Shown: positions 1 to 36,383 of the stretch, piece by piece | Position numbering within the stretch: position 1 is the stretch's first letter | Layout: every line of letters begins with the position of its first letter | IMG/VR virus record: IMGVR_UViG_3300025137_000006 | Location: 1-36,383 of that record | Reading direction: 5' to 3' (one strand) | Length of the DNA stretch: 36,383 nucleotides | Source of the DNA: a virus | Notes under the pieces: generated by a model | Databases searched by the model: none | What the model was told of the DNA's origin: nothing | The model's input: only the letters and a program-made list of their open reading frames with translations | Program-made: the position numbers and the translations under genes

Positions 1-870
1 CGTGATGCTGGAGTAGTTTATTTGCATTCTGATGAAAACCCATTTGGGGGATATGACCGAATAAAGAAAGATTTGCAACAATCCACTGATGAGCAAATTC
101 TTTGTCGTGCTTATGGTTATCCTGTAAGAAGTATGACATCGCTACTTCCGAAGTTTAGCACTTCTGTAAATGTATTGTCGGACGAACCAAATCAATACGG
201 AATGAAGTTTCCAGATATTTCCGATACCGAAAAGTTTACAACCTATCAAATAGTTGACCCAGCAGGAAATAGAAATTTTACATCAATTTGGGGAGCCGTA
301 AGCAGGGATGGTGAAGTATACATTAAAAAAGAGTTCCCAGATCTTAATACCTACGGCGAATGGGCTATTTTTGGTGATCCTAGATGGCGTTTTGGACCCG
401 CTTCTAAAAAAATTGGGTATGATATTGCTGGATATGCTGATTTATTTAAAGAAATAGAACAGGAAGAAGGATTAAAAGTTTTTGAAAGAATAGGGGATTC
501 TAGGTATTTTGCTAGAGAAAATGAAAACAATGAGGATTTGTTTTTATCTTTTTCTGATTGCGGAATGGATTTTGTTCCTTCTAGCGGCAAACAAGAACGA
601 GAGGGCATTATTAAACTGGACGAGTGGTTTGATTACAACGAAAACTCTAAAATTGACTTAGCTAATATGCCCCGATGCTATGTTCACAAGGATTGCGGAA
701 ATTTAATTGAATCCATAGTGCATTATAACGCAAATGGTAAGCTAGATGAGTGCTTAAAGGATTTTTTTGATGTATTAAGATATTTTAGAATGGCTAACGA
801 TGGTCGGGGACCCGATTTCGTAAATGCTCAATCACTACAAATTACAAGAAAAAATACAGGAGGTTATTAA
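1..870 (+). CDS. terL: Terminase large subunit, C-terminal half (continues from 35499-36383)
   Basis: This is the second part of the DNA-packaging motor. Base 1 is in frame with the open reading frame entering from 36284, so no start codon belongs here; a TTG at 22 is internal. Joined across the circle the protein is 551 residues. This part carries the C-terminal nuclease region. A D-P-A-G-N-R-N stretch (bases 256-276) supplies the first acidic residue typical of the RNase H-like nuclease. It is followed by a Y-I-x-K-E-F-P-D strand and a G-E-W-A segment, which I know from terminases of marine podoviruses. The stop TAA (868-870) overlaps the ATG of the next gene by one base, indicating translational coupling. 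The assignment is firm because the ATPase motifs are in the joined half. Confidence 0.93.
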   Translation, partial: RDAGVVYLHSDENPFGGYDRIKKDLQQSTDEQILCRAYGYPVRSMTSLLPKFSTSVNVLSDEPNQYGMKFPDISDTEKFTTYQIVDPAGNRNFTSIWGAVSRDGEVYIKKEFPDLNTYGEWAIFGDPRWRFGPASKKIGYDIAGYADLFKEIEQEEGLKVFERIGDSRYFARENENNEDLFLSFSDCGMDFVPSSGKQEREGIIKLDEWFDYNENSKIDLANMPRCYVHKDCGNLIESIVHYNANGKLDECLKDFFDVLRYFRMANDGRGPDFVNAQSLQITRKNTGGY

Positions 871-1241
871 TGGCAAAGAAAAAATTAAAACAAATCGCAG
901 AGGAATTTGAAATTTCTTTTGAAACAGCACAAGACATTGCATTTAAACATTTGGAAGAAGAAATGATTACTGGTCGTGGAAAAAATACGTGGATTAGTGA
1001 AGACGGTCAAAAAGTTTTTGACTCAATGACACCCGTTCCAGTAATTTACCGAGGTCGGGTATTACGACTAATGCCTAATCCCAATTATGTATTAGCAAAA
1101 GTTCCAGAGTTAGTTTCTACTGCTGTAGTTAAAGCAAAATTAAATATTGCTAAAAATTTAGTTGGAAAATATATCTACATACAGGCTGAAAACATAGACA
1201 ATGAAACAAAATATCACCATGTAATTCCTTCTAAGCGATGA
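870..1241 (+). CDS. Small basic protein with HTH-like N-terminus, unknown function
   Basis: A 123-residue protein of unknown function between terL and portal. Its ATG overlaps the terL stop by one base, and AGGAGG lies just upstream inside terL. Residues 1-35 (L-K-Q-I-A-E-E-F-E-I-S-F-E-T-A-Q) read like a helix-turn-helix. The remainder has short beta-type segments and several lysines, including K-A-K-L-N-I-A-K-N-L-V-G-K. The position is compatible with a packaging or head-completion accessory role, but I recognise no family. Its TGA stop overlaps the ATG of a 27-residue micro-ORF. Confidence 0.8.
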   Translation: MAKKKLKQIAEEFEISFETAQDIAFKHLEEEMITGRGKNTWISEDGQKVFDSMTPVPVIYRGRVLRLMPNPNYVLAKVPELVSTAVVKAKLNIAKNLVGKYIYIQAENIDNETKYHHVIPSKR

Positions 1242-1321
1242 GCAATTTAATTGATTTTTTTAAATATAGTTTTGAAAGCGTTGATTCGCTTTTAGATGTG
1301 TTGCTTTACGTGTTAAAATAA
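1238..1321 (+). CDS. 27-residue micro-ORF coupled to the upstream gene
   Basis: An ATG at 1238 overlaps the previous stop in an ATGA arrangement and opens a 27-codon frame ending in TAA, 10 bases before the portal start. It exactly fills the gap between the two genes. The predicted peptide starts M-S-N-L-I-D-F-F-K-Y and alternates hydrophobic (L, I, F, V) and acidic residues, so it could be an amphipathic helix. It is too short to assign. Support comes from the coupled start and the snug fit, not from homology. Confidence 0.45.
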   Translation: MSNLIDFFKYSFESVDSLLDVLLYVLK

Positions 1322-1331
1322 GATCCCAAAT

Positions 1332-3425
1332 ATGGATAATAAAATTATTTCAGAAGAGCTGACTTATGTTAGCAAAACTCCCAATGTAACGGTTTTAAGA
1401 AACGCTTACGATAGAACTAGAACGGAATTATCGTCTTTTTTTGATCTTTGCCGTTCTTCTTACGACGACAGACGCAACTTTTGGGCAGGTAAAAGTGCAG
1501 ACCTTCGGAAGCACGGAGCAGATGCTTTTCCCTGGGAGGGAGCATCTGACATGGAAAGCCATGTTATTGATGAACGAATAAGCAGATTAGTGGCTATTTT
1601 TGTATCGTCATTATCACGAGCTAATATTCGTGCTTTTCCAGTTTCTAGTGAAGACATGGGCACAGCTAAAACTGTTTCTAATTTCTTAAAATGGATGGTG
1701 TCTTCTGGATATATTCCGCGTTTTAAAAAAGAAATGGAACTAGGTGCAAATTATTTGCTAGAACGTGGAGTACTTATTACTCACGTTGGATGGCATCGTG
1801 AAGATCGCCGAATTATTCAAAATTTAAACATAGAGCAAATTGCTGGATATTCGCAAGAAGCTATGGATATGTTTATGTCTGGATATGCAGATGAAGAAGT
1901 AGAGCAAACTTTATTGCTTGCGTTTGATGGATTGACAGAAAAAAGGGCTAAAAAAGCCGTTAAAGAATTAAAAGATAAAGGAACAACTGAACTTCCAGTA
2001 ATTCGTCGGCAAGTGAACGCTCCTTCGGTTAAGACTCTTTCCCCTGATGGTGATTTCTTTTTTCCTTCATATGTAACAGATCCACAAAGAGCACCTTTTT
2101 GTTTTTGGAGAACTTATTACACTGCACAGGAATTGCAAAACAAAGTTGTTACTGACGGATGGAACGAAGATTTTGTAGATTACGTTATTGAGCATTTTCG
2201 CGGAGTAAACTCAAACAGTATTGAACGAAACGAAATTGGCTCACAAATTTCCCAGTCCAGTTTTACTAATGCTGTTTATCAAGCCGAAGAACTAATTGAA
2301 ATTGTTCATGGCTACCAGCGTCTTATTGACGAAGAAGATAATTCAGAGGGAATTTATGAAACTATTTTCCACAGAGAATTGTCTAGTGATACAGAAGTCC
2401 AGCCATATGCTAGTTTTGAATTGCTAAATGGATACGAAGATTATCCAGTAGTAGTTACAAAGCTATCAGAAGACAGCAAGCGTCTTTATGATACAAACAC
2501 AATGCCTTCTTTGCTTCGCGGAATTCAAAATCAAGTTAAAATAGAACGAGATTCTCGCATTGATAGAAATAGTTGGGCAACTTTGCCGCCCTTAATGCAC
2601 CCAAAGGGGCAAGCTCCACTGGAATACGGTCCAGGTCGTTTTATTCCTTATCGCCGAAAGGGTGATATTGAATTTGCCCCATCTCCGCCTTCGCCAGTTG
2701 GTTCTGTTGAAATAGAAGGAACACTAGAAGCCCAAGCTGATCGCCTCGTAGGGCTAGATGATTCTCCACTCTCACAAACTAAAAGACAATTTTTTGTTGA
2801 TAAATTTTTAAATCACGCATCAGAAGTTCTTAAACTTGCTTATAAATGTTTTCAAAGATTTGGTCCCGATGAAGTGTTTTTTAAAGTAACTGGTGCAGAC
2901 CCTCAAACAATTAAAAAAGACGAAGCTGTTGATGATTACGATGTAATTGTAAGTTACGACGTTCTTAACACTGATCCAGAAACCCAAGAAAAAAAGTTAC
3001 AACAATTTTTAGCTTTGACTCAAATGGATCGTAATGGACGTTTAAGCATGGATCGTCTTCTTGAATTGTCAGCAAATGCTATTGATCCAGTTCTTGCAGA
3101 TGGCATGATTTTGCCACAAGAAGAAGCACAAGAAGATATTCGCTCTGAAATTACTGATGATTTGGCTAAGCTCTACGCTGGCATTGAGGTTCCCGCACGA
3201 CCCAATGGTGCTCAATTTGCACTTCAAGCAATTCAACAATATTTGCAACAGCCCGACATTACTCAACGAATACAAAGTGATGAAGCATTTCAAGCTCGCA
3301 TTGAAAAATATGCACAACAGTATAATTTCCAAATGCAACAAACTCAAAATGCCGAAATTGGCAAAATTGGAACTGCTCCATCTTCAATGGGTCAAGTAAG
3401 CACTCAAACAATGAACCAACAATAA
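1332..3425 (+). CDS. Portal (head-tail connector) protein
   Basis: A 697-residue protein directly after terL, of the size usual for large podovirus portals. The dodecameric portal forms the DNA channel at the unique capsid vertex and docks the terminase. The N-terminus has the R-R-N-F-W pattern (residues 48-51) and the F-P-W-E-G-A-S-D-M-E block (66-75), which in my experience marks portal proteins of this group. The last ~100 residues are rich in Gln (Q-Q-Y-L-Q-Q), a likely helical barrel or tail. Position (terL, portal, scaffold, capsid) and length agree. The named family is from memory of such proteins, not from a search. Confidence 0.88.
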   Translation: MDNKIISEELTYVSKTPNVTVLRNAYDRTRTELSSFFDLCRSSYDDRRNFWAGKSADLRKHGADAFPWEGASDMESHVIDERISRLVAIFVSSLSRANIRAFPVSSEDMGTAKTVSNFLKWMVSSGYIPRFKKEMELGANYLLERGVLITHVGWHREDRRIIQNLNIEQIAGYSQEAMDMFMSGYADEEVEQTLLLAFDGLTEKRAKKAVKELKDKGTTELPVIRRQVNAPSVKTLSPDGDFFFPSYVTDPQRAPFCFWRTYYTAQELQNKVVTDGWNEDFVDYVIEHFRGVNSNSIERNEIGSQISQSSFTNAVYQAEELIEIVHGYQRLIDEEDNSEGIYETIFHRELSSDTEVQPYASFELLNGYEDYPVVVTKLSEDSKRLYDTNTMPSLLRGIQNQVKIERDSRIDRNSWATLPPLMHPKGQAPLEYGPGRFIPYRRKGDIEFAPSPPSPVGSVEIEGTLEAQADRLVGLDDSPLSQTKRQFFVDKFLNHASEVLKLAYKCFQRFGPDEVFFKVTGADPQTIKKDEAVDDYDVIVSYDVLNTDPETQEKKLQQFLALTQMDRNGRLSMDRLLELSANAIDPVLADGMILPQEEAQEDIRSEITDDLAKLYAGIEVPARPNGAQFALQAIQQYLQQPDITQRIQSDEAFQARIEKYAQQYNFQMQQTQNAEIGKIGTAPSSMGQVSTQTMNQQ

Positions 3426-3426
3426 A

Positions 3427-3975
3427 ATGCCAGACAATATTACTAGAACTGATTACGCAAGAAGGCGTGAAGGAGAAATGACCGAAAAGGAAACTAATGA
3501 TTCAAATGAAGGTTCGTCCGAATCTCCACTTGAGCGATTTAAGGCTATTATTCGTGAGGCAGAAGGACTAAAGCTGGAGGCTTACCAGCCAGATTCTACG
3601 GAGCCATTTTGGACTATTGGTTACGGTCGCCACAAAGAGGGCATAGAGGAAGGTGATACAATTACAGAAGAAGAAGCCGAAGAAATGCTTGAGGAAGATG
3701 TCAGTGTTCGCATTGAGTCCTTAGAGGAAATGCTTCCTGAGTTTGATACTTATCCCGAATCACTTCAAGATGCCTTGTTTAGTGAACATTTCCGTGGTTC
3801 CATAGCAGACAGCCCAAAAACAGTTAAATTAATAAATGAGGGCAATTTTGATGGTGCGGCTACAGAGTATTTAATTAACACTGAATATAACGAAGCAGAC
3901 GAAAAGGGTATTCCAGGCATTCGTCCCCGCATGGAAAAATTAGCTGAAGAACTAGGTAAATTAAGTGCTAAATAA
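3427..3975 (+). CDS. T4-type lysozyme (GH24 endolysin-like muramidase)
   Basis: A 182-residue peptidoglycan hydrolase. The GH24 catalytic triad is visible: E46 (A-E-G-L), D56 (A-Y-Q-P-D) and T63 in W-T-I-G-Y-G-R-H, with spacing close to E11/D20/T26 of T4 lysozyme. The domain runs from about residue 34 to the end and matches the T4 enzyme in length. The first ~33 residues are acidic and unrelated. There is no signal peptide, so release would need a holin (candidates at 8351-8913). Alternatively, since it sits between portal and scaffold genes, it may be a virion-associated lysozyme for entry. The start at 3427 lies one base after the portal stop. An in-frame ATG at 3478 has AAGGAG only 2 bases upstream, so a shorter form is possible. 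Confidence 0.88.
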   Translation: MPDNITRTDYARRREGEMTEKETNDSNEGSSESPLERFKAIIREAEGLKLEAYQPDSTEPFWTIGYGRHKEGIEEGDTITEEEAEEMLEEDVSVRIESLEEMLPEFDTYPESLQDALFSEHFRGSIADSPKTVKLINEGNFDGAATEYLINTEYNEADEKGIPGIRPRMEKLAEELGKLSAK

Positions 3976-4196
3976 TGCCAAAAGATAATATTGACAGGGA
4001 TATAGACACCCTAAAAACCCACGATACATTTATTCGTTTTTTGTATTTTGTTGAAACACTTCGTGATGAGTGCATTTCCGATCTTCACGAGTCATCAACT
4101 GAAAAAATACAACAAATTTCTGGTCGTATTTTATCTTACGACCAAATTCTGGAAATGACAGAATTTAAAGATTTAAAACACTTGATTGAGCAATAG
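3975..4196 (+). CDS. Small acidic helical protein, unknown
   Basis: A 73-residue protein whose ATG overlaps the lysozyme stop by one base (TAATG). The sequence is mostly helical and charged (T-H-D-T-F-I-R-F-L-Y-F-V-E-T-L-R near residue 15). It has no signal peptide, membrane segment or recognised motif. Its place just before the scaffold suggests a virion-assembly accessory role, which is inference only. Confidence 0.7.
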   Translation: MPKDNIDRDIDTLKTHDTFIRFLYFVETLRDECISDLHESSTEKIQQISGRILSYDQILEMTEFKDLKHLIEQ

Positions 4197-4247
4197 CTTG
4201 TCAAGTGTGATAAGATATAACAATCGCCATCGCTCGGCGTTAAGGAG
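4182..4247 (+). promoter_or_regulatory. Candidate promoter plus strong ribosome-binding site before scaffold and capsid
   Basis: The 60-base gap before the scaffold gene contains TTGAGC (4186-4191), TTGTCA (4198-4203), TAAGAT (4211-4216) and TATAAC (4216-4221). TTGAGC to TAAGAT has a 19-base spacer, weak for sigma-70, so the promoter call is tentative. TAAGGAG at 4241-4247, 9 bases before the ATG at 4257, is one of the best Shine-Dalgarno sites in the window and fits the high expression needed for scaffold and capsid. Confidence 0.35.
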
Positions 4248-4256
4248 TGGAAACAT

Positions 4257-5339
4257 ATGCAAGATGAAATAATAACGGAGAACGCTGATTCCGTTGAAAC
4301 AACAGCGATTACAGAAGAAGTAGTACCAGTCCCCGAAACAACTTCGGAGGTTGCATCTAATTCTTCAAATATGTCAGCGGAGGACTTTATTAGTTCACGC
4401 TTAGGTGGTCAAAAACCACCCACAGATGAAGTTAAAGAGGAATCTGAAGTAGCGGAGCAAGCAGTATCCAAAGCTGAAGATAAATCTGAAACTAATGTTC
4501 TTTCACAGGTTAATTTAGATGATATGTCGGAGGCTGACCTTCGCGAACTTTCTGATAAGCTAGGTTCCAGAGCCGTAAAACGTTTTGGCGAACTTACTGC
4601 TCGTCGTAAGCAAGCGGAAGAAAAAATCCAAAAACTGGAATCACAGCTTCAACAAAAAGCTAAAAGACCAGTGTCAATGTCCGATATTGAACAAAATCCG
4701 TACAAGGATTTAAAAGACGCAAAGTCCATAAAAAATAAAGTCCAAGAAGTTAAGGGCGTAATTGATTGGGCTGAAAATGTTCTTTTTGAATCTGACGACT
4801 TCAAAGCTAATGATAATGTTGCTGAAATGGATGGAAAATCCGTTACAAAAAAAGAAGTACGAAACATTTTAAAAAATGCTCGTAAAGCTCAAAAGCAACA
4901 CATTCCACAACAAGTCCAAAATTTGCGTAATCAAGCCCAAGGGCAACAAATGCAAAAAGGATTTGGGGATAAGATTAGACAAGAAATACCTTGGTCGGGT
5001 GATAACAACAATGACACAAACAAGCGTTATAAAGCAATGCTCACGGACAAACGTCTAGCTGACGCATTAAAAAACGCTGACCCAACACTAAAAGCACAAA
5101 TGCCATATCTTTTGGCTCATGCGGCAAATAGTATTTTCGGGGAAAGAAAGTTAGTTGATCAAGCTGTTAAACCATCTAAATCTATTAATCCGCCTAAAAG
5201 CGTAAGTAATACAGCGGTTAAAAGTGAAAAACCTATCAATCGGAGAAACAAAAACATCCAGACATCTCAAAATTCGTTTCGTTCTACTGGAGCGGCGAAT
5301 GATTTCATCAAATTAAGAACTGCACAACTAAGTCGTTAA
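4257..5339 (+). CDS. Head scaffolding protein
   Basis: A 360-residue protein immediately upstream of the major capsid gene, the usual scaffold position. The first ~80 residues are very acidic and low in complexity (many E, V, T, S). A charged helical section follows (A-R-R-K-Q-A-E-E-K-I-Q-K-L-E near residue 120), then a Gln-rich middle (near 215-235), and a basic C-terminus with K, R and N. A basic C-terminal segment is how known scaffolds contact the coat protein. No catalytic motif is present. The assignment rests on position and composition, not on sequence identity. Confidence 0.82.
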   Translation: MQDEIITENADSVETTAITEEVVPVPETTSEVASNSSNMSAEDFISSRLGGQKPPTDEVKEESEVAEQAVSKAEDKSETNVLSQVNLDDMSEADLRELSDKLGSRAVKRFGELTARRKQAEEKIQKLESQLQQKAKRPVSMSDIEQNPYKDLKDAKSIKNKVQEVKGVIDWAENVLFESDDFKANDNVAEMDGKSVTKKEVRNILKNARKAQKQHIPQQVQNLRNQAQGQQMQKGFGDKIRQEIPWSGDNNNDTNKRYKAMLTDKRLADALKNADPTLKAQMPYLLAHAANSIFGERKLVDQAVKPSKSINPPKSVSNTAVKSEKPINRRNKNIQTSQNSFRSTGAANDFIKLRTAQLSR

Positions 5340-5363
5340 TCCAATAATAGAAAGTATAATACT

Positions 5364-6383
5364 ATGGCGTTTTCAAACACCTATGATACAACAAACAACG
5401 GATCGGCTGTTTCCAATCGCGAGGACTTGACTGATGTCTTGACTATCCTTGCTCCTGAAGAAACTCCGATTCTTTCTGGTGCCTCTAAAAAGAAGGCATC
5501 CGCAACTAACACTGAATGGACTGTTGACAGTCTCGCCTCACCTGTAACTACAGGTATTGACGAGGGTGCTGATGTTCTTGCCTTTACTGACCAGTTTGCT
5601 GGTCGTGCTCGCATGGGTAACTTCACACAGAAGTTCCGTCGCGATTACAAGGTATCAGAACTGCAAGAAGCAGTTGATTCAGTCGGTCCCGCTAAGATTG
5701 CTGAAGCAGAAGCTAAGGCTATTCGTGAACTCAAGCGTGATGTAGAGGCAACTCTATGTTCTGCCAATACAAAACAACAAGCTACCGCTCTTCTTCCTTA
5801 TAAGATGAATGGTCTTGCCGCTTATATTGACAGTGCTCCTGCCGCTGGTGTTGGTGTCCCAACTGGTTTTGAGACACCCGCTTCTAGCATCTACACACAA
5901 GCTGAAGATACTACTACTTCGTTCAACGAGAGTGCGTTCAATGATCTTATTTCCAGCATCTTTGATGTTAATGGAGTAAGCAACGGACTTACACTTGTAG
6001 CTAACACAGGTCTACGCCGCACAATTAGCGATTTCGCTCGTTTGGCGGGTGTAAGCGGTACTGATGCTGATTCAGTTCGCACTGTGAACTACGATGGTGG
6101 TTCTGCCGACATTAAACTGTCAGTTGAACTATACCAAAGCGATCACGGTATCGTTTCTATCGTAAATGGTAACCCTGTCTGTATGCCTAACTTTGGCACC
6201 GCAACAAATAAGGGTGCTGGCTTCCTCGTAAACCCTGAATACTACGGTGTTCACGAGCTGATCCCAATGGGAACTTCTCGTCTGCCTAATCTTGGTGGTG
6301 GTGAGCGTGGTATCGTGGATTGTGCTTTGACCCTCGGTGTTTATCACCCACAGGCTCACGGTCTTATCCAAGGACAAGCTTAA
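5364..6383 (+). CDS. Major capsid protein (HK97-fold, DUF5309/SU10-like)
   Basis: A 339-residue coat protein. N-terminal landmarks are R-E-D-L-T-D-V-L-T-I-L-A-P-E-E-T-P (about 19-35), a P-V-T-T-G-I-D-E-G-A-D strand and the M-G-N-F-T-Q-K-F-R-R-D-Y-K-V-S region (about 84-98). A long helix rich in A/E/K follows (S-V-G-P-A-K-I-A-E-A-E-A-K). I recognise this arrangement from the DUF5309-type capsid proteins of podoviruses. The gene is visibly more G+C-rich and uses preferred codons (CGT, GGT, AAC, GCT) compared with its neighbours, as expected for the most expressed product. A strong terminator follows 8 bases after the stop. Confidence 0.92.
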   Translation: MAFSNTYDTTNNGSAVSNREDLTDVLTILAPEETPILSGASKKKASATNTEWTVDSLASPVTTGIDEGADVLAFTDQFAGRARMGNFTQKFRRDYKVSELQEAVDSVGPAKIAEAEAKAIRELKRDVEATLCSANTKQQATALLPYKMNGLAAYIDSAPAAGVGVPTGFETPASSIYTQAEDTTTSFNESAFNDLISSIFDVNGVSNGLTLVANTGLRRTISDFARLAGVSGTDADSVRTVNYDGGSADIKLSVELYQSDHGIVSIVNGNPVCMPNFGTATNKGAGFLVNPEYYGVHELIPMGTSRLPNLGGGERGIVDCALTLGVYHPQAHGLIQGQA

Positions 6384-6391
6384 ATAATTCT

Positions 6392-6421
6392 GGTTGGGGG
6401 GCGAAAGCCCCCCGCCTTTTT
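6392..6421 (+). terminator. Rho-independent terminator after the capsid gene
   Basis: Seven-base-pair stem of GGGGGGC (6396-6402) and GCCCCCC (6407-6413), closed by a GAAA tetraloop and followed by TTTTT (6417-6421). An outer GG/CC pair (6392-6393 with 6415-6416) can extend the stem. It sits between the capsid stop and the next start, so it probably lowers read-through into the tail genes. Confidence 0.92.
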
Positions 6422-6424
6422 ATT

Positions 6425-6730
6425 ATGGAAATAATTAGCAAACCTCACGAGATCACTCAAGAAGCCATTGATCGTGCTTTTATGGATCAAGTTAAAAATA
6501 GCTTTGCGGAAGAGCGAGCTACGGAAGACTCTCGTCGTGATATTGCCCGAAAGGAAGCAACGGCAGAAAAAGGCAAGACGCATCCAGTTCTTGGTAAATG
6601 CGTAGCAACAATCCCAGCAAGGGATTATTTTAGAATGATTAAAAAATACGGCACTGAGCACGTTCATTCTAAAGAATTTTTAAAATATTACAATAAAACC
6701 TACTCAGATTTGAGTGCAAATAAAATATAG
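6425..6730 (+). CDS. Small head/neck-region protein, unknown
   Basis: A 101-residue charged protein starting at the ATG just 4 bases after the capsid terminator. The frame is open further upstream, but the terminator and the end of the capsid gene make earlier starts implausible. The N-terminal half is helical (I-D-R-A-F-M-D-Q-V-K). The C-terminal half has aromatic residues (D-Y-F-R-M-I-K-K-Y-G and F-L-K-Y-Y-N-K-T-Y). No Shine-Dalgarno is visible, so translation may be weak or leaderless after read-through. Function unknown. Its stop overlaps the next gene's GTG. Confidence 0.72.
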   Translation: MEIISKPHEITQEAIDRAFMDQVKNSFAEERATEDSRRDIARKEATAEKGKTHPVLGKCVATIPARDYFRMIKKYGTEHVHSKEFLKYYNKTYSDLSANKI

Positions 6731-7665
6731 TGCAAACTAGATCATATGAATCTTTATTTAATTTAGTAAAATCTTTGGCAGGAGTAAATGACTTTACCAC
6801 TGAGGAAGATAGCTATATATTAAATTTTACAAACCGCAGGTTTAAACAAGCTTACGATGCGTATCCTTTTTGGGCACGGTATTTAGTGGCTTCCGAACAA
6901 AGAAGTGCTCTTTTTGTTGACGTTACGGGTCACTCGGAATCTGGAGTAAATCAAAAATATGTCTTTGTAGGCAATGATGCACAAGGAGGTGGAGTTTACC
7001 AGGGAGAAACCGATGGTTCATATACACTTAGTAGACAGCCCTACAGTTACACACCTCAAGCCTGGGTTATCGGTAAGGGTAATGTTGTAACAATTATTAA
7101 TGGAGTTGTCATTTTAACGATTGGAAGTTCTGGTCTCTCTTTAAAGGCTCAAGAAAGTCCCGCTCCGCCAACCCCAAATCTTTCTCCTACACCTAACCCT
7201 TGGGAGTGTAGTTACACTAATAATGTAATTGTGACTCTTCTTCCAGAAGCTATTCCTTTTGTTTCAAGGGGAAAAACAAATATAGGAGAGTTTTTGCGTA
7301 TTCATAGGAATAATGCTTTTGATCGTAATTCTACTCTTGAGTACGATTTTTATGTAACTGAAAACGGAGCATCTTTGTTAAATGTTCAAGGTGGATCATC
7401 TAATTTCGTGTATGTAACATATAAAAAAGAAGTTCCATTTATAACAACTACGACAGATCTTATTCCTTTAGAGTTTTTTTATTTTATAGCTCACGCTGTT
7501 TATGCAGATTTTCTTCGTATGGATGGTCAAAATGAAAAAGCCATTGCTGAAGAACAAATTGCTGAACAATACTTGGACGATGAGCTTGGCAAGGCTAGTA
7601 TAATAGCTAACACAAACATCGTTGGCAAAAAAATCTCAACTTATGTCAATAGACAATCCCGATAA
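6730..7665 (+). CDS. Head-to-tail adaptor (T7 gp11 / tail tubular protein A type) with an inserted domain
   Basis: A 311-residue protein starting at a GTG that overlaps the previous stop by one base. Residues 1-60 (S-Y-E-S-L-F-N-L-V-K-S-L and helices to F-W-A-R-Y-L-V-A-S-E) and 250-300 (P-L-E-F-F-Y-F-I-A-H-A-V-Y-A-D-F-L-R, then A-I-A-E-E-Q-I-A-E-Q-Y-L-D-D-E-L) match the helical bundle of podovirus adaptors that bind below the portal. Between them, about residues 65-165, lies an extra Gly/Tyr/Val-rich beta segment ending in a proline linker (P-A-P-P-T-P-N-L-S-P-T-P). The adaptor assignment is by position and pattern; the insert is unidentified. Confidence 0.75.
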   Translation: MQTRSYESLFNLVKSLAGVNDFTTEEDSYILNFTNRRFKQAYDAYPFWARYLVASEQRSALFVDVTGHSESGVNQKYVFVGNDAQGGGVYQGETDGSYTLSRQPYSYTPQAWVIGKGNVVTIINGVVILTIGSSGLSLKAQESPAPPTPNLSPTPNPWECSYTNNVIVTLLPEAIPFVSRGKTNIGEFLRIHRNNAFDRNSTLEYDFYVTENGASLLNVQGGSSNFVYVTYKKEVPFITTTTDLIPLEFFYFIAHAVYADFLRMDGQNEKAIAEEQIAEQYLDDELGKASIIANTNIVGKKISTYVNRQSR

Positions 7666-7668
7666 ATT

Positions 7669-7989
7669 ATGAACACATATGTAGTAAACCGATATAATGT
7701 CCCCACTAAAGGAGCAACTTCACAGTTATTAACTTTTATAGGCAATAGTGGAACTGTAAAACAATTCGCCGCCCATCAAAAAGATACTAAGGTTATTTTT
7801 ATGAGTGTAACTGGAGGCGGAGTTTTTATGACAGTTGATGGAACCAATCCTACGACTAACGAGAATCATAAATTGTATGCGGGAAATAATTATTATTTTA
7901 ATTCTGACCTTATTCGTATTGCTAAATTTAAAGATGACCCTAATAACGCAAATACTGCGTATATTTATGCTTCCGAATTAACTAATTAA
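7669..7989 (+). CDS. Small beta-rich virion-region protein, paralogue A
   Basis: A 106-residue protein in the neck/tail region. It begins M-N-T-Y-V-V-N-R-Y-N, has a central F-M-T-V-D-G-T-N-P-T-T-N-E-N-H-K motif (about 53-68) and ends with an A-K-F segment. The T-x-D-G-x-x-P-T core resembles the Y-T-x-D-G-S-x-P-T signature of small beta-sandwich modules (chitobiase C-terminal type). The next gene has the same plan, so the two are tandem paralogues. Likely a decoration or tail-associated protein (inference). Confidence 0.72.
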   Translation: MNTYVVNRYNVPTKGATSQLLTFIGNSGTVKQFAAHQKDTKVIFMSVTGGGVFMTVDGTNPTTNENHKLYAGNNYYFNSDLIRIAKFKDDPNNANTAYIYASELTN

Positions 7990-7998
7990 TATTATTAT

Positions 7999-8349
7999 AT
8001 GAATTCTTATGATGTTAACAGGAATAATCCTAAGAATGCGGGTGTTGAGTCAAGGCAAAGGAATTTCCCTAAAAATGGAAATAAACTAGTAAAAACATTT
8101 TCTGAGTATTTAGACCCCAGGACAAGAACTTGCTTAATAAGTATAAGCGATACTACGGGAGGACCTCCTGCAATTGAGACAATGTGGTATACTTTTGATG
8201 GAAGCAAGCCAACACCTACAAATGGACACAAAATGACAAGTAGATCTATTTTAGAACTTTCTGCGGGTGCAGTTGAAACAGCAAAGTTTTCTAATCAACC
8301 TGGGATTCAAACATCACTAATTGTATTAAGAATGGATCAATTGGCTTAA
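7999..8349 (+). CDS. Small beta-rich virion-region protein, paralogue B
   Basis: A 116-residue protein, diverged duplicate of the preceding gene. The shared plan is M-N-S-Y-D-V-N-R-N-N at the start, V-K-T-F near residue 32, W-Y-T-F-D-G-S-K-P-T-P-T-N-G-H-K at about 62-77, then A-K-F. The shared Asp-Gly...Pro-Thr...His-Lys core is better conserved than the rest, suggesting a structural or binding loop. No signal peptide. Function unknown; structural role inferred from position. Confidence 0.72.
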   Translation: MNSYDVNRNNPKNAGVESRQRNFPKNGNKLVKTFSEYLDPRTRTCLISISDTTGGPPAIETMWYTFDGSKPTPTNGHKMTSRSILELSAGAVETAKFSNQPGIQTSLIVLRMDQLA

Positions 8350-8350
8350 A

Positions 8351-8518
8351 ATGGAAGACATTATTTTTAAATCAACAGTGGGTACGGGTGGTTTTATAGC
8401 TACTATTGAACTGACTCCAGTCAACGAAATACTTGGTTTTTGCATAGGTATATCAACTTTTCTTTATATGACGGGATCCGCTATCAAGATAATTAGGGAA
8501 CTTAAAAACAAAAAATGA
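8351..8518 (+). CDS. Small single-pass membrane protein, holin-like
   Basis: A 55-residue protein starting one base after the previous stop and overlapping the next start by four bases (ATGA). Residues about 24-47 (V-N-E-I-L-G-F-C-I-G-I-S-T-F-L-Y-M-T-G-S) form one clear hydrophobic helix, followed by a lysine/arginine-rich tail (R-E-L-K-N-K-K). Size, one membrane segment and coupling to a three-segment membrane protein suggest part of a holin pair, either holin or its inhibitor. No family assignment. Confidence 0.65.
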   Translation: MEDIIFKSTVGTGGFIATIELTPVNEILGFCIGISTFLYMTGSAIKIIRELKNKK

Positions 8519-8913
8519 CACCAGAATTACTAGCAATGCTCGGAGGAGGAGTCAGTGGCTTTATAATGAAGCTCATCGGCACACAGATGGACAATCAAGC
8601 CCGTCAGTTTGAGCGTATGATTACTTCTCAGCAAACAGCAGATGCTTCGGCAGATGCCGCCGCAAAACGCGATGGCGGGGTTATGGTTCGCAGGTTTCTA
8701 GTCGTATGCACAATCTTTGCGATTGTAATAGCCCCATTTGTCTTCGCGTGGACAGATGTAGGGGTAAGTGTATCTAGGGAGACAAACGGCTTTCTGGGGC
8801 TATTCAGGGGCGTTGAGTGGCAAACCGTGCAAGGATTCGTAATAATGCCAGAAGTAAGACAAACAGCTCTAGCTATTGTCGGTTTTTACTTTGGTTCATC
8901 TCAAGTCAAATAA
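8515..8913 (+). CDS. Three-transmembrane holin-like protein
   Basis: A 132-residue membrane protein. Hydrophobic segments lie at about 4-22 (G-G-G-V-S-G-F-I-M-K-L), 59-79 (R-R-F-L-V-V-C-T-I-F-A-I-V-I-A-P) and 114-131 (T-A-L-A-I-V-G-F-Y-F-G), with a charged Gln/Ala helix between the first two. This layout, with R-R-F before the second segment, matches what I recall of the 3TM holin family associated with gene transfer agents and marine phages. It would make the lesion that lets the cytoplasmic lysozyme (3427-3975) reach the wall. Confidence is good for a membrane protein and moderate for holin. Confidence 0.75.
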   Translation: MTPELLAMLGGGVSGFIMKLIGTQMDNQARQFERMITSQQTADASADAAAKRDGGVMVRRFLVVCTIFAIVIAPFVFAWTDVGVSVSRETNGFLGLFRGVEWQTVQGFVIMPEVRQTALAIVGFYFGSSQVK

Positions 8914-8914
8914 T

Positions 8915-9034
8915 ATGAAGAAATGCAATTGTGGAAAATCCAGTACCATGCCGAAGTGCGATGGTAGCTCTCATAATATTAAACCCAGAAATTTAGGTAG
9001 CGGTAAAAAAATGAACCGCAAACCATTAAAATAA
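8915..9034 (+). CDS. Miniature CDGSH-like iron-sulfur/zinc protein
   Basis: A 39-residue basic peptide starting one base after the holin-like stop. It reads M-K-K-C-N-C-G-K-S-S-T-M-P-K-C-D-G-S-S-H. This follows the CDGSH signature (C-x-C-x2-S/T-x3-P-x-C-D-G-S/A/T-H) with C4, C6, S9, P13, C15, D16 and G17 in exact register, but one extra Ser puts the histidine at 20 instead of 19. CDGSH domains bind a [2Fe-2S] cluster through three Cys and one His. Whether a cluster forms with the shifted His is unknown. The C-terminal half is Lys/Arg-rich, like its neighbours. Confidence 0.68.
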   Translation: MKKCNCGKSSTMPKCDGSSHNIKPRNLGSGKKMNRKPLK

Positions 9035-9055
9035 ACCCAGTAGGAGAAAATAGAT

Positions 9056-9247
9056 ATGCCAAATGTAGGAGGAAAAAAATTTCCATACACACCACAAGGA
9101 ATGGCGGCGGCAAGCCGTGCTCGCCAACCCCGTGCCAATGCAGTAAAACGCCCACGCCCAATGGCGGCAAAACGTCCAGCGGCTCGCCCAATGGGTCGTC
9201 CAGCGGCTCGCCCAATGGGTCGTCCAATGCCCAGGGGTCGTGGCTAA
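9056..9247 (+). CDS. Arg/Pro-rich basic protein, possible DNA-condensing virion protein
   Basis: A 63-residue protein with a good Shine-Dalgarno (TAGGAG, ~9041-9046). After a K-K-F-P-Y-T-P-Q-G-M-A-A-A start, which I know as a conserved beginning of small basic marine-phage proteins, the remainder is almost only R, P, A, M, K and G. An eight-residue unit R-P-A-A-R-P-M-G is present twice. Composition is protamine-like: strongly basic, disordered, no hydrophobic core. A role in binding packaged DNA or RNA is plausible but inferred only from composition and the late-gene position. The next gene starts at a GTG 8 bases before this stop. Confidence 0.7.
   Translation: MPNVGGKKFPYTPQGMAAASRARQPRANAVKRPRPMAAKRPAARPMGRPAARPMGRPMPRGRG
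9173..9220 (+). repeat. 24-bp tandem repeat, two copies
   Basis: Two exact 24-bp copies (9173-9196 and 9197-9220), starting CGTCCAGCGGCTCGCC, followed by a partial third (CGTCC). They encode the duplicated R-P-A-A-R-P-M-G unit, so the basic tail probably grew by slippage. Confidence 0.9.
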
Positions 9248-9491
9248 GATAGACAAAAGTAAGATGGCTTGCAACAAGCCCCGTAGAGATTCTTCTGGGG
9301 GGAAAAAATCTGTTGTAAAAGCTTGTCAAAATGGTAAAGAAAAAATTGTGCGTTTTGGTGATGCAAACATGACTATTAAGTCAAGTCAGCCAGATCGCAA
9401 GCGGTCTTATTGTGCTCGTAGCGGCGGAATAAAAGGCAAAGACGATAAACTTTCAGCCAACTATTGGTCACGCAAAGCTTGGAAATGTTAA
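9240..9491 (+). CDS. Small conserved basic phage protein (DUF5754-like)
   Basis: An 83-residue protein read from a GTG overlapping the preceding gene by 8 bases; an ATG (M9, 9264) gives a shorter alternative. The pattern M-A-C-N-K-P-R-R, then K-K-S-V-V-K-A-C-Q-N-G-K-E-K-I-V-R-F-G-D, a middle R-K-R-S-Y-C-A-R and a terminal W-S-R-K-A-W-K-C is one I recognise from many phage genomes. I associate it with DUF5754 from memory, with no known function. It has four cysteines and high charge, which could allow metal or nucleic-acid binding. Confidence 0.75.
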   Translation: MAKIDKSKMACNKPRRDSSGGKKSVVKACQNGKEKIVRFGDANMTIKSSQPDRKRSYCARSGGIKGKDDKLSANYWSRKAWKC

Positions 9492-9492
9492 C

Positions 9493-9621
9493 ATGAGTCT
9501 ATACGAAAATATAAATAAACGCAAAAAAGCGGGGACTTCTCGTCCTAAAAGCAAATCAACAATTAGTAAAAAATCCTACTCCAACATGAAGGCAGGTTTT
9601 CCTAAAAAGAAGAAAAAATAA
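9493..9621 (+). CDS. Small Lys-rich protein, conserved in marine phages
   Basis: A 42-residue protein beginning M-S-L-Y-E-N-I-N-K-R-K-K-A-G-T-S-R and ending in F-P-K-K-K-K-K. It fits exactly between the previous stop and the next ATG (9622). The M-S-L-Y-x-N-I-N-x-R-K-K-A-G-T-S-R start is familiar from other podovirus genomes, which supports a real gene. With its two neighbours it forms a run of highly basic small proteins in the late operon. Function unknown. Confidence 0.7.
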   Translation: MSLYENINKRKKAGTSRPKSKSTISKKSYSNMKAGFPKKKKK

Positions 9622-11583
9622 ATGTCGCGATTTTCGTCATACGGTCAGGCTGACTCTCAAATGGTTGATGAGTTGGATTCTGGTTTTTTTGGTTTTAATA
9701 ATCGGTTTAGACCTGATCAATTAAATCCAGGAGTTCTTGCAGACAGTCAAAATGGTCGCATGGATCTTAATGGCGAATGGCAAGTTCGTAAAGGTATTGA
9801 TATTATAAGTGGATCTCTTTTGGTTCCTGGGATTGGGCTTACATTGCCTTTTACACTAGATGACACAGGAACATCTCCCGTACTAGTAGATATAGTTCCA
9901 AAAGTGGTAGCCTCTTGTGCCTATTCAAATCCTTTAGACACAACTGGTCAGTTTATTATTGTAGCAACAAATTCGGAAGCAGTTTTAGTCAATTTAGATC
10001 CTCTCGTGCTTACAACAACCTCAATAGCATACCCAGCAGGAGTAGAAATAACGGGCAAAGCATCTTTAACACAAGCCTTTAATAAAGTTATTTTATTCAG
10101 AAGGGGTCAAACTCCGTTAATTTGGGATGGGAATTCAGCTAATGATTTTGTAAAAGCAGAAAGCGGTGATTTTCAACAGCCAGAACAACTTGGTGATGCT
10201 GGGAATAATACCGTTATTCTTAATGGGCAAGTAACTGTAACATCTACTGCTCACGGATTAAATGAAAAAGATAAAATTGTTATTACAGAATCAAGTAGTG
10301 ATCTAGTTGTTGGAACTGTATATGATGTAGCAACTGTACCCAATGCAAATACTTTTACATTTTTTGCACAAATATCTGATTTAGCCGCAAGCAATAATTA
10401 TTACAGCAAACCAGTTTCTGAAGGCGTTGGGTATATTAGAATGCCAGCACCAGAATACGGCGTGTATCATTCAGAAAGATTAGCGGTTCCCTTTGAGTTT
10501 AACGTTGAAACTACTGTTGATACTTATACTGACAGAGGGACAAGAGATGAAATTATTTTTTCTAATGGTCAAAACATTGAAGCATACGATGATTTAAATG
10601 GAAAATTTAGACCCAATGCTGGAACCGCTGATTTTATTGTAGGACTGCATTCTTTTACTAAAGACACACTTATTGTTTTTATGAGAAACAGTATTCATGT
10701 TATTAGTGGCACAACATCACTTCCATCCGCTCAAGTAACTTTAATTACAAATGAAATAGGTTGTGTTTCTAGAGATAGTATTGTTCAGGTAGGTGAAAAC
10801 ATTATGTTTCTTTCTGACAATGGCGTTTATGGCGTATCATTCCAGGATTTATACAATCTTCGGGGAAACGAAGTTCCATTGAGCGAATCAATAGATGCTA
10901 CAATACAAGATATTAATAAAAATGCTTGGAGCAATTCTGTTGGCGTTTATTATGATAACAAATATTATTTAGCAGTTCCAATAGGAACGGGTGTAAATGT
11001 TAATAATAAAATTGTTATTTATAATTTCTTAAATAAACAATGGGAAAGTGTAGATAAAGTTGATGACACAGCTAATTTTGATTTTAATCGTTTAATTGTA
11101 GCTGGAGATGGTCTTACCCGTGGTGTTTACGCAATAAATACATTTGGAGGAGTTCACAAACTAGAAGCTCGCACTGATGGCGTAGATCTTATTACCTCCG
11201 ATCCTTCTACTGTTGGTCTTGTTGAAACTTATAATATTCCCGCTGAGATTACAACTCGGCAGTTTACGTTAAAAACTATTGACCGCAAAAAATGGAATTC
11301 TTTTGAAATTTCTACTCAATCATCTCCCGAAAGAAATTCTGATTTTACCATTTTAGCCGAAACAGAAAATATTGATTATAATTTAAATCTTGGAACTTTG
11401 TCTGAACGATTAGATGGCGATCCTTTATTACAAAATGAAGATGTTTCCATACGTGGTAGAATAGGTAATAGTCGTGCATACGGCATTCAATTCAACATTA
11501 ACAATATAGTAGGTAGACCCAGAATACGATCGTTGAAAGTAACTGGTGCTCAAGCCTTTAGATCAACTAACACAGCAATATAA
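9622..11583 (+). CDS. Tail tube/nozzle protein, beta-propeller-like (T7 gp12 / TTPB analogue)
   Basis: A 653-residue beta-rich protein located where podoviruses encode the tail nozzle. Repeating blade-like strands are visible (for example I-M-F-L-S-D-N-G-V-Y-G-V near residue 394, N-K-Y-Y-L-A-V-P near 450, K-I-V-I-Y-N-F-L-N-K-Q-W-E-S-V near 470). Residues about 194-258 form a separate module with the pattern A-H-G-L-x-x-x-D-K-I-V-I...T-V-Y-D-V...N-T-F-T-F, a small beta domain often embedded in phage tail proteins. The stop overlaps the next ATG by one base. Assigned by position and fold pattern rather than by close homology. Confidence 0.7.
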   Translation: MSRFSSYGQADSQMVDELDSGFFGFNNRFRPDQLNPGVLADSQNGRMDLNGEWQVRKGIDIISGSLLVPGIGLTLPFTLDDTGTSPVLVDIVPKVVASCAYSNPLDTTGQFIIVATNSEAVLVNLDPLVLTTTSIAYPAGVEITGKASLTQAFNKVILFRRGQTPLIWDGNSANDFVKAESGDFQQPEQLGDAGNNTVILNGQVTVTSTAHGLNEKDKIVITESSSDLVVGTVYDVATVPNANTFTFFAQISDLAASNNYYSKPVSEGVGYIRMPAPEYGVYHSERLAVPFEFNVETTVDTYTDRGTRDEIIFSNGQNIEAYDDLNGKFRPNAGTADFIVGLHSFTKDTLIVFMRNSIHVISGTTSLPSAQVTLITNEIGCVSRDSIVQVGENIMFLSDNGVYGVSFQDLYNLRGNEVPLSESIDATIQDINKNAWSNSVGVYYDNKYYLAVPIGTGVNVNNKIVIYNFLNKQWESVDKVDDTANFDFNRLIVAGDGLTRGVYAINTFGGVHKLEARTDGVDLITSDPSTVGLVETYNIPAEITTRQFTLKTIDRKKWNSFEISTQSSPERNSDFTILAETENIDYNLNLGTLSERLDGDPLLQNEDVSIRGRIGNSRAYGIQFNINNIVGRPRIRSLKVTGAQAFRSTNTAI

Positions 11584-12512
11584 TGGCAATTTTATCTGTA
11601 AATACTCCTTATGTAGATGGAGGCACAGTTACATCTACAAATTTAAATGCACTTGTAACTAATGCTGCTTTTGTTTCTGGTTCAACAGATGGTGTTACGA
11701 CGGAACTTTCTAGTGGAGCTATTATTGTTAAAGATGGCGGTCTTGGTCTAAACAAGCTTAACACAAGTGTGCAAGCTAAATTGTTACAAGGTCTTGAAAT
11801 AGAAGCTAATGGTGAATCAATTATTGGTGGAACTAAAGCTGGAGATCAAAGAGGAACCTTTGCTCTTGATATACAAAACAAAGAACTTACTACTTCCGCA
11901 AACAGAGTAGCAAGTGGCGATTCCGCAGTTGCTTTCGGTTTTTCAAACATGGCTTCTGGGAATAATTCTTCTGCCGTTGGAAGTACTAATCAAGCAACAG
12001 CATTGTATTCTTCTACTTTTGGATATAATAATAGTGCCTCAGGTCAAAGTTCCGTTGCAATTGGAGACAATAATGGTGCCTCAGGTGAAAGTTCTGTTGC
12101 AATTGGAGACAATAATAGTGCATCTTCAAACCGTACTATTGCATTGGGTTACGGTAATTCTGCAACCTCAAGTAACTCATCTGCGATTGGGTCAAGTTGC
12201 AGTGTTAGCGGTACAGAATCTCATGCTTTTGGATCTGATGTTGCAATATCGTCTCCGTATAGTGTTGAAGTTGGTGTATGGTCAACTAGCTCAGTCAGAG
12301 ACTCTGCCGTAAAAATTACTAAAGACGGAGGTGTAGCTTTAACGTGCGAAAACAGTGCTACTGCTCCCTCCGATAATTCTACCCCTGGAAATGAAGACAT
12401 TGGAGAATTAGGAAGAAGTATGTTTACTATACAAAGAGATGGCGACGATTTTACTTTATATTTTAACGACGCTGGTACAATTAAAAGTGTTTCTTTAGGA
12501 ACCGTAACTTAA
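11583..12512 (+). CDS. Tail fibre with YadA/Hep_Hag-type repeats
   Basis: A 309-residue adhesin-like protein. After an N-terminal segment that probably attaches to the tail (V-D-G-G-T-V-T-S-T-N-L-N-A-L), residues about 107-225 carry repeated 14-residue units of the form A-[SVT]-G-x-x-S-x-A-[IVF]-G-x-x-N-x, for example S-G-E-S-S-V-A-I-G-D-N-N. These match the left-handed beta-roll repeats of trimeric autotransporter heads (YadA, Hep_Hag). The C-terminus (F-T-I-Q-R-D-G-D-D-F-T-L-Y-F-N-D-A-G) is a beta end cap. Predicted role: receptor binding. The near-identical S-S-V-A-I-G-D-N-N repeats suggest recent expansion. Confidence 0.8.
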   Translation: MAILSVNTPYVDGGTVTSTNLNALVTNAAFVSGSTDGVTTELSSGAIIVKDGGLGLNKLNTSVQAKLLQGLEIEANGESIIGGTKAGDQRGTFALDIQNKELTTSANRVASGDSAVAFGFSNMASGNNSSAVGSTNQATALYSSTFGYNNSASGQSSVAIGDNNGASGESSVAIGDNNSASSNRTIALGYGNSATSSNSSAIGSSCSVSGTESHAFGSDVAISSPYSVEVGVWSTSSVRDSAVKITKDGGVALTCENSATAPSDNSTPGNEDIGELGRSMFTIQRDGDDFTLYFNDAGTIKSVSLGTVT

Positions 12513-12550
12513 TTCTTGATTGAATTATAATTTATATATTTTGTGAGATA
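12513..12550 (+). promoter_or_regulatory. AT-rich gap with TATAAT, possible promoter for the sulfotransferase gene
   Basis: The 38-base gap is almost entirely A/T and contains TATAAT at 12526-12531, 20 bases before the ATG. No convincing -35 element lies 16-18 bases upstream. A separate promoter for the inserted sulfotransferase gene and the giant gene behind it is possible but weakly supported. Confidence 0.25.
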
Positions 12551-13369
12551 ATGATTATATCTCATAAAAATAAATTTACAGTATTAAGGGTTCCTAAAAC
12601 TGGAAGTACTAGTTTAGAGGCTTCTGTTCGTTTTTGTGGAGCTGTTCATGAAAATGATATTTGTTCTGAAACAGAAGATGCTTTTTTGCCAATTCAAAAC
12701 ATTCCTGAAACAGCAAAAGAACAATGCCGAAAACACGCTCTTATACTAGATATAATAGAGAAAAAAACAAAAAATAATTTAGAATTTAGTGAACAAGAAA
12801 AAGCATTAAAAAAGTGGAAAAGAAAATGGATAATTTTCATGGAACATAATACTCTAGATGATTGGTTTGAGGTTCCTTATTTTTCAAAATTAAATTTAAT
12901 TTCTAAAGAACAAGTTTTAGAATATAAACATTATGGTTTTATGCGTGATCCAATAAAAAGATACTTAAGTTCTTTTGTATTTCATCAGGGTTGTGCAAGT
13001 ATGTTTAAAAAACAAAACAGACCTATTACAATTGAATCATTCCAGGAGTTTACCTTAAAAGAACTTAAAAAACATCGTAATATTTTGTTTAGACCCCAAA
13101 AAGATTATTTTTATTTTGAAGGAAAACAAATCGCGGAACCACTTTTGTTTGACAATTGGGCTTTTGAGGCTTCTAGAATGATCAAAGAAATAGGATTTAA
13201 TCCATTGTCGGTTTATCCAAGATTTAAAGAAAAAGGAGGATTCCCAAATAAGACAAGAAATATAAAACCTTCGGTGGAAGAATGGGTGGACTCATGTGCT
13301 AAAATAAAAGATTATTTGCAGGAGCATTTTTTTGAAGATATAGAATTTTACCAAAGATACAAAAAATAA
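12551..13369 (+). CDS. Sulfotransferase-like protein 1
   Basis: A 272-residue protein with the two PAPS-binding signatures of sulfotransferases. The 5'-phosphosulfate loop is V-P-K-T-G-S-T-S-L (14-22). The 3'-phosphate site is R132-D-P-I-K-R-Y-L-S140-S-F. A His at 99 (F-M-E-H-N) could serve as the general base. Such enzymes move sulfate from PAPS to hydroxyls of sugars, lipids or protein tyrosines; the acceptor cannot be read from the sequence. The gene is more A+T-rich than the structural genes around it and looks like an inserted cargo gene. It ends 1 base before the giant repeat protein, so the two are probably translated together. A relative lies at 34219-34884. Confidence 0.82.
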   Translation: MIISHKNKFTVLRVPKTGSTSLEASVRFCGAVHENDICSETEDAFLPIQNIPETAKEQCRKHALILDIIEKKTKNNLEFSEQEKALKKWKRKWIIFMEHNTLDDWFEVPYFSKLNLISKEQVLEYKHYGFMRDPIKRYLSSFVFHQGCASMFKKQNRPITIESFQEFTLKELKKHRNILFRPQKDYFYFEGKQIAEPLLFDNWAFEASRMIKEIGFNPLSVYPRFKEKGGFPNKTRNIKPSVEEWVDSCAKIKDYLQEHFFEDIEFYQRYKK

Positions 13370-13370
13370 A

Positions 13371-16300
13371 ATGGGTTATACAAGTAGTAATTATACAACT
13401 TACGGCGGGGGCGGTGGCTACGGCGGTTATTACGGGTACGGCGGTAACGGTTATAAGACAGGTTATGCGGGTGATGGTAGTTTTTATGACGGAGTTGATT
13501 ACGTTATGGACGAATTCATGGTTTATGGCAATAACGATGGTTTTGGTAATTACGTTGATTTTGGTTATTTTGGGGATTTCTTTTCTCAAGATAGTTTTTA
13601 CAATGGCTACACTCTTCAATCTTACAGCGATGGTAGTGATGAGGTTGATTATTCCGATAATGACAGTTCAATTTATAGCGTATTTCGCCATCCTGACGCA
13701 ATGGAAGGCTCGTCCTGGAGGCAAAACAAACTTCCTCCTATTCAGAAAAAACGACAAAACGTAATGGATGGCACGCTTATGCGTGCTTTGATTCAAGGAG
13801 AAGGTAAGCAGTTTATACAAACAGTCTATGACGGTATAAAAGATCATCATCAAACCGATCCTAATTCTTTTGCGGCTAATACATGGCTTGCTCCAAATGG
13901 AAAAACATATGAACTTCCTCCTGCCAGCGAAGATGCTATAGGTACGGAAAACGAATTTGCTTCTCGTATTCAAAATTTTGTTGGTTCTTTTGACTACTTA
14001 AGGATGTATAATAGAAATGTTGCCCAGCGTCCTGAAGGAATGGGTGAAGATGGTGTTTTTGCAGGTTTTGTAGGAGAAAATCTTGATAGTAATAGTTATC
14101 AAGAATTTTTAAATTCGTCTAAATATTTTCCTCAAGTCTTAAATCAAGCTGGAGAAACTATATCTCGCGATGGCACAATTATTAGTTATCCTGATGGCTC
14201 TACCTTTAATGTTGATTTTGGCGATGTTACTAATTTTACTCCAGGAAATGCTAGCGGATTTGATGCAAACCAATTAAGTTTTGAAACAGATCCTAGTGCT
14301 CTTTCTGGTCAATACAGCAGATTTTACAATGGTTTTATAGATCAACACATAGAAAATTGGAGATTAGGAAATGATTGGACTACTTTAAGTATTGGATATG
14401 ACGGAAGTATTTATGGTGAAAATGGATACGACCAAAACGGTTATAACAGACAAGGACATGACAATGCAGGGTATGATAGAGATGGTTTTCATTACGAAGG
14501 ATACAATCAAAATGGATTAGACGCTAGTGGTGAAATTTGGCGTGATGAAGAGGGATACGATGTTCAAGGATATGATATTAGTGGATTTGATATACAAGGT
14601 CTTGACGTTAATAATCGTGATGTTAATGGATACGATTTAGATGGACGTGATTTTCTGGGTTATGATCGCGATGGATACGATGGAGGAGGACGCGATGCCT
14701 TAGGTTATGATCGTGCGGGTTTTGACAACACTGGATATAATGAGGACGGATATGATATAAATGGTTTAGACCGTTTAGGATTTAATGCCGATGGTTTTAA
14801 CCAAGGTGGTTTCAACTCAGGTGGTTTTAATACTGATGGATTTAACGAATCGGGTTTTAACGAATTAGGTTTCAATCTTGAAGGTTATAATGCAGGTGGT
14901 TTTGATTCTTTTGGTTATGATCTTGAAGGATACGATCAAGGGGGACGCGATGTATTAGGTTATGACCGTGACGGATATGATGTTTACGGATATAATGAAG
15001 ACGGATATAATTCCAATGGCTATGATAATTTAGGATTTAACGAACAGGGACTCAATGACATGGGATATAATTCCGATGGCTTTGATACTGATGGATATAA
15101 TTTAACTGGTTTTAATTCAGACGGTTACAATATTGACGGGTACAACCAAGGTGGTTATAATCCCGATGGTTACGATTCGGATGGATATAACGCTCAGGGT
15201 TTTAATGCTGAAGGTTATGACCGCGAAGGTTATGCAGAAAACGGCTTTAATAGCGATGGATATAATCGCCAAGGTTTTGATGCTGATGGATACAATGCCG
15301 ACGGTTTTAATGCTGATGGTTACAATGTTAACAATTTTGACAGGCTTGGATACAATTCCGAAGGCTTTAACAGTTTAGGATATAATTCCGACGGATTTGA
15401 TAAAGACGGATTTAATGCCGATGGTTTTAATGCTGATGGTTATAACAAAAATGGATATAATTCGGACGGATATAATTCTGACGGGTACAATCAAGGTGGA
15501 TATAATTCTGACGGTTTTAATAGCGATGGATATAATGCCTTAGGTTTTAATCCCGAAGGATATAATTCTGAAGGTTATGACAATTTAGGATATAATTCCA
15601 ACGGATTTAACTCTAGTGGTTTTAATGCTGATGGTTATAACAGCCAGGGATTTAATAATTTAGGTTATAACTCTAGTGGTTATGATTCTTTTGGTTATGA
15701 TTCCGAAGGATACGACCCGCAAGGAAGAGATTTATTAGGTTATGATGTTGAAGGGTACGATTCTTTTGGTTATGATTCCGAAGGATATGACAAACAAGGA
15801 TACGACAACTTAGGTTTTAATAGCAATGGATATAATGCCTCAGGTTTTGATTCTGAAGGATATACTCCTGAAGGTTATGACGATTTAGGTTACGATCTTG
15901 AAGGTTTTGATAGTTTAGGATTTGATAACACTGGATATAATATTCTTGGTTTTGACAATTTAGGATACGACAAAGACGGGTTTAATGATCTTGGTTTGGA
16001 CGACGATGGCTACGATTTAGATGGATTTAATTCTGCTGGTTTTAATTCAGACGGTCTAGACGAATTAGGTTTTAACATATACGGTTTTAACGAAAACGGT
16101 TTGAACATTGATGGTTATAACATTCAGGGTTATAATAGTGATGGTTTTAACATTGACGGATATAATGCTTCTGGATACAACGAACAGGGATTTAATGTTG
16201 ACGGATTTAATCCTGCTGGATTAGATGCTGAAGGATATAACCAAAACGGAGTTCGTCCCGATCCTGATGGTTATTGGTACACTAAGGATGGAGAAGTTGA

Positions 16301-19300
16301 CAATACATACAATGGTCAAGTTGATCCTTCTCTTGGAGGAAGTTATACGGATGCTAATGGCGTGGTTCAAGAGATCACTCCAGAAATCTATTCAGTTGCT
16401 GATCCTACTAGTCCAGTTGGAACTGGTGGTGGTAATGGCATTGATCCTAGTATAGATCCTGGCAATGTTCTTGATGATCCAGGTGGTGCTGGTGGTGCTG
16501 GTGGTGGTGATAATACGGGTGGTGGTGGTAGTGCCGAACCAGGCACATCTACTAATACAGGGACTCACACAATTGATTGGAATAAATTGCAAGAAATATC
16601 ATCCCGATATTTAGGAACTCGCAGACATTACAATGACTTCTTAAGAACCCAAGCGGGACAACAAGCCGCTACAAGTGTTGGTGACTTGTTAAATAAATAT
16701 ATGTCACCCTCGGAGGATGATCCATTAACAAGATCCGATGAGTTTATTAATAAAGTATTAAACATAGCAACTGCAAATGGTTTTCAGGGTTTGGATGCTT
16801 TTGCTTTATCAGTTAATTTATTAGAAGGAATTGTTAATACAGATTTGTTAGATGTTCCAAATATGGGATTTTTAATTAACAATATATTTCAATCCGCAGT
16901 TCCAGAAAATGTTATAAATCTACTAGAAGAAATTACTCCAGACTTCATGGAGAAAATGACTGGTTTGGATAATTTATTCCAAAACGGAAATTTACCTACT
17001 GATTATTTAGGTCAAAATTTTAATCTAAAACAATATTTGCTGGCTGACCTTGGTATGGCTAGTGAAGTTAATTATGGTCTTTTACCTGCTACTGAAAACA
17101 TTCAACAGCAACAAATTGATTTTGTAACTGAACTATTAGGACCAAATGTAGCCCCAGGATTTCTTGCGGACAATGATGTCACTGATTTAGATTTCTTTAA
17201 AAAGGCAATTGATTTAGCTGAAGACGGCGGATTAGGCGATGAATTTAATGAATTAGTTTCTCAAATTAACAACATTTATGTTGGGCAAGGCGGTGAGTAT
17301 ATAATGACTCAAGAGCAATTTGACGAATGGGAAGCCGCCTTAGGGGAGGAACCAAGCTTGTGGAACAAATTGACTACATTGACTGCGGACGGATTTGGTA
17401 CTTTGCTTCAACCCTTTGAGGGTATTGGAAATCTCATGGAAAGCATGGGTTTTTACCAGCAATATTACATGGGCGGGGCTTTGCCCACTATGGGTCTAAA
17501 TTTCTTAGGTGCCGCCGCAATGGGAGGTTTTCCTTTTACGGGCACATTGCTTAATGTATTAGGAGACGCATTGGCTCCTTCTGGACAAGAACTATCTGAT
17601 TGGCTTCAAGAAAGAGGCATTGATGCACATACCGCTACCGTTGCAGATATTAGTGCATGGTTAAATGAAAGTGATGTTAATTACAATACTATTCCTCCCT
17701 TTGATCCAATAACTGGAGAATTTGGAACAAGATGGAACGGTAGCTCCTCTACTGTAGATGATCTTGTAAGCGGTATAGATTTAACTGGTCCAACCCCAGA
17801 AGTAAATCTTGGAGGTGACAATACCCTAGTCACGGATTTAACCACTCCAACCCCAGAAGTAAATCTTGGAGGTGACAATACTTTAGTTACAGATTTAACT
17901 GATAATTTTAATTTTGATACAGATAATGATGGACTCTTTGATACATTTATATCAAATCTTGCTGATTTTGCGGGGGATAATACTTTAACATCTCAATTAA
18001 TTAACGGCGACCTTAGCATTACAGATGGTATATTAACGGTAGTTGATAATACAATAAGCGGCATCGTGGGCGATGGCGGTGGCACTGGCGGTGATGTCGT
18101 TGGCGGCGGCGGCGGTGGCGAAACTGTTGGCGGTGGCGAGGGTGGCATAAATCCCGTCCCAGAAGTCTTTCCGCCCAATCCAGAGATTGACGGCGGTGAT
18201 AATATAAATCCAGATCCTACGCCAGAAACAGGAACAAACCCAGGAACTATGCCAGAAACAACCACACCAGGAGCACCAGGATTAGGCGATGAATATGACA
18301 TTGGCTATGAGACGGCAAAATATTTAATTGGAGCAGAAGCCGCAGAACGGTTTAGAGGTCTAGGCATGGACAATGAGGAGTTAATGGCTCTTGTTGACAG
18401 TTATTCCTCCAGGGTGTCTCAGGATGAACTCGCTCGTTTAATTGAATTAAATCGTGGCGAACAAGCTGGAATTAACGAACTCCGCGATGTACAAAAAGCT
18501 TCCGACCTTGAGTTAATTGGTGATTACGGAACGCAATACGCCGATGCAATTCGGAGTCTTGATCCTACTTCAATGTCCATTTTGGGTGATCAAAAAGCCT
18601 TAAGCGATAGATTATACCGAAGAGCGGCTGGTGATTTAACTGCTGAAGAACAAACGGATGCCGAAGAGAGAGCTTTTGAAATAGCCGCTATGAGCGGAAG
18701 GACATTGGATTCTACACGAGTTGCTAATACTATAAGATCCGAAGAAGACTTTAGAACTGGTTTAGAAAATCGTGCACAACAAGCTGGAAGCCTTGGTTAC
18801 AATATGTCTAGAAATATTACGGGAGATATTCCTGGAATGCTTCTTGGCACGGGAGGTTCGCCTTATGGAACTGGAGTTGGGCAGGTTGTTCCACCTATGG
18901 GTATTGGTGACGCAATTTCCGCAGGGGTTAATTCTTACGCACAACAGCAAAACATACAAAAGGCAGAAGCACAGATTGCACAACTTCAACAATCACAAGC
19001 CGCCGCTGAAGCTAGTGGTGATTTAACTTCCGCCGAAAGATTTGCTAATACTATCTTAGAAATTCAACAAACTTTAAACATTGCAAATGCAACAATGGGA
19101 GTAATAGGGAATATTCCTGACACGATAAGTAATACTATGGATGCGGGTCGCAGTCTTCTTAACTATGGCTCTCAGGCAGTCAGTGGAATTACGAATTTCC
19201 TTACTGGAGGAAGCAGATCAACTCCTTCTGCTCAAACATTTGTTCCTGGTTCTAGTTTTAATGTTCCTTCAAGCACTTGGGTAAATAGCAGATATGAAGC

Positions 19301-19334
19301 TCCAACAAGTTTTGGTGGTATTACTTTTCCTTAA
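13371..19334 (+). CDS. Giant 1987-residue virion protein with 120 G-[YF]-[DN]-x-x pentapeptides
   Basis: This gene takes about 16% of the genome. Visible regions: (1) residues 1-100, Gly/Tyr/Asp-rich low complexity; (2) about 105-340, mixed, globular-looking; (3) 352-959, pentapeptides in strict register apart from one eight-residue unit (G-E-I-W-R-D-E-E); (4) about 960-1060, acidic then poly-Gly linker; (5) about 1065-1640, helical/mixed, with a hydrophobic stretch near 1373-1404, a duplicated 19-residue unit near 1475-1510 and another Gly linker near 1565-1590; (6) about 1645-1980, a helical domain with S-D-R-L-Y-R-R-A-A-G-D-L-T, which I know from podovirus virion proteins, and a Gln/Ala coiled coil near 1865-1885. 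It precedes two other large proteins, as internal/ejection proteins do. A fibre or ejected protein are both possible. Confidence 0.78.
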   Translation: MGYTSSNYTTYGGGGGYGGYYGYGGNGYKTGYAGDGSFYDGVDYVMDEFMVYGNNDGFGNYVDFGYFGDFFSQDSFYNGYTLQSYSDGSDEVDYSDNDSSIYSVFRHPDAMEGSSWRQNKLPPIQKKRQNVMDGTLMRALIQGEGKQFIQTVYDGIKDHHQTDPNSFAANTWLAPNGKTYELPPASEDAIGTENEFASRIQNFVGSFDYLRMYNRNVAQRPEGMGEDGVFAGFVGENLDSNSYQEFLNSSKYFPQVLNQAGETISRDGTIISYPDGSTFNVDFGDVTNFTPGNASGFDANQLSFETDPSALSGQYSRFYNGFIDQHIENWRLGNDWTTLSIGYDGSIYGENGYDQNGYNRQGHDNAGYDRDGFHYEGYNQNGLDASGEIWRDEEGYDVQGYDISGFDIQGLDVNNRDVNGYDLDGRDFLGYDRDGYDGGGRDALGYDRAGFDNTGYNEDGYDINGLDRLGFNADGFNQGGFNSGGFNTDGFNESGFNELGFNLEGYNAGGFDSFGYDLEGYDQGGRDVLGYDRDGYDVYGYNEDGYNSNGYDNLGFNEQGLNDMGYNSDGFDTDGYNLTGFNSDGYNIDGYNQGGYNPDGYDSDGYNAQGFNAEGYDREGYAENGFNSDGYNRQGFDADGYNADGFNADGYNVNNFDRLGYNSEGFNSLGYNSDGFDKDGFNADGFNADGYNKNGYNSDGYNSDGYNQGGYNSDGFNSDGYNALGFNPEGYNSEGYDNLGYNSNGFNSSGFNADGYNSQGFNNLGYNSSGYDSFGYDSEGYDPQGRDLLGYDVEGYDSFGYDSEGYDKQGYDNLGFNSNGYNASGFDSEGYTPEGYDDLGYDLEGFDSLGFDNTGYNILGFDNLGYDKDGFNDLGLDDDGYDLDGFNSAGFNSDGLDELGFNIYGFNENGLNIDGYNIQGYNSDGFNIDGYNASGYNEQGFNVDGFNPAGLDAEGYNQNGVRPDPDGYWYTKDGEVDNTYNGQVDPSLGGSYTDANGVVQEITPEIYSVADPTSPVGTGGGNGIDPSIDPGNVLDDPGGAGGAGGGDNTGGGGSAEPGTSTNTGTHTIDWNKLQEISSRYLGTRRHYNDFLRTQAGQQAATSVGDLLNKYMSPSEDDPLTRSDEFINKVLNIATANGFQGLDAFALSVNLLEGIVNTDLLDVPNMGFLINNIFQSAVPENVINLLEEITPDFMEKMTGLDNLFQNGNLPTDYLGQNFNLKQYLLADLGMASEVNYGLLPATENIQQQQIDFVTELLGPNVAPGFLADNDVTDLDFFKKAIDLAEDGGLGDEFNELVSQINNIYVGQGGEYIMTQEQFDEWEAALGEEPSLWNKLTTLTADGFGTLLQPFEGIGNLMESMGFYQQYYMGGALPTMGLNFLGAAAMGGFPFTGTLLNVLGDALAPSGQELSDWLQERGIDAHTATVADISAWLNESDVNYNTIPPFDPITGEFGTRWNGSSSTVDDLVSGIDLTGPTPEVNLGGDNTLVTDLTTPTPEVNLGGDNTLVTDLTDNFNFDTDNDGLFDTFISNLADFAGDNTLTSQLINGDLSITDGILTVVDNTISGIVGDGGGTGGDVVGGGGGGETVGGGEGGINPVPEVFPPNPEIDGGDNINPDPTPETGTNPGTMPETTTPGAPGLGDEYDIGYETAKYLIGAEAAERFRGLGMDNEELMALVDSYSSRVSQDELARLIELNRGEQAGINELRDVQKASDLELIGDYGTQYADAIRSLDPTSMSILGDQKALSDRLYRRAAGDLTAEEQTDAEERAFEIAAMSGRTLDSTRVANTIRSEEDFRTGLENRAQQAGSLGYNMSRNITGDIPGMLLGTGGSPYGTGVGQVVPPMGIGDAISAGVNSYAQQQNIQKAEAQIAQLQQSQAAAEASGDLTSAERFANTILEIQQTLNIANATMGVIGNIPDTISNTMDAGRSLLNYGSQAVSGITNFLTGGSRSTPSAQTFVPGSSFNVPSSTWVNSRYEAPTSFGGITFP
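14424..16247 (+). repeat. 1.8-kb array of 15-bp (pentapeptide) repeats
   Basis: From GGATAC at 14424 to 16247 the coding sequence repeats every 15 bases as GG(A/T)-TA(T/C) or TT(T/C)-(A/G)A(T/C)-NNN-NNN. I count 120 units of five residues plus one of eight, with no other break. Position 2 is mostly Tyr or Phe (sometimes Leu, Arg), position 3 Asp or Asn, position 5 often Asp, Glu, Gln, Gly or Leu. Codons vary between units (GGA/GGT, TAT/TAC), so DNA identity is much lower than protein identity. Longer units recur, such as the pair beginning near 15684 and 15759 (G-Y-D-S-F-G-Y-D-S-E-G-Y-D). Confidence 0.95.
17790..17900 (+). repeat. 57-bp tandem duplication within the giant gene
   Basis: The segment starting CCAACCCCAGAAGTAAATCT at 17790 recurs at 17847. 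It encodes two copies of a 19-residue unit (P-T-P-E-V-N-L-G-G-D-N-T-L-V-T-D-L-T). The copies differ by a few silent changes. Confidence 0.9.
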
Positions 19335-19352
19335 ACAACTTAAAAAAATATT

Positions 19353-20729
19353 ATGGCAAGAATGGCAACTGGCGTAGCCGCCCAAAATTTTAGTCCTATA
19401 TCAAGCATTAACTACGACACACTGTCGCAGTACCAAGCTCTTGGGTCACAAATGGAGCTTCAAGCTTCACAGGCTAAAAATGACCGTGTACGCGACGGGT
19501 TGCAAGAAGCAGAAAAAAATCGCTTGCTCAACCAGCAAAACACGGGAAAAATTGCTGGTTTGTTAAATAGCAATCCAGAGCTAATGAAACAAATAGATTC
19601 TGGTGTTGCTCCTAAGGCAGTTACACAAGCTTTAAAAAGTTACGAAAAGGGTGGAGGTAATCTTAATTCTACTGCTTTGTTAGCTAACTACCTCGGTTCA
19701 AGTGCTGAACAAATTCAAAATCAACAAGTTTTAGATCTGGCTGAGTATCAAAAAAAATCAGCCGCTAACACCGCAGGCGTGAAAGCACAAGCCGATCTTT
19801 TAGAACAACAAAATAAAGCAAATCAACCGCAACCCTTGTTGTTTGATGCACAAGGTTTAGAACAATTCCAATCTGGGCAAGGAAGTGGTGGTAATTTTGG
19901 AGTAACGCCTAAAAATGTAGGTGGTGACATCATGTATCAAGTTGGTGCTCAACAGCTAGCTGGTTCTGGTGCTAAAGAAATGTTCATGCTTCCCAATGAA
20001 CTAAAAGCGTTAAAGGATAGAACGGGCATGGAATATGACATACGCCCATTTGTTGATCCAAAAACAGGTAAAGAGGGATACATGGTTGGCTCTTCTTACA
20101 ATCCTGCGGAAACTTACGATCAAATTTATATGTCATCTAAAGCAAAAGCAAGAGGTGAAGCTGATGTAGCCCGTGAAGACGAAATTGTAAATTGGGCACA
20201 GACTGATAGAATTGTAGCAGAGGCAAGTATGCAAAAATACAATACTGTGATTAATGGTTTAAAAACTCGCACTATTGACATTGGAGGAATCTCAGAATTT
20301 GTTCCAGACATTGCTGGTTTGCGTGAGTCAGTGCGTGGGGCAATGAATCCATCTGGTCAAGACGCAGTAGACAACGTGCGGTCTGTTGTTTTCTTATCAT
20401 TAAAAGCTATTTTGGGTGGTCAATTTTCTAAGGATGAAGCTAATCGTTTAGTGTCGGCGGCATACAATCCTCAACTAACAGGAGAGGCTGGTTATGCGGC
20501 AAACATACAAAGGCTAGAATTAGCTAACTCAGTTTTAATAAGGATTTACGATGCAAAAATGGAAGAATTAACTGCTTTACAAAGCGGAATAGAATATAAG
20601 GGACCTAGCCCTTCGGCAGTTGCTACATCTGAAATTAACCGCTTGCAACAATCAGTTGGTGACTCCATGTATTTAAAAACACAAAGCGGTTTAAGAATAA
20701 ATAACATTAGAGCGGTAAACAAAAAATAA
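19353..20729 (+). CDS. Probable internal virion protein, Gln-rich coiled coil
   Basis: A 458-residue protein between the giant protein and the 1018-residue protein. The first ~170 residues are Gln/Ala/Asn-rich and helical (M-E-L-Q-A-S-Q-A-K-N-D-R-V-R near 33, then L-L-N-Q-Q-N-T-G-K), typical of internal core or ejection proteins. A mixed middle includes R-P-F-V-D-P-K-T-G-K-E-G near 231. The C-terminal third is helical again. No enzymatic motif. The place in the gene order corresponds to the internal core proteins of T7-like phages; this is inferred from synteny, not homology. Confidence 0.68.
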   Translation: MARMATGVAAQNFSPISSINYDTLSQYQALGSQMELQASQAKNDRVRDGLQEAEKNRLLNQQNTGKIAGLLNSNPELMKQIDSGVAPKAVTQALKSYEKGGGNLNSTALLANYLGSSAEQIQNQQVLDLAEYQKKSAANTAGVKAQADLLEQQNKANQPQPLLFDAQGLEQFQSGQGSGGNFGVTPKNVGGDIMYQVGAQQLAGSGAKEMFMLPNELKALKDRTGMEYDIRPFVDPKTGKEGYMVGSSYNPAETYDQIYMSSKAKARGEADVAREDEIVNWAQTDRIVAEASMQKYNTVINGLKTRTIDIGGISEFVPDIAGLRESVRGAMNPSGQDAVDNVRSVVFLSLKAILGGQFSKDEANRLVSAAYNPQLTGEAGYAANIQRLELANSVLIRIYDAKMEELTALQSGIEYKGPSPSAVATSEINRLQQSVGDSMYLKTQSGLRINNIRAVNKK

Positions 20730-20735
20730 TCAAAT

Positions 20736-23700
20736 ATGACAACATACGAAGTTAGTACAGATAATGGCTATCGTTTTCAATTTGATGCAGGAAGAACTCC
20801 TACGGAAGAAGACGCAATGGAGGCATTGGAAGTCAATGTAAACAATGCTACTACAAATTTATCTCTAGGTTATAAAATGACCCAGGAACAAAATACATTA
20901 GCGTTCCAGGGAAAATATGATAAAAGAGCAGAGAAAAAGAAATTTTACACTCAAAATATAAGTGATTATTTAACAATTCCTCAAAGCGATTTTGTTTATG
21001 ATAAGGGTGCTCCAGCGGGACTCCGCAATAAAATGTCCTACTTGCGTTCTTTAGGATCTAAAGCTTGGTATTTATCTGAAAAATTTGGAAAAGAAAATGT
21101 GCGACCAGTTTCTATAAAAGGAACAGAAGCACTTGTATACAAAGATCCATCAGATGAAAAATGGCGGCTTTTTGATTCTATGACCGTAGAACTAGCTGAC
21201 TTTACAGAAATACAATCAGAAATTATTCCAATAGGTGCTAGTATTGTTGCTGGGTTAAAAGCTTTTGCCGCAGGAACTTTAGTAAGCACTCCAGTTGGTG
21301 GTGTAGTAGCTGGAGCATCAGCTTCAACCGCAACGGAATTTGCAGTAGGAAGCAGTCAAGATGCTATTGCAAGAAAAGCTTTAGGAATCCCTGAAGACAT
21401 TGGCGATGGATTTATTAAAAGAAGGAGACAAGAGGCATATTTAAATATGGGTCTTGAATTGGCTATCCCCGCTATTGGCAAAATAGGTTTTGCTAGTCGC
21501 ATAGGAAGAGCTAACGCTGACTTAGCGGTTAGAGAAATTAATGCTGTTATGAAACAATTGGACATGGATCCAATTCGTATGCAACAGGGCGGTATAAGTT
21601 CTATAAACAGATTAGCAGATATATCGGGTAAGTTTCCTAATTCTTTGGGTGCTCAATGGAACGCAGAAATTAGAACCGCAATTAGCGGAAAGATTCAATC
21701 TTTGTTTGGAGAAGAAATGAGTGAGGAAACTGTGGATTCTATCCTTAGCAGATCCATCCTTAACATGAGTGAACAATTTGATGCAGATGAAAAATTATTA
21801 AGAGATGCGTTAGATCAATTGATAATTAAAAAGGCTGGCGTAGAAACAGCTACCGAAACCGCAGTAACAAAAGAAGCTCAGAAAAAAGCAAAGAAAGTAT
21901 TTCAAAAAGAATTAAACCGACGGACAAGGAACATTGCGGGAAGAGATGTAGATCCAGAAGCATTAAGTATGCAATACAAACGTCAAATGATGGATCATTA
22001 TGTTAACACTGAGGCTCGCGTGTCTAATATGTATGACGATGCTTATAATTTGCTCAGTAATGTCACTCTTCCAAATCAAAAAATTGCAGGTATTTTAAAC
22101 AAACAAAAAAATCGTGCTATTCTGGATGCGGACGATGAAGTTATTGCTACGCTTGCTCCTACTGGAAGGACTGCTTCTGGTAGGGCTGTAAACACTCTGG
22201 ATGATGTTTTAACTGAACCAATGAGTTTCCGTCAGTTAAACGAATTAATACAGCAAACACGGCAAAAAGCTGGATACAACGCTACTGACGTTAATCCTAA
22301 TCAATCGGTTTATAGGCAACTAAGTAAAGATTTAGAGGCTCAACGGGATGCTGTTTTAGAACTTGGCACAACTCCTGTTGCTGGAAAAGAAATGTTTGAA
22401 AATGCCAATACCGCATTCAAAATGGAAATTCAACCGCTTCGGGAAAATGTAATTAAAAAACATATTACTGCTCCAAAAGGTCAAAACTATGGCGAAGCAA
22501 TTAAGTTAGCCAAAGCTGGACAACCCTTTGAGGAGGCTTTGCCCAAGTTAGAAATGTTTACAATCGGCGGCATGGAGTTAATACAAGATGCTTTAAGCAC
22601 TCCAGCAAAAGCCAGAGCGTTTTTAAGGGCTTCGGGCGACACTTTGGAGAACCGTAAACTGTTGCGTGAAATGTGGCTTGTTGATAAAGGCATTGTTGGC
22701 GGTCAAGATATACCAGTATCAGCTTTAAAGTTTACCAAGGATGATAGGGCAATGGTATCTACACTGTGGGAAATGAATGTTGACGGTATAAACCAACGCT
22801 GGAAAGTTCTACAAGATATTGCCACATTTGCCAAAACAGAAAAAGGTTTTGTTGAAGGTCTTACAAGACAGACGGTTGATGAAATAATGTCGGAATCCAC
22901 AAGCAAAACAACTAAAGAACTGACGGAATTGGGCATAGAAGAAACCCGCCTTACGGATGAGTTAGCGGATTTGCTTAATGATAATTTCTTTAAACTTATG
23001 GGTAAAGGTCAAGTGCCCCTGCCAGAAGGATCGGCAACAATAGAAACCTTTGCGGATTTTATAATTAATCTAAAAAACCCTACGGATTTTGATAACATAT
23101 TGCAAAGATTCATTGACAAGGGAGACGGATCTGACCATGCCCTACGGCTTGCAGTCCTTCAATCAATGACAAACAAAGCAGGTCGTAAAACCGATTTTGC
23201 TCAACTAGATAGTAATTTCGGGCAACTTTGGAACCCCCAGTTGATGGAGAGGGAACTTGGAAGAAACGAAACTAATCTTCGGAAACTTTTGGGAGACGAC
23301 AAATACGAAAATTTTGTTGGACTCAACAGGGGTATGGATCGTACGTCCGCTACTTTACAAACAAAGCGTGACCCGCTTGCCCCTAGATTCAATGTAAGCG
23401 GAGGTGGTAGACTTTCTGCATTTTTCCCTAATGTCTACGGTTTTACCGCTGACAGAGTGACTAAACTTTTGATTTGGAATCAAATTAAAAACCCAATTGA
23501 TTGGAAAAAAATGGTGTCCGCCGAGGATTTTGATAGGCTCAATGAGGCTACATTAAGAAGTTTCTTCTTGGTCGGAAACTTTGCTGATTTGGTTAATGAA
23601 GCGGACATTGACCCCGATTTCCGTCTATGGCTAGACGAGACTTATGGATTGCTTCAAGATGCCGCCATGAAGAAGGGCGTTCAAATGGGCACTGAAGAAT

Positions 23701-23792
23701 ATGCACCCCCCGTGATGCAGAACTTCAACGGTGAACTTCCACCACCCCCGCCTCCCAGCTACAGCAGAAGTCCCAACATGGGAATGCAATAA
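20736..23792 (+). CDS. Large internal/ejection protein candidate, 1018 residues
   Basis: This is the last gene of the rightward virion block. It begins T-Y-E-V-S-T-D-N-G-Y-R-F-Q-F-D, a short beta start that I know from large tail or ejection proteins, followed by T-P-T-E-E-D-A. Residues about 163-205 are hydrophobic and small-residue-rich (G-A-S-I-V-A-G-L-K-A-F-A-A-G-T-L-V and G-G-V-V-A-G-A-S-A), possibly membrane-inserting. The remainder is long charged helix (E-A-Q-K-K-A-K-K-V-F near 385), ending in a Pro-rich tail (P-P-P-P-P-P). I see no lytic transglycosylase motif. A role in genome delivery is inferred from size and position. Confidence 0.68.
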   Translation: MTTYEVSTDNGYRFQFDAGRTPTEEDAMEALEVNVNNATTNLSLGYKMTQEQNTLAFQGKYDKRAEKKKFYTQNISDYLTIPQSDFVYDKGAPAGLRNKMSYLRSLGSKAWYLSEKFGKENVRPVSIKGTEALVYKDPSDEKWRLFDSMTVELADFTEIQSEIIPIGASIVAGLKAFAAGTLVSTPVGGVVAGASASTATEFAVGSSQDAIARKALGIPEDIGDGFIKRRRQEAYLNMGLELAIPAIGKIGFASRIGRANADLAVREINAVMKQLDMDPIRMQQGGISSINRLADISGKFPNSLGAQWNAEIRTAISGKIQSLFGEEMSEETVDSILSRSILNMSEQFDADEKLLRDALDQLIIKKAGVETATETAVTKEAQKKAKKVFQKELNRRTRNIAGRDVDPEALSMQYKRQMMDHYVNTEARVSNMYDDAYNLLSNVTLPNQKIAGILNKQKNRAILDADDEVIATLAPTGRTASGRAVNTLDDVLTEPMSFRQLNELIQQTRQKAGYNATDVNPNQSVYRQLSKDLEAQRDAVLELGTTPVAGKEMFENANTAFKMEIQPLRENVIKKHITAPKGQNYGEAIKLAKAGQPFEEALPKLEMFTIGGMELIQDALSTPAKARAFLRASGDTLENRKLLREMWLVDKGIVGGQDIPVSALKFTKDDRAMVSTLWEMNVDGINQRWKVLQDIATFAKTEKGFVEGLTRQTVDEIMSESTSKTTKELTELGIEETRLTDELADLLNDNFFKLMGKGQVPLPEGSATIETFADFIINLKNPTDFDNILQRFIDKGDGSDHALRLAVLQSMTNKAGRKTDFAQLDSNFGQLWNPQLMERELGRNETNLRKLLGDDKYENFVGLNRGMDRTSATLQTKRDPLAPRFNVSGGGRLSAFFPNVYGFTADRVTKLLIWNQIKNPIDWKKMVSAEDFDRLNEATLRSFFLVGNFADLVNEADIDPDFRLWLDETYGLLQDAAMKKGVQMGTEEYAPPVMQNFNGELPPPPPPSYSRSPNMGMQ

Positions 23793-23820
23793 AAAACCCC
23801 ACCCCCGAAAGGGGCAGGGC
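23791..23820 (-). terminator. Terminator of the leftward helicase unit
   Basis: Read on the minus strand: CCC, a 2x2 internal loop, CCCC, loop TTTC, GGGG, GGG, then TTTTTT (23796-23791). The U-tract is on the minus side only, so it ends leftward transcription just where it would run into the rightward virion genes. Confidence 0.75.
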
Positions 23821-23967
23821 TTCCAAGGGTTTAAACGGAGAGAAAAGAAACGAACTCTCTGCTGGTAGTTGCCTATACAGCTTCCCTTTAGAATAATTTT
23901 AGGTTGTCAAGAATTTTTCATTAGTCAAGTTTTTGCGAACAAAATCCAAAAAGGGGGTAGCCACTTT

Positions 23968-25299
23968 TTAAGCAAACCTCCCTATGCAGTGGTAGAATTT
24001 AAACATACATCCAATGTCCCGTTCGCCCTCCCTGTTCTTGGCTAACTTATAAATTATTTCGGTGTAAGCACCCTTGCCGTCTATCCTGCGAGAAAGTTCT
24101 GGTTCGCCTTGATTGGATGGATACATCAGTAAAACAACGTCAGCGTCGTTCTCAATGTCCCCAGAATCCTTTAGATCGTAGAGTTGTAGACCTCCCTCCC
24201 GCTTAGCTCCTTCTCGGTTCACTTGAGCCAGTAGTAATACGCCTACATTTAGTTCTAGGGCTAGTTGTTTGATCCTGTGAGATATATTAGCAATGCCTTC
24301 ATTCTTCCCCATCGTCTTGGAGTTATACGGAATTAGTTGCAGATAATCAACGACCAGTAGCTTAACGCCCATCTTCTTCACCATGTTCCGAGCTTGACCC
24401 GCTAAGTCCTCAGCACCGCGAACAAAGTGCGAAGTATAGAAGGGTAGACCCTCAAGCTCCTCGTTGGCTTTCTTAAGTTTCTCAGCCCTCTCAGCACCGA
24501 TTGCACTATCGTTGACCGTCTTATAGTTTATGCCAGACAAAGTTTGTCCCATACGTTGCGTAAGCTGTTTCTTGGGCATCTCAAATGAAAAATAGGCTAC
24601 CCCCTTTCCCTGTTTCTTCGCGGCGTTCAGTGCTATGTTCAAAGCCAAGGCGGACTTACCGCAGGAAGTGGGGGCGGCGATTACTACGACTTCTCCCGCC
24701 GCAATACCATTGCTACCAAGAAGGACATCAAGTCTACCTATGTCAGTAGTCACGACATCCCTAACGAAGTCACCTCGGACAATAGCATCCAGCTCCTCGT
24801 TAATCAGGGAAGTTGCGGAGGACAAGTCCAAGTCATTAACATCTACCCGTATATCAGCGTTCAAGTCCACCTCCAGCTCTGACTTGATCTCGTGAGCGGG
24901 GGTAGCCTCTTCTTCGGCTTTCTCCCTAGCTATCCTGCAAGACCTAATAACATTCCGAAGCCGTGACTTCTCCGCTACCGTGTTTGCACACATTTTAAAA
25001 TCTATGGGGCTTGTGTGCTTGTCCATTAAAGTCATCAATCCAATGACTCCTCCCAGCAACTCAGTGCCCCCAACTGATTTTATCTGCTCTAGAACGGTTA
25101 CCTCGTTAAGCGGTTCATCTTTGTCGCAAATTGATTTAATGGAGCCAAATACCAATCGGCATCTGGATAAGTAAAAATCATCGGACGCAACCGTCTGACT
25201 GATTTGGTCATAATACTCAGCACCCTCATTTAGAATGGTTCCAATTACTTTTTCTTCGGCTTCCGCATTGTGCGGATCGTCCCTTGTTTGGCTTATCAT
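23968..25299 (-). CDS. dnaB: Replicative DNA helicase, DnaB-like
   Basis: A 443-residue hexameric helicase. The N-terminal helical domain (N-A-E-A-E-E-K-V-I-G-T-I-L at 11-23) is the usual DnaB N-domain start. The RecA-like motor has Walker A A-P-T-S-C-G-K-S (about 207-214), Walker B V-V-D-Y-L-Q-L-I (about 313-320), a Q-V-N-R-E sensor (H4 region) and the D-S-G-D-I-E-N-D-A-D element with a following arginine. The frame is open to 25407, but a terminator hairpin lies at 25328-25366. The ATG at 25299, directly before I-S-Q-T-R-D-D-P-H-N-A-E, is therefore the better start. No phage primase or polymerase is present, so it should recruit host replication proteins. Confidence 0.95.
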   Translation of the reverse strand: MISQTRDDPHNAEAEEKVIGTILNEGAEYYDQISQTVASDDFYLSRCRLVFGSIKSICDKDEPLNEVTVLEQIKSVGGTELLGGVIGLMTLMDKHTSPIDFKMCANTVAEKSRLRNVIRSCRIAREKAEEEATPAHEIKSELEVDLNADIRVDVNDLDLSSATSLINEELDAIVRGDFVRDVVTTDIGRLDVLLGSNGIAAGEVVVIAAPTSCGKSALALNIALNAAKKQGKGVAYFSFEMPKKQLTQRMGQTLSGINYKTVNDSAIGAERAEKLKKANEELEGLPFYTSHFVRGAEDLAGQARNMVKKMGVKLLVVDYLQLIPYNSKTMGKNEGIANISHRIKQLALELNVGVLLLAQVNREGAKREGGLQLYDLKDSGDIENDADVVLLMYPSNQGEPELSRRIDGKGAYTEIIYKLAKNREGERDIGCMFKFYHCIGRFA

Positions 25300-25327
25300 A
25301 TTTCTTTTTTGGTTATCGTTATTAGAC

Positions 25328-25366
25328 AAAAAAGCCCCCGCCTCAACAAAAGTCAAGGCAGGGGTT
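25328..25366 (-). terminator. Terminator between the recombination operon and the helicase
   Basis: On the minus strand, CCCC-T(bulge)-GCCTTGAC pairs with GTTGAGGC-GGGG around a TTTT loop (two G-T pairs), followed by C and TTTTTT (25333-25328). It separates the gene ending at 25376 from the helicase start at 25299. This argues that the helicase has its own promoter or depends on read-through. Confidence 0.8.
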
Positions 25367-25375
25367 CCTGTATTG

Positions 25376-25726
25376 TTACTTCCCTCTTTCAAGCATACCC
25401 AGAGCAATTAAAGAATACCCGATGAGGTCGCGGAATATATCTTTTTCTTGGTCGCCGATTGACTCAACCGCTAGGGTTCCATCGGCACACAAGGCTTTGG
25501 CTCGCTGAAATTTATCTTGCATGCGAATGCAGATTCCCGTCAGGGGGGCTACCCCGAATTCCACCGACTGATCAAAGTTGGCAAACGGATTGTTGCAAGA
25601 GTTACCGCCAGTATAATCAGCGTTCTTCTTTGCGGTTAGGGCAAGTATCGCGTCAACTTCCTGTTGTCGGAACTCGCTCCACCATTGTTTGTCAAAGCTT
25701 TTGATCTCTAATGAATCGGGTTTCAT
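25376..25726 (-). CDS. DUF1599-like (nucleotide-modification-associated) protein
   Basis: A 116-residue protein with K-K-N-A-D-Y-T-G (33-40), N-P-F-A-N-F (46-51), then a G-I-C-I-R-M-Q-D-K-F-Q-R block (near 64-75), E-S-I-G-D-Q-E-K-D-I (near 88) and R-D-L-I-G-Y-S-L-I-A-L-G-M-L. This is the pattern of DUF1599-type proteins, which are all-helical and related to MazG/dUTPase-like nucleotide enzymes, with no defined reaction. Its ATG is two bases downstream of the previous gene's stop, so it belongs to the recombination operon and is the last gene before a terminator. It may handle nucleotides in infection (inference). Confidence 0.75.
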   Translation of the reverse strand: MKPDSLEIKSFDKQWWSEFRQQEVDAILALTAKKNADYTGGNSCNNPFANFDQSVEFGVAPLTGICIRMQDKFQRAKALCADGTLAVESIGDQEKDIFRDLIGYSLIALGMLERGK

Positions 25727-25728
25727 TC

Positions 25729-26010
25729 TTAGAACGGTGCTTCGTCGTTAGTAGGAACTGAAGGCTCACGGGGAACAGAAATGTTCGCAGTTGCGTTTCC
25801 TTGGAGTTCCTCAGGTTGACGATCTTCTGGTGCGTAGTCACAAGCAAGACTTAGCATCGGTTGACCGTTCTTAGTTGAACGCTTCCAACCCTTAATGTAG
25901 TAGAGTCCAGCTTTGTCCACCGTGATCTTGCCGTTATAATCGGGATGGTTTTCCTTTTCCTTGCGGTCGTTAATGAAAAGACCACCAGAGTTCATGTATG
26001 TATTTGACAT
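25729..26010 (-). CDS. Putative single-strand-DNA-binding-like protein with SSB-type tail
   Basis: A 93-residue protein starting at the ATG at 26010 (M-S-N-T-Y-M-N-S-G-G). The open frame extends to 26133, but that part overlaps the ERF gene and looks like a shadow. The core (G-K-I-T-V-D-K-A-G-L-Y-Y-I-K-G-W-K-R) is short and beta-rich. After a flexible linker the protein ends N-D-E-A-P-F, close to the acidic, aromatic-capped SSB tail (D-D-D-I-P-F) that recruits partner proteins. The core is too diverged to call an OB fold by eye. The tail and the neighbour (ERF annealing protein, 19 bases upstream) suggest ssDNA binding. Confidence 0.6.
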   Translation of the reverse strand: MSNTYMNSGGLFINDRKEKENHPDYNGKITVDKAGLYYIKGWKRSTKNGQPMLSLACDYAPEDRQPEELQGNATANISVPREPSVPTNDEAPF

Positions 26011-26029
26011 ATTAGTTCGGTTTTTGTTG

Positions 26030-26497
26030 TTAGAACGACTGCACACTTTGTGCGGTTGTTTTCTTGGGTGAGTCCTTGCCGTGCGTGTTAGTTGCATCAG
26101 CGTCCTTAGTATCGTCAATGGCGAATAGACCATTCAACGCATACTTGCGAGCGTAGGAACTAGCGGAGCCAGTAATCTGAGCTTCGTCCATTCCTTTTTT
26201 AGATTCGGCTTCACGGGCAAATGCCTGTGCGGTAATAATCTGTTCGTTGTCACTATCAGCAATTGAGGCTGAGGATTTAACATAGACACGACCAGCAATT
26301 TCAACGATCTCGTCGTTCACCACTAGCGAGCAGTCCCAAACATTAAGCAAGGGTTTGACTGCATTAAGTATATCTTCAGCACTTCGGTAATTGTATCCAC
26401 CGAACTTATTGGTTTGCCCCTTAGGAGCTTTCAAAGAGGATTGTATCCACTGTAACTTTTGGCGTATGTTATTAGCCTTTTTACTTTCTTCGCTCAT
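26030..26497 (-). CDS. erf: ERF-family single-strand annealing protein
   Basis: A 155-residue recombination protein. The ERF signature is clear: K-L-Q-W-I-Q at 14-19, F-G-G-Y-N-Y-R-S-A-E-D-I at 32-43, A-V-K-P-L-L at 46-51. The C-terminal core R-E-A-E-S-K-K-G-M-D-E-A-Q-I-T-G-S-A-S-S and then Y-A-R-K-Y-A-L-N-G-L-F follows at about 95-125. ERF proteins form rings that anneal complementary single strands, here likely with the exonuclease-type protein at 27389-28165 and the SSB-like protein. It overlaps the endonuclease VII-like gene by 17 bases, so they are co-translated. Confidence 0.92.
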   Translation of the reverse strand: MSEESKKANNIRQKLQWIQSSLKAPKGQTNKFGGYNYRSAEDILNAVKPLLNVWDCSLVVNDEIVEIAGRVYVKSSASIADSDNEQIITAQAFAREAESKKGMDEAQITGSASSYARKYALNGLFAIDDTKDADATNTHGKDSPKKTTAQSVQSF

Positions 26498-26936
26498 ATT
26501 TTTCTTTCGTTAGTTTGCGGAATAGTTCCGCCCTTTGTTTTTGATTAGAACACTTATCAAGTTCGTCCTGAGTAGCATTCATGTCCTTGAGAGTTTGGGT
26601 TTGCTCGGCACTTGTCAACTTATTTTTAAATTTATTTCTCAGTTGATTAAGACCAGCGTAATGAAGTATTCCCTCATCCCTTTGTTCAAGGTAAGCGGAG
26701 ATTGCTTCAAGAGTAACGGGAAGAAACTCTTTGTCCCCCTTGCACATTCCTAAATAAAAATTTTCTATTTTTCCAATCAGGCTATTAGCTTGTCGGGATA
26801 TTACGCCCCGAACCATTCCAGTCTGATGGTCGTGGTCAACAACCCAATCGTCACCCTTGGTGCACAAGATGGGGCAACAAGTTGGCTTGTTCTTTTCTCG
26901 GTAGGCTTTAATCTTTCCCTGCGGTAAGTATGTCAT
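26481..26936 (-). CDS. Endonuclease VII-like junction resolvase (partial zinc site)
   Basis: A 151-residue relative of T4 endonuclease VII, which cuts Holliday junctions and branched DNA before packaging. Visible: C20-C21-P-I-L-C25, then V-D34-H-D36-H-Q-T-G-M-V-R-G (33-44) with the His/Asp centre, and N51. The second zinc pair of the family (C-x-x-C after R-G) is replaced by S47 and A50, so zinc binding would differ from T4. The last 60 residues are helical and charged. The start ATGA overlaps the HTH gene's stop by four bases. Confidence 0.85.
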   Translation of the reverse strand: MTYLPQGKIKAYREKNKPTCCPILCTKGDDWVVDHDHQTGMVRGVISRQANSLIGKIENFYLGMCKGDKEFLPVTLEAISAYLEQRDEGILHYAGLNQLRNKFKNKLTSAEQTQTLKDMNATQDELDKCSNQKQRAELFRKLTKEKYERRK

Positions 26937-27196
26937 ACTTCAGCCTCCTTAAGTTTTTTGTTTCGTTTATAATAAGATGTCCTAGAAATGCCGACTTCCT
27001 TGCAGGCGTTTTCAATGGTATAGCCTTTTGACCTCAAAAAGTTTACCTCGTCCACCATGTCCTCCCTGTTTTCGCGGAAGTGATCTAAAAATTCCTCCTT
27101 CTCAAGACTTTTTTCCATCAAAAGATGTTGTGCGTGTTCTTGAGCGATGCGATCCTCAGCCCATGCCAAAAATCCTCCTAGTCCCTTAAATGACAT
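26933..27196 (-). CDS. Small HTH DNA-binding protein
   Basis: An 87-residue protein. The start is set at the ATG at 27196 because AAGGAGG lies 5 bases upstream; the frame also allows 27229. It overlaps the upstream gene by 11 bases. The first half is a charged helix (F-L-A-W-A-E-D-R-I-A-Q-E-H). The C-terminal 35 residues (Y-T-I-E-N-A-C-K-E-V-G-I-S-R-T-S-Y-Y-K-R) are a helix-turn-helix of the resolvase/transposase-subunit type, with the recognition helix at I-S-R-T-S-Y-Y-K. It may be a transcription regulator or a partner of the recombination proteins. It is one of only two obvious HTH proteins here, so it is a candidate reader of the repeated DNA motifs in this half. Confidence 0.72.
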   Translation of the reverse strand: MSFKGLGGFLAWAEDRIAQEHAQHLLMEKSLEKEEFLDHFRENREDMVDEVNFLRSKGYTIENACKEVGISRTSYYKRNKKLKEAEV

Positions 27197-27389
27197 TGGG
27201 AACCTCCTTAACTGAGAGAATTTCACCACCCCCGCCTCGTTTGAATACTACGGCTTTTGAATCTTTCTTGGGCATCGTTGAAAGCATTAGCTTCAAGGCA
27301 TCCTTTTCACTGTTTGACCACTTAGTTGTGGCTCCTACATATCCTTCTGGCATATCGTTACGTTTATAAGTTATTAGATATTTGTTCAT
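27186..27389 (-). CDS. Small protein, unknown
   Basis: A 67-residue protein whose ATG overlaps the stop of the nuclease gene upstream by one base. It starts M-N-K-Y-L-I-T-Y-K-R-N-D and has a W-S-N-S-E-K-D-A-L-K-L-M segment and a V-V-F-K-R-G-G-G-G-E-I-L-S-V end. The beta-helix-beta look is common for small phage accessory proteins. No known motif; operon position suggests a role in recombination or early takeover. Confidence 0.6.
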   Translation of the reverse strand: MNKYLITYKRNDMPEGYVGATTKWSNSEKDALKLMLSTMPKKDSKAVVFKRGGGGEILSVKEVPNVI

Positions 27390-28165
27390 TATTTTATGAC
27401 TGGCTTCATTCGTTTTGACCAGTATATTTTACTAGCCAGTTTTGCGTTTTTCATACCCCACTTTACCTCCGCTTCGCTCCAAGTTCTGTGATGATGTTCC
27501 CTCGTATCGCAGTCAATGATAACGCTGATGCACTTGGGTAAATAGTCCAGCTTATGATGCTTCATTAGCATCCATGACTCAATAGCGAGTTGCTCGCAAT
27601 CCTTAGCGTATGTCTTTGCTTTTCCTTTTGTATTGGTTCGGCATTTGTAATCCGCTAAAAACAGGCTACCCCCCTCGTCGTGTCCAATGAAGTCAACCGA
27701 TCCAGCGATCTTAAAAAAATTGTTAGATACCACTTTTTCACAAGCTAATGGCTTGATGTTGTTTTCCAGCACCCATTCGTAAAAGGGGGTAGCCCATTCA
27801 TCGTAATCATAGTTATGTGGGCACTCCCTTTTTTGGTCATATATCAATGAGTTAATCATATCCTCAATGGTTTCATGCACCGCCGTTCCGAATTCCGAGC
27901 TTGGTATCTGTTCTTCTGTAGTTGGATGAGTTCTAGTCCCGTAGGTAAGCCTCTCAATCTCCTGCCATGAGTTCCCCGCCCTCTGCATGGTGAGTTCATA
28001 CATCATTCGGGGCTTATAAATAGAGTCCAAGAATTGATCTTTAACAATTCCCAAGACAGTAGTAACTGACGGGTAAACTTTTGCCCCCTTTTGTTTTGCC
28101 TGATGGGGGGTAGCCACTTCTGGCTCAAAGGTTGGTTCTTCTTTGCAGTTATAAAAATGAGACAT
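27389..28165 (-). CDS. PD-(D/E)XK nuclease, RecB/Cas4-like exonuclease
   Basis: A 258-residue nuclease. Motif residues in order: E143 (A-C-E-K-V-V), G155-S-V-D158, L-A-D172-Y-K174, and a Q192-x3-E segment. This is the RecB/lambda-exonuclease order of the PD-(D/E)XK superfamily. An N-terminal H98-E-T-I helix agrees with RecB-like members. Together with the ERF protein it would form an exonuclease/annealase pair, resecting ends so that annealing can occur. It overlaps its upstream neighbour by one base (TAATG). It carries three copies of the GGCTACCCC motif, in two frames. Confidence 0.85.
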   Translation of the reverse strand: MSHFYNCKEEPTFEPEVATPHQAKQKGAKVYPSVTTVLGIVKDQFLDSIYKPRMMYELTMQRAGNSWQEIERLTYGTRTHPTTEEQIPSSEFGTAVHETIEDMINSLIYDQKRECPHNYDYDEWATPFYEWVLENNIKPLACEKVVSNNFFKIAGSVDFIGHDEGGSLFLADYKCRTNTKGKAKTYAKDCEQLAIESWMLMKHHKLDYLPKCISVIIDCDTREHHHRTWSEAEVKWGMKNAKLASKIYWSKRMKPVIK

Positions 28166-28698
28166 TATTTTTTAATCTTTCTATGTTGTAGGGTTAGTAG
28201 GTCGTTGGTCTTTATCATTGAAATTAAGTCCCTAGTATTTTTGCGGTTATACACTTTGTAAAGAGCTTCCCTTGCGGATTGCACGTAGTCCTCCTTGTCG
28301 CACAACATATCCGACAGTTCGGCTAAGTCCCGCCTCCGCACCATCACGTAGTGATCCACCTGCTCAAACGCTATAAAGTCTTGCTCCCCATATATCCACC
28401 CGTGATCCCCGCAAGTGTTTTTAAACTCTATCCAAATGGTGGACGGGCTTTTAGCTCCGTGTCGGCTAACGCTTTTCATCGCTTTAACGTCAATAGTCCC
28501 CGCACTGCATACCCAATCAATGTGCTTGTATTGTTGGGGTAGGGTAGCCTCTTTTACATCCTCATAGATGCCTTTTAATAAATCGCCGAATTCAGCCTCC
28601 CGAGCAAAGCCCTCTTTCCAGCACGGAGCACCTACCCACTTTCTGTATGTGGATAGGTCAGCCCTGTTGTAGCCCGATTCAAAATCCACTTCGGGCAT
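28165..28698 (-). CDS. Second PD-(D/E)XK-type nuclease candidate
   Basis: A 177-residue protein. G-T-I-D70-V-K and, 20 residues on, I-W-I-E91-F-K93-N fit the D...E-x-K core of PD-(D/E)XK enzymes, preceded by a helix with E48/E50. G-E-Q-D-F-I-A-F-E and V-M-V-R-R-R-D-L follow as further strands. It could be a resolvase-like or restriction-like nuclease. Start: GGAGGAA lies upstream within the neighbouring gene and the ATG overlaps that gene's stop (TAATG). The nuclease fold call is from residue pattern only. Confidence 0.6.
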   Translation of the reverse strand: MPEVDFESGYNRADLSTYRKWVGAPCWKEGFAREAEFGDLLKGIYEDVKEATLPQQYKHIDWVCSAGTIDVKAMKSVSRHGAKSPSTIWIEFKNTCGDHGWIYGEQDFIAFEQVDHYVMVRRRDLAELSDMLCDKEDYVQSAREALYKVYNRKNTRDLISMIKTNDLLTLQHRKIKK

Positions 28699-29066
28699 TA
28701 TAGTTCCTCCATATCCATTAAGTAGTTAATGGCTTCAGAGAGAGTAGTGATTTCATCTATGTGATAGGGGTAAGTGACAAGCAAGGTAGAGTTCCCCCAA
28801 ATCTCAACGCCTTCATCTTTGCCGTCAACATCCTGTGCCCAGTCAAGGCTGAGACGCATCTTTGCAAAATAATCAAACAGCTCGGAATGTGATCTAGGGG
28901 CTACCCCCGTTTTTATGCGTAGGGAATATTGATTGCCTTCGCAAAGGTCAATAGCGTAGCAATCCGTAAAAGACCCCCAAGGGGTAAGCTTTAATACAAT
29001 CTCATCGTCCGCTATCCCGTCCTTCGGAACATCGGGGTAAGTGTATATTTTAATGTTCTTTTCCAT
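28698..29066 (-). CDS. Small acidic protein, unknown
   Basis: A 122-residue protein preceded by AAAGGA. It starts M-E-K-N-I-K-I-Y-T-Y-P-D-V-P-K-D-G and has a beta-rich middle (V-L-K-L-T-P-W-G-S-F and Y-S-L-R-I-K-T-G-V-A-P). An acidic helical end follows (E-A-I-N-Y-L-M-D-M-E-E-L). I do not recognise a family. The operon around it carries recombination and small accessory genes. Confidence 0.65.
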   Translation of the reverse strand: MEKNIKIYTYPDVPKDGIADDEIVLKLTPWGSFTDCYAIDLCEGNQYSLRIKTGVAPRSHSELFDYFAKMRLSLDWAQDVDGKDEGVEIWGNSTLLVTYPYHIDEITTLSEAINYLMDMEEL

Positions 29067-29080
29067 TTTTTTCCTTTGTT

Positions 29081-29452
29081 TTAGTTATTATGTTTTCGGG
29101 CTGGTTCGCCTTCAAGGACAACGCAACCGAATTTGATCAACGCTGTCAAGTCTTTTTTACTAATGACGGGTTCCGTGGATTCACCCTCCCAGTTTGATCC
29201 TATAACTAGACCATTGCCCACCAAGGGTTGCTCGTAGCCATCAAAGTTGAAAGCACCCTGCACCCCATCCCTACAAAGTCCCATGTCGTCAACGTAAATG
29301 CAATCGCCGTCACCGATTCGCACAACATCAAAAAAGTCACAACCGATTTCGTCGGCTATGAATTGTATGTCAATGCCCCCATCGCTTTCCTTGGTCGGGG
29401 CATCTAGTTCTTCTATCTTTTGCGTTAAGACGTTAATTTTGTATATCTTCAT
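29081..29452 (-). CDS. DUF3846-like small protein
   Basis: A 123-residue acidic protein. The core Q-F-I-A-D-E-I-G-C-D-F-F-D-V-V-R-I-G, then D-C-I-Y-V-D-D-M-G-L-C-R-D-G, a N-F-D-G-Y spacer and L-V-G-N-G-L-V-I-G-S-N fits the DUF3846 plan. Such proteins occur widely in phages and plasmids and have no settled function. Its start overlaps the upstream gene by 20 bases. The match is from memory of the pattern and is moderate. Confidence 0.6.
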   Translation of the reverse strand: MKIYKINVLTQKIEELDAPTKESDGGIDIQFIADEIGCDFFDVVRIGDGDCIYVDDMGLCRDGVQGAFNFDGYEQPLVGNGLVIGSNWEGESTEPVISKKDLTALIKFGCVVLEGEPARKHNN

Positions 29453-29648
29453 TTTTTTCGTTCTCCTTTTGTGAAACTAGGTCTTGTATCGCCCATTCAA
29501 TGTTATCCCAAGTAATGCCAAAATTAGCATCGTGGTTCGCTTCTATCGTAAACAAAACATCGTTGGCTTCCTCCTCCGTGAGTTTCACCTCCATTTGTTT
29601 CGCTGTGTCCAGCACGTCCTCCGTGCACCATGTTATTTGTATTTCCAT
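29433..29648 (-). CDS. Small acidic protein, unknown
   Basis: A 71-residue acidic protein, the first gene of the long leftward recombination operon. It contains W-C-T-E-D-V-L-D-T-A and helix E-E-E-A-N-D-V-L-F-T-I-E-A-N-H-D-A-N-F-G, then I-T-W-D-N-I-E-W-A-I. The T-W-D-x-I element is common in short early phage proteins. No function known. A GCTA-loop hairpin and the CCTTAAGG operator cluster lie directly upstream. Confidence 0.65.
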   Translation of the reverse strand: MEIQITWCTEDVLDTAKQMEVKLTEEEANDVLFTIEANHDANFGITWDNIEWAIQDLVSQKENEKNEDIQN

Positions 29649-29677
29649 TTTATTTTAGTTTTATTTTTTTATGCTTG

Positions 29678-29697
29678 ACAAGGGGTAGCCCCCTTGT
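29678..29697. promoter_or_regulatory. Perfect 8-bp inverted repeat around one GGGGTAGCC copy
   Basis: ACAAGGGG-TAGC-CCCCTTGT is a perfect hairpin or dyad site, 30 bases before the ATG at 29648. No U-tract follows on either strand, so it is not a terminator. It overlaps TTGTCA on the minus strand (29681-29676), and TAAAAT follows after 18 bases. A start from that promoter would fall at the ATG itself, so an operator or leader hairpin is more likely. Confidence 0.6.
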
Positions 29698-29700
29698 ATT

Positions 29701-29790
29701 CCTTAAGGAATTGGTTCGTTAAGGTTCTAAGTTTTTATAAAAAAAGTATGTTCCTTAAGGTCGGTATCCTTAAGGTCGGTATCCTTAAGG
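29701..29790. promoter_or_regulatory. CCTTAAGG operator-like cluster 1
   Basis: CCTTAAGG palindromes at 29701-29708, 29753-29760, 29768-29775 and 29783-29790, plus a half site GTTAAGG near 29719. The last three are spaced exactly 15 bases by TCGGTAT, making a tandem array upstream of the recombination operon. On the minus strand TATAAA (29740-29735) follows the 29753 copy after about 13 bases. This suggests regulated promotion, with the palindrome as an activator or repressor site. Confidence 0.65.
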
Positions 29791-30093
29791 TTCATACTGT
29801 AAGAGGGCTTCCTTTATTATTTCGTTGTCCTCCTCGCTTAATGCGTCAACGGGTATCCGTATGGTTTCAACGCCATCCGTGCCCACGTAGTAGCCCAAGC
29901 GGTCAACTTGAAAGTCCCCTATGCCGCACTGCACCCATCGCTCCGTCACGGATTGATTGCCGCACTCAGAAGTGCACTCGCAGTTTTCAAACTCATAAGT
30001 TACCGTTCCTTCAATATTAAAAAACCTATCTGGTCTTAATTCAAGGTCGTCCAAGTAGAATTCCTCGCTGACTGTTCTGTTTCTTTTATTCAT
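29785..30093 (-). CDS. Small acidic protein with Cys motif, unknown
   Basis: A 102-residue protein. A beta-rich middle carries C-E-C-T-S-E-C-G (38-45) and a later C56 (W-V-Q-C-G-I-G-D), so a small zinc site is possible. The acidic C-terminus ends L-S-E-E-D-N-E-I-I-K-E-A-L-L. Its TAA stop lies within the last CCTTAAGG palindrome of cluster 1. It is three bases downstream of the preceding gene. Family unknown. Confidence 0.6.
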   Translation of the reverse strand: MNKRNRTVSEEFYLDDLELRPDRFFNIEGTVTYEFENCECTSECGNQSVTERWVQCGIGDFQVDRLGYYVGTDGVETIRIPVDALSEEDNEIIKEALLQYEP

Positions 30094-30096
30094 CGT

Positions 30097-30387
30097 CTAT
30101 TGCTGGTCGTTTGGTTCTATGGCTTCCTGTAAGTATTCAATCAAACACTCAAGGTTTATGATTGCTTGCGGTTCCTTTGCAAATACCCTCTCTCGCTTGT
30201 TTAAGCGTTCGTAAGCCCTTTGCATTTGTTCATCAGTCGGCTCTGGTATATACTCCAAAGCCTTCAAAAGCACCCCGCACCTTTTCGTGCGTTCTGCTTG
30301 GTATTTCTTGTATTCTTTCAATGTTCTTTTGTAGTCCATGTTCTGCATCTTGCACAAAGATCCATGCCCTGCAAGTTTTTTCTTCAT
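30097..30387 (-). CDS. Small charged helical protein, unknown
   Basis: A 96-residue protein from the ATG at 30387; the frame begins at a TTG (30414), and ATGs at 30348 and 30339 are also possible. The sequence is a charged helix (Y-K-R-T-L-K-E-Y-K-K-Y-Q-A-E-R-T-K-R) with E-Q-M-Q-R-A-Y-E-R-L-N-K-R later, ending in an acidic Q-E-A-I-E-P-N. No motif. Two copies of GGCTACCCC lie in the 100 bases upstream. Confidence 0.5.
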   Translation of the reverse strand: MKKKLAGHGSLCKMQNMDYKRTLKEYKKYQAERTKRCGVLLKALEYIPEPTDEQMQRAYERLNKRERVFAKEPQAIINLECLIEYLQEAIEPNDQQ

Positions 30388-30481
30388 AAATATATGAATA
30401 ACAACATAATGCAAAAGTGGCTACCCCCGCAACCAAACTGCGGATACAAAACTGGCTACCCCCTCCCTTCAATTCGGGCAC

Positions 30482-30509
30482 AAAAAAGGACACCCAAAAC
30501 TGGATGCCC
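30482..30509 (-). terminator. Terminator after the GGCT-like gene
   Basis: On the minus strand GGGCATCC and GGGTGTCC pair over eight positions (two G-U pairs) around AGTTTT, followed by TTTTTT (30487-30482). It begins 9 bases after the stop at 30518 and closes the GAT-II/GGCT transcription unit. Confidence 0.78.
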
Positions 30510-30517
30510 TCTCGTGT

Positions 30518-30994
30518 TTACTTAAGCACGTAAGTCCTGTCTCTCTCGTGCCCTCGGTAAGTGTCCCAAAGCTCCGCGTCATAGCCAAGCTCTCGGTTTT
30601 GGATGAAGTAGACCCAAGCATAAGTCGTGCTCCAGTCGTGCATTGATACGGGGATCACTTGGCGTTTGTAGAAGTCAGGGTTGCCCTCTAGGCAGTCCAA
30701 CTGCTGGAAGGTTTCGGGGGTTACGTCGTAAACCTCCAAGGTTACTTGCTCGCCTTCGCCCTCCATGTCGTGCAAATAGGGTAGCCCCTCAACCTCAAGT
30801 GGGTAGGCACTTTTTGTTTTGCCTGTCCCTATGAACTCGGAAGTCTCTAGCAAGCGGTGGTTTGAGTAGCCAGCCTTCAGGGTTCCATAAACGGCTACCC
30901 TGCGTTTCCTGTCTTCGGGGAAGCAGTTGGCTTTGGAATAAAAGATGCCGTCCCGTCTATGCCATTCTCCGAACTTGGAGACCCTACCCGTCAA
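30518..30994 (-). CDS. Gamma-glutamylcyclotransferase-like (AIG2/YtfP) domain, downstream half of an interrupted fusion
   Basis: Residues 33-140 carry the GGCT/AIG2 signature: V-A-V-Y-G-T-L-K-A-G-Y-S-N (33-45), a G-E-Q-V-T-L-E-V-Y-D-V strand (81-91) and L-D-C-L-E-G (99-104). Known members cleave gamma-glutamyl amides to 5-oxoproline. The first ~30 residues (S-K-F-G-E-W-H-R-R-D-G-I-F-Y-S) are not GGCT; they resemble the end of the GAT-II-like phage protein encoded just upstream. That frame is open and in phase back to the TGA at 31045-31043, and the only start between TGA and the GGCT core is a TTG (30994) without a ribosome-binding site. So this is either made by read-through or is the remnant of a 290-residue fusion. 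A terminator follows. Confidence 0.82.
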   Translation of the reverse strand: MTGRVSKFGEWHRRDGIFYSKANCFPEDRKRRVAVYGTLKAGYSNHRLLETSEFIGTGKTKSAYPLEVEGLPYLHDMEGEGEQVTLEVYDVTPETFQQLDCLEGNPDFYKRQVIPVSMHDWSTTYAWVYFIQNRELGYDAELWDTYRGHERDRTYVLK

Positions 30995-31042
30995 AGTATC
31001 TATAAGAGCAAATCGGGTTTCGGTTAGCTCTAAGAATTTCTT

Positions 31043-31399
31043 TCATTGGTTCGGCTGTATTCTTGGCAATACATTGTCAGCGATATCCGCAACGTCGCTC
31101 TGTGTGTCTGATCCGTAGCCGTCAACCGTGCCGTTACTATATATAACTGTGCGGTTGTCCACGTTGAATGGATGAACGTTGTTCATGTCAACGGCTCCAA
31201 CGGTCGCAAATCTAAAGTGAGCAACGATTGGTCGGTTCGTGTTTAGAATCCTGTTGACACTTGTATAGTCAAGGGTTCTGCGAGTCTTCCCGCTGTCTAA
31301 GTAGGTTACCCCGAAGCCGTGCGGGTTAATTACCTTTGCCCGCTCTATTATGTTTCGGGGAATTCTTTTGCCTTCTGGTTTATGTATGATTATACACAT
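31043..31399 (-). CDS. Class II glutamine amidotransferase-like domain (stops early)
   Basis: A 118-residue N-terminal-nucleophile domain. C2 would be the nucleophile after Met removal (M-C-I-I-I-H-K). The expected later motifs follow: N-P-H-G-F-G-V (25-31), H-F-R-F-A-T-V-G (61-68), N-V-H-P-F (74-78) and S-N89-G90-T, the oxyanion pair. Class II domains release ammonia from glutamine for an amide-forming partner; the amidoligase-like gene is next door. AAGGAAA precedes the ATG. The product is short for the family and ends at TGA (31045-31043). The next codon continues in phase into sequence (E-T-R-F-A-L-I-D, then G-R-V-S-K-F-G-E-W) that looks like its missing end. Confidence 0.8.
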   Translation of the reverse strand: MCIIIHKPEGKRIPRNIIERAKVINPHGFGVTYLDSGKTRRTLDYTSVNRILNTNRPIVAHFRFATVGAVDMNNVHPFNVDNRTVIYSNGTVDGYGSDTQSDVADIADNVLPRIQPNQ

Positions 31400-31427
31400 T
31401 TTGTTTCCTTTCGTTTTGTTTGTGTTG

Positions 31428-31730
31428 TTATGCTAAGTCAGTTATATGTTGCCAAGCGTCCTCGTCAATAGCTTCGTCCCCGAGGTAAGGCTCCCAGTTC
31501 TTCTGGCTGTATCTTTTCTTAGCTCCGAATACATCGGCAATTCCGTTTAAGCGTTCCCGTGTTGTTGGCGTATTCCATCCAGCCAAAGTCATCAGTAAGG
31601 CTCCGTCTTCTATCTTGGCAATCTTGTTACCGTGAAGGAAAACCTCGCCGTTGATCGTTGCGGTGTTGCCCTTGTTTACATCTTGGCGGGCGAACAGTGC
31701 ATTTGCTATTTCTTTAGTAATCTTTCGCAT
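31428..31730 (-). CDS. Conserved small phage protein, unknown
   Basis: A 100-residue protein starting M-R-K-I-T-K-E-I-A-N-A-L-F-A-R-Q-D, with N-T-A-T-I-N-G-E-V-F-L-H-G-N-K-I-A-K and G-W-N-T-P-T-T-R-E-R-L-N-G. I know this plan (a short helix, a G-x-x-x-L-H-G-N strand and a T-R-E-R-L-N end) from many phages as an unassigned early protein. It lies 28 bases upstream of the GAT-II-like gene in the same direction, so it shares that unit. Confidence 0.72.
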   Translation of the reverse strand: MRKITKEIANALFARQDVNKGNTATINGEVFLHGNKIAKIEDGALLMTLAGWNTPTTRERLNGIADVFGAKKRYSQKNWEPYLGDEAIDEDAWQHITDLA

Positions 31731-32049
31731 TTTGTATCTTTCTTTTTTGGTTATGTGACAGGCAGTTATTCCGCTTATCTGTTATCAATAAAAACTATCT
31801 CTTTATATGTGTCAAATGTTTTTTGCATTTTTTATTTCATTAATAGATACAGTGCAGTGACTTGCAAAAGTGGCTACCCCCATTTCTCGTTCGGCTCAAA
31901 AAGTGGCTACCCCCTAGACAGCCAGCACGCCAGCCATCCCCGAAAAGTGGCTACCCCCCTAGAATCCACAGAAAGCCCCCTGGAAGCCCCGCGGATCATT
32001 CCCCCCTAGCCCTACCCCTAGAAACGGCTACCCCCTAGCAACAGGGCAC
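31731..32049. repeat. Non-coding region with iteron-like direct repeats
   Basis: No gene on either strand. Four same-orientation copies of (A)AAAGTGGCTACCCCC or its shorter form begin at about 31866, 31900, 31944 and 32022, with a fifth partial at 32081 beyond the hairpin. Several are followed by CTAG, giving repeated CCCCTAG (about 31912, 31957, 32002, 32014, 32032). The left part (31731-31860) is A+T-rich. Direct repeats beside an A+T-rich stretch fit an iteron-type origin, but also a cluster of protein sites. Confidence 0.7.
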
Positions 32050-32072
32050 AAAAAAACCCCGCCGAAGCGGGG
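32050..32072 (-). terminator. Terminator after the amidoligase gene
   Basis: On the minus strand CCCCGC-TTCG-GCGGGG, six perfect pairs with a stable UUCG loop, then TTTTTTT (32056-32050). It lies 20 bases past the amidoligase stop. Confidence 0.92.
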
Positions 32073-32092
32073 CTTTCGTTAACGGCTACCCG

Positions 32093-32971
32093 TCACGCCG
32101 TGCGTAAAACGGATTGCAATACGGGGGCATCATTCCCGAATCCGAAGTGATGCATGCGTTCTATTACATGTTGAATAACGGGGCGGAATTCGGCGTGCAC
32201 TGGTTTGATTGTGCCGTCAATGTTCGCCGTTGCTACCTTTAGAGCAATAAGCACGTTGTGCATTGGATTTTGATATGATTCCGTGCGGGGAATCTTTAAT
32301 CTACATCTTTCGGTCGTAGCTTGGCATAAAGCAATCCAACAAACGATTTTGCCGAAGTCTAGACTGCCCTGATGCTGGCGGAATTCAATAGTGCCGTGCT
32401 TGGCAAACGCCGTCAAGTTGACATTACGGTAGCGAAACTCTCCCCCCGTTCTAACCCGCCCCGAATCTTGGCAAATCGCCGTGTTTAACATAGAACGCAT
32501 TGAGCGGGAATAGGGCGAATCGCCCCGCCGTGATGGGGCAAGCATCTTATCAATGGCTTGCTCGCTCTTAACGGCGTGATTTACTACATACTGCAAACGC
32601 TTAGGCGTGTAGCCTTTAGCGTCACAATGCACATGAAGCCCGCATGTTTTCTTTACCTTTACGCCGTTGCGTTCTAGCACTTCCAACACCTTGAACAGTT
32701 GCTTGAATAGTTGAGCGGGTTGCAATGGCGGGCTAACATATTCACGCCCTACATAACCCCGTGGGGCGTTGCTATTGAGTGAGCAGTCAGTAATGCCTTT
32801 CCAGTGACGGCGGGTTGATGTATTCCAGTTTTCCCGTTGATAGGGCACGACCGCATTCAACTCTCTGTTGATTAGACTCTCTCTATCTTCGGGTATGTAG
32901 CATTCAATCTCTAGCCCGATCGTCTTAGGCTTCATTGTGAACGCTATTTCTTGTGCTGTTTCGTTATTCAT
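32093..32971 (-). CDS. Amidoligase-family enzyme (glutamine synthetase-like COOH-NH2 ligase)
   Basis: A 292-residue protein with the ordered motifs of the amidoligase_2 family: G-L-E-I-E (19-23), D-C-S-L (62-65), E77-Y-V-S-P (77-81), C-G-L-H-V-H-C-D (110-117), R-Y-R-N-V-N-L (180-186) and G-T-I-E-F-R-Q-H-Q-G (193-202). The acidic and His residues match metal/ATP ligands of the glutamine synthetase fold. The family is predicted to join a carboxyl group to an amine. Comparative genomics by Aravind and colleagues linked it in phages to class II amidotransferase and GGCT/AIG2 domains; both are the next genes in this direction except for one small ORF. The substrate is unknown. It is transcribed leftward from the 32.97-33.45 kb control region. 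Confidence 0.9.
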   Translation of the reverse strand: MNNETAQEIAFTMKPKTIGLEIECYIPEDRESLINRELNAVVPYQRENWNTSTRRHWKGITDCSLNSNAPRGYVGREYVSPPLQPAQLFKQLFKVLEVLERNGVKVKKTCGLHVHCDAKGYTPKRLQYVVNHAVKSEQAIDKMLAPSRRGDSPYSRSMRSMLNTAICQDSGRVRTGGEFRYRNVNLTAFAKHGTIEFRQHQGSLDFGKIVCWIALCQATTERCRLKIPRTESYQNPMHNVLIALKVATANIDGTIKPVHAEFRPVIQHVIERMHHFGFGNDAPVLQSVLRTA

Positions 32972-33276
32972 TTTCTTTGCTTTCGTTTAGTTATGGCTTC
33001 GGCGTTGTGCCTAGGCTCGCTCTCAATATAGGGTAGCCAGTTATTGAGTCAACTACATAAGCCCCCTTTTCTTCCCCCCGTAATGGGTTGCCCTTTCCCG
33101 CTAAAATAGCCCCGTCAATGGGGTAGCCAGTTTTTGCCCATAGGGTAGCCAGTTATAGGGGGCGGGGGGGGTTGAGATCATTTTTTTTTTTACAATGCTT
33201 ATATATTAAGTAGGTCTCAAAAAAAAGTGCTACTCATAGGGCGGTTTCCCCACAAAATAAACCTACCAACGTGTCC

Positions 33277-33380
33277 CTGTATACCTTAAGGTAGCCTAGT
33301 CATGGTTACATATACCATTTTATTGACTTTTTTACTTCCTTAGGGACTTCCTTAAGGCTTGATATCCTTAAGGTATACAG
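33277..33380. promoter_or_regulatory. CCTTAAGG operator-like cluster 2 with mirrored arms
   Basis: CCTTAAGG at 33284-33291, 33350-33357 and 33366-33373, plus the degenerate CCTTAGGG at 33338. The outer copies are arranged as mirror images: CTGTATACCTTAAGG (33277-33291) and CCTTAAGGTATACAG (33366-33380). The extended 15-mer therefore faces outward toward both gene blocks, as expected for a protein controlling divergent promoters. Confidence 0.7.
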
Positions 33381-33422
33381 TTAAAAATCGGTTGTCAAGC
33401 AAATGTGTATGTTTTTTTTAAC

Positions 33423-33450
33423 TTGACAAATGTATTAATTGTGCTAATGC
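33423..33450 (+). promoter_or_regulatory. Candidate rightward promoter of the packaging genes
   Basis: TTGACA (33423-33428) is a perfect sigma-70 -35 box. Sixteen bases later TGCTAATGC resembles an extended -10 with a poor hexamer (TAATGC). A start would lie near 33457, right at the GTG of the terS frame. This would favour the ATG at 33488 as the real start or a leaderless message. Confidence 0.4.
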
Positions 33451-33457
33451 TGGGTTT

Positions 33458-34039
33458 GTGATACCAGAATCAGACAAGGAATTGCTTATGAAGCAAATTT
33501 CCGAGCAGATACAAAAGGTGTCCTCCGACAAGGAGAGCATCCAGATTAAAAGCCTAAGTCGCCATGCCCCTGAAAAGGTGGCAGAAATACTTTATCTATT
33601 TAGTATGGGTAGTTCGCAGACTAAGATTGTTAAGAAATATGGATTTTCTAGAGCAACAGTCATTAGTGTATTAACTGATTACGCTGACGCTTTGGGTAAA
33701 TTCCGCGAATTGAGCGGTAGGCTGTCCGCTAAGAACTACATGAGCCTAAGTAGCCTTGAGGAAGATTTAATTGAAAAAGTCCGTGAACGAATGGACGAAG
33801 ACCCCGAAATGCAGGTTAGCTTTCGGGATTTAAAGGAACTGTCCATAGCTAAAGCTAATGCCAATAGAGAGGCTATGACGGCTAGGGGAGAAGCTACCAA
33901 TATTACCGAAGGCAGAAAAGTCTACACCAAAGAGGATTATGACGATATTGTTAAATCCGCCAAAGATCGTATTAAAAAAGCAAAAGTAATTAATGCTGAA
34001 ATTGTAACGCAGGAGGACAATGGACGAGGAGATTCTTGA
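33458..34039 (+). CDS. terS: Terminase small subunit (HTH DNA-binding)
   Basis: A 193-residue protein from the GTG at 33458. An in-frame ATG at 33488 has AAGGA 7 bases upstream and is the better supported start (183 residues). A helix-turn-helix is visible at about 53-74 (Q-T-K-I-V-K-K-Y-G-F-S-R-A-T-V-I-S-V-L), followed by long helices (L-S-S-L-E-E-D-L-I-E-K-V-R-E-R-M) and an acidic/basic tail. Small terminase subunits bind the packaging site through such an N-terminal HTH and oligomerise by helices. Position as the first rightward gene and near terL agrees. An ordinary regulator with the same HTH cannot be excluded. Confidence 0.72.
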   Translation: MIPESDKELLMKQISEQIQKVSSDKESIQIKSLSRHAPEKVAEILYLFSMGSSQTKIVKKYGFSRATVISVLTDYADALGKFRELSGRLSAKNYMSLSSLEEDLIEKVRERMDEDPEMQVSFRDLKELSIAKANANREAMTARGEATNITEGRKVYTKEDYDDIVKSAKDRIKKAKVINAEIVTQEDNGRGDS

Positions 34040-34226
34040 TAAGCTAAAAGAGATACTTGGGGAACATTATCCTAATTACTGCATTATTGTGCTGGATGAA
34101 GAAGGAGAAGTCCAATCCGAATACACAACAGTTTCAGTAGCTAGAATGCTTATTAGAGAAGCTTCGCTAGATTTTAGAGATGACAACGTAGAAGTTATAT
34201 GGGATATAGACGATACCGATGATTAA
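34020..34226 (+). CDS. Small acidic protein, unknown
   Basis: A 68-residue, highly acidic protein with an AGGAGG ribosome-binding site (34011-34016), overlapping terS by 20 bases and the sulfotransferase-like gene by 8. It starts M-D-E-E-I-L-D-K-L-K-E-I-L-G-E-H-Y, has a Y-C-I-I-V-L-D-E-E-G-E strand pair and ends in D-I-D-D-T-D-D. The tight overlaps link it to both neighbours. Function unknown. Confidence 0.65.
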   Translation: MDEEILDKLKEILGEHYPNYCIIVLDEEGEVQSEYTTVSVARMLIREASLDFRDDNVEVIWDIDDTDD

Positions 34227-34884
34227 CCATAAAGACAAAAAACTAATATTATTGCCGCCCAAAACAGGCACTTCTTCTTTGGAAAGTTTGTTTACAAAGA
34301 ATTTTTGTGGATACAGTGCGTATACCCGATACCACCCATTAAGGCACATTCATATGTATCTTGATGAATCTATTTTTGCTTACGGAATAAAAGATATAGA
34401 AAACTGGGAAATATATCAAACAGCAAGAAATCCTATGGATCGGATTATTTCTGCATTCTTGCATCAAAAATTTATATTACGAGAATTAGGCAAAAAAATG
34501 AAAATCCTAGAGTTTGAAGATTTTGTAGAAACGGTAAATCAACATCATCATTTATTGCCAGAAAAAGAAAGAACTTTCTCTAGTTCAGTATTATGCAATG
34601 ATAAAATAATTCCCTCCAACAATAAATGTTCGGCAGGAGTTCGGTTTTATGTTCCGCAAACAACCTGGGCTGATCCTAGCAAATATAATGTAAAGTACAT
34701 TAAATTAGGACAAGATAATTCTAAATTATATGCAGAAATGGGTTTGCCGTCAAATTTAAAATTACCGCATTTAAACAAAAGCAGATTAGACAAATCTCGC
34801 CATCAAAATATACATACTTATAGAACAAAAGAAATTATACAATCATTATATAAAAATGATTTTTTAAAACTAAATTATGAATAA
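34219..34884 (+). CDS. Sulfotransferase-like protein 2
   Basis: A 221-residue relative of the protein at 12551-13369, but shorter. The 5'-phosphosulfate loop is L-P-P-K-T-G-T-S-S-L (12-21). The 3'-phosphate site is T-A-R70-N-P-M-D-R-I-I-S78-A-F-L. A His-rich segment follows the loop (Y-H-P-L-R-H-I-H-M-Y, 38-47). The acceptor is unknown. It starts 8 bases inside the previous gene and ends 8 bases inside the hydroxylase-like gene, so the three are translated as a block. The DNA is strongly A+T-rich toward its end, in contrast to terS, suggesting acquired cargo placed between terS and terL. Confidence 0.8.
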   Translation: MINHKDKKLILLPPKTGTSSLESLFTKNFCGYSAYTRYHPLRHIHMYLDESIFAYGIKDIENWEIYQTARNPMDRIISAFLHQKFILRELGKKMKILEFEDFVETVNQHHHLLPEKERTFSSSVLCNDKIIPSNNKCSAGVRFYVPQTTWADPSKYNVKYIKLGQDNSKLYAEMGLPSNLKLPHLNKSRLDKSRHQNIHTYRTKEIIQSLYKNDFLKLNYE

Positions 34885-35506
34885 TCAAAAAATGAATAAA
34901 CCTAATTCAACATTAGCAGATATAAAAAGACGGTTACCTTTTAAAATTCAAGAAATTGGCAGTTATGATTCTGCCGACCTTCTTCGTAGATTGGAAAAAA
35001 TGGATCCTGAATGCTGGTTAGAAGAATCATGGAGGCAAAAAACATTTAAAGCTCACTCAAGTACGGATGCTTTAAACATTATGTGGAACAAGGAATGCCT
35101 AAAAGACAACACTAAGGGCGAAAAACATAAAAAAAATTACAATTTTTTAAATTTTGATAAAGTCCTTGAAGATTTAAAACCAATATATGAAAAAAAATTT
35201 GGCTCAGGAGATTTTCACCGAGTATTAATTACGCGACTAAAGCCAAAATCTAGTATAGCCGTTCATGCTGATCAAGGCATTGCTTTAATGCAAGGGCGAC
35301 GAACTCATATTCCTTTAACAACTAACAAGGACATTGTTTTTAAATGTGGACAAGATTTACAATCGTTTCATTTAGAAGTTGGCAATGTATATGAGTTAAA
35401 TAACGCTAAAAAACACGCAGTAAGTAACCCAACAGATGAACATAGAATTCATTTAATCATTGATTGGCTACAAAATAAAGGATTTTGGGAAAAAATGAAT
35501 GATTAA
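34877..35506 (+). CDS. Aspartyl/asparaginyl beta-hydroxylase-like 2-oxoglutarate oxygenase
   Basis: A 209-residue Fe(II)/2-oxoglutarate-dependent dioxygenase. Residues in order: H130-A-D132 (first iron ligands), R142-T-H144-I-P-L, H180-A-V-x-N (third iron ligand) and R190-I-H-L-I-I-D-W (2-oxoglutarate arginine and end strand). This fits the Asp/Asn beta-hydroxylase family, whose best-known member hydroxylates Asp/Asn in EGF-like domains; other members act on small molecules, so the substrate is open. It overlaps the sulfotransferase-like gene and terL by 8 bases each and is A+T-rich like the former. Together they look like a two-enzyme modification insert. Confidence 0.85.
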   Translation: MNNQKMNKPNSTLADIKRRLPFKIQEIGSYDSADLLRRLEKMDPECWLEESWRQKTFKAHSSTDALNIMWNKECLKDNTKGEKHKKNYNFLNFDKVLEDLKPIYEKKFGSGDFHRVLITRLKPKSSIAVHADQGIALMQGRRTHIPLTTNKDIVFKCGQDLQSFHLEVGNVYELNNAKKHAVSNPTDEHRIHLIIDWLQNKGFWEKMND

Positions 35507-36383
35507 TTTTACGGAGCATCCAATACTCAAGCCACCTACGGACGAAGAAATCGTAGCTCTAGCTGAAGTTGATCCAACACTGTTAGCTGATCTGCACGAA
35601 GCTCACGAAAATCTTATTCGTGCTAGTATAGAAGATCCGCTTCGTAGTGGTTTTGATCTTCAGGGATGGGGTCGCATTAGGGACTCTTTAAATAAATACA
35701 ATGAAGTTATTACTTTTGGGGGAAACCGAAGTGGAAAAACTACTGGTTGTGCCAAATTAATAATGGAAGCGGTTATTAACAATAAAGATGGGCACATAGT
35801 TTGTTTCTCTCAAAATGCCGACACTTCAGTAAAAGTTCAGCAAGCTGCTATATGGGAAATGATGCCCAAAGAATTTAAGAAAAAAACTAAAAGCATTGAA
35901 GGCTATATTAATTTTAGTATGCAAAATGGGTTTACTGGTTCTAGTTTCATATTTCCTGACACTAGGACTAGAGTGGACTTTAAAACCTATACACAGTTCA
36001 GTAACAATCAGACTATCCTTGAGGGATTTGAGTTTGGATTCAAAAACAACCCAGAGCTAAATATAGGGGCTTGGTTAGATGAATATCTTGGCGATGCTTC
36101 GTTAGTTAATACTTTGCGATTTCGTTTAGCTACAAGAGATAGCAAAATGTTGCTTGGATTTACGCCAATTGATGGGTATACATCTTTTGTATCAGAATAC
36201 TTGAAGGGTGCACAAACAATACAGACCCGTAAGGCATCTCTATTAAAAGATAGAGAACTTCCCGTCCAGCAATACAGTCCGAATCGTGATGCTGGAGTAG
36301 TTTATTTGCATTCTGATGAAAACCCATTTGGGGGATATGACCGAATAAAGAAAGATTTGCAACAATCCACTGATGAGCAAATT
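35499..36383 (+). CDS. terL: Terminase large subunit, N-terminal half (continues at 1-870)
   Basis: Starts at the ATG at 35499, 8 bases before the upstream stop, and runs off the window edge. Walker A is F-G-G-N-R-S-G-K80-T-T (73-82), Walker B G-A-W-L-D194-E195 (190-195), and a coupling motif L-G-F-T-P-I follows at 219-224. This is the ATPase that pumps DNA into the head. The 262 codons to 36284 join in frame with base 1, giving 551 residues in the closed genome. The last 99 bases repeat 1-99 and must not be counted twice. Confidence 0.95.
   Translation, partial: MINFTEHPILKPPTDEEIVALAEVDPTLLADLHEAHENLIRASIEDPLRSGFDLQGWGRIRDSLNKYNEVITFGGNRSGKTTGCAKLIMEAVINNKDGHIVCFSQNADTSVKVQQAAIWEMMPKEFKKKTKSIEGYINFSMQNGFTGSSFIFPDTRTRVDFKTYTQFSNNQTILEGFEFGFKNNPELNIGAWLDEYLGDASLVNTLRFRLATRDSKMLLGFTPIDGYTSFVSEYLKGAQTIQTRKASLLKDRELPVQQYSPNRDAGVVYLHSDENPFGGYDRIKKDLQQSTDEQI
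36285..36383 (+). repeat. 99-bp terminal direct repeat (same as 1-99)
   Basis: Bases 36285-36383 match 1-99 without a difference, and the terL reading frame runs through the join. This is the overlap left by an assembler on a circular (or circularly permuted/terminally redundant) molecule. The unique genome length is 36,284 bp. Since the repeat lies inside terL, it is probably not the physical packaging end. Confidence 0.95.

Follow-up and report, generated by a model that had tools for sequence, protein, structure and literature searches.

A heparan sulfotransferase-like enzyme is encoded in a recurrent slot between a tail-fibre gene and a giant ejection-type protein gene in bacterial viruses

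A range of marine phages carry sulfotransferases, whose role in them has been described as unclear (PMC10580990). The enzyme considered here shares with heparan sulfate 2-O-sulfotransferase (HS2ST, PF03567) a PAPS loop, the Arg/Ser pair contacting the 3'-phosphate and a catalytic His, and in one of two structural comparisons its predicted fold was also nearest to this enzyme. However, the two are 14% identical in structural alignment, and our enzyme is phage-encoded with no known heparan-like substrate. Phage proteins of PHROG 3347 ("Galactose-3-O-sulfotransferase") belong to the same superfamily and match it weakly (E 0.0021). For tyrosine sulfation, RaxST/RaxX provides a bacterial case, and the human enzyme TPST1 is matched, through a profile, by a second sulfotransferase of relatives (ST3). 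TPST and RaxST nevertheless fall in a different Pfam family from our enzyme, and ST3 lacks an equivalent of the TPST1 catalytic Glu100. Among whole phages, the closest found in GenBank was C75C1 (OQ984151; capsid, 59%), which like our virus encodes a giant protein (2769 aa) after a fibre gene. In contrast, its whole genome gave no match to PF03567, PF13469, PF00685 or our A6 profile, and it has no repeat array.

The locus lies in a 36,383-nucleotide sequence (the window) comprising record IMGVR_UViG_3300025137_000006, from a virus of bacteria. Its relevant features are as follows.

9622 to 11583, plus strand: conserved structural protein upstream of the fibre, with PHROG head/tail matches (best E 8.2e-10); the anchor in our search for relatives.
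11583 to 12512, plus strand: tail-fibre-like protein with YadA-head repeats and a highly variable C-terminal part (Pfam, comparison with relatives).
12551 to 13369, plus strand: PF03567 sulfotransferase, HS2ST-like, 272 aa (Pfam, motifs, profile and fold comparison).
13371 to 19334, plus strand: giant protein of virion/ejection type, 1987 aa (weak PHROG pilot-protein match, E 0.0098).
13371 to 13685, plus strand: acidic, aromatic N-terminal stretch of the giant, aa 1-105 (comparison with relatives).
14553 to 16247, plus strand: pentad array of the giant, aa 395-959 (113 in-phase pentads, mostly G-[Y/F]-[D/N]-x-x).
16620 to 16955, plus strand: conserved core domain of the giant family, aa 1084-1195 (alignment with relatives).
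18504 to 18983, plus strand: conserved C-terminal segment of the giant; in distant relatives, its counterparts are separate genes.
34219 to 34884, plus strand: second PF03567 sulfotransferase of this genome (25 bits).
34877 to 35506, plus strand: PF05118 aspartyl/asparaginyl beta-hydroxylase family protein, sharing 8 nt with the second sulfotransferase gene.

The sulfotransferase gene sits between the tail-fibre and giant genes and ends 1 base before the latter, a distance that the first-pass annotation had noted. No terminator-like site was found between the three genes, which is in keeping with a single transcription unit.

The same annotation had recognized a sulfotransferase from a PAPS loop and R132/S140, and this assignment held. 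The protein matched PF03567 with 26.3 bits, a low score yet above the curated cut-off of 22; enzymes from two relatives scored 29.7 (L002) and 27.3 bits (L005). Residues 14-22 (V-P-K-T-G-S-T-S-L) form the 5' PAPS loop, while K16, R132, P134 and S140 were invariant across all 15 aligned sequences, R132 and S140 constituting the 3'-phosphate motif. A catalytic-type His99 was conserved in 14 of the 14 aligned rows with a residue there and aligned with the catalytic His of HS2ST, which we take to be His142. SULTs, too, rely on a His base, and their acceptors include phenols, so His99 is compatible with Tyr as the acceptor. Changing the HS2ST catalytic His to Ala leaves less than 1% activity (PMC6094399).

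A wide profile of the enzyme and its relatives (15 rows) returned HS2ST as the top PDB matches (E 3.9e-7 and 2e-6). TPST was not among the 21 matches at E up to 10, although absence from a ranked list does not amount to exclusion. The HS2ST match depends on this wider profile, in which identity is just 17-24% for 9 of the 15 rows; neither the single sequence nor a profile of five close relatives found a sulfotransferase in the PDB. Searching 50,697 phage records with the enzyme gave no match at E up to 0.01, and PHROG 3347 was better matched by the second copy in the window (2e-10). Bacterial relatives were found at 22 loci as partial matches (E 1e-6 to 3e-4). Neighbours were scanned at 8 of these 22 (10 proteins), and a glycosyltransferase or O-antigen ligase lay within two genes in four of the eight. 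No glycosyltransferase was detected among the subset of window ORFs scanned with Pfam.

The first-pass annotation had proposed a fold comparison with tyrosylprotein and carbohydrate sulfotransferases, and its outcome was divided. Using the predicted structure (pLDDT 87.8), VIA-align placed heparan 2-O-, 6-O- and 3-O-sulfotransferases in the first 12 of 50 rows, with Z 9.5-10.5 (4ndz_C, Z 10.5, rmsd 3.4, 190 aligned; 5t03_B, 10.2; 7scd_A, 10.0), ahead of the first SULT at Z 9.2. Foldseek instead ranked SULT-type enzymes 1-26 (E 0.03-0.26, none under 0.001), with a heparan 6-O-sulfotransferase first appearing at rank 27. In a viral structure library, phage and giant-virus "sulfotransferase family" proteins came first, five of them at E under 0.001. 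The VIA-align rows shown include no TPST, which we did not count as a sign of a different fold. By the wide profile and one of the two structural comparisons, the predicted enzyme looks more like a carbohydrate sulfotransferase.

The linkage of sulfotransferase and giant genes is real. Co-occurrence in related phages had been suggested as a check, and a sulfotransferase gene was found directly upstream of the giant gene (-1 to +6 nt) for eight distinct giants. Two different families fill this slot, the HS2ST-like ST2 and the TPST-like ST3. ST3 adjoins the giant gene in L037 and L110, and also occupies the slot in L012, L027, L028 and L035, where the giant lies off the contig and so outside the eight. 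These counts derive from the best 80 of 469 relatives, loci that share the final 300 bases of the tail gene being listed once. L003 and L004 (same gene set) were counted once, as were L037 and L129 (one contig). The L008 and L005 giants each comprise two overlapping ORFs; the L008 pair was counted together, and L005 core percentages refer to the first ORF. Lack of the enzyme in L030 (4.8 kb) and L034 (6.0 kb), both fragments, holds for the locus or contig, and is firmer for C75C1 (complete) and L101 (38.9 kb).

Variation at the locus is concentrated around the enzyme. Between the window and L008, the fibre C-terminus, the enzyme and the giant N-terminus were strongly divergent, flanked by DNA of 94% and 92% identity. 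Protein identities between L008 and L011 had raised the idea that the enzyme is tied to the giant N-terminus alone. This was rejected, because at the DNA level the two match over an unbroken 5.7 kb (84.9%) that extends from the tail gene up to where the array begins, and hence there is no special tie. The giants themselves are modular. An N-terminal extension of 383-2100 aa precedes the core in all eight enzyme-linked giants; the core starts at aa 6-76 in giants with no upstream sulfotransferase gene (L039, L041, L042, L046 and L047). The core alignment (A8) looked too diverse for scanning and was left unused. In more distant relatives, the C-terminal segment exists as separate genes of 300-473 aa in the same place. 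Pfam matches to the window giant were PF05287 PMG (68.4 bits; cut-off 29) and PF25296 Decapeptide (52.4 bits; cut-off 45).

The explanation we favour, though tentatively, is that the gene could well encode a PAPS-dependent, carbohydrate-type (HS2ST-like) O-sulfotransferase that acts on a glycan. The enzyme would be expressed together with the tail genes, as a member of a variable cassette in which one or two sulfotransferases are flanked by the C-terminus of the fibre and the N-terminal portion of the ejection-type giant. Only a small number of pairs define the borders of this cassette, and genes that lie side by side will move together simply because of where they are. We infer that the glycan most likely lies on the host cell surface, where its modification would block binding by progeny and rivals; alternatively, it may be carried on the adhesion parts of the virion. 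The pentad array would be a separate structural module and not a dedicated substrate of the enzyme.

It is possible, if somewhat unlikely, that the enzyme is instead a moron unrelated to its neighbours, modifying a small molecule or lipid of the host and simply tolerating the gap between two modules. Such a gene would fit the scatter of sulfotransferases among marine phages mentioned above, the second copy elsewhere in the window genome, and the small-molecule SULTs that Foldseek ranks as the nearest solved structures. It would also fit the tail-protein tree, on which the enzyme label needs five changes, four of them forced by well-supported branches. However, use of the slot directly before the giant in all eight cases, and by two different enzyme families, argues against mere tolerance.

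A better target for tyrosine sulfation than the array would be the acidic, aromatic N-terminus of the giant, modified by ST3 in relatives and by the HS2ST-like enzyme in the window, which has no ST3. We consider this unlikely. Several relatives carry ST3, which among solved structures comes closest to protein-tyrosine sulfotransferases: a 14-row ST3 profile matched TPST1 best (E 9.3e-9), although polyketide-type sulfotransferases followed closely (E 9e-8) and a 3-row profile gave no clear PDB match (TPST1, E 0.7). Moreover, the position of the catalytic Glu100 of TPST1 is taken by Thr33, invariant in 14 of 14 ST3 sequences. The abutment of ST3 on the giant gene in two relatives is consistent with such a target, as is the enrichment of Tyr in the extension over the rest of the protein in seven of the eight enzyme-linked giants. 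D-Y sites with an upstream acid also occur in giant N-termini; in the window, Y94 follows D93 in a D-Y-S...Y-S-V-F-R-H motif common to L008 and L011. Yet the window slot holds a sugar-type enzyme only, and Tyr-containing acidic extensions also exist with no enzyme (L030, L034, L101 and C75C1).

Three of these N-termini, from giants with no enzyme gene upstream, are hyperacidic (36, 43 and 31 D/E in 80 aa for L030, L034 and L101, vs 9-21), as if encoded charge had replaced sulfate, with the L101 start being our own choice. As a general account, charge replacement was set aside, given that C75C1 (16 D/E) does not fit and that L030 and L034 are sisters of one lineage. We retain it only within a more elaborate and quite improbable proposal, in which tandem ST3 and ST2 would sulfate clustered N-terminal Tyr to create a polyanionic leader with which the protein would traverse the tail or outer membrane, while lineages with no enzyme at this locus (L030, L034 and L101) would encode that charge as Asp/Glu. 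We know of no virion protein described as tyrosine-sulfated by a viral enzyme, and this would be the first if true. Our literature search on phage tyrosine sulfation found no such case among the matches listed.

Modification of the adjacent tail fibre, rather than of the giant or the host, is similarly doubtful. The fibre gene lies immediately upstream of the enzyme gene, and of nine ST3-type loci examined in other phages, four have a neighbouring gene whose product matches a tail or virion-structural PHROG. The fibre C-terminus and the enzyme co-vary, but any neighbours would.

The most eye-catching candidate substrate, and the one proposed by the first-pass annotation, is the Tyr/Asp array. 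Its 113 pentads run in a single unbroken phase, 111 beginning with Gly and 98 conforming strictly to G-[Y/F]-[D/N]. It exceeds the curated cut-off for the decapeptide repeat region of PF25296, from which it differs in having a unit of 5 aa and in being part of an ejection-type protein. The "dozens" of D-G-Y-D or E-G-Y-D sites reported at first were an overcount; there are 5 DGYD and 8 EGYD, plus 15 DGYN and 4 EGYN. Array Tyr often have Asp at +1 and D/E at -2, while none of the 74 has an acidic residue at -1. For human TPST substrates, one study states that an acidic +1 residue helps, that TPST1 requires an acidic -1 residue for strong binding yet still uses a peptide with Ala there 633-fold less efficiently, and that sites are expected to be flexible (PMC5562738). 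The array was modelled as ordered (pLDDT 95.4, possibly inflated by the repeat and by its own overlapping rows in the alignment). Foldseek matched no chain to this model at E up to 10, which we do not take as a new fold.

The array and the enzyme were also uncoupled in both directions. Four of the eight enzyme-linked giants have no array. The converse, repeat proteins in relatives lacking a sulfotransferase, had been named as grounds against sulfation and was borne out in part: a short array is present in the giant of L030, upstream of which no enzyme gene lies, and no sulfotransferase was detectable in any of the 21 further viral records that contain the repeat, many of them fragments. Although adjacency of the genes, the acidic +1 and -2 residues and retention of Tyr at 64 of 99 array columns between the window and L008 favour array sulfation, the sugar-type likeness of the enzyme, this distribution, the -1 residues, the modelled (possibly inflated) order and the exchanges at the other columns (23 Tyr/Phe, 6 Tyr/Leu and 6 other, vs 24 of 24 Tyr columns kept downstream) make it highly improbable.

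The locus represents a recurrent setting, in which sugar-type and TPST-like families occupy one slot between a fibre and an ejection-type giant. It bears on the role of phage sulfotransferases, stated to be unclear in the earlier report (PMC10580990). This setting narrows the candidate substrates to three: a glycan on the surface of the host, the tail fibre and the N-terminus of the giant.

The window is bounded by a 99-base direct repeat at both ends of its 36,383 bases (the whole virus record), and one reading frame leaves it at one end and continues at the other. The genome is presumed complete, and the spanning frame, judged by eye, is presumed to encode the terminase; neither Pfam nor PHROG matched its 22-867 part. 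The closest phage found in GenBank was C75C1, whose capsid protein shares 59% identity with that of the window. Plus-strand genes run in the order lysozyme, capsid, structural protein, fibre, sulfotransferase, giant protein, and two more large proteins, including:

9622-11583, plus strand, structural protein
11583-12512, plus strand, fibre with YadA-head repeats
12551-13369, plus strand, sulfotransferase
13371-19334, plus strand, giant protein

The gene positions, one-base gap, and PAPS motifs reported in the first-pass annotation all match. Relatives were gathered using four queries: the enzyme, the giant, the upstream structural protein (best 80 of 469), and a second enzyme family. A sulfotransferase lies directly upstream of eight distinct giants, with spacings of -1 to +6 nt, establishing the pair as real and recurrent. 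The PF03567 type (ST2) stands alone in the window and L005, follows a second type (ST3; PF13469/PF00685) in L002, L003, L008, and L011, and is replaced by ST3 alone in L037 and L110. No sulfotransferase occupies the slot in L030, L034, L039-L042, L046, L047, C75C1, or L101; in L101 none occurs anywhere in the 38.9-kb record. The complete C75C1 genome gave 0 matches to PF03567, PF13469, PF00685, or the A6 sulfotransferase profile. On the tree of the upstream structural protein, enzyme presence requires five changes, four of them forced by well-supported branches. Because L030 and L034 nest among enzyme-bearing phages with modest support (82/81), their lineage suggests enzyme loss.

A 15-sequence ST2 profile searched against the PDB returned heparan sulfate 2-O-sulfotransferase (HS2ST) first (E 3.9e-7). 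This likeness rests on the wider family, as neither the single window sequence nor a five-row profile of close relatives found a sulfotransferase in the PDB. A His conserved in all ST2 rows with a residue at that position (14/14) aligns with an HS2ST His whose Ala mutant retains <1% activity (PMC6094399). For the predicted enzyme structure (pLDDT 87.8), the first 12 VIA-align rows were 2-O-, 6-O-, and 3-O-heparan sulfotransferases (Z 10.5-9.5), with SULTs from 9.2; Foldseek ranked SULTs first and a heparan 6-O-sulfotransferase 27th, with no E under 0.001. Together, these model comparisons are suggestive, not decisive, of a glycan-type fold. Among bacterial relatives, a glycosyltransferase or O-antigen ligase lies at most two genes away at four of the eight loci scanned. 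Unlike ST2, a 14-sequence ST3 profile matched protein-tyrosine sulfotransferase 1 (TPST1) first (E 9.3e-9), followed closely by polyketide-type sulfotransferases, and a profile of 3 rows gave no clear match. Where TPST has its catalytic Glu, all 14 ST3 rows have Thr.

The first-pass annotation had proposed that the enzyme sulfates Tyr in the giant's repeat array. The array itself stands, with 113 pentads all in phase, but the "dozens" of DGYD/EGYD sites come to exactly 13. The pentad is its basic unit, and no clear alternation every ten residues is seen. In the alignment with L008, five of six gaps have lengths divisible by five, and the remaining one (32 residues) falls where the pattern breaks off in L008. 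The modelled array has little assigned secondary structure and no PDB match, and its pLDDT of 95.4 was given no weight because repeats can score high, and the alignment used here contains overlapping rows of one array.

By regular expression, enzyme-linked giants contain 102 (window), 113 (L008), 18 (L011), and 4 (L110) pentads, and the same expression found none in those of L002, L003, L005, and L037. L030 has five pentads and a 64-base fibre-giant gap holding no enzyme. A DNA pattern for the repeat located 23 stretches in viral contigs, one being L008 and the other 22 falling in 21 records, none of which matched PF03567, PF13469, PF00685, or the A6 profile. Array and enzyme come apart in both directions: four enzyme-linked giants are array-free, and repeats occur without a detectable enzyme in these 21 records and, at this locus, in L030.

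Of 99 array columns with Tyr in at least one of the window and L008, 64 are Tyr/Tyr, 23 Tyr/Phe, 6 Tyr/Leu, and 6 other, whereas beyond the array Tyr is kept in 24 of 24. The array thus tolerates loss of the hydroxyl. None of its 74 Tyr is preceded by an acidic residue at -1, and many have an acidic +1 residue. For human TPST1, the former is needed for strong binding and the latter also helps (PMC5562738). Given the Tyr/Phe exchange, the -1 residues, and the distribution of array and enzyme, sulfation of array Tyr by the adjoining enzyme is unlikely.

A second PF03567 sulfotransferase and an overlapping aspartyl/asparaginyl beta-hydroxylase gene (PF05118, 48.5 bits) at 34219-35506 precede the presumed terminase frame, possibly forming a second two-enzyme modification unit. 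On the minus strand, 30518-32971 clusters Amidoligase_2 (PF12224), a gamma-glutamyl cyclotransferase-like gene (PF06094), and a weak glutamine amidotransferase-like match; amidoligase and cyclotransferase genes are also annotated in C75C1. In the other viral contigs L144, L146, L150, and L157, the frames bearing the GYDxx pentad repeat also contain G-x-E-I-E-M, which by pattern alone looks amidoligase-like.

A DNA comparison of the window and L008 shows a single variable block, running from the fibre C-terminus through the enzyme to the giant N-terminus, with flanks 94% and 92% identical. A conserved core domain common to the giant family starts at residues 6-76 in L039, L041, L042, L046, and L047 (one enzyme-free clade) and at 384-2101 in seven of the enzyme-linked giants; in the split giant of L008, about 1060 residues precede it. 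A long N-terminal extension therefore accompanies the enzyme. The exceptions, all without enzyme in the slot, are C75C1 (412 residues, by weak match) and L030, L034, and L101 (long sequence of this kind, no core located). D/E counts over the first 80 residues are 9-21 across the eight enzyme-linked giants, 36 in L030, 43 in L034, 31 in L101, and 16 in C75C1; acidic residues possibly stand in for sulfate in L030, L034, and L101, an idea with two lineages behind it. The giant also carries an L-P-[DE]-F-x-V-x-[GA]-like motif, which we take to resemble a TonB box, in the window (residues 46-53) and in C75C1 (8 copies vs 0.5 expected in shuffles), L003, L005, L008, L011, L030, L034, L101, and L110; giants of L002, L037, L041, L042, and L046 have 0. 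Apparent frameshifts split the giant into two overlapping ORFs in L008 (4997-10823) and L005 (7170-16245). In L003 and L005 the giant's variable part is Ala/Gln/Glu-rich and, judged by eye, coiled-coil-like, and that of L002 is very acidic; with such differing composition this part seems to be swapped wholesale among relatives. Our best reading, at a little short of an even chance, is a glycan sulfotransferase with a putative glycan substrate within a variable fibre/ejection cassette.

Follow-up and report, generated by a model that had tools for sequence, protein, structure and literature searches.

The source phage, which is small and marine-type, encodes a giant protein (P0001) containing 120 pentapeptides of the form G-[YF]-[DN]-x-x, and the best-supported role for this array is that of a spacer or rod, open to exchange, within a giant protein of the ejection type. 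An ejection protein enlarged several-fold by an N-terminal extension is the most likely identity of P0001. We give roughly even chances to the fuller reading that P0001 is the expanded first ejection protein of the phage and that the array is its exchangeable long spacer or rod. Pattern searches place the array in a widespread class; it is not a one-off. The P0001 gene occupies 16% of the window, the whole 36,383-nucleotide stretch of DNA that was analyzed. The ends of this 36-kb record share a 99-nt repeat, and the record therefore looks complete. No near-identical DNA was found among named phages in the collection searched. The features of P0001 and its neighborhood are as follows.

9622..11583 (+): nozzle/head-closure-like tail protein, a conserved neighbor
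11583..12512 (+): fiber-like protein with YadA-head repeats
11766..16109 (+): hypervariable cassette (3' part of the fiber gene, sulfotransferase, P0001 N-terminus and array), from DNA comparison with the relative L001
12551..13369 (+): sulfotransferase (PF03567), 1 nt upstream of the P0001 gene
13371..19334 (+): P0001, 1987 residues, first gene of a putative ejection operon, from its slot and C-terminal homology
13371..14423 (+): N-terminal region, residues 1-351, with a Gly/Tyr/Asp-rich start, fast diverging
14424..16247 (+): pentad array G-[YF]-[DN]-x-x, residues 352-959, 7 + 113 units
14529..14552 (+): eight-residue interruption GEIWRDEE, residues 387-394
16548..18050 (+): conserved middle region, residues 1060-1560, 94% identical in amino acids in L001
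17777..17899 (+): 57-bp tandem repeat, 2.2 copies (TPTPEVNLGGDNTLVTDLT)
18288..19331 (+): C-terminal domain, residues 1640-1987, homologous to stand-alone slot proteins of relatives
19353..20729 (+): 458-residue protein, second gene of the putative ejection operon, from position only
20736..23792 (+): 1018-residue protein, third gene of the putative ejection operon, from position only

Register, divergence and distribution of the pentads

Seven pentads at residues 352-386 are separated by the eight-residue break from the 113 that follow at residues 395-959. Among the 112 units of residues 395-954, the G[YF][DN] triad is exact in 97, and the inexact units mostly have L or R in place of the aromatic residue or N in place of Gly. 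Gly occupies its position in 110 of these units, the aromatic position holds Y (60), F (40), L (7) or R (5), and the third position holds N in 62 and D in 48. A single register takes 98 of the 105 G[YF][DN] triads of P0001, compared to at most eight in 1000 codon shuffles. This count confirms the original prediction of 120 pentads in near-perfect register with one eight-residue exception. That prediction also attributed the register to selection on the protein and not to recent DNA slippage, which is borne out by Ka/Ks at each pentad position and by third-base identity. When the array was aligned with that of L001, Ka/Ks was 0.017 for Gly, 0.085 for the aromatic residue, 0.073 for D/N, 0.70 for x1 and 0.34 for x2; these values are rough, as parts of the repeat alignment are uncertain and synonymous sites are almost saturated. 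The Gly codons of the array are mixed (GGT 51, GGA 50, GGC 5, GGG 4), and third-base identity is 0.51 between neighboring units and 0.53 between random pairs. Because neighboring third bases are no more alike than random ones, we reject recent slippage as the origin of the array.

Synonymous distance to L001 is about 1.0 in the array (0.70 in its best aligned part), compared to 0.10-0.19 in the flanks. The DNA match to L001 ends at 11765 and restarts at 16110; the cassette between these points is 63-72% identical in nucleotides where alignable, and its flanks are 91-94% identical. Thus the fiber end, sulfotransferase gene, N-terminus and array appear either to have been replaced as a block or to have diverged jointly. 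Within the fiber gene, positions 12019-12147 contain 42-bp tandem repeats coding for YadA-head-like repeats, and the fiber is also divergent in relatives. The N-terminal frame of the L001 giant protein (5688-10823 and 4997-5731 of that record) is interrupted by a frameshift or sequencing error.

The original prediction implied that the array was unique, which proved wrong: pentads of the same class also turned up in phages other than this one and in bacteria and archaea. Among viruses, a seven-pentad DNA pattern matched 29 stretches in 27 contigs apart from the source record, and an eight-pentad pattern matched at least 118 stretches in one-per-species prokaryote genomes. A few of these matches may not be genes, being either perfect repeats of low complexity or short frames. 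In two samples of genomes, arrays were present in 4 of 391 and 2 of 392, or about 1% or fewer. The array-bearing proteins range from thaumarchaeal proteins of 250 residues, composed of pentads almost throughout, to proteins of more than 1800 residues in syntrophic Clostridia. The phages L009, L016 and L017 have an array and an Amidoligase_2 domain in the same open reading frame, and L020 has an array in a kinase-like protein. At least four paralogs of about 370-440 residues, every one with a terminal pentad array, are encoded on one 70-kb viral contig (L007). We found no description of the pentad motif in the open-access literature searched.

The putative ejection slot and its occupants in relatives

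The gene order around P0001 is nozzle, fiber, sulfotransferase, P0001, the 458-residue protein and the 1018-residue protein. P0001 is thus the first gene of the putative ejection operon after the nozzle and tail genes, matching the gp14-gp15-gp16 order of ejection genes in T7-like phages (PMC8954989). The C-terminal 350 residues of P0001 have homologs in related phages: in many of these the post-fiber slot encodes a homologous stand-alone protein of 288-514 residues, and in phage C75C1 the giant slot protein has a homologous C-terminus. The C-terminal domain has a weak match (E 8e-4) to the DNA-ejection pilot protein family phrog_8689, with only 1 of 15 members matching that family. On the basis of C-terminal homology, operon order and this weak pilot match, P0001 is most likely an extended ejection protein, and gene order and homology suggest that it is packaged in the virion and ejected.

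What stands ahead of the conserved C-terminal domain differs between relatives. The slot protein of L001 has at least 115 pentads, that of L013 has about 40 in a broken register, and that of L041 has only 6, beside helical AEEARL repeats. Other relatives have unrelated repeats in this slot: GGDTNA hexads in L058, DxDGDG repeats of the Ca-binding type in L053, and YTLPEF repeats of about 60 residues in C75C1, L073 and L074. The swapping of unrelated repeats in one slot suggests that sequence is of less importance here than length and extension. We propose that P0001 is an enlarged version of the first ejection protein, an internal component of the virion, in a phage with a short tail. In this protein, a very long N-terminal extension would precede a conserved C-terminal ejection-protein domain, and the pentad array would form the spacer or rod of that extension. 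If the job of the array is set by its length and regularity and not by its exact sequence, the array would be expected to change length, diverge fast and give way to unrelated repeats, as is seen among relatives. The array may form an ordered rod, perhaps a solenoid that completes a turn roughly every 13-14 residues, and such a rod may span a gap inside the virion or reach across the envelope of the cell as DNA enters.

Ordered rod or disordered chain

Structure prediction of the repeat units, as proposed originally, gave high confidence with an alignment of the repeat family and low confidence without one. When AF2 was given residues 595-744 with 45 natural array segments, pLDDT was 97.3 and pTM 0.71, with pLDDT above 96 in all five models (5/5), and DSSP assigned hardly any strand or helix. 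A run on 550 residues with no alignment gave a pLDDT of 33; the two runs differ in both length and alignment. AF2 is known to produce solenoids for repeats that are confident but unrealistic (PMC11795689), and the model of residues 595-744 is therefore only weak evidence. A structure search with the model matched no chain in the PDB at E≤10 and nothing with confidence in BFVD. Since Foldseek may handle near-perfect repeats poorly, the lack of a match to a known fold does not prove that the fold is new.

A solenoid would be expected to leave a periodicity in the array itself, as the residues at the free positions (x1 and x2) should follow the turn. In a set of 56 arrays, the signal of acidic residues at x2 is strongest at a period of 2.67 pentads (z 4.5; p 0.003 when all frequencies are considered), where synonymous sites in the same arrays have no significant peak. 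In a stricter set of 34 groups, with one array per group and the source phage excluded, acidic residues at x2 again peak at 2.67 (p 0.06 over all frequencies, 0.003 in the band 2.53-2.9) and basic residues at x1 peak at 2.86 (p 0.011 over all frequencies, 0.006 in the band); the 2.67 band was first noticed in data that included the test arrays, so these p values are somewhat optimistic. Charge at x1 and x2 gave no signal in the period-4 band in the 34 groups (p 0.42-0.76), and one of four synonymous measures was borderline in the 2.53-2.9 band (p 0.055), with otherwise no clear signal. True pentapeptide repeats analyzed by the same method peak at 4.0 (z 5.6), and this control also has unexplained peaks of z about 4 elsewhere, so that a single z of that size needs care. 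These results are moderate support for an ordered repeat in which one turn takes about 13-14 residues. Between the solenoid and the disordered chain named in the original prediction, we lean toward an ordered rod, as favored by the periodicity and by AF2 with an alignment. It is a tentative further step, which we consider rather improbable as a whole, to regard the pentad as a solenoid class of its own, so far undescribed, that has a non-integer turn of about 2.7 pentads (13-14 residues) and serves phages, bacteria and archaea as a rod; the rod of this phage would then be the longest seen here in a virus and part of a DNA-ejection machine.

Alternatively, the array may be a disordered chain in which evenly spaced Tyr and Phe act as weak stickers between spacers, providing a gel-like filling or a tether. 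We consider this possible, though short of probable. In the charge-hydropathy plot its composition falls among disordered chains (mean hydropathy 0.38 compared to a boundary of 0.47, net charge -93), 19% of its residues are aromatic with a spacing of 5 in 84 of 105 steps, Y and F interchange freely, and the low pLDDT of the single-sequence AF2 run is consistent with disorder. However, a disordered chain would need neither a strict five-residue register across 560 residues nor a 2.67-unit periodicity common to the free positions of unrelated arrays, and the high pLDDT obtained with natural segments also argues against it, subject to the bias of AF2 for repeats. The other structure originally suggested, a Ca2+-binding rod, found no direct support in the array, and a Pfam scan detected no RTX-type Ca-binding repeat family in P0001, although the relative L053 does have repeats of that type in the same slot.

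Two other explanations concern what surrounds the array. Rapid allele replacement is typical of host-contact parts of phages, and the array and fiber lie within one hypervariable cassette, as would be expected if the cassette were host-recognition gear and the array an adhesin or decoy that binds or shields at the cell surface. This is unlikely, given the fusion of the array to a conserved ejection-type C-terminal domain and the generic repeats that otherwise occupy the slot. It is less likely still, to the point of being hard to credit, that the array is a substrate whose Tyr or Asp/Asn residues are modified by phage sulfotransferases and an Asp/Asn beta-hydroxylase. The genome does encode an aspartyl/asparaginyl beta-hydroxylase-like protein (PF05118, E 1e-12; 34877-35506, +), unusual for a 36-kb phage, adjoining a second sulfotransferase gene (34219-34884). 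Acidic residues neighbor Tyr in the array, a sulfotransferase gene is also found upstream in L001 and L013 and is absent there in the array-free C75C1, and amidoligase domains are fused to arrays in the three phages named above. On the other hand, the hydroxylase was found in none of the 36 records of arrays or relatives (several being fragments, with no control match), amidoligase was found in only 4 of 28, one being C75C1, and the upstream sulfotransferase belongs to PF03567, which is not a known tyrosylprotein family. Given this lack of consistent co-occurrence, we reject the hydroxylase and amidoligase as general partners of the array. The minus strand also carries genes for a gamma-glutamyl cyclotransferase (30518-30994), a class-II glutamine-amidotransferase-like protein recognized by eye (31043-31399) and an amidoligase (32093-32971), a trio that resembles peptide-modifying systems reported in other phages.

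If the pentad forms an ordered rod, it would be a simple repeat whose fold differs from the pentapeptide helix, present in scattered bacteria, archaea and phages and with no Pfam family of its own. Even if it is disordered, the exchangeable spacer that we favor would indicate that phage ejection-type proteins can swap unrelated repeats, which bears on how such proteins reach across cell envelopes. To our knowledge, this is still an open question for most podoviruses.

Comparison with known repeats and ejection proteins

Pentapeptide-repeat proteins (PF00805) share with P0001 a five-residue unit with one aromatic or aliphatic residue. Their fold is a right-handed quadrilateral beta-helix with four units per turn and a small residue two before the central L/F. 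In contrast, P0001 has G before the aromatic residue and D/N after it, the residue two before the aromatic in the 112 units is D (34), L (19), E (14), Q (10) or N (10) and not A/S/C/T/V, and the period is near 2.7 units and not 4. Neither P0001 nor a piece of the array matched PF00805 or PF13599 at E≤1, and a perfect ADLSG repeat scored 126 bits as a control. Family scan, residue pattern and the periodicity control together lead us to reject membership, in support of the original view that the array is not the known pentapeptide-repeat fold.

A profile search intended to place the array in a described family gave two scores above cut-off, each over part of the array and each at the level of composition. 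PF25296, the decapeptide of DotG/IcmE, scored 52.4 bits against a cut-off of 45; this match is composition-level, because a perfect DotG-type unit scores 196, compared to 20 for a perfect G-Y-N/G-F-D unit and 19 for a perfect unit of pentapeptide-repeat proteins. PF05287 scored 68 bits against a cut-off of 29, and we do not accept kinship with this mammalian hair (PMG) family, as the match comes from Gly/Tyr composition. The DotG/IcmE repeats of type IVB secretion resemble the array in having G-F steps and a long repeat in an envelope-associated machine. They differ in that P0001 has Gly strictly every fifth residue, lag 2 is not dominant, the alternating 10-residue DotG unit is not found, and a Pfam scan detected no TrbI/VirB10 domain (PF03743) in P0001. 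The NCBIfam DotG model scored 55 against a cut-off of 750. We therefore reject membership in the DotG family; the family scans and phmmer matches look like shared G-F spacing. In a gammaproteobacterial TrbI/VirB10-domain protein (L183:5578-7749, +), a G-[YF]-[DN] array lies N-terminal to the domain, as the decapeptide repeats do in DotG.

P0001 shares operon slot and order with the podovirus ejection proteins gp14, gp15 and gp16 of T7, and its C-terminal domain is homologous to the stand-alone protein in the corresponding slot of related phages; T7 gp14 itself gave no sequence match. A gp14-type protein is carried in the virion, is ejected and makes an outer-membrane pore. Whereas gp14 in the T7 family varies by less than 30% around 200 residues (PMC8954989), P0001 is ten times that size, at about 2000 residues, with a long repeat-bearing N-terminal extension. 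Its nearest counterpart is CDS0001 of phage C75C1 (OQ984151), also very large, in the same slot and with a homologous C-terminal domain. The two genomes are syntenic through DnaB, SSB, an Erf-like protein, exonuclease, cyclotransferase and amidoligase, and onward through the SU10-type capsid, nozzle, fiber and giant protein, but CDS0001 has the YTLPEF repeats where P0001 has the pentad array.

Follow-up and report, generated by a model that had tools for sequence, protein, structure and literature searches.

A dispersed, asymmetric 14-bp DNA element in the early operon of an environmental phage and its relatives: candidate operator sites

Why does one short sequence recur 22 times along a single operon of a phage genome, within genes as well as between them, and what might recognise it there? 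The window, that is, the whole stretch of DNA analysed here, is an IMG/VR record of 36383 bases from a phage referred to as W. Its structural genes read rightward and its replication and other early genes read leftward, from about 33.0 to 24.0 kb; the terminase gene is interrupted by the record ends.

Occurrence of the motif in the early operon

A preliminary description had reported 16 9-mers and 22 8-mers confined to the leftward block, and a recount together with shuffled sequences bears this out. Throughout the window, GGCTACCCC has 16 exact matches (10 on the plus and six on the minus strand, from 23954 to 33128) where shuffles predict 0.08, and GGCTACCC, the most frequent 8-mer of the window, has 22, all within 23954-33150 with the last at 33143-33150, where shuffles predict 0.39 and the highest shuffle contained two. 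An exact search of the remaining 27 kb returned no match to GGCTACCC, as had also been stated. Two other frequent 9-mers, ATTATATCC and ATTAAAACC, were discarded, being mainly the coding repeat of a gene for a 1987-aa protein and not a DNA motif, and an Rfam scan gave no match at the gathering threshold. The 22 sites of W, which fall within and between the replication genes of the early operon, are as follows.

23955..23962, minus strand: GGCTACCC between the early and the late operon, where the two converge, with A/T runs on either side
24595..24602, plus strand: in the DnaB helicase gene, codons GGG GTA GCC (G-V-A); same codons in L004-L008 and L136
24900..24907, minus strand: in the DnaB helicase gene, GCT ACC CCC (A-T-P); same codons in L003-L006 only
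25547..25554, plus strand: in gene 25376-25726, GVAP; GGGTACCC at the same codons in L005, L007, L008, L012 and G005
27664..27671, plus strand: in the PD-(D/E)XK nuclease gene, GGS; AG form in L136, GGGTACCC (EGT) in L004, L012 and G005
27787..27794, minus strand: in the PD-(D/E)XK nuclease gene, WATPFYEW; WGTPFYDW with GGGTACCC in L004 and L007, AG form in L136
28108..28115, minus strand: in the PD-(D/E)XK nuclease gene, VATPHQ; AG form in L136, VGTPHQ with GGGTACCC in L004, L007, L012 and G005
28542..28549, minus strand: in gene 28165-28698; only in W and L003
28899..28906, plus strand: in gene 28698-29066, GVAP; inverted (GLPL) in L004, RVPS in L007
29683..29690, minus strand: intergenic, upstream of gene 29433-29648
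30419-30426 and 30454-30461, plus strand: intergenic pair, 80-115 bp upstream of gene 30097-30339; pair also in L004
30779..30786, minus strand: in the gamma-glutamyl cyclotransferase-like (GGCT) gene, GLPY
30893..30900, plus strand: in the GGCT gene; counterpart in L136
31872..32091, plus strand: intergenic array of five (31872, 31905, 31949, 32026, 32084) after the amidoligase gene
33031..33150, minus strand: three sites in the leader, upstream of the amidoligase gene (33031, 33121, 33143)

In L004, L008, L009 and L012, a GGGTACCC site follows the helicase gene at the position that corresponds to the first of these.

An element under selection as DNA

Read on the other strand, the motif is part of a longer, asymmetric sequence, GGGT-AG-CC-NN-TTTT. 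Among 107 unique AG-type sites from twelve motif-bearing contigs, in which GGGTAGCC is fixed by definition, an extra G usually precedes GGGTAGCC, and two free bases separate it from a T run with T frequencies of 90% at +3, 93% at +4, 73% at +5 and 77% at +6. W carries AG at positions 5-6, whereas phage C75C1 and metagenome relatives spell the element GGGT-AC-CC; the AC-type contigs (80 sites) have the core GGGTACCC and likewise a T run, although its figure is inflated because these sites had to be oriented by their T-richer side. A third spelling, GGGT-SA-CC, occurs in L238 and L241 (21 sites), where the core is GGGTSACCC and the T run lies nearer by one base, which leaves the spacing between GGGT and TTTT as it is elsewhere. 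Accordingly, we read the sites as one asymmetric 14-bp element, GGGTNNCCNNTTTT, whose positions 5-6 vary as AG, AC or SA. A palindromic-dimer reading of GGGTACCC was dropped, since the T run makes the site asymmetric. The extension AAAAGTGGCTACCCCC, previously described for the sites between genes, is real, but it is only one form of the wider GGGTAGCC-NN-TTTT on the other strand, and it is not strictly a between-gene feature, the T run being partly present at the in-gene sites of W as well (T at +3 in 9/10 and at +4 in 7/10).

That selection acts on DNA and not on protein had been proposed from the mixture of reading frames, and two lines of evidence now argue for it. When the codons of the early genes were shuffled synonymously 5000 times with the protein held fixed, a mean of 0.30 and a maximum of 4 core sites were obtained, against 10 in W (p<0.0002); the late genes contain none, against 0.21 in the same kind of shuffle. 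Furthermore, codon alignments reveal that relatives keep in-gene sites at the codons used by W but in another allele, so that the encoded amino acid differs, which in itself indicates selection on the DNA. At one shared site GVAP in W stands against GVPP in L005, L007 and L008, and a single position can take three site forms, GGG GTA GCC CCT (GVAP) in W, GGG CTA CCC CTT (GLPL, inverted) in L004 and AGG GTA CCC TCT (RVPS) in L007. The alignments thus strongly support the view that the protein gave way to the DNA at in-gene sites, while at 24595 the helicase protein (GKGVA) may contribute part of the conservation. A lack of conservation in close relatives had been named beforehand as a refuting outcome; instead, both the motif and many of its positions proved to be conserved.

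The same alignments bear on how the sites arose. Spread of a tiny mobile repeat by insertion, one of the origins suggested earlier, might be expected from the copy numbers, which vary in near relatives (17 in L003, 7+4 in L004 and 3 in L006, contigs that differ in length). However, motif-less homologues align without gaps, and thus without indels, at the site positions, so that the sites arose by substitution; alleles switch by single bases at fixed codons, and apart from the T run the flanks of one site bear no relation to those of another. We therefore regard insertion of a mobile repeat as highly improbable.

Across ten contigs, 41 intergenic AG-type sites point with early transcription, the T run lying downstream, and 8 point against it. 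Between co-directional genes of W the numbers are seven and one, and all five sites of the array at 31872..32091 point with early transcription, reading as GGGTAGCC-NN-TTTT; the site at the convergent operon ends and all three in the leader point against it, and the in-gene sites are divided into five sense and five antisense. A G+C-rich core followed in the sense of transcription by a T run could also describe protein-independent terminators or attenuators acting through RNA structure between the early genes. The early block does contain 18 terminator-like patterns where 9.6 are expected, a few sites in relatives fold into terminator-like hairpins, and paired inverted sites after the amidoligase gene form a hairpin with a T run in C75C1, in L240 and, by sequence, in L237. 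Yet hairpins are unremarkable at most sites of W and G012, the AG allele is kept although it breaks the self-complementarity of GGGTACCC, and conserved in-gene sites are read antisense, too. Because most sites in W lack an unusual hairpin, an action through RNA structure alone appears unlikely.

Linkage to an amidoligase cassette and the GTAC hypothesis

Outside W, the element follows a group of genes at the start of the early operon, listed here with a neighbouring gene.

32093..32971, minus strand: amidoligase gene, which opens the leftward early operon (phrog_2443, E 4.5e-36); tracks the motif
31043..31399, minus strand: class II glutamine amidotransferase-like (GATase) part of the cassette, in frame with 30518-30994 across a TGA
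30518..30994, minus strand: GGCT part of the cassette (phrog_2520, E 1.4e-23)
30097..30339, minus strand: gene for an 80-aa protein, candidate regulator, of a family found only in motif-bearing contigs

The distribution was scanned with the general pattern GGGTNNCCNNTT, which is enriched 16-163-fold over expectation in 34 contigs that carry the amidoligase-GATase-GGCT cassette where the region is covered, or else are close relatives of W; in 75 contigs that share the nuclease but are devoid of the cassette, the pattern does not exceed chance (10 against 19.6 expected), all of these counts being of non-independent contigs, many of which were picked up by means of the motif itself or of close relatives. 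Where contigs show both sides of the amidoligase gene, arrays of sites lie in its leader and just after it. The cassette occurs in two phage backbones, the W-like one and the G012 lineage (terminases 50% identical), and the motif occurs in both. G005 has kept GGGTACCC sites and has no cassette; as its identity to L012, which carries the cassette, is about 95% over the region they share, a recent loss of the cassette is likely. Among the more distant amidoligase phages (L244 onward), no shared motif was found. A pattern scan of genome contigs for a host gave six matches in contexts unlike the phage arrays, which were taken as chance.

This distribution weighs on the idea that the sites serve a replication initiator, a primosome or recombination, as origin-like or Chi-like sequences, with the link to the early operon marking where replication starts. 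Such a role would fit the position of the sites among the helicase, SSB, ERF and nuclease genes and the occurrence of in-gene sites in both orientations. Relatives with the same replication genes and no cassette, however, show no sites above chance, the arrays of the G012 lineage surround the amidoligase and GGCT genes, and the intergenic orientation follows transcription; we thus consider this explanation quite improbable. A general recombination hot spot, also among the earlier suggestions, finds no support, given the confinement of the sites to one operon, their orientation with transcription between genes and their tie to one cassette.

The central dinucleotide might reflect a further pressure. 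W has no CCGG, GCGC, GGCC or TCGA (61-86 expected for each), and GTAC is missing between 23341 and 34695. In synonymous shuffles, 23.5 GTAC are expected in the early genes of W against 0 observed, and 63.8 in the late genes against 25; the early region of the G012 lineage likewise has none. As GTAC is present in GGGTACCC and absent from GGGTAGCC, restriction at GTAC may have driven the switch, and it might be hypothesized that GTAC avoidance pushed GGGTACCC to GGGTAGCC in the W and G012 lineages. Of the AC-type phages, the majority show no depletion of GTAC (L012, G005, L155, L240 and L243), C75C1 is mildly depleted, and L237 and L008 are low. The AG allele of L136 and L154, in which GTAC is present, does not fit unless the pressure was later lifted, and L238 has the SA allele without GTAC depletion. 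On the strength of these three contigs, restriction avoidance was rejected as the whole cause of the alleles.

Taken further, and tentatively, the cassette may move between phage backbones with its own dispersed DNA address, GGGTNNCCNNTTTT. Point mutations would have established this address in the replication genes nearby, altering their proteins, and GTAC restriction or similar pressures would have turned its central dinucleotide from AC into AG or SA; this would amount to an operator system lacking a recognisable repressor, in phages without recognised lysogeny genes.

Candidate function and comparison with known systems

From the sequence evidence, the element is very probably a binding site for a protein, and among the candidates first put forward, sites for a DNA-binding protein are the best. 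We infer protein binding, a silencing or roadblock action and a phage origin of the binder, as follows. A sequence-specific regulator, probably encoded by the phage, would bind copies along the leftward early operon from the amidoligase to the DnaB gene. Leader copies would affect initiation, those between and within genes would be roadblocks to elongating RNA polymerase, and the downstream T run might help release, whereby early transcription would be silenced or shut off stepwise. We put the chances that bound sites act in this particular manner at about even.

As to the binder, no repressor or integrase was recognised with Pfam and PHROGs among the window proteins scanned, some small ORFs lying outside the scan, and neither these proteins nor the annotation of C75C1 gave a match to an integrase or parABS. 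The two HTH matches in W are a terminase-adjacent protein and a 98-aa protein, the latter also found in motif-less relatives. No gene family occurs in all motif-bearing and in no motif-less contigs; nearest to tracking the motif is the 30097-30339 family, present in 12 motif-bearing contigs and in 0/141 others, with a site upstream of the gene in the contigs examined; in C75C1, a weak homologue (22% identity) occupies the corresponding place. The protein is modelled as a three-helix arrangement with moderate confidence (pLDDT 76) and has no Pfam, PDB-sequence or fold match. It is a possible, albeit doubtful, candidate for the binder. Since no phage family tracks the motif without exception, the operators might instead be bound by a host factor that these phages exploit; but the alleles differ among related phages, many relatives have no sites, and the motif is linked to a phage cassette, which renders a host factor unlikely.

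A site that is kept at the DNA level, is dispersed along a single operon, follows the direction of transcription between genes and differs in allele among relatives resembles the repressor sites of cluster A mycobacteriophages (L5 clade, repressor Rep). In these phages, more than 20 short asymmetric sites are scattered over the genome; they lie in promoter regions and in short gaps between genes and point with transcription, and their motif positions vary among related phages. Rep is proposed to prevent initiation at operators and to halt elongation at stoperators, and the effect is lost upon reversal of a site (PMC6550527; PMC9283540). Similarly, W has 22 core sites, the extended consensus over 107 sites is asymmetric, and the site motif varies among related phages, here as the alleles AC, AG and SA. 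On orientation the picture is mixed: it is 41:8 for intergenic sites in ten contigs, whereas the in-gene sites of W are unoriented (5:5), although stoperators act in one orientation, and its three leader sites are reversed. The in-gene and leader sites, as well as the retention of sites in G005 without the cassette, speak against the operator reading. In addition, the site sequence differs, no Rep-like repressor, integrase or parABS was recognised here among the proteins scanned, and presence of the sites is tied to the amidoligase cassette. As the repressor and lysogeny genes were sought and not recognised, we do not file the element as a cluster A stoperator system.

Overall, the initial observation was right, its DNA-level reading is strongly supported, and the best explanation is that the element would work like dispersed operators. 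If so, control of the stoperator type would reach into a group of environmental phages in which neither a repressor nor an integrase was recognised, and the three naturally occurring alleles, of which two sit at corresponding positions, could lead to the binding protein. Protein sequence is seen bending to preserve a DNA site, and the idea that avoidance of restriction may rewrite a regulatory site throughout an operon becomes testable here.

Two further systems invite comparison. Phage P1 has 22 dispersed, asymmetric 17-bp operators for C1 (PMC8546580). W resembles P1 in the number, dispersal and asymmetry of its sites, but the P1 consensus, ATTGCTCTAATAAATTT, is unlike the W element, the P1 sites are not limited to one operon, and P1 is a temperate plasmid-prophage with a known repressor, whereas none was recognised among the W proteins scanned. 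The CIB repeats of the temperate Streptomyces phage phiC31 are repeated, inverted-repeat sites bound by a repressor upstream of early genes. By description alone, they are comparable to the sites of W as repeats upstream of early genes, with the difference that CIB is an inverted repeat and the W element is asymmetric.

Missing tetranucleotides

Restriction-like tetranucleotides are avoided strongly and in a lineage-specific fashion in the window, in the public phage record C75C1 and in the compared contig G007. The window (1-36383) holds not a single CCGG, GCGC, GGCC or TCGA, where 61-86 copies of each would be expected; GATC is missing from C75C1 and CATG, ACGT and CCGG are all missing from G007. 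GTAC is absent from window positions 23341-34695, with 27 copies before this stretch and 2 after it, and a similar gap occurs in the early region of the contigs G012 and L137.

Short repeats and further genes

The following features were located in the window:
29701, 29753, 29768, 29783, 33284, 33350, 33366: CCTTAAGG palindromes
11583-12512: YadA head domain repeats
13371-19334: 1987-aa ORF, Pfam Decapeptide and PMG matches
12551-13369, 34219-34884, 34877-35506: two sulfotransferase-like genes and one aspartyl/asparaginyl hydroxylase-like gene, all encoded by the phage genome

The CCTTAAGG palindromes are grouped in two intergenic regions, are absent elsewhere, and are possibly operators for a second regulator. 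A different repeat, TTGCAAACC, is present in 11 copies on a single strand of L274 (11081-17526), a distant amidoligase phage, where the copies are often paired, about 15-17 bp apart. Other frequent k-mers of the window stem mostly from a 15-bp coding repeat within the 1987-aa ORF. The protein with YadA head domain repeats is probably a virion protein.

The GATase-GGCT reading frame

One reading frame in the amidoligase cassette is broken by a TGA:
30518-31399, minus strand: GATase-GGCT frame, TGA-interrupted

The glutamine amidotransferase-like (GATase) and gamma-glutamyl cyclotransferase-like (GGCT) parts otherwise form a single open frame; the TGA lies 119 codons in, and the frame stays open for 174 codons more. 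This TGA, which is also present in contig L003, represents either readthrough or a nonsense change. All relatives examined carry TGG (Trp) at this codon, and the uninterrupted form is found in relatives. The gene of the G012/L137 lineage likewise contains a TGA, but at a different codon.

Follow-up and report, generated by a model that had tools for sequence, protein, structure and literature searches.

The window, the whole 36,383-nucleotide stretch of viral DNA analysed here (IMG/VR virus record IMGVR_UViG_3300025137_000006), carries a gene in which a class II glutamine amidotransferase (GAT-II) domain and a gamma-glutamyl cyclotransferase (GGCT) domain are fused and in which one TGA interrupts the reading frame at codon 119, where most relatives encode tryptophan. 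Comparison across the phage family suggests that the gene specifies one GAT-II/GGCT protein and that its UGA is probably decoded in a context-dependent manner, presumably as Trp. For a distant clade of phages that retains a TGA at the same codon, the sequence comparisons make UGA readthrough very likely. Our confidence for the window is lower because its TGA is young and may be a fresh nonsense mutation that fell on the same codon.

The interrupted gene and its surroundings

The gene was read on the minus strand from 31399 to 30518 in a single phase, as 118 codons, TGA, 174 codons and TAA, with no further stop. A first-pass annotation of the sequence had proposed a GAT-II/GGCT fusion with one in-frame TGA, and both the open frame and the profile matches bear this out, although the read-through product has 293 residues rather than the 290 given there. 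It had also seen no proper start for the second part. Indeed, within 60 codons past the TGA a single in-frame start is present, TTG at codon +17, and it has no Shine-Dalgarno-like motif. The GAAAGGA leader of the gene is found in relatives as well.

Table 1. Coordinates of the fusion gene, its parts and neighbouring features in the window
Feature	Position	Strand	Remarks
GAT-II/GGCT fusion gene	30518..31399	-	293 codons with the TGA read; terminator TAA
N-terminal part, amidotransferase core up to the TGA	31043..31399	-	118 codons
In-frame TGA, codon 119	31043..31045 (31045-31043)	-	TGG (Trp) in close relatives; kept as TGA in the distant clade
In-frame continuation	30518..31042	-	GGCT domain, preceded by the four remaining strands of the GAT fold
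Shine-Dalgarno-like AAAGGA before the ATG	31406..31411	-	The run begins at 31411
GGCT (AIG2-like, PF06094) domain, residues 168-268	30596..30898	-	Profile match, E 1e-19
Possible RNA hairpin AGAGC...GCUCU	31005..31031	-	z -2.0 to -2.9; begins 11 nt past the TGA
Neighbouring amidoligase gene (Amidoligase_2, PF12224)	32093..32971	-	Ends in an ordinary TGA
GGGGTAGCCASTTTTG copies	23954-23969, 27657-27672, 28107-28122, 30412-30427, 30447-30462, 31865-31880, 31898-31913, 31942-31957, 33120-33135

The GGCT part scored 71.7 bits against PF06094 (curated cut-off 22.8), contains the YGTL motif, and matched the GGACT structures 1vkb and 3juc in Foldseek. The N-terminal part has the amidotransferase motifs: a Cys2 nucleophile (MC), HFRFATVG, an NG oxyanion motif and SD. 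Residues C2, R63, N89, G90 and D102 were invariant across 30 aligned members. GATase_6 and GATase_4 profiles matched residues 28-98 of the window protein weakly, with a score below the cut-off (19.8 versus 27), whereas the family member L261 scored above it (28.3 versus 27). The fold of this domain matched GlmS glutaminase (1xff, E 5e-6). The Cys after Met together with the GATase_6/4 profile places the N-terminal domain, at the level of sequence, among the predicted class II glutamine amidotransferases (Ntn).

In an AlphaFold2 model (mean pLDDT 92.6), residue 119 lies within a helix (residues 116-125), and the strands at 129-134, 139-143, 147-149 and 152-154 beyond it match the GlmS glutaminase fold. 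According to this model, termination at the TGA would cut the helix and leave the 118-residue product without four strands of the GAT fold. The short product is therefore predicted to be unfolded, and truncation is probably not the point of the TGA.

The amidoligase encoded next to the fusion gene is probably a functional partner of the GAT-II/GGCT enzyme; a role in forming or remodelling peptide or gamma-glutamyl linkages has been proposed for phage neighbourhoods of this kind. The TGA of the amidoligase gene was considered as a second recoding site and rejected, because it is the natural end of the gene and is followed by terminator-like sequence. Directly upstream of the fusion gene and in the same orientation, the gene at 31428-31730 matches Kyanoviridae Gp96 (PF23790, E 3e-17). 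The asymmetric motif GGGGTAGCCASTTTTG occurs nine times in the window, compared with 0.07 copies expected by chance; the copies are in mixed orientation, mostly intergenic and in the early region, and are perhaps operator- or stoperator-like sites. A similar form, GGGGTACC, lies near the fusion gene in the relative L003, and the motif itself is present in the relatives L017 and L019.

Elsewhere in the window, an exact direct terminal repeat of 99 bp (1-99 and 36285-36383) makes it probable that the virus record is a circular, complete assembly. A large terminase-like gene, which matches region 24040-24918 of Phage C75C1, spans the terminal junction; immediately in front of it, at 34219-35506, are genes resembling a sulfotransferase (PF03567, a marginal match) and an aspartyl/asparaginyl beta-hydroxylase (PF05118). 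About 30 degenerate repeats in a 15-nt register (Gly-Tyr/Phe-Asn/Asp-x-x) were found at 14424-16239 within a gene for a 1987-aa protein, likely a fibre.

The tryptophan column across the family

The GAT-II/GGCT fusion is a widespread phage family. A near-DNA search of the phage collection with the window gave no match. At the protein level, L003 is 67% identical to the window and Phage C75C1 58%; in both relatives the gene is continuous and has TGG for Trp at the site. About 25 other close relatives also have a continuous open reading frame, and within the close clade Trp119 does not vary. Whether relatives have Trp or a stop at this position had been a question of the first-pass annotation, and both occur: among 109 distinct members, the column was TGG in 95, TGA in 12, ATG in 1 and ATC in 1, giving Trp in 95 of the 97 members without TGA. 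TAA or TAG was not found inside the gene in any of the 109. Separate genes for the two domains with good starts, which would have spoken against an interrupted fusion, were seen only in remote Melvirus phages, where GGCT and an aminotransferase-like gene are separate; the close relatives all have single fused genes. On the tree, TGA at the Trp column requires three changes, and TGA at any position four. Even if L299-L302 represent a reversal or are misplaced in the tree, at least two independent origins at the Trp column remain.

The nearest relatives of the window (L003, L015 and L018) all have TGG, indicating that the window's TGA is young and that the region downstream of it has not had time to show selection. 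At 48 downstream columns that are otherwise invariant, the window has three private changes; most relatives have none or one, and the intact L030 has as many as the window.

The TGA is no one-off of the window, since a distant clade retains it at the same codon. Eighteen distant loci, with proteins about 37% identical to that of the window, contain exactly one TGA each, at codon 118, which aligns with codon 119 of the window; a dedicated search added further members of this clade and TGG sister phages. The TGA was retained in all members of the distant clade, whose proteins are down to 57% identical to one another. In all pairs with enough differences, pN/pS past the TGA was 0.11-0.46, indicating that the part downstream is translated and selected. 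A stop kept in place over evolutionary time and purifying selection after it are the sequence signs expected of readthrough, and the distant clade has both. Readthrough, one of the options in the first-pass annotation, is thus strongly supported for the family by the comparison of relatives.

The codons that follow the TGA in the distant clade (119-128) were 94% codon-identical compared with a mean of 60% (P = 1.5e-4). Within them, a 20-nt core, CTAGGTCARCACGATTCTAG, is nearly invariant and lies 9 nt behind the TGA. This core was present in 21 of 2.9 million IMG/VR contigs, each time behind this TGA, and was absent from the TGG sister clade and from the window. A small bulged hairpin (CUAGGUC-AGCAC-GAUUCUAG) is a possible fold of this element. 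Because its pairs do not vary (no covariation) and its folding energy is not above that of shuffles, our claim for the distant clade is a conserved sequence, and the structure is a guess. The shuffles in the distant clade do not favour a hairpin as the general signal. The possible hairpin in the window is more stable than its shuffles, with the lowest z among 22 close relatives, and L017 and L019, at their own TGA site, rank first and third of 22; both observations are no more than suggestive. An Rfam search returned nothing relevant.

The distant clade differs from the window's clade in other respects. Its leaders have no Shine-Dalgarno-like motif, whereas those of the window's clade do, and this difference in leader type suggests that the two clades infect different host groups. 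The distant-clade leaders share an AGGTCAG motif that is also present in the conserved element behind the TGA. In the proteins of this clade (L237 5001-6083 and relatives), GGCT is followed by a third, C-terminal part with CxxC...CxxC (zinc-ribbon-like).

A TGA at another position was found within the window's own clade, where L017, L019 and the partial L205 have a single TGA at codon 40. L017 and L019 differ by 29.5 synonymous and 6.5 nonsynonymous changes after this TGA and by 2 and 0, respectively, before it, indicating constraint on both the catalytic-Cys segment and everything past the TGA. They show no difference across codons 16-58. By our own estimate, stretches as quiet as this arise by chance in roughly 2% of cases, and recombination (a transferred tract) may lie behind the TGA that L017 and L019 have in common.

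Alternative explanations of the TGA

A sequencing or assembly error, or a phage-wide use of TGA as a sense codon, can practically be dismissed, although both had been raised in the first-pass annotation. A second contig from another metagenome (IMGVR_UViG_3300001472_000727, L002/L012) is 99.8% identical to the window over 12.1 kb; genuine differences occur elsewhere, and none lies in the fusion gene itself. Because this independently assembled strain carries the same TGA, the codon is not an assembly error of TGG. Apart from four scattered synonymous differences in the 12 kb, the two strains differ at about 20 positions clustered at 19889-20052, in the gene at 19353-20729 and near the end of the L012 contig; the cluster may reflect recombination or an assembly edge. 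As for the genetic code, TGA terminates four other genes in the window and is the natural end of some genes in these phages, and Trp is encoded 110 times by TGG compared with one in-frame TGA. In 1579 HSPs of the window and C75C1 proteins with about 110 relative contigs, internal stops were confined to the fusion gene; two other flagged sites coincided with the end of a gene or preceded the start of one. The distant clade gave the same picture across 177 homologous genes, this TGA being the only one besides sites before gene starts. A whole-genome TGA=Trp code was rejected because TGA ends genes and other homologues have no internal stops. No suppressor tRNA was found: the window has no tRNA gene, and the sole tRNA among the relatives' loci was a tRNA-Met in two distant-clade loci.

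We consider two other explanations very unlikely. If the UGA encoded selenocysteine, the downstream hairpin would be a bacterial SECIS element. As in bacterial selenoprotein decoding, the UGA is closely followed by a conserved, potentially hairpin-forming sequence, and in the distant clade the hairpin loop is located 17-21 nt past the UGA and has G as its second position in most members, a distance and a base within the range for bacterial SECIS elements. In contrast to bacterial selenoproteins, however, homologues have Trp rather than Cys at the site and the loop G is variable, being A in L264, L330 and L331; residue 119 is not among the conserved catalytic residues, and the Rfam search gave no match. 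The selenocysteine-like suppression offered by the first-pass annotation is therefore improbable. Slighter still is the chance that each half is translated on its own, with initiation or reinitiation inside the gene past the TGA. GTG or TTG codons occur 28-50 codons past the TGA in several members, and the genes are split in the remote Melvirus phages. However, no start past the TGA was conserved or preceded by a Shine-Dalgarno-like motif in the members examined, the GAT-domain stretch right behind the TGA is conserved as protein, and the codon-40 TGA of L017 and L019 would make both halves useless. A more substantial rival, which we regard as possible but less likely than readthrough, is that the window's TGA is a recent Trp-to-stop nonsense mutation in a dispensable accessory gene that is being lost, with only leaky background readthrough. 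The TGG of all nearest relatives, the single transition needed to turn the Trp codon into TGA, the confinement of this TGA to two near-identical strains and the slight excess of private downstream changes are consistent with such a mutation, and prokaryotes commonly carry in-frame stops confined to one lineage, which as a rule do not last long (PMC7918605). Nevertheless, the mutation would have struck the exact codon that the distant clade keeps as TGA. As about 22-27 codons of the gene are one step from TGA, this coincidence has a chance of about 1 in 25, or of 1 in 4-5 if TGA is tolerated at Trp codons only. Moreover, the window gene has neither a second stop nor a frameshift. The fresh nonsense mutation listed in the first-pass annotation thus applies at most to the window alone, and the family-wide evidence favours readthrough.

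Proposed readthrough as dose control and its relation to known systems

Under context-dependent decoding of the UGA, most ribosomes would stop after 118 residues, and a fraction would read the UGA and complete the 293-residue enzyme. The UGA would most likely be read as Trp by the ordinary, near-cognate tRNA-Trp of the host. Because misreading of UGA as Trp at a Trp codon restores the normal protein, a change from TGG to TGA would lower the dose and leave the protein sequence unchanged; the UGA may thereby keep the dose of the GAT-II/GGCT enzyme low or regulated. We infer three things: the TGA of the window functions as the conserved one does, the inserted residue is Trp, and the phage benefits through control of the dose. 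More tentatively, the UGA could be a dedicated switch at one Trp codon, read as sense solely where the surrounding sequence allows it (including the 20-nt 3′ signal in one clade), that evolved at least twice at this codon and once at codon 40, probably in different host groups, and that sets enzyme dose or timing during infection.

Among stop codons, UGA is the most prone to leakage in several bacteria, with tRNA-Trp reading it; in one reporter study, readthrough was about 12% in E. coli and <0.1% in two Pseudomonas species (PMC9481147). The A1 protein of phage Qbeta is produced by UGA readthrough of the coat gene (PMC8067240). As proposed here, a phage UGA is partly read as Trp by the host and a short and a long product arise from one start; however, Qbeta is an RNA phage in which the readthrough concerns a structural protein and the short product is functional (PMC8067240), whereas the window represents a tailed DNA phage with the UGA inside a domain of an enzyme, at an otherwise-Trp codon, and a short product that is probably unfolded. 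Belinky et al. (2021) described bacterial in-frame stops under purifying selection and proposed that their readthrough lowers expression; conserved stops were usually short-lived, with 93% of comparisons having at most two mismatches in 30 bases, and independent origins of a stop at one site were rare (PMC7918605). In contrast, the TGA described here is kept between 57%-identical proteins, has re-arisen at the same codon, and is followed by a conserved 3′ sequence in one clade. The fusion protein of Phage C75C1 (WJE88161.1; OQ984151) has the same domain order as that of the window and an adjoining amidoligase gene, but it is encoded with TGG at the site in one continuous 298-aa open reading frame. 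A search of the open-access literature gave no paper matching in-frame TGA readthrough in phages. Readthrough itself is known; judging from the aligned genes, what would set this case apart is how long the TGA persists, its recurrent appearance at a single codon and the sequence conserved on its 3′ side.

An internal stop in a phage gene is usually put down to a pseudogene, an error or a code change of the whole genome. The fusion gene described here belongs to phages that otherwise follow the standard code; it has acquired TGA more than once and retained it over a long period, accompanied by a conserved 3′ sequence. If confirmed, this would be an unusual programmed stop-codon readthrough in a tailed phage and would provide a compact, natural signal for UGA recoding in DNA phages, and gene callers would be splitting real phage enzymes. 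Why a phage throttles a GAT-II/GGCT enzyme beside an amidoligase would then become a testable question.

Follow-up and report, generated by a model that had tools for sequence, protein, structure and literature searches.

The stretch of DNA analyzed here, referred to throughout as the window, is the complete 36.4-kb virus record IMGVR_UViG_3300025137_000006 (36,383 nucleotides), which has a 99-nt terminal repeat. Near its right end, five genes on the plus strand run from a terS-like gene to terL. The terS-like gene (33458..34039), the conserved flank of the locus, is so named only for its position and a weak, sub-cut-off match to HTH_7 (PF02796); it has a tblastn match in 74 of the 86 sequences tested, a set that includes the window and its identical copies L001 and L003. 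It is followed by orf68 (34020..34226), a conserved 68-aa gene, which marks the left boundary of the cargo slot described below; by ST2 (34219..34884), encoding a predicted PAPS-dependent sulfotransferase of 221 aa; by ABH (34877..35506), encoding a predicted Fe(II)/2-oxoglutarate hydroxylase of 209 aa; and by the N-terminal part of terL (35499..36383; phrog_2, terminase large subunit, E 5.5e-6). Because of the terminal repeat, terL runs from 35499 over the end of the record and is completed at positions 1-870.

Both ST2 and ABH are open throughout, and both lie between the terS-like gene and terL. The genes are joined by three overlaps of 8 nt each (orf68/ST2, ST2/ABH and ABH/terL). The element ATGATTAA is present on the plus strand both where the orf68 stop overlaps the ST2 start (34219..34226) and where the ABH stop overlaps the terL start (35499..35506). 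An earlier note on this DNA had described two A+T-rich genes overlapping each other and terL by 8 bases, which the ORF coordinates and base composition confirm; the overlap of orf68 with ST2, and the place of orf68 between terS and terL, are absent from that note. The GC content of the cassette is 0.308, compared with 0.401 for the window, and none of 702 segments of the window (1,288 nt, 50-nt step) was equally low. Taken alone, ST1 (819 nt), the first sulfotransferase gene of this genome, has a GC content of 0.287, below that of the cassette. Promoter-like sites showed no excess (7, with 9.0 expected), and terminator-like sites (3, with 1.3 expected) included none at the cassette borders.

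The assignment of ST2 as a sulfotransferase follows from Pfam, sequence motifs and VIA-align fold comparison taken together. The protein matches Sulfotransfer_2 (PF03567) with 25 bits, where the cut-off is 22, and phrog_3347 with E 2e-10; at E values up to 1, its only Pfam matches are PF03567 and PF00685. Two of its motifs, PKTGTSS (aa 14) and RNPMDRIISAF (aa 70), are taken to be the PAPS-binding 5'-PSB (PKTGxxS) and 3'-PB (RxPxxRxxSxF), respectively. The motif core is invariant across seven copies of the protein, down to 37% identity. The fold model has a pLDDT of 82. All 50 VIA-align matches listed for it are sulfotransferases, with Z scores of 6.5-7.7 (middling by the tool's own note); the matches are tied, so that glycan, small-molecule and protein types are not separated by fold, and no TPST entry is among the 50. 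Foldseek found nothing for the model at an E value of 0.001 or lower, and a sequence-profile search of PDB chains was negative up to E 1. Members of PF03567 are mainly carbohydrate sulfotransferases. The ST2 relatives in L078 and L091 score below the PF03567 cut-off, and the ST2 of genome G027 was missed by PF03567 and counted from a 57% BLAST match.

For ABH, Asp_Arg_Hydrox (PF05118) is the sole Pfam match at E up to 1, with 48.5 bits and a cut-off of 22.6; in NCBIfam it reaches nonproteinogenic amino acid hydroxylase (E 0.01), only at a score well short of the cut-off. The residues H130-x-D132, H180, R190 and R142-x-H144 are all invariant across seven PF05118 sequences, and the catalytic residues remain so across copies down to 27% identity. 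By family precedent, H130, D132 and H180 would be the metal ligands and Arg the 2-oxoglutarate contact. The model (pLDDT 86.7) has 4p7w as its best Foldseek match (E 3.7e-9), with which the HxD...H metal site and the distal Arg align. Thus, with Pfam cut-offs passed, motifs present and folds in agreement, both enzyme assignments of the earlier note, a sulfotransferase and a PF05118-type hydroxylase, are borne out.

The nearest solved relatives of ABH share its fold at an identity of at most about 20%: L-proline cis-4-hydroxylase (4p7w), a nucleoside-antibiotic beta-hydroxylase (7v4f), proline 3-hydroxylase (1e5r) and human AspH (5apa). VIA-align ties the four types at Z 14-15, with best matches spanning 150-173 residues, while Foldseek ranks proline and nucleoside-pathway hydroxylases first and also matches AlkB-type enzymes. 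The sequence profile does order them: proline cis-4-hydroxylase (E 1e-10), nucleoside-pathway beta-hydroxylase (6e-6), proline 3-hydroxylase (1e-4) and AspH (7e-3). When the row of phage DC33 was removed from the profile, the first three kept the same order with weaker scores, and AspH was absent at E up to 0.1. AspH is not known to have the Asp of the HxD metal site, in which ABH differs from it. The TPR substrate-binding region of AspH is likewise missing from ABH, which has 209 aa in all, the oxygenase fold spanning the whole protein.

We scanned 2.9 million viral contigs with ST2 as the query and found relatives encoded on seven: L003 (identical to this phage), L083, L084, L085, L078, L090 and L091. 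ABH lies directly downstream of ST2 on five of the seven (L003, L083, L084, L085 and L091), or on four of six if L003 is left out. In L083, L084 and L085, both genes occupy the same site in the same order as in the window, at 51-65% amino-acid identity. Contig L091, which encodes PhoH and a phrog_224 single-strand DNA-binding protein, comes from an unrelated phage: of 41 window proteins, only ST2 (43%), ABH (51%) and an exonuclease-like protein (30%) have matches there, and the pair follows two phrog_26746 ORFs. Since the pair is found even on this contig, ST2-ABH is, it would appear, a portable two-gene unit; the known carriers are few, and several are fragments. This recurrence also supports the suggestion in the earlier note that the two enzymes act together. 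Near the pair in L091 is a further ORF (L091:2453-3526) with a sulfotransferase-like GHGKTGTSYIQS motif, for which neither Pfam (E up to 0.05) nor PHROG (E up to 0.01) gave a match.

The two remaining contigs have ST2 with intact motifs and no ABH, and no PF05118 gene was found elsewhere in these records (38 kb for L078 and 22.5 kb for L090). In L078, a 29-nt stretch located between ST2 and terL agrees with the 3' end of the L084 ABH gene at 22 of 29 positions. This score is reached by 15 of the 15,133 windows of that locus, a count that equals the overlapping windows containing one such place and so implies a single place. A remnant of this kind, at one place in the locus, is most simply accounted for by deletion of ABH in L078. 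A search for PF05118 in 22 chosen records matched six, the five pair carriers and the distant L087; the carriers were included when the set was chosen, and six of 22 is no frequency. Scans of 84,980 species genomes, by a method that detects close relatives only, gave 64 pattern matches for ABH and 142 for ST2, none of which was confirmed, and neither ST2 nor its relative in L091 had a match among the phage records searched. In L084 and L085, the only pair of loci with dS below 1 in both genes (other pairs had dS above 1 or not computable), dN/dS is 0.10 for ABH and 0.31 for ST2, indicating purifying selection. By their invariant residues, fold models and dN/dS, both enzymes look active.

The site itself exists without the cassette. 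L004, which after the identical L003 has the terL most similar to that of the window (88%), has neither ST2 nor ABH. Its orf68 (93% identical) overlaps terL directly by 8 nt, and a single copy of ATGATTAG stands at this empty site, compared with the ATGATTAA at both edges of the insert in the window. Empty sites were also found in L048, L051, L053 and L062, so that the cassette lies between genes that are adjacent in relatives. Phage C75C1 (terL 73%) has, by position, only a single gene between its terS-like gene and terL. We fetched 80 loci by terL similarity, of which 70 passed the filter for a readable terS-terL interval. The median interval is approximately 230 nt, and it reaches at least 500 nt in 10 of the 70 loci, L003 among them. 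Other occupants were identified as well: an MT-A70 methylase (L061:1216-1719) lies between the terS-like gene and terL, and small ORFs occur there too. Given these other occupants, the variation in interval length and the empty sites, the place between orf68 and terL is an exchangeable slot for cargo, and ST2-ABH is one such cargo, present or absent at one site; its GC content, far below that of the window, agrees with this. The earlier description of the enzyme genes as splitting the terminase pair stands as far as ST2 and ABH do lie between terS and terL, but it was overstated, as relatives have a 68-aa-like gene there and intervals of 500 nt or more occur in the loci counted above.

In a terL tree, carriers are six of 84 tips in at least three lineages, each with cassette-free neighbours. 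The six are no frequency, as four of them came from the ST2 searches; of the 80 loci selected solely on terL similarity, L003 and L078 were the only two with ST2. The tree leaves out L003, which is identical to the window, and its tips scored as lacking the cassette include contigs that start inside or near terL. Support for the L084 subclade is low (0.11), and we therefore claim separate lineages and no order of gain or loss. Three further loci from a motif scan (L117, L121 and L122) were dropped because they match none of ST2, ABH, terS, orf68 or terL.

In L084 and L078, orf68 is 94% and 88% identical, respectively, to that of the window, against only 48-49% for terS. For example, genome G027 (L084) differs widely from the window in terS (49%) and portal (42%) while retaining orf68 at 94% and terL at 78%. 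This pattern suggests that orf68 and terL have moved between otherwise distant genomes. For orf68 itself, the gap between 88-94% and the terS values would fit either very strong conservation or recent exchange along with terL. PADLOC gave a weak match of orf68 to 'Tin' (E 0.003), whereas ST2, ABH and ST1 matched none of its families up to E 0.1.

Two other genes of the window had been linked to the cassette. A giant protein of 1,987 aa (13371-19334) contains 105 G-[YF]-[DN]-x-x units, mostly five residues apart, and no Cys. ST1 (12551-13369), the first sulfotransferase gene, ends 1 nt before it. ST1 resembles ST2 mainly over the first 31 residues (48%), and in 32 records it has no clear relative, with two weak matches that both fall inside ST2 genes. 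The earlier note had suggested that ST1 could form a dispersed modification system with ST2 and ABH; in those 32 records, it was not found in other carriers.

We examined whether the repeat family accompanies the enzymes, as the earlier note had proposed. Among 22 records, the giant repeat family is present in one, the window, and the pair in five. Fragments of 4-13 kb make up three of the four other carriers (G029, G031 and G032), and thus the absence of the repeat counts mainly in G027 (33 kb), with further weight from two records that have ST2 only, G024 (38 kb) and G028 (22.5 kb). None of these three longer records has an ORF of at least 60 aa with five or more G-[YF]-[DN]-x-x units. With the full-length giant protein as query, a protein search of 32 records matched its C-terminal part only, in three cassette-free records. 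The Pfam family Decapeptide (PF25296) matches the whole giant protein with 52.4 bits (cut-off 45) and, among the 22 records, matched only the window, every single match there being below cut-off; it is a loose marker, since sub-cut-off matches occur in six of 14 control genomes. A tblastn search with the repeat part against phage records returned 11 records; in the three inspected (Acba_23, RapA and LS06-2018-MD04) the match is antisense to the annotated gene, so these matches were not used.

We also compared the ORFs of four long carriers, the window included, with those of seven long non-carriers (blastp, E 1e-5, which misses remote relatives). Only ST2 and ABH, of the window proteins, recur in another long carrier and have no match in any of the seven non-carriers; thus none of the window's own proteins is seen to accompany the pair as a substrate. 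Further genes missing from non-carriers are common to the sister records G024 and G027, one of them, for a protein of 264-325 aa, being present also in G028 but absent from the window. The EGF-like consensus of AspH is CxD/NxxxxY/FxCxC; it occurs in none of the 20 plus-strand window proteins scanned. Tyrosines with at least three acidic residues within five positions make up 37 of 127 in the giant protein, compared with 20 of 184 in 19 other window proteins, and this enrichment is the best remaining point for the earlier reading that the enzymes modify the virion.

Marine (PMC10580990), underground-estuary (PMC10829341) and glacier-ice (PMC8290583) phages or viral contigs are reported to have sulfotransferase genes; the first of these papers states that the function of such genes in phage genomes is unclear. 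Like members of PF03567 and of phrog_3347 (phage 'Galactose-3-O-sulfotransferase'), ST2 has PAPS-type motifs and the corresponding fold. Asparaginyl beta-hydroxylases are reported in cyanophages (PMC3037559) and in Limnohabitans phage DC33 (PMC12195039); these and the gene of ctXG1253 are, like ABH, single PF05118-type genes among phage genes. The annotated neighbours of the hydroxylase genes in DC33, PfAn1, ctXG1253, S-SM2, Bellamy, Itty13 and LilMcDreamy include no sulfotransferase, but most of them are labelled only as hypothetical. ABH is 28% identical to the DC33 protein and 32% to that of LilMcDreamy; the other five regions were matched only with the DC33 protein as the query. The DC33 gene (L002:5959-6585, Pfam-confirmed) lies right after terL, that of ctXG1253 (L125:3998-4552) is, by annotation, two genes from terL, and the weak match in LilMcDreamy (L115:2639-3742, E 3e-3) is right before terS. 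Among the open-licence papers in the matches listed by our literature search, none names a hydroxylase and a sulfotransferase as a phage gene pair, and none describes a phage pathway of hydroxylation followed by sulfation. The cassette resembles phage morons and auxiliary metabolic genes in being non-core, between conserved genes, absent from close relatives and of different GC content; it differs in being joined to its neighbours by overlapping codons, with no promoter excess and no terminator-like site seen at its borders.

The pair, its presence or absence at one site, the empty site, the ABH-remnant site and the intact catalytic residues are read directly from the sequences. The reading we prefer, to which we give an even chance, is that ST2-ABH is a late auxiliary pair that modifies a host-derived acceptor, either a glycan or lipid or a small molecule, the substrate class being predicted. 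Through its overlapping start and stop codons, the cassette is probably expressed as part of the late operon, so that late in infection the two enzymes would be made together with the packaging proteins. ABH, with Fe(II), O2 and 2-oxoglutarate, would hydroxylate the acceptor, and ST2 would sulfate a host-derived acceptor with PAPS that is presumably supplied by the host. The acceptor would most likely be either a small molecule or a glycan or lipid of the cell surface. Given that two phages retain ST2 but not ABH, and that no other PF05118 gene was found in their records, ST2 is probably the core activity, and ABH an accessory that extends or tailors it. The likely benefit would be an altered receptor or surface charge that controls superinfection or re-adsorption to debris; neutralization of a host compound would be an alternative benefit. 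The earlier note had offered host surface molecules or a small metabolite as its second choice, and this is now the favoured reading.

The first choice of that note was a virion modification system. In such a system, the giant G-[YF]-[DN]-x-x protein or another virion protein would be beta-hydroxylated on Asp/Asn by ABH and sulfated on Tyr by ST2 together with ST1. The late-operon position of the pair, the 105 units, the commoner acidic surroundings of Tyr in the giant protein, ST1 directly upstream of the giant gene and, in L091, the position after the phrog_26746 ORFs all agree with it; indeed, such a place suits virion proteins equally well, PF05118 includes protein hydroxylases, and AspH is tied with the others by structure. 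However, the repeat was found in one of 22 records and the pair in five (three of the other four being fragments), no structural gene of the window tracks the cassette, and the giant protein has neither Cys nor the AspH consensus. ABH is also without the TPR part of AspH, and its nearest solved relatives by sequence are enzymes of free amino acids or nucleoside pathways, which, with an ST2 family that is mainly carbohydrate-directed, largely places the closest relatives of both enzymes where the earlier note had said they would contradict it. The giant repeat protein is probably not the target of the pair, and we consider virion modification unlikely overall. A decoration of phage DNA bases by oxygenase and sulfotransferase would fit the position beside the terminase, the AlkB-type fold matches of ABH, and the sulfotransferase-based nucleotide modification that, according to PMC10829341, has been reported in phages. 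Against this, PF05118 is the only Pfam family that ABH matches at E up to 1, and proline and nucleoside-pathway hydroxylases head both its profile and its Foldseek ranks, so that we regard DNA or nucleotide modification as highly improbable.

Two further explanations concern how, and whether, the enzymes work together. ABH could make a hydroxyl that ST2 then O-sulfates, an order compatible with either substrate reading. The tight pairing of overlapping genes, also in an unrelated phage, is what such a pathway would produce, while ST2 with intact motifs and no ABH in L078 and L090 argues against it: the acceptor there would have to be another one, unless a hydroxylase comes from the host or is encoded in the remainder of the genome. 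We see sequential action as less likely than not, and a strict hydroxylate-then-sulfate order as conceivable in the pair carriers only. It is somewhat doubtful that the cassette as a whole is a dedicated, horizontally exchanged phage pathway in which hydroxylase and then sulfotransferase act on one acceptor and place a hydroxylated, sulfated and thus strongly charged group on host surface molecules or virions late in infection; if it is, the loss of ABH with ST2 kept would show that the pathway can be shortened. The genes may also be non-adaptive passengers in a permissive slot, one that takes other cargo such as the MT-A70 methylase and the small ORFs, and the unusual GC content would agree. 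Yet catalytic and motif residues are invariant down to 37% (ST2) and 27% (ABH) identity, purifying selection is seen in the single measurable pair, and the same gene pair recurs, all of which makes the passenger explanation very unlikely.

A fixed two-gene unit narrows the question of what phage sulfotransferases do, as ST2 and ABH probably have the same class of substrate. The unit lends itself to testing on its own, and the natural empty, full and half-deleted sites provide matched comparisons. The packaging genes, moreover, seem to hold a slot in which cargo can be exchanged. Upstream of terS, the window has a cluster of three other genes (30518-30994, 31043-31399 and 32093-32971 (-)) that are gamma-glutamyl cyclotransferase-like (PF06094), class-II glutamine amidotransferase-like (sub-cut-off) and an amidoligase (PF12224). 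In C75C1, annotated amidoligase and gamma-glutamyl cyclotransferase genes likewise precede the terS-like gene.
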